From Candidatus Woesearchaeota archaeon (lineage in GTDB: Archaea; Nanobdellota; Nanobdellia; Woesearchaeales; DSVV01), in contig JAHFMP010000006.1 in assembly GCA_023267795.1 (NCBI GenBank), forward strand, positions 1 through 17,151: a stretch of 17,151 bases of DNA, read 5' to 3'. The notes below the pieces were generated by a model. The model searched no databases. It was not told where the DNA came from and saw only the letters and a program-made list of their open reading frames with translations. The stretch's first letter is position 1. Every line of letters begins with the position of its first letter. Made by a program: the position numbers and the translations under genes. Shown here piece by piece: positions 1-17,151 of this stretch.

Positions 1-39
1 CACTCCTAAACTAATCAAAAAGTGATAAATGATGAGCAT
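1..39 (-). CDS. possible 5' end of a divergent membrane protein gene (partial, runs off left edge)
   Basis: The minus strand reads ATG at 39-37 and stays open to the window edge, giving MLIIYHFLISLGV, a very hydrophobic start such as a first membrane segment would have. The ATG lies about 25 bp from the centre of the AT-rich box at 60-68, the distance expected for a leaderless archaeal transcript, and that box reads TTTATATAG in this direction. The same frame is open and hydrophobic upstream to a Met at 105, but that start would overlap the SDR gene. Only 13 codons are visible, and T-rich DNA easily encodes hydrophobic peptides by chance, so this is a weak call. Confidence 0.25.
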   Translation of the reverse strand, partial: MLIIYHFLISLGV

Positions 40-59
40 AAACAGAGCAATTAAAAAAA

Positions 60-68
60 CTATATAAA
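60..68 (+). promoter_or_regulatory. archaeal TATA box for the SDR gene, possibly bidirectional
   Basis: CTATATAAA follows an A-rich tract (53-59) and is centred about 27 bp before the ATG at 91. No SD site precedes that ATG, so a leaderless mRNA starting at or next to the ATG is expected. The element is close to symmetric (TTTATATAG on the other strand) and could also drive the minus-strand ATG at 39. Confidence 0.6.
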
Positions 69-90
69 GCTTTGTCTTATCCGTTATTAT

Positions 91-981
91 ATGGAAAAAA
101 AGCATGTTTTTGTGACAGGTGCATCTGGATTTGTAGGAAGATATCTTATTCCTGAACTTATCAAACTCAACTATGAAGTCACTATTTTTGTCAGAGAAAA
201 CAGTTTTCTCGACAATGTAAAAGACCTTCCTATACAAATAAGAAAAGGAGATATCCTCAATAAGCAAGAGTTGGAAGCAGCGCTTCCGAAAGAAGCTGTT
301 GTTGTTCATCTTGCAGCGCTTTTACGAAATGCGACGTATGGAGAATATTATGATATTCATGTAGAGGGCACAAAGAACCTTATTGCAGCATGCAAAGAAA
401 AAGGGATAAAAAGAATTATTGCTATAAGCACGACATCTACGCTTGCCCAAAAAAGAACACCATATGGTGAAACAAAAAAAATTGCAGACCTTCTTTTTCA
501 AGCATCAAAATTAGACATTACTATTCTGAAGCCTGATTTTATTTATGGCAAAGGAGGTCCTGGATTTACCAACATTGTAAATATTGTAAAAAAATTTCCA
601 ATAATCCCAGTTATTGGAGATGGAAAATACAGAAAGCAGCCAATCCATGTCACCGATGTTGTAAAAGCAATTCTATCTGCCTTAGAATATCACACCACCA
701 TCGGAAAAAGCTATGTTGTGGCAGGTAATGAAAGCATTCCTTTTGAGGATATTATTAAAGCAATAAAAGAAGAATTACAAATAAAAAAAACCATCTTTCA
801 TTTGCCAAAGTTGCCATTCTATTCCCTTGCCTATGTCCTGAGAAACCGAAAAAATGCCCCATTTACCAAAACAAGTTTGGAAGGTTTATTTCAGGACTGT
901 CATTTTGATATCACCTCATTAAAAGAAGAACTACATGTGATACCAATGAAGTTTAATGACGGGCTAAAGATATCATTATGA
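91..981 (+). CDS. NAD-dependent sugar epimerase/dehydratase (extended SDR family)
   Basis: This 296-residue protein is an extended short-chain dehydrogenase/reductase of the NAD(P)-dependent epimerase/dehydratase type. The N-terminal Rossmann loop GASGFVG (residues 10-16) fits the GxxGxxG pattern. The active site shows the Ser/Thr run STTST (113-117) followed by YGETK, giving the YxxxK pair Tyr125 and Lys129. A following stretch, LKPDFIYGKGGPG, resembles the Rp.xxYGp substrate-loop motif of nucleotide-sugar enzymes. In the family these enzymes oxidise, epimerise or dehydrate nucleotide sugars in the cytoplasm, though some act on other substrates (sterol or flavonoid type), so the substrate cannot be read from sequence. 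The start at 91 is supported by the TATA box at the leaderless distance and by the short lead-in before the Rossmann motif. It is convergent with the radical SAM operon, only 30 bp away. Confidence 0.88.
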   Translation: MEKKHVFVTGASGFVGRYLIPELIKLNYEVTIFVRENSFLDNVKDLPIQIRKGDILNKQELEAALPKEAVVVHLAALLRNATYGEYYDIHVEGTKNLIAACKEKGIKRIIAISTTSTLAQKRTPYGETKKIADLLFQASKLDITILKPDFIYGKGGPGFTNIVNIVKKFPIIPVIGDGKYRKQPIHVTDVVKAILSALEYHTTIGKSYVVAGNESIPFEDIIKAIKEELQIKKTIFHLPKLPFYSLAYVLRNRKNAPFTKTSLEGLFQDCHFDITSLKEELHVIPMKFNDGLKISL

Positions 982-1020
982 TATTTTCTCTTAACCAATT
1001 CTAATTTTCTCTTAATCCTT
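982..1020 (+). terminator. pyrimidine-rich convergent intergenic region, probable oligo-T terminator, with 12-bp direct repeat
   Basis: The gap between the SDR stop and the end of the converging operon is T/C-rich and contains ATTTTCTCTTAA twice (983-994 and 1004-1015). Archaeal intrinsic termination relies on T tracts in the non-template strand without a required hairpin, so this is a reasonable stop for the SDR transcript. No stem-loop was seen. Confidence 0.35.
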
Positions 1021-1530
1021 TCTAATATCAACCACTACTTCTCCAGCAGAAGTTTTTGTCCGAACCAGAGCATTTCCTTTCTTTTTTTCACTGCAATAAA
1101 GCGCTGTTGCAGGAGCATAAACAGCAGGAAAAATTTCTGGACAGATTTTCATTTCTTCAGGTTTTAATGTAAAAATATCTCCCACTTTATACCCACTTTG
1201 GCATTTTCCACGAATCTCAATCACATGTATGCTTACTTTATTCTCTTTTTCTGGTTTTATTTTCATGACAAGGGAACAACCTGGGTTTGGACATTGAGCA
1301 ATGACACCGTCTCCTTCCTCTACCCAAAGAAACCACCCTTTCTTAAGATAGGTAAGGCAATAAGGATATGCAATGTTATAAGCATGAACACAGAGATTGT
1401 CTGGAACAAGATCTTTTATCTCGAAGGACATTCCTTTCTTTATTTTATGCTCACAGGTTCCCTGGACATCAAAAATTGTCAGAGAAACAGAATCATAATT
1501 AGAACAGCATTCTTTTGAGCATTTTTGCAT
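1012..1530 (-). CDS. tandem TIGR04076-like Cys-motif protein, distal copy
   Basis: The 172-residue protein is two copies of a roughly 75-80-residue domain resembling TIGR04076, a family of unknown function. Domain 1 (about 15-92) has GTC (Cys26), Cys47 in NLCVHAYNIAYP, and CP at Cys80. Domain 2 (about 99-170) has the family-like GKC (Cys110) followed by GYKVGD, then CPEIF (Cys130) and an AVY segment; the last Cys-Pro of the usual pattern is missing there. A short Cys-rich head holds Cys4, Cys8 and Cys9. No signal peptide or membrane segment is seen, so it is probably cytoplasmic. It is the last gene of the operon, 2 bp after the radical SAM/SPASM gene. A GTGAG six bases before the ATG is a modest SD site. 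The spaced cysteines suggest metal or Fe-S binding or redox activity, but this is inference. A partner or substrate role for the neighbouring radical SAM proteins is possible. Confidence 0.75.
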   Translation of the reverse strand: MQKCSKECCSNYDSVSLTIFDVQGTCEHKIKKGMSFEIKDLVPDNLCVHAYNIAYPYCLTYLKKGWFLWVEEGDGVIAQCPNPGCSLVMKIKPEKENKVSIHVIEIRGKCQSGYKVGDIFTLKPEEMKICPEIFPAVYAPATALYCSEKKKGNALVRTKTSAGEVVVDIRKD

Positions 1531-1532
1531 TA

Positions 1533-2702
1533 TTAACTCACTCGAACCTGAATAAGCTCCTCTTTTTTTGCCTGAGAGGTCTGAATAGGAGAAATTTTGC
1601 GAATTCTTTGAATAGTTTCCCCAGATTGTCTTTTATTTCTGGAGAAGAATTGACTTACAGTAAAGGATATTCCATGCCAAACACCTTCTGGTGTTGTTAA
1701 ATAATTCCATTCAGAACATCCTGGCTGAAAGCATGTATGGCAGGGAAGATTTTCCATGTTATCCCAAGCACCTTGAAGCCCTTCTTTGTCCTGAAGGCTT
1801 TTTGGCTTAAAAAAATCAACATTCCACAGTGCAGCACAGGGATAAGTCTTGCCATCAGACTCAATATATGCCATAGTCCTTCCATACCTGCATTCCTTTC
1901 GATAATAGTCGAGCGCCTTTTGCGATGCATTTTTAAAAATAATCTCGTTGTACGCTAATGGGTAATTAATAACATAATCAAGTGTGTGATCAGAAAATAA
2001 AACAGGCCATCCTTCGTCACGTAATTTCTTTAATTTAGTATAGGTTTCTTTAATCTCCTCATCACTCATAGTAAATTCTTTAAGATTCTCTGGGGTTTGA
2101 TATGGTTCTGCCATTAATGCAAATGTAACAAAAAGACCATTATCTTTTGCAAACTGCAACATATACTCAAGAGAATGCATATTTTTTCTGGTAAGAACAC
2201 AATTCAGCCGCACAGTAATACCATTTTCTCGTGCTATTAAAATTCCATCCACAATCTTTGGCCATGTCCCTTTACCACGATTTAAATCATTAGCTTCTTC
2301 GTCACCATCTAAGCTAATCATGATAGAGTCCAACTTTTTGACTACTGCAAGCTTATGTTTTATCAAAAGAGCGTTAGTTGTCATATCGCAGATAATTCCT
2401 TTGCTGACAATATGGTCTACTATTTTTTCAATGCCTGGTTTTAAGAGTGGCTCTCCTCCCATGAGGCAAATCATTCGTGTCCCTTTTTCGTAGAGTTCAT
2501 CAACAAGAGTGATGATGCGTTCTGTGCTCATCTCGCCCGGGAGTGCAACATGGTCAACAAAACAATAGGTGCAACTCATTTGACATCTATTGGTTACAAG
2601 AAGATAAGCAATTACAGGTGCGCGGGTTTTTGTTATCTGATGATATGCAAGCCCCCCAAATAATCTAGTTCGTTTGTAGATAGTCTTCAATGGATTAGGC
2701 AT
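1533..2702 (-). CDS. radical SAM protein with C-terminal SPASM/twitch-like cysteines
   Basis: This 389-residue protein begins its catalytic domain with NRCQMSCTYC, the canonical CxxxCxxC motif (Cys40, Cys44, Cys47) that binds the 4Fe-4S cluster and SAM. It is followed by MGGEP (81-85), the SAM-binding GGEP motif. The C-terminal part holds CRYGR (Cys271), YPCAALW (Cys289) and CHTCFQPGC (Cys321, Cys324, Cys329). This spacing resembles a SPASM or twitch auxiliary-cluster domain, with five such cysteines visible. SPASM proteins often modify peptides, but some act on other substrates, so the reaction is open. It sits between two TIGR04076-like genes, 2 bp from each, which suggests they work with it. 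The start is set by a perfect AGGAGGT SD six bases upstream, inside the end of the preceding gene. The tail after residue 335 is basic and partly amphipathic and unlike a standard SPASM end. Confidence 0.85.
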   Translation of the reverse strand: MPNPLKTIYKRTRLFGGLAYHQITKTRAPVIAYLLVTNRCQMSCTYCFVDHVALPGEMSTERIITLVDELYEKGTRMICLMGGEPLLKPGIEKIVDHIVSKGIICDMTTNALLIKHKLAVVKKLDSIMISLDGDEEANDLNRGKGTWPKIVDGILIARENGITVRLNCVLTRKNMHSLEYMLQFAKDNGLFVTFALMAEPYQTPENLKEFTMSDEEIKETYTKLKKLRDEGWPVLFSDHTLDYVINYPLAYNEIIFKNASQKALDYYRKECRYGRTMAYIESDGKTYPCAALWNVDFFKPKSLQDKEGLQGAWDNMENLPCHTCFQPGCSEWNYLTTPEGVWHGISFTVSQFFSRNKRQSGETIQRIRKISPIQTSQAKKEELIQVRVS

Positions 2703-2704
2703 CG

Positions 2705-3406
2705 TTATACCTCCTGTATTTGCTCTATTTGCTCTTTATTTTTATATTTTTGGATTTTATAAATTATTCCTTCATGATCCGGGCAATGCACGAATGCAGA
2801 ATCTTTTTCTTTTGCCCATGGAACTTGCACATCTTTGTAAAGCATTTGAATAAATGGATAAATGGAATTAAAAGATGCCGGGCATAAAACTTCTGTATCC
2901 TGCGTGTTGAGAAAATATTCATCTCCAATTTTGTGTCCTTGTGGGCATGATCCTTCTACAGAAACCACTTTTATGGAAACATCATGTTCTAAATGAACCT
3001 TATCAACAGGGAAGAAAAATTTTTTGAAAACTGCTTCTGCACCATGCTTTAGTTTCTTTATGACAAAAGGAAGTTTTTCTCGCCTTTCCATACGAAAGAT
3101 TACTTTATTTCTTTGGCTTGGGCACTGAAACGTTATCTCTCCTTCTTTTTGCTCTGCTTTGTTTAGTCCTGTCTCTTTTTGTTCAATTTTCCACTTATTG
3201 CAGCCAGGAGATTTCATATTTGCATTATATAACAAAGCTAGTGCAGAAGGATATGCAATGCTAAATGCCTCAAAGCACATGCCACGAGGCACAATCTCGT
3301 TGATATGAAACTCCTGTCCTTCTCTTTTATGATATTTACAAATCTTTTTCATTACTGCTGTTTTTATAGTAATATCTGCTTTATCAATATCATTACATAT
3401 ACACAT
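2705..3406 (-). CDS. tandem TIGR04076-like Cys-motif protein, proximal copy
   Basis: The 233-residue protein carries two TIGR04076-like domains joined by a longer charged linker than in its paralogue. Domain 1 (about 11-107) has Cys23, the segment MCFEAFSIAYP with Cys44, and QCP at Cys95. Domain 2 (about 142-221) is the most typical copy in the window: GSC (Cys154), GHKIGD, CPASF (Cys175), IYPF, then HCPDHEG (Cys208). Additional Cys2 and Cys4 sit at the head. Residues 108-140 are basic and aromatic, including FKKFFFP, and could touch membrane or partner. It precedes the radical SAM/SPASM gene by 2 bp and follows the B12-type radical SAM gene by 21 bp, with a GGAGGG SD ten bases before the ATG. 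The family has no assigned function that I can name. Metal binding, a redox partner or a substrate carrier for the adjacent enzymes are guesses. Confidence 0.78.
   Translation of the reverse strand: MCICNDIDKADITIKTAVMKKICKYHKREGQEFHINEIVPRGMCFEAFSIAYPSALALLYNANMKSPGCNKWKIEQKETGLNKAEQKEGEITFQCPSQRNKVIFRMERREKLPFVIKKLKHGAEAVFKKFFFPVDKVHLEHDVSIKVVSVEGSCPQGHKIGDEYFLNTQDTEVLCPASFNSIYPFIQMLYKDVQVPWAKEKDSAFVHCPDHEGIIYKIQKYKNKEQIEQIQEV
2709..2715 (-). promoter_or_regulatory. strong Shine-Dalgarno site of the radical SAM/SPASM gene
   Basis: The minus strand reads AGGAGGT, then ATAACG, then ATG at 2702. It is the best SD in the window, lies within the last codons of the upstream TIGR04076-like gene, and fixes the start while implying translational coupling. 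Confidence 0.8.
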
Positions 3407-3416
3407 ATTCCAAATT

Positions 3417-3422
3417 CCCTCC
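3417..3422 (-). promoter_or_regulatory. Shine-Dalgarno site GGAGGG
   Basis: GGAGGG on the minus strand ends ten bases before the ATG at 3406. It lies in the 21-bp gap after the upstream radical SAM stop and supports this start and co-transcription. Confidence 0.65.
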
Positions 3423-3427
3423 GATGA

Positions 3428-4822
3428 TTATGCCCACTTCTTCCATATAAAGTGTGGCACAGCTCGCGCCATCTGGTCAAATCGTGTAAAAATATATTCT
3501 TCTGGATTTCCAACAGCTTTCTTCACATATCCCCAACGGAAATAAAAGTCTCTGTATGCTTTTTTTGCCCAATAGCGGAGTTCTTCTTCACTCATATCAG
3601 GATAGTTAGGATATCCTTCAGCAGTAAGCTGTCCTTTCTTGCGCAGTTCTTCCCCCATTGGTGTTCCTTTCAATGGCCTAAAAAGTTGGAATTGCGCAGT
3701 ATGCGGATCAATTTCCTTTGCAAATGCAATTGTTTCTTTGATAGAATCAACTGTTTCTCCAACATAGCCAATTGCAAAGTCTGCATGGATTTGAATTCCT
3801 GCTTTGTTTGCATCATGTGCAAATTCTCGCATTTGATTGAGCGTGGTTCCTTTTTTCACATTTTTGAGAACAGCAAGATTTGCAGATTCAAAGCCAACGT
3901 GAAGATTTCTGCAGCCAGCATCTTTCATTTTTTTCAAAATAGGATATTTCATATTTGCCCGTGCATAGCAGCTCCACGTGATTTTGAGATTCTCTTTGAA
4001 AATTCCATCACATAATTCATCTGCCCGTTCTGTTGTCATAGTATCATCCTGGAACATAACAGAACGTACTTCTGGCATCTGTTCTTTGACAAACTTTAAT
4101 TCTCCGATAACATTATCAACAGAACGAAGATTGTAAATAACTCCTGGAATAAAGGTGTGCACCCAAAGACAGAATGTGCAGATTCCCCACGCACACCCTC
4201 TTCCAGTAATAGTATCAACAAAAGGATAATATTCAGAAGGTGTTTTATAATTTTTGATAGGAAGGTGTTTTTTGAAGAATTTTGTGACATAAGGAATTTG
4301 ATCAAGTTGTTCTCCTGTCAAAAGAGGACGAAGAGCATTTTTCTTAATCTCACTTCCGTCTCTGTACAAAATATTTTGGATTGTAGAAACACTTTTTCCT
4401 TCCAAAAGTTCCAGTATAGGATATTCAAATTCTCCTTTGACTGCATAATCAACATCAGTAGAAAGACGCATCACCTCTTCTGGTTCTGCAGAAACATATG
4501 GTCCAACAAAAACTACAGGGCATTTTACAGCTTTCTTTATACGAACACCAATCTCAATATCATTATCTCTGCTCTTTTCTCCGCCATACACAACGAAAAG
4601 TTGTGGCTGAAACTCTTGGACGAGCTTTAATGTTTCTTCATGCATGATTCCCATTGCAGGCGCATCAATAAATTGAACATCATGACCATGCTTTTCCAGA
4701 ACAGCACCACAATAGCCTAACCATAGAGGATACCATTGGCTATGGGATAAAGAAACAAAATCACAGCGCGCATTGCGCATGTAATCTTTTTTGAACGGTG
4801 GACTGAGTAGTGTTATTTTCAT
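3428..4822 (-). CDS. B12-binding-type radical SAM protein with CxxxxCxxC cluster motif
   Basis: This 464-residue protein has the two-part layout of cobalamin-type radical SAM enzymes. An N-terminal Rossmann-like B12-binding domain (about 1-135, starting MKITLLSPPF, with VVFVGPYVSAEPEE typical of the family) is followed by a radical SAM domain. The cluster motif is GRGCAWGICTFC, with Cys210, Cys215 and Cys218: four rather than three residues lie between the first two cysteines. FQDDTMT and HVGFESAN follow, as in related enzymes. The C-terminus has the YWAKKAYRDFYFR segment also seen in sister proteins here. The classic DxHxxG cobalamin-ligand motif is absent, as is usual in this class. Members methylate unactivated carbons or do other radical chemistry; the substrate is unknown. 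I chose the ATG at 4822 over those at 4828 and 4834 because GGAG lies six bases before it and MKI is the usual start. It is the first gene of the four-gene operon. Confidence 0.85.
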   Translation of the reverse strand: MKITLLSPPFKKDYMRNARCDFVSLSHSQWYPLWLGYCGAVLEKHGHDVQFIDAPAMGIMHEETLKLVQEFQPQLFVVYGGEKSRDNDIEIGVRIKKAVKCPVVFVGPYVSAEPEEVMRLSTDVDYAVKGEFEYPILELLEGKSVSTIQNILYRDGSEIKKNALRPLLTGEQLDQIPYVTKFFKKHLPIKNYKTPSEYYPFVDTITGRGCAWGICTFCLWVHTFIPGVIYNLRSVDNVIGELKFVKEQMPEVRSVMFQDDTMTTERADELCDGIFKENLKITWSCYARANMKYPILKKMKDAGCRNLHVGFESANLAVLKNVKKGTTLNQMREFAHDANKAGIQIHADFAIGYVGETVDSIKETIAFAKEIDPHTAQFQLFRPLKGTPMGEELRKKGQLTAEGYPNYPDMSEEELRYWAKKAYRDFYFRWGYVKKAVGNPEEYIFTRFDQMARAVPHFIWKKWA

Positions 4823-4883
4823 TCGCATCTCCATTTCTTTTTTTTATTACATACTCATTATGTGATTTATGATTCACCCATTC

Positions 4884-4892
4884 TTTATATAT
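4884..4892 (-). promoter_or_regulatory. TATA box for the radical SAM/TIGR04076 operon
   Basis: The minus strand reads ATATATAAA in an AT-rich context, 15 bp past the stop of the preceding gene. A transcript starting about 26 bp downstream, near 4862, would have a leader of about 40 nt to the ATG at 4822, which does have an SD. Read-through from the upstream operon is also possible. Confidence 0.5.
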
Positions 4893-4906
4893 TTTGCCAA
4901 GGCAGA

Positions 4907-6292
4907 TTATATCACAAATCTTATTGCCTCTTTTATTAAAAGTGGAAAGTTTGTATATGTCGCTTTTCGCTGTAATGCTTTTTGAATATAGCTCGGTCTC
5001 ATGTAAAACGAGCGAAATGCTTTTTTGTACATCTCTTCTACTGTTTCTTTTTTAGTCCCTCCATACTCAAAGAGTACTTTTGCTTCATAAGGACCATAAT
5101 AATCCCAGTTTGTTTCCAAAAATTTTCCTTTGTCGCCTGCATTTTGAATCATTCGATAAAGATCTGTTCCAGGAAAAGGAGTTGCAATAGTAAATTGTGC
5201 TCTATCAAGCGGCATACTGCAGGCAAAATTGATTGTTTCCTGCATCTGTTCTTTTGTTTCTCCAGGATGACCAAACACAAAAAATGCCCCTGTTTGAAAG
5301 CCAACTCGTTTTGCTGCAGCAACAGCATCACGAACATTTTTGGTAGTATTTCTTTTTTTAATGATTGTGTTTCGTATATGATCATTGCCTGATTCTCCTG
5401 CAAACCAGACATCAACACAGCCAGAGTTTTTTGCAATTTGCAAAAAGTGCTGCGTCACATTTTCAACACGAGAAATGCCGTTGGGGATGCTCCAATTGAC
5501 ATCCACTTGTTCTTGAATGAGAAGACTGCAAACTTCTTCACTTCGTTTGGGAACAAGATTAAACACATCATCTTGAAATTCCACAAAATTGACACCAAAG
5601 TCATCTCGCAATCTGGTAATATGTTCAACAACACGAGCAGGGCTCATTGCACGGAACCCTGTTCGCTGCGAAGAACAGAAATTGCATTCAAAAGGACAAC
5701 CACGCTGCGTCATCATTGTTGCAGGAATAAGTTTTCGCGCATCAATCCATGTTGGTCTTGTCGGGTTATAATTGTAAAATGGAAAAAGATGATATGCCGG
5801 AAAAGGGAGTTCATCAAGGTTTTGTATTTTTTGTCGTTCAGGATTTGCCTGCACTTTTCCATCTTTCTTGAAAAAAATTCCATTGACAGCATCAAGAGAC
5901 TTTCTATTCTCTAAAAAATCAAAAAGTTCTACTGCAGTAAGTTCTCCTTCTCCTTTAATAACAATATCAATATCAGGTGATTTCAGGATTTCTTCAGGAA
6001 GTGCACTTGGGAAAGGGCCTCCAACAACAACAGGTACATTTGGATTGATTCGTTTAATCCTTCCAGTAAGAACATAGGTTGCATTGACTGCCGGAGTCAT
6101 CACGTAAAAACCAATTGCGTCTGCCCAGTTTGTATCTTCATCAAGAGTATCTGGCTGCACATTAAGATCAAGAACACGAACAGTATGACCTGCTTCTTCA
6201 AGAACAGCAGCAGTGTGTGCTAATCCTAGTTGGACACAATGCGTTGTATCAAAAGAAATGTTTGGTCTTGGATAAACAAATAGTATTTTCAT
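4907..6292 (-). CDS. B12-binding-type radical SAM protein
   Basis: The 461-residue protein starts MKILFVYPRPN, has an N-terminal B12-binding-type domain (about 1-135, with VVVGGPFPSALPEE) and a radical SAM core with RGCPFECNFC (Cys199, Cys203, Cys206; canonical CxxxCxxC). EFQDDVFN and WFAGESGND follow, then GFQTGAFFVFGHPGET, all typical of this class. The C-terminal helix has AFRSFYMRPSYI, close to the equivalent segment in the protein encoded at 14148-15617. The B12 domain lacks DxHxxG. The reaction is probably radical methylation or a related change on an unknown substrate. An ATG at 6325 is possible, but the ATG at 6292 is preferred because GAGG(AT) lies eight bases before it and the family normally begins with MKI. 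It is the last gene of a three-gene operon with a methyltransferase and another radical SAM protein. Confidence 0.86.
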   Translation of the reverse strand: MKILFVYPRPNISFDTTHCVQLGLAHTAAVLEEAGHTVRVLDLNVQPDTLDEDTNWADAIGFYVMTPAVNATYVLTGRIKRINPNVPVVVGGPFPSALPEEILKSPDIDIVIKGEGELTAVELFDFLENRKSLDAVNGIFFKKDGKVQANPERQKIQNLDELPFPAYHLFPFYNYNPTRPTWIDARKLIPATMMTQRGCPFECNFCSSQRTGFRAMSPARVVEHITRLRDDFGVNFVEFQDDVFNLVPKRSEEVCSLLIQEQVDVNWSIPNGISRVENVTQHFLQIAKNSGCVDVWFAGESGNDHIRNTIIKKRNTTKNVRDAVAAAKRVGFQTGAFFVFGHPGETKEQMQETINFACSMPLDRAQFTIATPFPGTDLYRMIQNAGDKGKFLETNWDYYGPYEAKVLFEYGGTKKETVEEMYKKAFRSFYMRPSYIQKALQRKATYTNFPLLIKEAIRFVI

Positions 6293-6300
6293 GAAAATGC

Positions 6301-6306
6301 ATCCTC
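6301..6306 (-). promoter_or_regulatory. Shine-Dalgarno site deciding the start at 6292
   Basis: The minus strand reads GAGGAT eight bases before the ATG at 6292. No comparable site precedes the in-frame ATG at 6325, so the shorter protein is favoured. Confidence 0.5.
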
Positions 6307-6337
6307 TGAATAGCAAAATGTTCATCTATTAAAAATG

Positions 6338-7207
6338 TTATGCTGATTTCTTATTCATCACTACATCATCTCCTTTTTTTGCAAGAATACAAAAACAACA
6401 CCCTCTCCTGTTCTTTGTCCATGCATCACTACGAGCCATGGCTCTCATTAGAGGAAGAAGAAACAACCGGACTCTGTTATAATTCCGCTCCCGCAGTACA
6501 TTATCAAACTCCCAAGCAAACTTTCCCAAACAATTATGTGTTTTATTTTTATGGATGATCGTAAAGTTGTTATTTTTCAAAAGTTTTTCCAACTCTTCAA
6601 AGCCAAAAAGATCTCCTGTATTTTTTGCCTCTATCATTTTATACATATTCGGATAATATTTAGGCGAAATTATGGTCAGATCAGTATAATCGCTAATCGG
6701 AAGATCAAAGTATATGTAACTGTTTGGCTTTACAAGCGAAAACAAGTTTTTTGCAATACGAAGCCGCTGTTCTTTTGTAAAATACAGTATAGTACCTATA
6801 CAGAAAACAAGATCATAAGAGTTTTTCCATTTTTTTTTCTGTTTATTATGCTCTTTCTGCTCTTCTGCTATCTTAAGAATATCTCCTTCAAAAAAATTTA
6901 TATTTGAGATATGAAGAGTAACCTTAACTTTATTATTCTCTGCTATTCTTTTTTTGTCTATATCCATTGCATCAATAGATACATTTTTGAATTTATGCGC
7001 AACATAAAAACTAAAATCGCCTGTTCCGCACCCTGCATCAAGTACATTCGAAAAAAAAGGAATCTTACGCAGCGCATGTCGAAAATGTGCCAAACGAATT
7101 TCAGTTCCTATAAAATCATGGCCAAATATATAAAAGATACATCTTTGAAGAAATGATGGATTTTGTAGGAGAAAGACATTCTCCCTAAATCTAAATAACG
7201 AAACCAT
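6338..7207 (-). CDS. class I SAM-dependent methyltransferase
   Basis: The 289-residue protein contains the class I methyltransferase fold. Motif I is VLDAGCGTGDFSF (residues 55-67), an acidic SAM-ribose-binding residue follows in DAMDIDKKRI, and a motif IV-like YDLVFCIGTILYF lies near residue 130. The first 50 residues are hydrophobic and aromatic, resembling methyltransferases that act on lipids or isoprenoid compounds, although this is only a hint. The C-terminus is basic. It starts 2 bp after the stop of the upstream B12-type radical SAM gene and is followed after 45 bp by another, so all three are probably made together and may act on the same product. No clear SD is visible before this ATG, so it may depend on coupling to the upstream gene. 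Substrate unknown. Confidence 0.82.
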   Translation of the reverse strand: MVSLFRFRENVFLLQNPSFLQRCIFYIFGHDFIGTEIRLAHFRHALRKIPFFSNVLDAGCGTGDFSFYVAHKFKNVSIDAMDIDKKRIAENNKVKVTLHISNINFFEGDILKIAEEQKEHNKQKKKWKNSYDLVFCIGTILYFTKEQRLRIAKNLFSLVKPNSYIYFDLPISDYTDLTIISPKYYPNMYKMIEAKNTGDLFGFEELEKLLKNNNFTIIHKNKTHNCLGKFAWEFDNVLRERNYNRVRLFLLPLMRAMARSDAWTKNRRGCCFCILAKKGDDVVMNKKSA

Positions 7208-7209
7208 AT

Positions 7210-8748
7210 TTATGCACTTATCTTCTTCAATACGTTATAAACTACTTTTTTTTGCATATTCCAAACCTTCTCAGGCATAACACGCCGTACTGCATCCTTT
7301 ATTTTCAGGCACTCCAAATAATAAACCATATTCCAGTAGAATAGATTTTCAGTAGCCATTAGTTGACGCATTGCATAATTTCGTCTTCGAATTGCTTCTG
7401 CTGGATCAAACTCAGGAGTATTTATATTTGCTTCTGTCTCATCACCTGGAAAATACAAAAGGGTTTCTACATCCTTTCTCATATAATATCCTTTTTCCCT
7501 GCACAACATATCTAAAGGAGTTTTCGGATACGCACGTGATATGTTTATACGCCAATCAATCAGATTATATTTTTTCCCCAATTTTTTACAAAACTTAAGA
7601 GATTCCATAAAATACTCTTTTGTCTCTCCAGGATATGCGACAATTAAAAACGCAGCAGTATTTAATCCAATATCCTTTGCGTCCTTGACTACTTGTTCTA
7701 CTTTTTTCAAATCGAGCTTGGTGTTCATAATCTTAATCATTTCTTGAGACCCGTGCTGTATTCCCAAAACAAGGGAAACGCAGCCAGAATCTTTCATTTT
7801 TTGCATAATCTCTTTATCAAGATAATCCACGCGCACTCCATTTGGCAATGACCAGTTTAAACCAACGTTTCTTTCAATCATGAGATCCATTATCTTCAAC
7901 AATCGAGATCTATCTCCTACTAAGTGATCATCGAGTATTGATACTTCTTCCACATTATATTTATCTCGTAGATCAATCATCTCTGCAATAATATTCTCAG
8001 GAGAACGATGACGCCACTTCTTACCATTCATTAAACTAATAGAACAAAATCCACAACTATAGGGACAACCACGTGAAAGAATCATTGGAACACCACGCGC
8101 TTTTTTGGTAATAATCTCTGTTCCTTTTCTTATGCGAGCAATTCCCTGCCTGTTTAATATTTCATTGCAGTGAAATACTTCTCTATCTGGAAATGGAATT
8201 GCATCAAGATTGTCAGGAAGGTCTGCTTTACCATTAAACTTCCACTCTTTTCCATTATTGTAAACAAGCCCATTGATTTGCTCCAGAGGAACTCCTGAAA
8301 GAAGCTTATCAAGAAGAATTTCAGGCTCTCCGTCAATACCATAATCAACTGCCAATGATGGAATATCCTCAGGCATTGCAGAAGGGTATGGGCCACCAAC
8401 AATTATTTTCATAGAAGGATGCTTCTGCTTAATTGCCGATGCAAGCCCACGAATAATTGTTGCATGATTTGACGTAGGACCTGCTATACCAACAAGATCT
8501 GTATCTGCAGAGATTTGCCTGACAATAGTATCATATAACTGCCCTACTCTATACGCTTTTTGATACTTAAATTCTACAGGAACAATTTCAACAGGAGCTT
8601 TTTCTGTATGAAATAAAGAATCAAGTGGAACTACTGTATGCCCACGCTGTTTCATAAAAGAACTGATATATGATAATCCAAGATTATGTGTTTGAAATGC
8701 TTGTGGAACTGGTGAATACCAGTGTGGATTAATTAATACAATTTTCAT
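7210..8748 (-). CDS. B12-binding-type radical SAM protein, operon-leading copy
   Basis: The 512-residue protein starts MKIVLINPHWYSP and has an N-terminal B12-binding-type domain (about 1-150, with IIVGGPYPSAMPED). The radical SAM motif is RGCPYSCGFC (Cys228, Cys232, Cys235). It continues with SILDDHLVGD, LVLGIQHGSQE and a late FLIVAYPGET, the usual landmarks of this class. An insert of about 25 residues before the cluster motif (basic, RIRKGTEIITKKARG) makes it longer than its sisters, and its C-terminal tail is different from theirs. DxHxxG is not present. It is the first gene of an operon with a methyltransferase and a second radical SAM gene. AGGA lies seven bases before the ATG, and a TATA box sits upstream at 8804-8815. 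The reaction is unassigned; radical methylation is the family default. Confidence 0.86.
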   Translation of the reverse strand: MKIVLINPHWYSPVPQAFQTHNLGLSYISSFMKQRGHTVVPLDSLFHTEKAPVEIVPVEFKYQKAYRVGQLYDTIVRQISADTDLVGIAGPTSNHATIIRGLASAIKQKHPSMKIIVGGPYPSAMPEDIPSLAVDYGIDGEPEILLDKLLSGVPLEQINGLVYNNGKEWKFNGKADLPDNLDAIPFPDREVFHCNEILNRQGIARIRKGTEIITKKARGVPMILSRGCPYSCGFCSISLMNGKKWRHRSPENIIAEMIDLRDKYNVEEVSILDDHLVGDRSRLLKIMDLMIERNVGLNWSLPNGVRVDYLDKEIMQKMKDSGCVSLVLGIQHGSQEMIKIMNTKLDLKKVEQVVKDAKDIGLNTAAFLIVAYPGETKEYFMESLKFCKKLGKKYNLIDWRINISRAYPKTPLDMLCREKGYYMRKDVETLLYFPGDETEANINTPEFDPAEAIRRRNYAMRQLMATENLFYWNMVYYLECLKIKDAVRRVMPEKVWNMQKKVVYNVLKKISA

Positions 8749-8803
8749 AGCTCATTCCTGAATATTTTAGTAATTCTGTTTGTGTAACCAGTGATATATT
8801 TGA

Positions 8804-8815
8804 AATATATAAATA
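8804..8815 (-). promoter_or_regulatory. TATA box for the three-gene radical SAM/methyltransferase operon
   Basis: The minus strand reads TATTTATATATT in the 76-bp gap after the GT-C gene. A start about 26 bp downstream, near 8784, would give a leader of about 35 nt, which contains the AGGA site before the ATG at 8748. A second AT-rich element lies at 8792-8801. Confidence 0.5.
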
Positions 8816-8824
8816 CTTTGCTCA

Positions 8825-10489
8825 TTACTCCTGACCTGCCCATTTGTAGATGTAAAAAGTATTGAAATCATATGATACATGGACTGCTTTTGCAAACTTT
8901 ACGAAGAAGGAATCCACAATACTATTTTCTCCTTTTATTGTAGTTATAAGCATGAAGTTAGGATCAGTAAAATTATAAGAAGGATATACTGTTCTGCCAA
9001 AAGAACTTTGTCGTTTAATAATATACACTTCTCCATCTTGTGATGCTAATGCGTATTCAGTAGTATTTATTGGAACCTCCCAATGTTTTTCAACAATTTT
9101 GAGTTTATCTTTTTTGAAAAAAATTCCATTTAGCAAATATATGGGAGCATACTCATCTGCCGGGGAACCATCATAGTAAAACATCACTATTTTTTTATCA
9201 GGAAGTGCTTCTATAAATGATGAAACCTTATCCATACCAATAAATGCACTTCCCCACGTAAATCTGAACATAACTGACAAAGCCATATTATAAAATACCA
9301 TCATGCAAATGCAGATAATTAGAATAGCAATTATTGGTTTTGATTTTATTTTCAAAATTTCAATTCCCTTAAACACAAAGAATATCATAAGAGAGAGAAG
9401 CGGCATTATAAAGAACACTATATATCTCGTAGCTGGATCAGGAGCTGCAAAAATAAAGAAAATGTTAAATAACACCATTAAAGACATGAAAATAACAAAT
9501 GCTTTTTCCTTTTCTGATGACCAGAATACTTTTTCCTCGCTTGTTTTGTTCACTCTTAATAATTTTAATAATAGAGATAATATAGAATAAAACAAAAAAT
9601 AACATATAACACATATATCAAAAAAAACTACCAAAATACCAAAAGGAGTTAGCACTTCTGGCAATGTTTTGTAATAAAGATTATTAAATGAAAAGAATGA
9701 CCAAATAGATCCTTGACTAAACATATACTTAATACTATCTGACCCCAAAGTATACGAACCAACATTCCCATGAATAATCTCTGTGTTTAATGGGAAGTAT
9801 ATTGCTGAAAGAAAACAAATAAGAAGTATAAATTTTGATAGCTGTTTGTAATCCATTAATAAAATGAATAGAAATAAAATTGGAACTATAAAATAAGAAG
9901 GAGAAAACATTTTCATGGCAATAAACAAAAAGATAAAAACACCTGCCTGATAAAAATAAAACTGTATTTTGCTTAATTTTTCATTTTCAAAGAATACATG
10001 GAAGGAAAAAAAAAGACCACAATACTCCCAGAACAACCCAAATATTTCCGGCCTTGGAATGAAAAACGTTGTTAAGAAAAGAGGGTACGAAAAACCTGCA
10101 ACAATTGTCATGACTACTGCTTGTTTTTTATTAATATTAAATTTACAGAGCATCAAATAGAAAAAAATTACAATTCCAGAAAGAAACAAACAACGAACAA
10201 TGCGAAAAAATATTGCAGTATCTCCTGTTATATTTGTTATCGCGTTTAAAAATAATAATGTGAGAGGAATTCCCGGATGACTAAAATTCTCTGTACCAAG
10301 CGTGAATGTCTGGTCTAAAAGATCTAAAGTTGATTGTGAATGGGCACCTTCAAGAAATAGAAGATCTTCCCAAAAATAAGGAATATTATACGTCATAATT
10401 AGAGCATAAAAAAAGAAAAATAACCCCATGATTAGACACCAATGAAATGGAGCTGCCTTATCCTGATATATTTTCATTACATTAAACAT
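8825..10489 (-). CDS. multi-pass membrane glycosyltransferase, GT-C-like (paralogue A)
   Basis: The 554-residue protein is very hydrophobic, with roughly ten or more membrane segments by eye up to about residue 410 and a soluble C-terminal domain of about 140 residues. Just after the first membrane segment it has YFWEDLLF, with Glu41-Asp42 where GT-C enzymes of the PMT/ArnT type carry their acidic catalytic pair in the first outer loop. It shares with the protein at 12436-14139 the order of features: acidic pair, a ...P..A.RY.. segment (PDPATRYIVFF), WGSAF (Trp412) and GSPADEY (441-447). GT-C enzymes take a sugar from a polyprenyl-phosphate sugar and transfer it on the outer face of the membrane; that role is inferred here. 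No SD precedes the ATG, but a TATA-like TTTAAA lies at the leaderless distance. The acceptor and sugar are unknown. Confidence 0.72.
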   Translation of the reverse strand: MFNVMKIYQDKAAPFHWCLIMGLFFFFYALIMTYNIPYFWEDLLFLEGAHSQSTLDLLDQTFTLGTENFSHPGIPLTLLFLNAITNITGDTAIFFRIVRCLFLSGIVIFFYLMLCKFNINKKQAVVMTIVAGFSYPLFLTTFFIPRPEIFGLFWEYCGLFFSFHVFFENEKLSKIQFYFYQAGVFIFLFIAMKMFSPSYFIVPILFLFILLMDYKQLSKFILLICFLSAIYFPLNTEIIHGNVGSYTLGSDSIKYMFSQGSIWSFFSFNNLYYKTLPEVLTPFGILVVFFDICVICYFLFYSILSLLLKLLRVNKTSEEKVFWSSEKEKAFVIFMSLMVLFNIFFIFAAPDPATRYIVFFIMPLLSLMIFFVFKGIEILKIKSKPIIAILIICICMMVFYNMALSVMFRFTWGSAFIGMDKVSSFIEALPDKKIVMFYYDGSPADEYAPIYLLNGIFFKKDKLKIVEKHWEVPINTTEYALASQDGEVYIIKRQSSFGRTVYPSYNFTDPNFMLITTIKGENSIVDSFFVKFAKAVHVSYDFNTFYIYKWAGQE

Positions 10490-10510
10490 TTCGTTAATGA
10501 TCTACAACAA

Positions 10511-10519
10511 CTTTAAATG
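10511..10519 (-). promoter_or_regulatory. TATA-like element for GT-C paralogue A
   Basis: The minus strand reads ATTTAAAG, centred about 25 bp before the ATG at 10489, in the 59-bp gap after wecB. With no SD at this ATG, a leaderless transcript is plausible; co-transcription from the wecB operon is an alternative. Confidence 0.4.
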
Positions 10520-10548
10520 TTTTTCTCAACACTTTTCATACAATATCA

Positions 10549-11634
10549 CTAAAATTTCATGAGAATTTGTTTCATCTTTGTACTTATAAATCCATCTTTG
10601 CCAAACGGTTGCTGCCAGTTTCCTGGATTATGTTCTACACTTGCAACTGCCTTACATATATTATCTTTATCTGTCCCTACAACCCTATTTGCACCGCAAG
10701 CAACTGTTTCCGGCCTCTCTGTATTGTCTCGTAATGTAATACACGGAACATTGAGAATGCATGCTTCTTCCTGAAGACCTCCTGAATCTGTCATAATAAT
10801 TGCTGCATTCTTTTCCAGCTGAAGAAAGTCAAAATACCCAACAGGATCCATAGTAATTATGCTTGATGGCATATTAATTCCAAATGCTATGAGCATCTTT
10901 TTTGTTCTTGGATGCATTGAACAGACCAACTCGTATTGCTGTTGATGCGCAAGCAACTCTAACGCAGAAATGATATTTTCAAGTCGTTCCTTATTATCTA
11001 CATTTTCCTGTCTATGGATTGTAAGAAGAATATATTTCTTTTTTTCCAACTTTAGTGCTGTGAGAATCAGACTTCTTTGCTCTGCAATAATCATATTTTC
11101 TGAAAGTGCTTCCACAACAGTATTTCCTGTTACAGATATATGTTCGTTTTTAACTCCTTCTTTTATCAAATTTTTTTTAGCATCTTCTGTTGGTACAAAA
11201 AGTACACTGCTTATGTGATCTATTATTATTCTATTGACCTCTTCAGACATTGACTTGTCATAGCTTCGCAAACCTGCTTCGACGTGCGCAACAGGGATAT
11301 GCAACTTTACAGCAGCAAGCGTCCCTGCAAGACCACTATTTGTATCTCCCTGTACAACGACAATTGAAGGACTTTTACTTATTAGTATTTTTTCAATTTC
11401 TTCAATCATTCTTCCTGTCTGTGCTCCCTGCATTTCTGCTTTTACTGCAAGATTATATGTTGGATAGTCTAAACAAAGTTCCTTAAAGAAGACACTATCA
11501 AGGGAATAATCAAAATGTTGACCTGTATGAATAATAAAATACGGAATACTCTCTTTCTTTAATAGTTTTATCAATGGACTTAGTTTGATTATCTCTGGCC
11601 GCGTTCCAAGAACAAAACAAATATCTTTTTTCAT
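10549..11634 (-). CDS. wecB: UDP-N-acetylglucosamine 2-epimerase (non-hydrolysing)
   Basis: The 361-residue protein matches the non-hydrolysing UDP-GlcNAc 2-epimerase family, which interconverts UDP-GlcNAc and UDP-ManNAc in the cytoplasm. Family landmarks are present in order: VLGTRPEIIKLSPLIK (8-23), HTGQHFD (36-42), QGDTNS with Asp97, VAHVEAGLRS with Glu119, TIHRQEN with His207, and the UDP-binding TDSGGLQEEA followed by LRDNTERPE. Asp, Glu and His at these places correspond to the catalytic residues known in bacterial WecB/MnaA. Length is normal. It starts 1 bp after the stop of the DPM1-like GT2 gene, with AGGTGG ten bases upstream inside that gene, so the two form an operon. The usual partner, UDP-ManNAc dehydrogenase (wecC), is not in this window. 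UDP-ManNAc would feed surface glycan or lipid-linked sugar assembly. Confidence 0.95.
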   Translation of the reverse strand: MKKDICFVLGTRPEIIKLSPLIKLLKKESIPYFIIHTGQHFDYSLDSVFFKELCLDYPTYNLAVKAEMQGAQTGRMIEEIEKILISKSPSIVVVQGDTNSGLAGTLAAVKLHIPVAHVEAGLRSYDKSMSEEVNRIIIDHISSVLFVPTEDAKKNLIKEGVKNEHISVTGNTVVEALSENMIIAEQRSLILTALKLEKKKYILLTIHRQENVDNKERLENIISALELLAHQQQYELVCSMHPRTKKMLIAFGINMPSSIITMDPVGYFDFLQLEKNAAIIMTDSGGLQEEACILNVPCITLRDNTERPETVACGANRVVGTDKDNICKAVASVEHNPGNWQQPFGKDGFISTKMKQILMKF

Positions 11635-11635
11635 A

Positions 11636-12331
11636 CTAGTGAAACCACCTTATTAAAAATAGTTTGGCACAAACAGACATATATTCAGGGATAATTCTAA
11701 AAGAAAATTTAGACTTCCCTTTTGTTCTGTTTACCAAGACAAAAGGAATCTCCTTAAACATTGCACCTTGCTTTGCGAGCCTCACCATAATCTCTAGCTG
11801 CACTGAAAAACTTTTTGATGTTATCTCCATACTTCGCACCATTGCTGCATCATACATCTTAAATCCTGAAGTAATATCTTTTACAGGGATAGAATAAAGC
11901 AAAGAAAATATTTTATTTGCAAAAATACTCAACCAAATACGATATGCTGGAACATATCTCATTCCACCGCCAGAAATGTATCTTGAAGCTATACAACAAT
12001 TGTAATTTTGTTTATTATTTAGAATTTCTTTTATGAACTCGGGAGAATGTGTAAGATCTGAATCCAGAGTTACAATTATATCTCCTTTTGCATTCTTAAA
12101 GCCTGATGCAAGCGCAGCACCTAATCCTTTGTTTACTTTATGTGTGATTACTTGTAGAAAAAAATATTTTTTCTTTGCATCTTCAAGAATTTTACTTGTC
12201 TTATCTTTACTTCCATCATTCACTACCAGAACTTCTATGTTATTCTCTTTATCAACAAATTTTGCAACTTCTACAAGAAAATCTGAAAGAATATCTTCTT
12301 CATTATATGCTGGAACAACTATAGTGATCAT
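11636..12331 (-). CDS. GT2 glycosyltransferase, DPM1-like polyprenyl-phosphate sugar synthase
   Basis: The 231-residue protein is a GT-A fold family 2 glycosyltransferase. It opens with MITIVVPAYNEE, has VVNDGSKDKT (Asp39 region) for nucleotide binding, NKGLGAALASGFKNAKGD, and TLDSDLTHSPE with the metal-binding DxD Asp90-Ser91-Asp92. IPVKDITSGFKMYD and GKSKFSFR follow, all typical of the dolichyl-phosphate mannose synthase group. Length matches the short soluble DPM1-like form without C-terminal membrane helices. Such enzymes transfer a sugar from a nucleotide sugar to polyprenyl phosphate at the cytoplasmic face. The sugar cannot be read from the sequence, but the next gene, wecB, makes UDP-ManNAc. 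It is divergent from a GT-C-like gene that could use the lipid-linked product. A TATA-like TTTATTAA sits at the leaderless distance upstream and no SD is visible. Confidence 0.88.
   Translation of the reverse strand: MITIVVPAYNEEDILSDFLVEVAKFVDKENNIEVLVVNDGSKDKTSKILEDAKKKYFFLQVITHKVNKGLGAALASGFKNAKGDIIVTLDSDLTHSPEFIKEILNNKQNYNCCIASRYISGGGMRYVPAYRIWLSIFANKIFSLLYSIPVKDITSGFKMYDAAMVRSMEITSKSFSVQLEIMVRLAKQGAMFKEIPFVLVNRTKGKSKFSFRIIPEYMSVCAKLFLIRWFH
11645..11650 (-). promoter_or_regulatory. Shine-Dalgarno site of wecB
   Basis: AGGTGG on the minus strand lies within the last codons of the upstream GT2 gene, ten bases before the wecB ATG at 11634. It confirms the start and suggests coupled translation. 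Confidence 0.6.
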
Positions 12332-12354
12332 CAGGATATAGAAACAAAACTTCC

Positions 12355-12362
12355 TTAATAAA
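12355..12362 (-). promoter_or_regulatory. TATA box for the GT2-wecB operon
   Basis: TTTATTAA on the minus strand, centred about 28 bp before the ATG at 12331, fits a leaderless archaeal promoter in the divergent 104-bp gap 12332-12435. Confidence 0.5.
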
Positions 12363-12404
12363 GATTCTGACCATGACCATTGTAATATGGAGAAACTCAG
12401 AAAA

Positions 12405-12412
12405 ATTTTTAA
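12405..12412 (+). promoter_or_regulatory. TATA-like element for GT-C paralogue B
   Basis: ATTTTTAA is centred about 27 bp before the ATG at 12436, the leaderless distance. The more TATA-like run at 12422-12432 lies too close to the ATG to place the transcript start upstream of it, so I prefer this site, with modest confidence. Confidence 0.35.
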
Positions 12413-12435
12413 GTCATTGAATTTTTTATAAATTT

Positions 12436-14139
12436 ATGGTTCTCTTGAACAATGAAAAAATACTACAAATACTAATAAAGAATAAGATACCAATTATCTT
12501 CCTCATTCTCTTTATTACTTCATTTAGCTATATTTTATTTTTTACACAATGTGTTCCTTTCTTTTTTGATGACCATGATATTCACAGTAGCTATGTCAAC
12601 CAGGGTTATAAATCAAAATTTCTGCAACTCATAAATTTAAATCACAGTAATAGTCTTAGTGGACCCCGGCCTGTTTATAGCCTTTTCTTTATCACCATTT
12701 TTCCTTTTTTTGGTTTTGACTACTGTGCATATCGCATTGCAAAAGCAATTGTTTTTTCATTTCTTGTTTTTGTTCTTTACTCTATTTCTCATTTTTTATT
12801 TAAGAAAGAATGGAGTGCAATAGCCACTACTATTGTAATTATGACTTCATTCCCGCTGTTTATACAAACCTTCGGATATAATGGCACACATATTTTTGCA
12901 GAGTTATTTAAAGATCTTGCAATTTTATTTTTTATTCGTGACATAATAAATAATAAAAGCTCCATCTTTAGAACAATTCTTATTTTTGTATTTGCGCTTC
13001 TCGCAATTCGCTCCTATGACCCATCATATTCCATTGCAGCAATTCTGCCTCTATTTACATTATTTTATAAACCAAGAAAATTTCCTAAATATATTCCACT
13101 CTTTTTATTCATCATTCTCATCCAATTCCCTCTTGGAATTTCTTTTGAAACCATCGCTCAACCAAATGGTCCAACATATACTCCAAAACTCATCAATATT
13201 AAACATGTTTTTACTGATGGAATTATAGAACATATAACCTCTCCTTTTCCAAACTATAGTAATTTGTATTATAAGCCAGCAATTGCAATATTGACATTCT
13301 TTGGATTTTGGTTGCTTATTATTTCAATTATTGGAATTTTATTATGGAAGTTGTATTTTCATACTTTTACAAAAAAAATTATACATACGCAACAAAAAGA
13401 TGAAGCACCACTTGATTCAAAAATGATTATTACTCTTACTCTCGTTTGGATGCTGTCAGAACTTCCTACATACATCTTTTTACCAGAACACGCTATTCGA
13501 TATCTTTTTACTTTCCTTGTTCCTTTTGTCCTTTTAGCAGCTTATTTTGTAGTTTCTTTTCTCAATCTCCTTACATTAAATTATAAAAAATACGCTGTTA
13601 GAATTGTGTATCTCTTCATAATAGGTATTGTTCTTACAAACATTTCATACACCTACGCATTTCGCGCTGGCTGGGGAAGTGCATTCATAGCATTTGAAAA
13701 TGTCATGGACTTTATGGCTAATGAGAAAAGTAAAACTGATCAAACTATTGGCGTACTTTATAACGCAGGATCTGCAGCTGATGAATATTTTTATCTGAAT
13801 AAATCATCTGAAAATTATTCATTTGGTATTGGAATGAGTTACATCAAAACTGCTGATCTGAATGCATTTACAGAAGAAAATATCCGAAAAATGAGAGAGA
13901 GATATAATCAATTCTATGTTTTAAAGAGGACAACATCTATTTCTGGAACAGAATATCCACCTATCTCTTTTAACGATTATGATTCTCTTCAAGAAACTTT
14001 TGTTATCTATGGATATTCAGAAGAGATTCTGTTTGATAAAATCAACAGGATAGTGATGAGAGTTTTAGGAGTTACTTACAAACCAAATCAAGTAGTAATT
14101 TATAAATATACCAACATCCCCAATCAAATAAAAGACTAA
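12436..14139 (+). CDS. multi-pass membrane glycosyltransferase, GT-C-like (paralogue B)
   Basis: The 567-residue protein has a first membrane segment at about 18-36, then FFFDDHD with Asp45-Asp46 in the position of the catalytic acidic pair of GT-C enzymes (PMT/ArnT type). Many further membrane segments follow to about residue 405, and then a soluble C-terminal domain. It is a clear though diverged paralogue of the protein at 8825-10489: both have a P..A.RY segment (PEHAIRYLFTF here), WGSAF (Trp413) and GSAADEY (445-451), at nearly the same residue numbers, and both end in a short IYK strand. The inferred role is transfer of a polyprenyl-phosphate-linked sugar on the outer face of the membrane. 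It is divergently placed from a DPM1-like GT2 that could make its donor. It ends 8 bp from the convergent radical SAM gene. No SD precedes the ATG. Confidence 0.74.
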   Translation: MVLLNNEKILQILIKNKIPIIFLILFITSFSYILFFTQCVPFFFDDHDIHSSYVNQGYKSKFLQLINLNHSNSLSGPRPVYSLFFITIFPFFGFDYCAYRIAKAIVFSFLVFVLYSISHFLFKKEWSAIATTIVIMTSFPLFIQTFGYNGTHIFAELFKDLAILFFIRDIINNKSSIFRTILIFVFALLAIRSYDPSYSIAAILPLFTLFYKPRKFPKYIPLFLFIILIQFPLGISFETIAQPNGPTYTPKLINIKHVFTDGIIEHITSPFPNYSNLYYKPAIAILTFFGFWLLIISIIGILLWKLYFHTFTKKIIHTQQKDEAPLDSKMIITLTLVWMLSELPTYIFLPEHAIRYLFTFLVPFVLLAAYFVVSFLNLLTLNYKKYAVRIVYLFIIGIVLTNISYTYAFRAGWGSAFIAFENVMDFMANEKSKTDQTIGVLYNAGSAADEYFYLNKSSENYSFGIGMSYIKTADLNAFTEENIRKMRERYNQFYVLKRTTSISGTEYPPISFNDYDSLQETFVIYGYSEEILFDKINRIVMRVLGVTYKPNQVVIYKYTNIPNQIKD

Positions 14140-14163
14140 TTTTTCTATCAATTCTCCTTTTTT
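14140..14163 (+). terminator. T-rich tracts after GT-C paralogue B
   Basis: Directly after the stop are a run of five T (14140-14144) and one of six T (14158-14163). They overlap the end of the convergent radical SAM gene. They fit archaeal oligo-T termination; no hairpin is seen. Confidence 0.3.
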
Positions 14164-15617
14164 GATAAAAAAATACGCTTTACTGCAAGTTCCATAAGCG
14201 AAATGCCTGAAGAAACATTTCTCTTGAAATCCTTAAAATTTCTTACATGGCGTAACTTTCTATAAATAAACTTCGGTCGCATATAGACTGAAAGATATGC
14301 ACGGCCTGCCCAATACTGTAATTGCTTATCAGTTAAGTGTTTTGTTCTTATGATAGGTGTTGTTCCATGAGATATATGGTGCTCCCAATTATCTCCCACC
14401 CCCACAAATAAATTGTTATCAATAATCTCTTGATAAACATATGATCCCGGATATGGATTTAATGTGTTTATGAAAGTAATATCTGCATCAAGTTTTTTTG
14501 CAAACCGTATTGTTTGCTTAATCTCTTTATCAGACTCCCATGGAAATCCAATAATAAACGTTACTTTAACCATAATTCCATACTTTTGTGTAAGTCGAAC
14601 AGCACGTTCTACCATCTCAAGTGTTATTGGCTTGTTTATTTTCTTAAATCCTTCCTCATACCCTGTTTCTATCCCATAAAGTACTGATTTGCAGCCACTT
14701 CTTATCATATCACGAAGAAGATCATCATCAATATGATTCACTCTGGAAAGACACTCCCAAATTAAATCCAATTTATGTTCTGCAATCATGTCTGCAAGCT
14801 TCTTGATACGATTATGATCTACTAAAAATTCATCATCCTGAAAGTAAATATGGCGAATACTATATTTATTATAAAGAAGCAATATTTCTTCAAAGACTTT
14901 TTCTGCAGATCGTGGACGCCACCAATGCATAAAGTTTTTTGAACTAATACAAAATGAACACTTGAATGGACAGCCCCTGGATGTGATCATTGTGGTAAAG
15001 CGACGTCCTTCATCAAGCCACCCATATGCTCTATAAGAATCCATTGGAAGAAGATGATAGGCAGGCATAGGAATGTCATCAAGCTTGATAATAAATGGTC
15101 GTTTTTCTGTGAGCTTCATTACCATATTCTCTTTATAAACAATTCCTTTAATGTTTTCAGGAGAGAGTTTTTGTTTTTTGAAGACCATATCGAGAAGCTC
15201 ATGTGTTGTAATCTCACCCTCATTAATGACAAGATAATCAACATAAGGTTTCATGATAGTTGATTCTGGTAAATTTGTTACGTGTGGACCACCGCAAATA
15301 GTAATAATTGTCTGGTCAATAGCTTTTGCTGCTTCCATTATGCGAAGTCCTTCATTATGATTTGCAGTCATTGTTCCAACAAGAATGACTTTTGGCTTTT
15401 GGTTTTGAATTTCTACACGAACTTTATCAAGATTATAATTCAATCCAAATGCATCAAGAATGCTTACAGTATATCCCTTTTGTTCAACATACGCAGCAAT
15501 AAATGCGATTCCCAAAGGAGGACATCTTGGTCCAATATCTTCCAAATCTCCATAACTAAAGTTAGGCATGATAAATAAAATATCAATTGCTTTTGTTTCA
15601 GTAGCACTACTCATCAT
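14148..15617 (-). CDS. B12-binding-type radical SAM protein, isolated copy
   Basis: The 489-residue protein has an N-terminal B12-binding-type domain (about 10-145, with IDILFIMPNFSYGD, GTMTANHNEG and CGGPHVTNLPE) and a radical SAM domain with RGCPFKCSFC (Cys216, Cys220, Cys223). HIYFQDDEF, VLYGIETGYEE and TFIIGFPWES follow. The C-terminus carries LQYWAGRAYLSVYMRPKFI, nearly the same arrangement as in the proteins at 3428-4822 and 4907-6292, placing them in one subfamily by eye. The DxHxxG cobalamin ligand is absent. The substrate is unknown. Unlike the other three copies it stands alone between a GT-C gene and a GT2-methyltransferase fusion gene, both on the opposite strand, which favours a role in the same glycan or lipid product. 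The first two codons are both ATG (15617, 15614) and either could be the start. A TTTATTAA box at 15651-15658 would give a leader of about 10 nt. Confidence 0.86.
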   Translation of the reverse strand: MMSSATETKAIDILFIMPNFSYGDLEDIGPRCPPLGIAFIAAYVEQKGYTVSILDAFGLNYNLDKVRVEIQNQKPKVILVGTMTANHNEGLRIMEAAKAIDQTIITICGGPHVTNLPESTIMKPYVDYLVINEGEITTHELLDMVFKKQKLSPENIKGIVYKENMVMKLTEKRPFIIKLDDIPMPAYHLLPMDSYRAYGWLDEGRRFTTMITSRGCPFKCSFCISSKNFMHWWRPRSAEKVFEEILLLYNKYSIRHIYFQDDEFLVDHNRIKKLADMIAEHKLDLIWECLSRVNHIDDDLLRDMIRSGCKSVLYGIETGYEEGFKKINKPITLEMVERAVRLTQKYGIMVKVTFIIGFPWESDKEIKQTIRFAKKLDADITFINTLNPYPGSYVYQEIIDNNLFVGVGDNWEHHISHGTTPIIRTKHLTDKQLQYWAGRAYLSVYMRPKFIYRKLRHVRNFKDFKRNVSSGISLMELAVKRIFLSKKEN

Positions 15618-15650
15618 AACTACTCATCATATATACAGAATTTTGTTTAG

Positions 15651-15658
15651 TTAATAAA
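15651..15658 (-). promoter_or_regulatory. TATA box for the isolated B12-type radical SAM gene
   Basis: TTTATTAA on the minus strand, the same octamer as at the GT2-wecB promoter. It is centred 38 bp before the ATG at 15617, so a short leader of about 10 nt is expected. It lies in the divergent gap 15618-15735. Confidence 0.45.
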
Positions 15659-15704
15659 TGTTGTCAGAGACAAAGCTCTCAAAACTTCATTCTACAATAA
15701 CTAA

Positions 15705-15714
15705 TTTTTTAAAT
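15705..15714 (+). promoter_or_regulatory. TATA-like element for the GT2-methyltransferase fusion gene
   Basis: TTTTTTAAAT is centred about 26 bp before the ATG at 15736, at the leaderless distance. No SD is visible before the ATG. Confidence 0.45.
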
Positions 15715-15735
15715 GAAATATAACTCCAACAAGAG

Positions 15736-17025
15736 ATGACTCTCATTAGCGTTATTGTTCCTGCAATAAATGAAGCAGGAAACATTGAACTTCTTATCCA
15801 GAGAATTAAAAAAACTATTAAAGAGATTACAGATCATTATGAAATAATTGTTGTTGATGGACACTCAACTGATGATACTATTACTATCGCAAAAAAAGCT
15901 GGCGCAACTGTCATTTCACAAAAAAATGTTGGGTTTGGCGGCGCACTTCGTGATGGCTTTGCAGCTGCAAAAGGACAATATATTATTACCATTGATGGAG
16001 ATCTTTCCCATGAACCTGAAATTATTACAGCAATGTGGAAGGAGAAAGAAAGTGCAGATATTCTCATAGGTTCACGATATGCTGCTGGAGGATCTGCAGA
16101 GCAGTCTTTGACAAGAAAACTTTTAAGCAGAAGCTTAAATACATTTTTTTCCATTTTTCTTTCTATTCCTGTTAAAGATACCTCCAGCAATTTTCGGATG
16201 TACAAAAGGAAAGTACTTCAAGAGATTGAAATTACCTGCACCAAGTTTGATGTACTGCAAGAAATTCTTGTTCTCAGCCTCTCACGCGGTTTTACACTTA
16301 AAGAAGTCCCTATGCACTATCAACCACGGCAGTATGGAGTTTCCAAAGCAAAGATTATATCTTTTGTAAAAGCATACTCCAAGACATTTGTTAAACTTTG
16401 GACTATAAGAAATTCCATTCAGTCCTGCGATTATGATGAACGTGCATATTATAGCATAATCCCTATTCAACGATACTGGCAACGAAAACGGTACAAAATA
16501 ATAATGAATTTTTTAGAGCAGAATGGTGCTGAAAATAAAAAAATTCTTGACATAGGCTGCGGCACAAGCAAAATTATTCAAAATCTTCCTTCTGCAGTTG
16601 CAATAGATATTCAATTTCATAAACTGCGCTACATTCAAAAAAGTAATCTGTATCGGATTCAAGCAAGTACATTCTTCATTCCTTTTCAGGACGGTACATT
16701 TGATATTATTATAAGCTCACAAGTTATTGAACATGTCCCATACAAAAAAGAAATGTTTGAAGAATTCTTTCGTGTCATTAAACCAGAAGGTTTTCTTATT
16801 ATTGGGACACCAGATTATAATACAACCATCTGGAATGTGATAGAATATATCTACAAACTATTTCCAAATACTTATGGAGATGAGCACATTACACACTATT
16901 CTCTTAAACAGATTCAACAAATATTTAAAGAAAATAACTTTGATATTTTGAAAGTAAAATATGTCTTTGGTGCTGAGCTAATTGCACTTGCAAGAAAACA
17001 ACCAGCCAATAAGAAAAAAGCGTGA
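15736..17025 (+). CDS. fusion of DPM1-like GT2 glycosyltransferase and SAM methyltransferase
   Basis: This 429-residue protein joins two enzymes. Residues 1 to about 225 are a GT-A family 2 domain: ISVIVPAINEAGN, VVDGHSTDD, NVGFGGALRDGF, TIDGDLSHEPE with DxD Asp87-Gly88-Asp89, IPVKDTSSNFRMY and YGVSKAK, as in the DPM1-like protein at 11636-12331. After a linker with many aromatic and basic residues, about 262-420 is a class I methyltransferase: ILDIGCGTSKII (270-281, Asp272), then DGTFDIIISSQVIEHVP and a FRVIKPEG strand typical of the Methyltransf_11 type. A sequence slip joining two genes is unlikely because both domains are intact and the linker is in frame. The likely role is to load a sugar onto polyprenyl phosphate and to methylate a sugar or related product; the substrates are unknown. 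It is followed after 5 bp by a GT-C-like gene that could use its product. Confidence 0.87.
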   Translation: MTLISVIVPAINEAGNIELLIQRIKKTIKEITDHYEIIVVDGHSTDDTITIAKKAGATVISQKNVGFGGALRDGFAAAKGQYIITIDGDLSHEPEIITAMWKEKESADILIGSRYAAGGSAEQSLTRKLLSRSLNTFFSIFLSIPVKDTSSNFRMYKRKVLQEIEITCTKFDVLQEILVLSLSRGFTLKEVPMHYQPRQYGVSKAKIISFVKAYSKTFVKLWTIRNSIQSCDYDERAYYSIIPIQRYWQRKRYKIIMNFLEQNGAENKKILDIGCGTSKIIQNLPSAVAIDIQFHKLRYIQKSNLYRIQASTFFIPFQDGTFDIIISSQVIEHVPYKKEMFEEFFRVIKPEGFLIIGTPDYNTTIWNVIEYIYKLFPNTYGDEHITHYSLKQIQQIFKENNFDILKVKYVFGAELIALARKQPANKKKA

Positions 17026-17026
17026 T
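17022..17026 (+). promoter_or_regulatory. possible SD site for the right-edge GT-C gene
   Basis: GTGAT, overlapping the stop of the fusion gene, can pair with the archaeal 16S 3' end (AUCAC) and lies four bases before the GTG at 17031. It supports the GTG start and coupling. Confidence 0.35.
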
Positions 17027-17030
17027 ACCT

Positions 17031-17151
17031 GTGAGTAACCTGTCTAAAAAATTATGCTTATATTTATTTATTTTTTTATTTTCTTTTTTCTGTATGTACT
17101 CTTTAACATACAATTTTAATTTTTTTTGGGAAGATGCATATATTATTGGAC
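17031..17151 (+). CDS. 5' end of a third GT-C-like membrane glycosyltransferase (paralogue C, partial)
   Basis: A GTG-started frame 5 bp after the fusion gene stays open for all 40 codons to the window edge. It encodes a Lys-containing head (NLSKK), one hydrophobic segment (about residues 8-26), then YNFNFFWEDAYIIG. This closely matches YNIPYFWEDLLFLEG in paralogue A, including the Trp and the acidic pair (Trp33, Glu34, Asp35), at the same distance after the first membrane segment. The match argues that it is a real gene and a third member of the family. The GTG could be replaced by the internal ATG at 17094, but that would lose most of the membrane segment. Spacing suggests an operon with the GT2-methyltransferase gene. 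The rest of the gene lies outside the window. Confidence 0.7.
   Translation, partial: MSNLSKKLCLYLFIFLFSFFCMYSLTYNFNFFWEDAYIIG

Follow-up and report, generated by a model that had tools for sequence, protein, structure and literature searches.

A tandem TIGR04076 protein pair encoded with a SPASM-like radical SAM enzyme in a DPANN-like archaeon and in bacteria

Two tandem TIGR04076 proteins, here called T76A and T76B, are encoded together with a SPASM-like radical SAM enzyme, and this conserved linkage spans four phyla. In the window, i.e., the whole stretch of 17,151 nucleotides analysed here, they belong to a four-gene operon, all on the minus strand, in the order B12a, T76A, SPASM-like radical SAM gene and T76B, with gaps of 21, 2 and 2 bp. 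Three further phyla carry these genes as a group too, so this arrangement is not due to chance. We tentatively propose, as a reading that is possible but falls somewhat short of probable, that T76A and T76B serve the SPASM-like enzyme as a Cys-ligated accessory unit within a glycolipid or glycan pathway rich in radical SAM enzymes, probably acquired from bacteria. The window encodes the following genes:

91..981, plus strand: HpnA-like NAD-dependent epimerase/SDR, transcribed towards the operon (Pfam Epimerase)
1012..1530, minus strand: T76B, second tandem TIGR04076 protein (TIGR04076 in two stretches; Cys table)
1533..2702, minus strand: SPASM-like radical SAM enzyme with CX3CX2C and auxiliary Cys (Pfam Radical_SAM)
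2705..3406, minus strand: T76A, tandem TIGR04076 protein in which each repeat has three Cys and a further Cys is N-terminal (TIGR04076 in two stretches; AF2)
3428..4822, minus strand: B12a, cobalamin-type radical SAM, HpnJ-like (Pfam B12-binding and Radical_SAM)
4907..6325, minus strand: B12b, second cobalamin-type radical SAM, possibly on the operon transcript (Pfam/NCBIfam)
6338..7207, minus strand: SAM-dependent methyltransferase (Pfam Methyltransf_31 and others)
7210..8748, minus strand: B12c, third cobalamin-type radical SAM (Pfam/NCBIfam)
8825..10489, minus strand: apparent multi-pass membrane protein (hydrophobic by eye; no Pfam/NCBIfam match)
10549..11634, minus strand: UDP-GlcNAc 2-epimerase family (PF02350, 362.5 bits)
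11636..12331, minus strand: GT2 glycosyltransferase (PF00535, 116.3 bits)
12436..14139, plus strand: apparent multi-pass membrane protein (hydrophobic by eye; no Pfam match)
14148..15617, minus strand: B12d, fourth cobalamin-type radical SAM (Pfam/NCBIfam; relatives in bacterial clusters)
15736..17025, plus strand: GT2 glycosyltransferase fused to a methyltransferase (Pfam)

The operon and the archaeon that carries it

A preliminary description of this DNA had given the coordinates, strand and gaps of the four operon genes correctly. Its double TIGR04076 assignment was confirmed for both proteins, which match the NCBIfam model in two stretches each (T76A 91.2 bits, T76B 67.9 bits, cut-off 33 bits), as was the B12-type radical SAM gene in the lead, where the B12-binding (44.1 bits) and Radical_SAM (55.5 bits) domains both exceed the Pfam cut-offs. 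We set the start of B12a at 4822 (MKITLLSPP), which is the start of most orthologues; the ORF call ran 3428-4834. The strong SDs that had been described hold for two or three of the four genes: they are clear for T76A (GGAGG) and the SPASM-like gene (GGAGGT) and present for B12a (GGAG), but weak for T76B (by eye).

The SPASM-type assignment stood in part. The radical SAM core is clear (PF04055, 86.7 bits), and in an alignment of 41 rows C44 and C47 of the CX3CX2C motif are invariant, C40 is present in at least 90%, and the auxiliary cysteines 271, 289, 321 and 324 are invariant, but the protein has no match to Pfam SPASM (PF13186) at E 0.001. Hence, "SPASM-like/twitch-like" is the accurate label.

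The genome is that of a DPANN-like archaeon with a very small genome, and the operon is bacterial-looking. The encoded proteins, read by eye, include RNA polymerase A' and archaeal ribosomal proteins; the archaeal SSU model had no match in the draft genome. We rejected the idea of a misbinned contig: the tetranucleotide composition of the window correlates with that of the 17 readable genome pieces at r 0.938, within the range of each of these pieces against the rest (0.853-0.945), and the corresponding value for L008, of similar GC, is 0.549. TIGR04076 was found in one of 279 sampled genomes of the phylum.

Linkage of the pair with the SPASM-like enzyme

T76A, T76B and a SPASM-family gene occur together in all 12 loci of this type that we read, i.e., the window, one planctomycete (L005), one nitrospinote (L006) and nine Omnitrophota. 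The Omnitrophota were searched for the T76A type in 384 genomes (E 1e-15 or better), and five of the nine loci came from this T76A-led search and were absent from its profile. In all nine, the SPASM-family gene lies on the same contig, 12-3694 bp from T76A, a proximity with a probability of 0.002-0.010 per locus for random positions (using rounded genome sizes). T76B adjoins T76A or is fused to it, or SPASM-family genes intervene (in the window and in the Nitrospinota locus, where such a gene also sits between A and B), in 12 of 12 loci. The two halves are fused as T76A-T76B in P0103 and P0104, and in reverse order in L146, L147 and L148 (the T76B part being short in L147 and weak in L148); no fusion of T76 with SPASM was seen among the loci read. 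The wider neighbourhood is also partly shared, with a relative of B12b in the Nitrospinota locus (3e-149), relatives of B12d in bacterial clusters, and SDR, methyltransferase, GT2 and B12 radical SAM genes as recurrent neighbours. The recurrence of this gene set in unrelated bacteria suggests a working module.

It had been suggested that these proteins are dedicated partners of radical SAM enzymes. This holds for the T76A/T76B pair, given the SPASM-family gene in every Omnitrophota, Planctomycetales and Nitrospinota locus, but not for TIGR04076 in general: homologues that lack radical SAM neighbours turned up elsewhere in the family, though not among the loci with the pair. In 30 high-scoring Omnitrophota loci of another tandem type, a PanE-like reductase and FabF were each found in 29, and four carried the tandem protein fused to the reductase beside FabF. 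Within about 1.5 kb, none of the 30 had anything that matched the radical SAM proteins of the window. In five of six regions of this type that were read, a B12 radical SAM gene lay 1.8-7.6 kb from the TIGR04076 gene. Of eight Planctomycetota loci that do not belong to the tandem radical-SAM type, one has an adjoining B12-radical-SAM-like ORF. TIGR04076 at large is thus not a radical-SAM partner.

The SPASM family also occurs in the absence of T76. A member (E 1e-40) is present in 54 of the 384 Omnitrophota genomes and the T76A type in nine, and T76 is absent from 17 of the 20 SPASM loci that we fetched and from L007; the enzyme family at large therefore does not need T76. A tree of 68 SPASM rows shows partial sorting. 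When the 40 rows of known context were counted, T76-linked genes made up 11 of 14 in one half and 5 of 26 in the other (Fisher p 0.0005, with halves picked after the tree was seen). The 28 P rows, whose context is not known, were dropped from this count and scored as unlinked in a label-change test, which gave 11 changes against a shuffled mean of 14.6 (3 of 500 shuffles as low). A single clade of T76-linked genes was rejected: the T76-linked L145_4097 (G659), for example, falls in the other half. For two of the P rows, P0023 and P0012, the tree distances to L005_9968 and L008_9986 are close to zero.

Cysteines of T76A and T76B and their possible roles

Our alignments place three conserved cysteines in each repeat of T76A (C23, C44, C95, C154, C175, C208); the last one of repeat 2 is lost in the window T76B. 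Across 60 tandem members of both types, five Cys and one Pro are invariant and Asp D210 nearly so. An extra N-terminal Cys marks the radical-SAM-linked type: it is present in 17 of 18 T76A and in 10 of 10 alignable T76B, versus 3 of 102 proteins of the other tandem type, which were classed by sequence score rather than by their neighbourhoods (the motif pattern left two of 104 unassigned). In a full-text literature search, one paper named TIGR04076, an NCBIfam subfamily, and guessed that its role is in redox or Fe-S chemistry. The window pair shares the repeat and conserved Cys of this family, and differs from it by its tandem A/B organisation, the added N-terminal Cys and the SPASM linkage.

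The AF2 model of T76A is a folded tandem domain (mean pLDDT 87.2). That of the fusion P0104, in whose alignment two rows support the T76B half, has a pTM of 0.81, which makes it plausible that A and B are arranged in a defined way. Searches of solved structures with the T76A model (Foldseek and VIA-align, including a check for the PUR-repeat fold) gave nothing convincing, nor did Foldseek with the fusion model, and A2 had two weak matches among solved-structure sequences (E 0.016 and 0.056), both to unrelated proteins.

These data bear on what the pair might do. We favour a model in which T76A and T76B would form one four-repeat, cysteine-ligated unit (Fe-S or another metal) that would work with the SPASM-like enzyme by passing electrons to it, or by presenting a metal site or substrate. 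A bolder version, which we consider rather unlikely, makes the pair a new Fe-S accessory unit that gained a fourth, N-terminal Cys, with a DPANN archaeon deficient in lipid synthesis rebuilding lipids or glycans obtained from its host through the acquired pathway.

T76A and T76B might instead be an enzyme in their own right (e.g., a Cys-metal hydratase, isomerase or cyclase), clustered with the radical SAM genes only through a shared pathway. The near invariance of D210 makes catalysis by T76 possible, and the company of PanE-like reductase and FabF kept by the other tandem type, fusions included, fits this idea. So does a PurH-like gene found near the pair in four of nine Omnitrophota loci and in none of 17 T76-less SPASM loci, as if substrate chemistry rather than enzyme type recruited T76. 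Yet the invariant residues across types are Cys and Pro, and the SPASM-family gene is at most 602 bp away in five of nine Omnitrophota loci, so that we regard this explanation as doubtful, if a serious contender.

Another way to join the radical SAM and FabF settings is for the pair to bind or carry a lipid or acyl substrate for several enzymes, in both alike. Both settings resemble lipid or polyketide-type clusters, and G345 encodes both tandem types within one 20-kb stretch; but a metal or redox site fits the conserved Cys pattern better, and Foldseek and VIA-align gave no convincing match to the fold of a known carrier. We judge such a role unlikely.

SPASM-type enzymes often modify peptides, which together with the tight gene pairing could make T76A or T76B a protein substrate of the SPASM-like enzyme (RiPP-like or otherwise modified), as the preliminary description had also considered. 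The folded tandem model of T76A makes this improbable; moreover, conservation of the repeat extends beyond radical SAM clusters, several sugar genes are in the neighbourhood, and the 2 bp gaps around the SPASM-like gene leave no space there for a precursor peptide gene. We rate this as very unlikely.

Known pathways and the biology of the archaeon

The accessory-unit model places the SPASM-like enzyme and the HpnJ-like B12a as steps in an anaerobic, radical-SAM-rich pathway that would build or remodel a glycolipid head group or surface glycan, and which would also draw on the SDR, methyltransferase, GT2 and membrane genes nearby. HpnJ forms a cyclitol on a sugar-linked lipid. B12a aligns with its model (TIGR03471) over residues 30-442 of 468 and has an HpnA-like SDR nearby, but scores 331.7 bits, under the cut-off of 577.6, and has T76 neighbours. 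A further difference may be its unusual CX4CX2C spacing, which all six related proteins compared have, window B12a included (11 of 53 B12-like ORFs were left unclassified by pattern). Seven genomes were searched for a true HpnJ as reference, and none has one over the cut-off. The window SDR is likewise under the HpnA (TIGR03466) cut-off of 367.65, with 91.8 bits, as are L008 (185.7) and L113 (203). Related SDRs occur in other clusters.

Class III aminotransferase-like genes are found beside the SPASM genes of L119, L125, L129 and L130, and a nucleoside phosphorylase beside that of L147. By the roles that we assume for HpnG and HpnO, such neighbours would suggest a bacteriohopanepolyol-like route. 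This parallel was dropped: the L147 phosphorylase is best matched as a uridine phosphorylase, and it recurs in the FabF-type loci L150, L151 and L154.

The window enzyme shares its radical SAM core and auxiliary Cys with SPASM/twitch enzymes such as MoaA, PqqE, SkfB, BlsE and HpnH, but falls under every NCBIfam cut-off among its best 25 of 70 families. It weakly matches the structure of tetraether synthase (Tes, 7tol, E 6.7e-4), which, like calditol synthase, is an archaeal lipid-modifying radical SAM enzyme; the Tes model is outside those best 25. B12 radical SAM enzymes of TIGR04072 with FabF presumably mark ladderane-type clusters, and FabF likewise accompanies the other tandem T76 type. 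In contrast, the four B12 enzymes of the window reach 83.5-115.2 bits where the TIGR04072 cut-off is 360, and FabF had no match among the 14 window proteins.

The module was probably acquired by the archaeon from bacteria. The polyprenyl synthase family (PF00348) had no match in the draft genome, and given this apparent lack of isoprenoid synthesis the archaeon may act on host-derived lipid. As the A/B pair is conserved beside one enzyme family and has an extra Cys specific to its type, the function of TIGR04076 can be tested directly by co-purification. A minimal archaeon that encodes four B12 radical SAM enzymes within 17 kb, and in whose draft genome polyprenyl synthase went undetected, bears on whether DPANN archaea alter envelope molecules derived from their hosts.

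The four-gene set and the recurrence of T76A/T76B with SPASM-family genes

Four genes occupy positions 1012-4834 of the minus strand, with intergenic gaps of 21, 2 and 2 bp. They are given here in the order of transcription, followed by the gene on the opposite strand:

3428-4822, minus strand: B12a, an HpnJ-like cobalamin radical SAM protein
2705-3406, minus strand: T76A, a tandem TIGR04076 protein
1533-2702, minus strand: SPASM-like, a radical SAM protein
1012-1530, minus strand: T76B, a tandem TIGR04076 protein
91-981, plus strand: SDR, HpnA-like

T76A and T76B each contain two TIGR04076 repeats and both exceed the family cut-off. The SPASM-like protein belongs to the radical SAM superfamily and has auxiliary cysteines, but Pfam detects no SPASM domain in it. 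B12a combines a B12-binding with a radical SAM domain; its nearest family is HpnJ, at a score below the cut-off (331.7 bits vs 577.6). The set is surrounded by three more B12 radical SAM genes (B12b, B12c and B12d), the SDR, methyltransferase domains, two GT2 genes, a UDP-GlcNAc 2-epimerase and two apparent membrane proteins.

We searched named genomes with a SPASM alignment of 19 rows (the window's protein and 18 homologues) and found 18 loci; four were clear relatives (37-51% identity). Three of these four loci, from Omnitrophota (L008), Planctomycetales (L005) and Nitrospinota (L006), encoded both T76A and T76B. The fourth (L007, titled Deltaproteobacteria) encoded neither, and its genome had no TIGR04076 match. 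L008 additionally encoded a relative of B12a, a B12d-like gene, an HpnA-like SDR, a methyltransferase, GT2 genes and PMT_2-like membrane genes. The L006 locus shares with the window a SPASM gene flanked by T76B and T76A; its gene order differs, and it has a second SPASM gene.

The T76A-type profile matched 11 of 384 Omnitrophota genomes at E 1e-15 or better. Two (G486 and G615) were of another tandem type, associated with FabF. In each of the remaining nine, a SPASM-family gene lay at a distance of 12 to 3694 bp from T76A, a proximity expected for a random position with a probability of 0.002 to 0.010 per locus; four of these loci were part of the profile and came initially from the SPASM search, and five (G345, G407, G420, G589, G659) were outside the profile. 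T76B was adjacent or fused to T76A in all nine. The sizes reported for contigs with SPASM and T76A homologues coincide in three more metagenome cases (7425, 8446 and 7875), so these contigs probably hold both genes, which is suggestive only.

The SPASM family is broader than the T76 pair: it has members at E 1e-40 in 54 of the 384 Omnitrophota genomes, and T76 was absent from 17 of 20 fetched SPASM loci. A midpoint-rooted SPASM tree was compared with the context known for 40 of its rows: T76 lay no more than 5 kb away for 11 of the 14 rows in one half and for 5 of the 26 in the other, the halves having been picked after the tree was seen. Four of these five were second SPASM genes of T76 clusters; the fifth (L145_4097, from G659) alone represents its locus among the counted rows and argues against a clean split.

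PurH-like (AICARFT/IMPCHase) genes occurred near the T76 pair in four of the nine Omnitrophota T76 loci, vs none of the 17 T76-less SPASM loci:

L126, 4473-5999: PurH-like (Pfam)
L145, 1296-2819: PurH-like (Pfam)
L149, 3693-5228: PurH-like (Pfam)
L146, 10173-11264: PurH-like (phmmer only)

Class III aminotransferase-like genes adjoined SPASM-family genes in four loci where T76 is absent (L119, L125, L129 and L130; called by phmmer in all four, and by Pfam in L119 and L125).

All six B12a-related proteins compared (window, L005, L008, L113, L127 and the truncated L124) carry CX4CX2C, the relatives being 47-55% identical to the window's protein. Of the 53 B12-type ORFs in these clusters, 37 have the usual form, CX3CX2C, and 11 were unmatched by the pattern. 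An 829-aa ORF (L146, 4480-6969) matches both the SPASM family and a B12 radical SAM protein and may be a naturally fused pair of radical SAM enzymes. The genome G281 and six relatives each had 48-75 matches to the HpnJ model (E 0.001), none over its cut-off.

The T76 pair and its cysteines

T76A and T76B appear to be one unit. Natural T76A-T76B fusions exist (P0103 and P0104), as do fusions in the reverse order (L146, L147 and L148, the T76B part being short in L147 and weak in L148). The model of the P0104 fusion had a pTM of 0.81 and a pLDDT of 75.1 (16 alignment rows). T76A alone (pLDDT 87.2, pTM 0.81) was modelled as two beta-beta-alpha-beta-beta repeats and convincingly matched none of the solved structures.

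Comparison of 60 tandem members covering all types showed C23, C44, C95, C154, C175 and P53 to be invariant, and C208 and D210 nearly so. In the radical-SAM type, an extra N-terminal cysteine was present in 17 of 18 T76A rows (the exception, P0096, starts late) and in all 10 T76B rows that cover this position (11 were compared, one being cut by a contig edge). In the other tandem type, it was found in 3 of the 102 members placeable by motif pattern, among 104 listed and assigned by sequence score rather than context. This pattern supports, without proving, a specialisation of the radical-SAM type for a metal or Fe-S role.

TIGR04076 outside the radical-SAM setting

TIGR04076 was found in 107 of the 384 Omnitrophota genomes (106 over the cut-off). 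For the other tandem type we analysed 30 loci with high scores (L023 and 29 new loci; two of the 30 are clipped by contig ends): 29 encoded a PanE-like reductase and 29 encoded FabF. In four, the reductase is apparently fused to the tandem TIGR04076 protein beside FabF:

L042, L048, L049, L059: PanE-T76 fusions (ORFs of 536-538 aa)

Within about 1.5 kb, none of the 30 encoded anything that matched the radical SAM proteins of the window. The PanE-like/FabF context is a setting of its own for the domain, beside the radical SAM one. Five of six 20-kb regions with this type had a B12 radical SAM gene 1.8 to 7.6 kb away (L153 had none); of three such proteins scored, two were BchE-like (210.9 and 207.4 bits, below the cut-off of 481.35) and one HpnJ-like (130.2 bits).

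Eight of 246 Planctomycetota genomes had TIGR04076 matches at 1e-6, with the tandem radical-SAM type only in that of L005. Eight other Planctomycetota loci included one with a B12-radical-SAM-like neighbour, the rest having mixed or unnamed neighbours. One of five Nitrospinota genomes had a match. In a genome of the Planctomycetota sample, a single-domain TIGR04076 gene adjoins AMMECR1 and Memo-AMMECR1 genes (L160, 1480-3250).

Host genome and putative role

The host assembly is a 996-kb draft of 151 contigs, 89% complete, of which the window is one entire contig (17,151 bases). Inspection by eye identified RNA polymerase and ribosomal proteins of archaeal kind; the genome looks DPANN-like from its size and its proteins, and matches the window in composition (r 0.938). 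Polyprenyl synthase, a single marker, had no match in this 89% complete draft vs 14 of 14 control genomes. The genome has ten B12-binding domains (nine over the cut-off), four of them inside the window. B12 radical SAM genes are present on other contigs too (L185-L188), in several cases among glycosyltransferase and SDR genes. Among 279 genomes sampled from the host's phylum, TIGR04076 was found only in the window's own; this rarity and the bacterial homologues suggest that the module was acquired from bacteria, the direction being an inference.

We found no description of the T76/SPASM arrangement in the mainly open-access literature, as covered by titles and abstract openings. TIGR04076 is named in a single paper of the open-access library searched, which places a Bilophila member with the genes for the glycyl-radical enzyme IslA and its activase IslB in one cluster, and guesses that it has a redox or Fe-S function (PMC8667426). 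The best-supported reading is that T76A/T76B would be a metal or Fe-S unit that works for the SPASM-like enzyme. Its main rival is that T76A/T76B would itself be an enzyme of the pathway.

Other works list HpnJ among non-methylating cobalamin radical SAM enzymes (the BchE preprint, PMC13142503), report Omnitrophota with ladderane-like clusters in Cariaco (PMC9902471), and describe bacterial lipid-gene homologues in Woesearchaeia of the Black Sea, discussing host-derived building blocks (PMC11868695). Since the neighbours are HpnJ-like, HpnA-like, GT2, SDR and methyltransferase genes, the chemistry served by the T76A/T76B unit is probably lipid- or glycan-directed.
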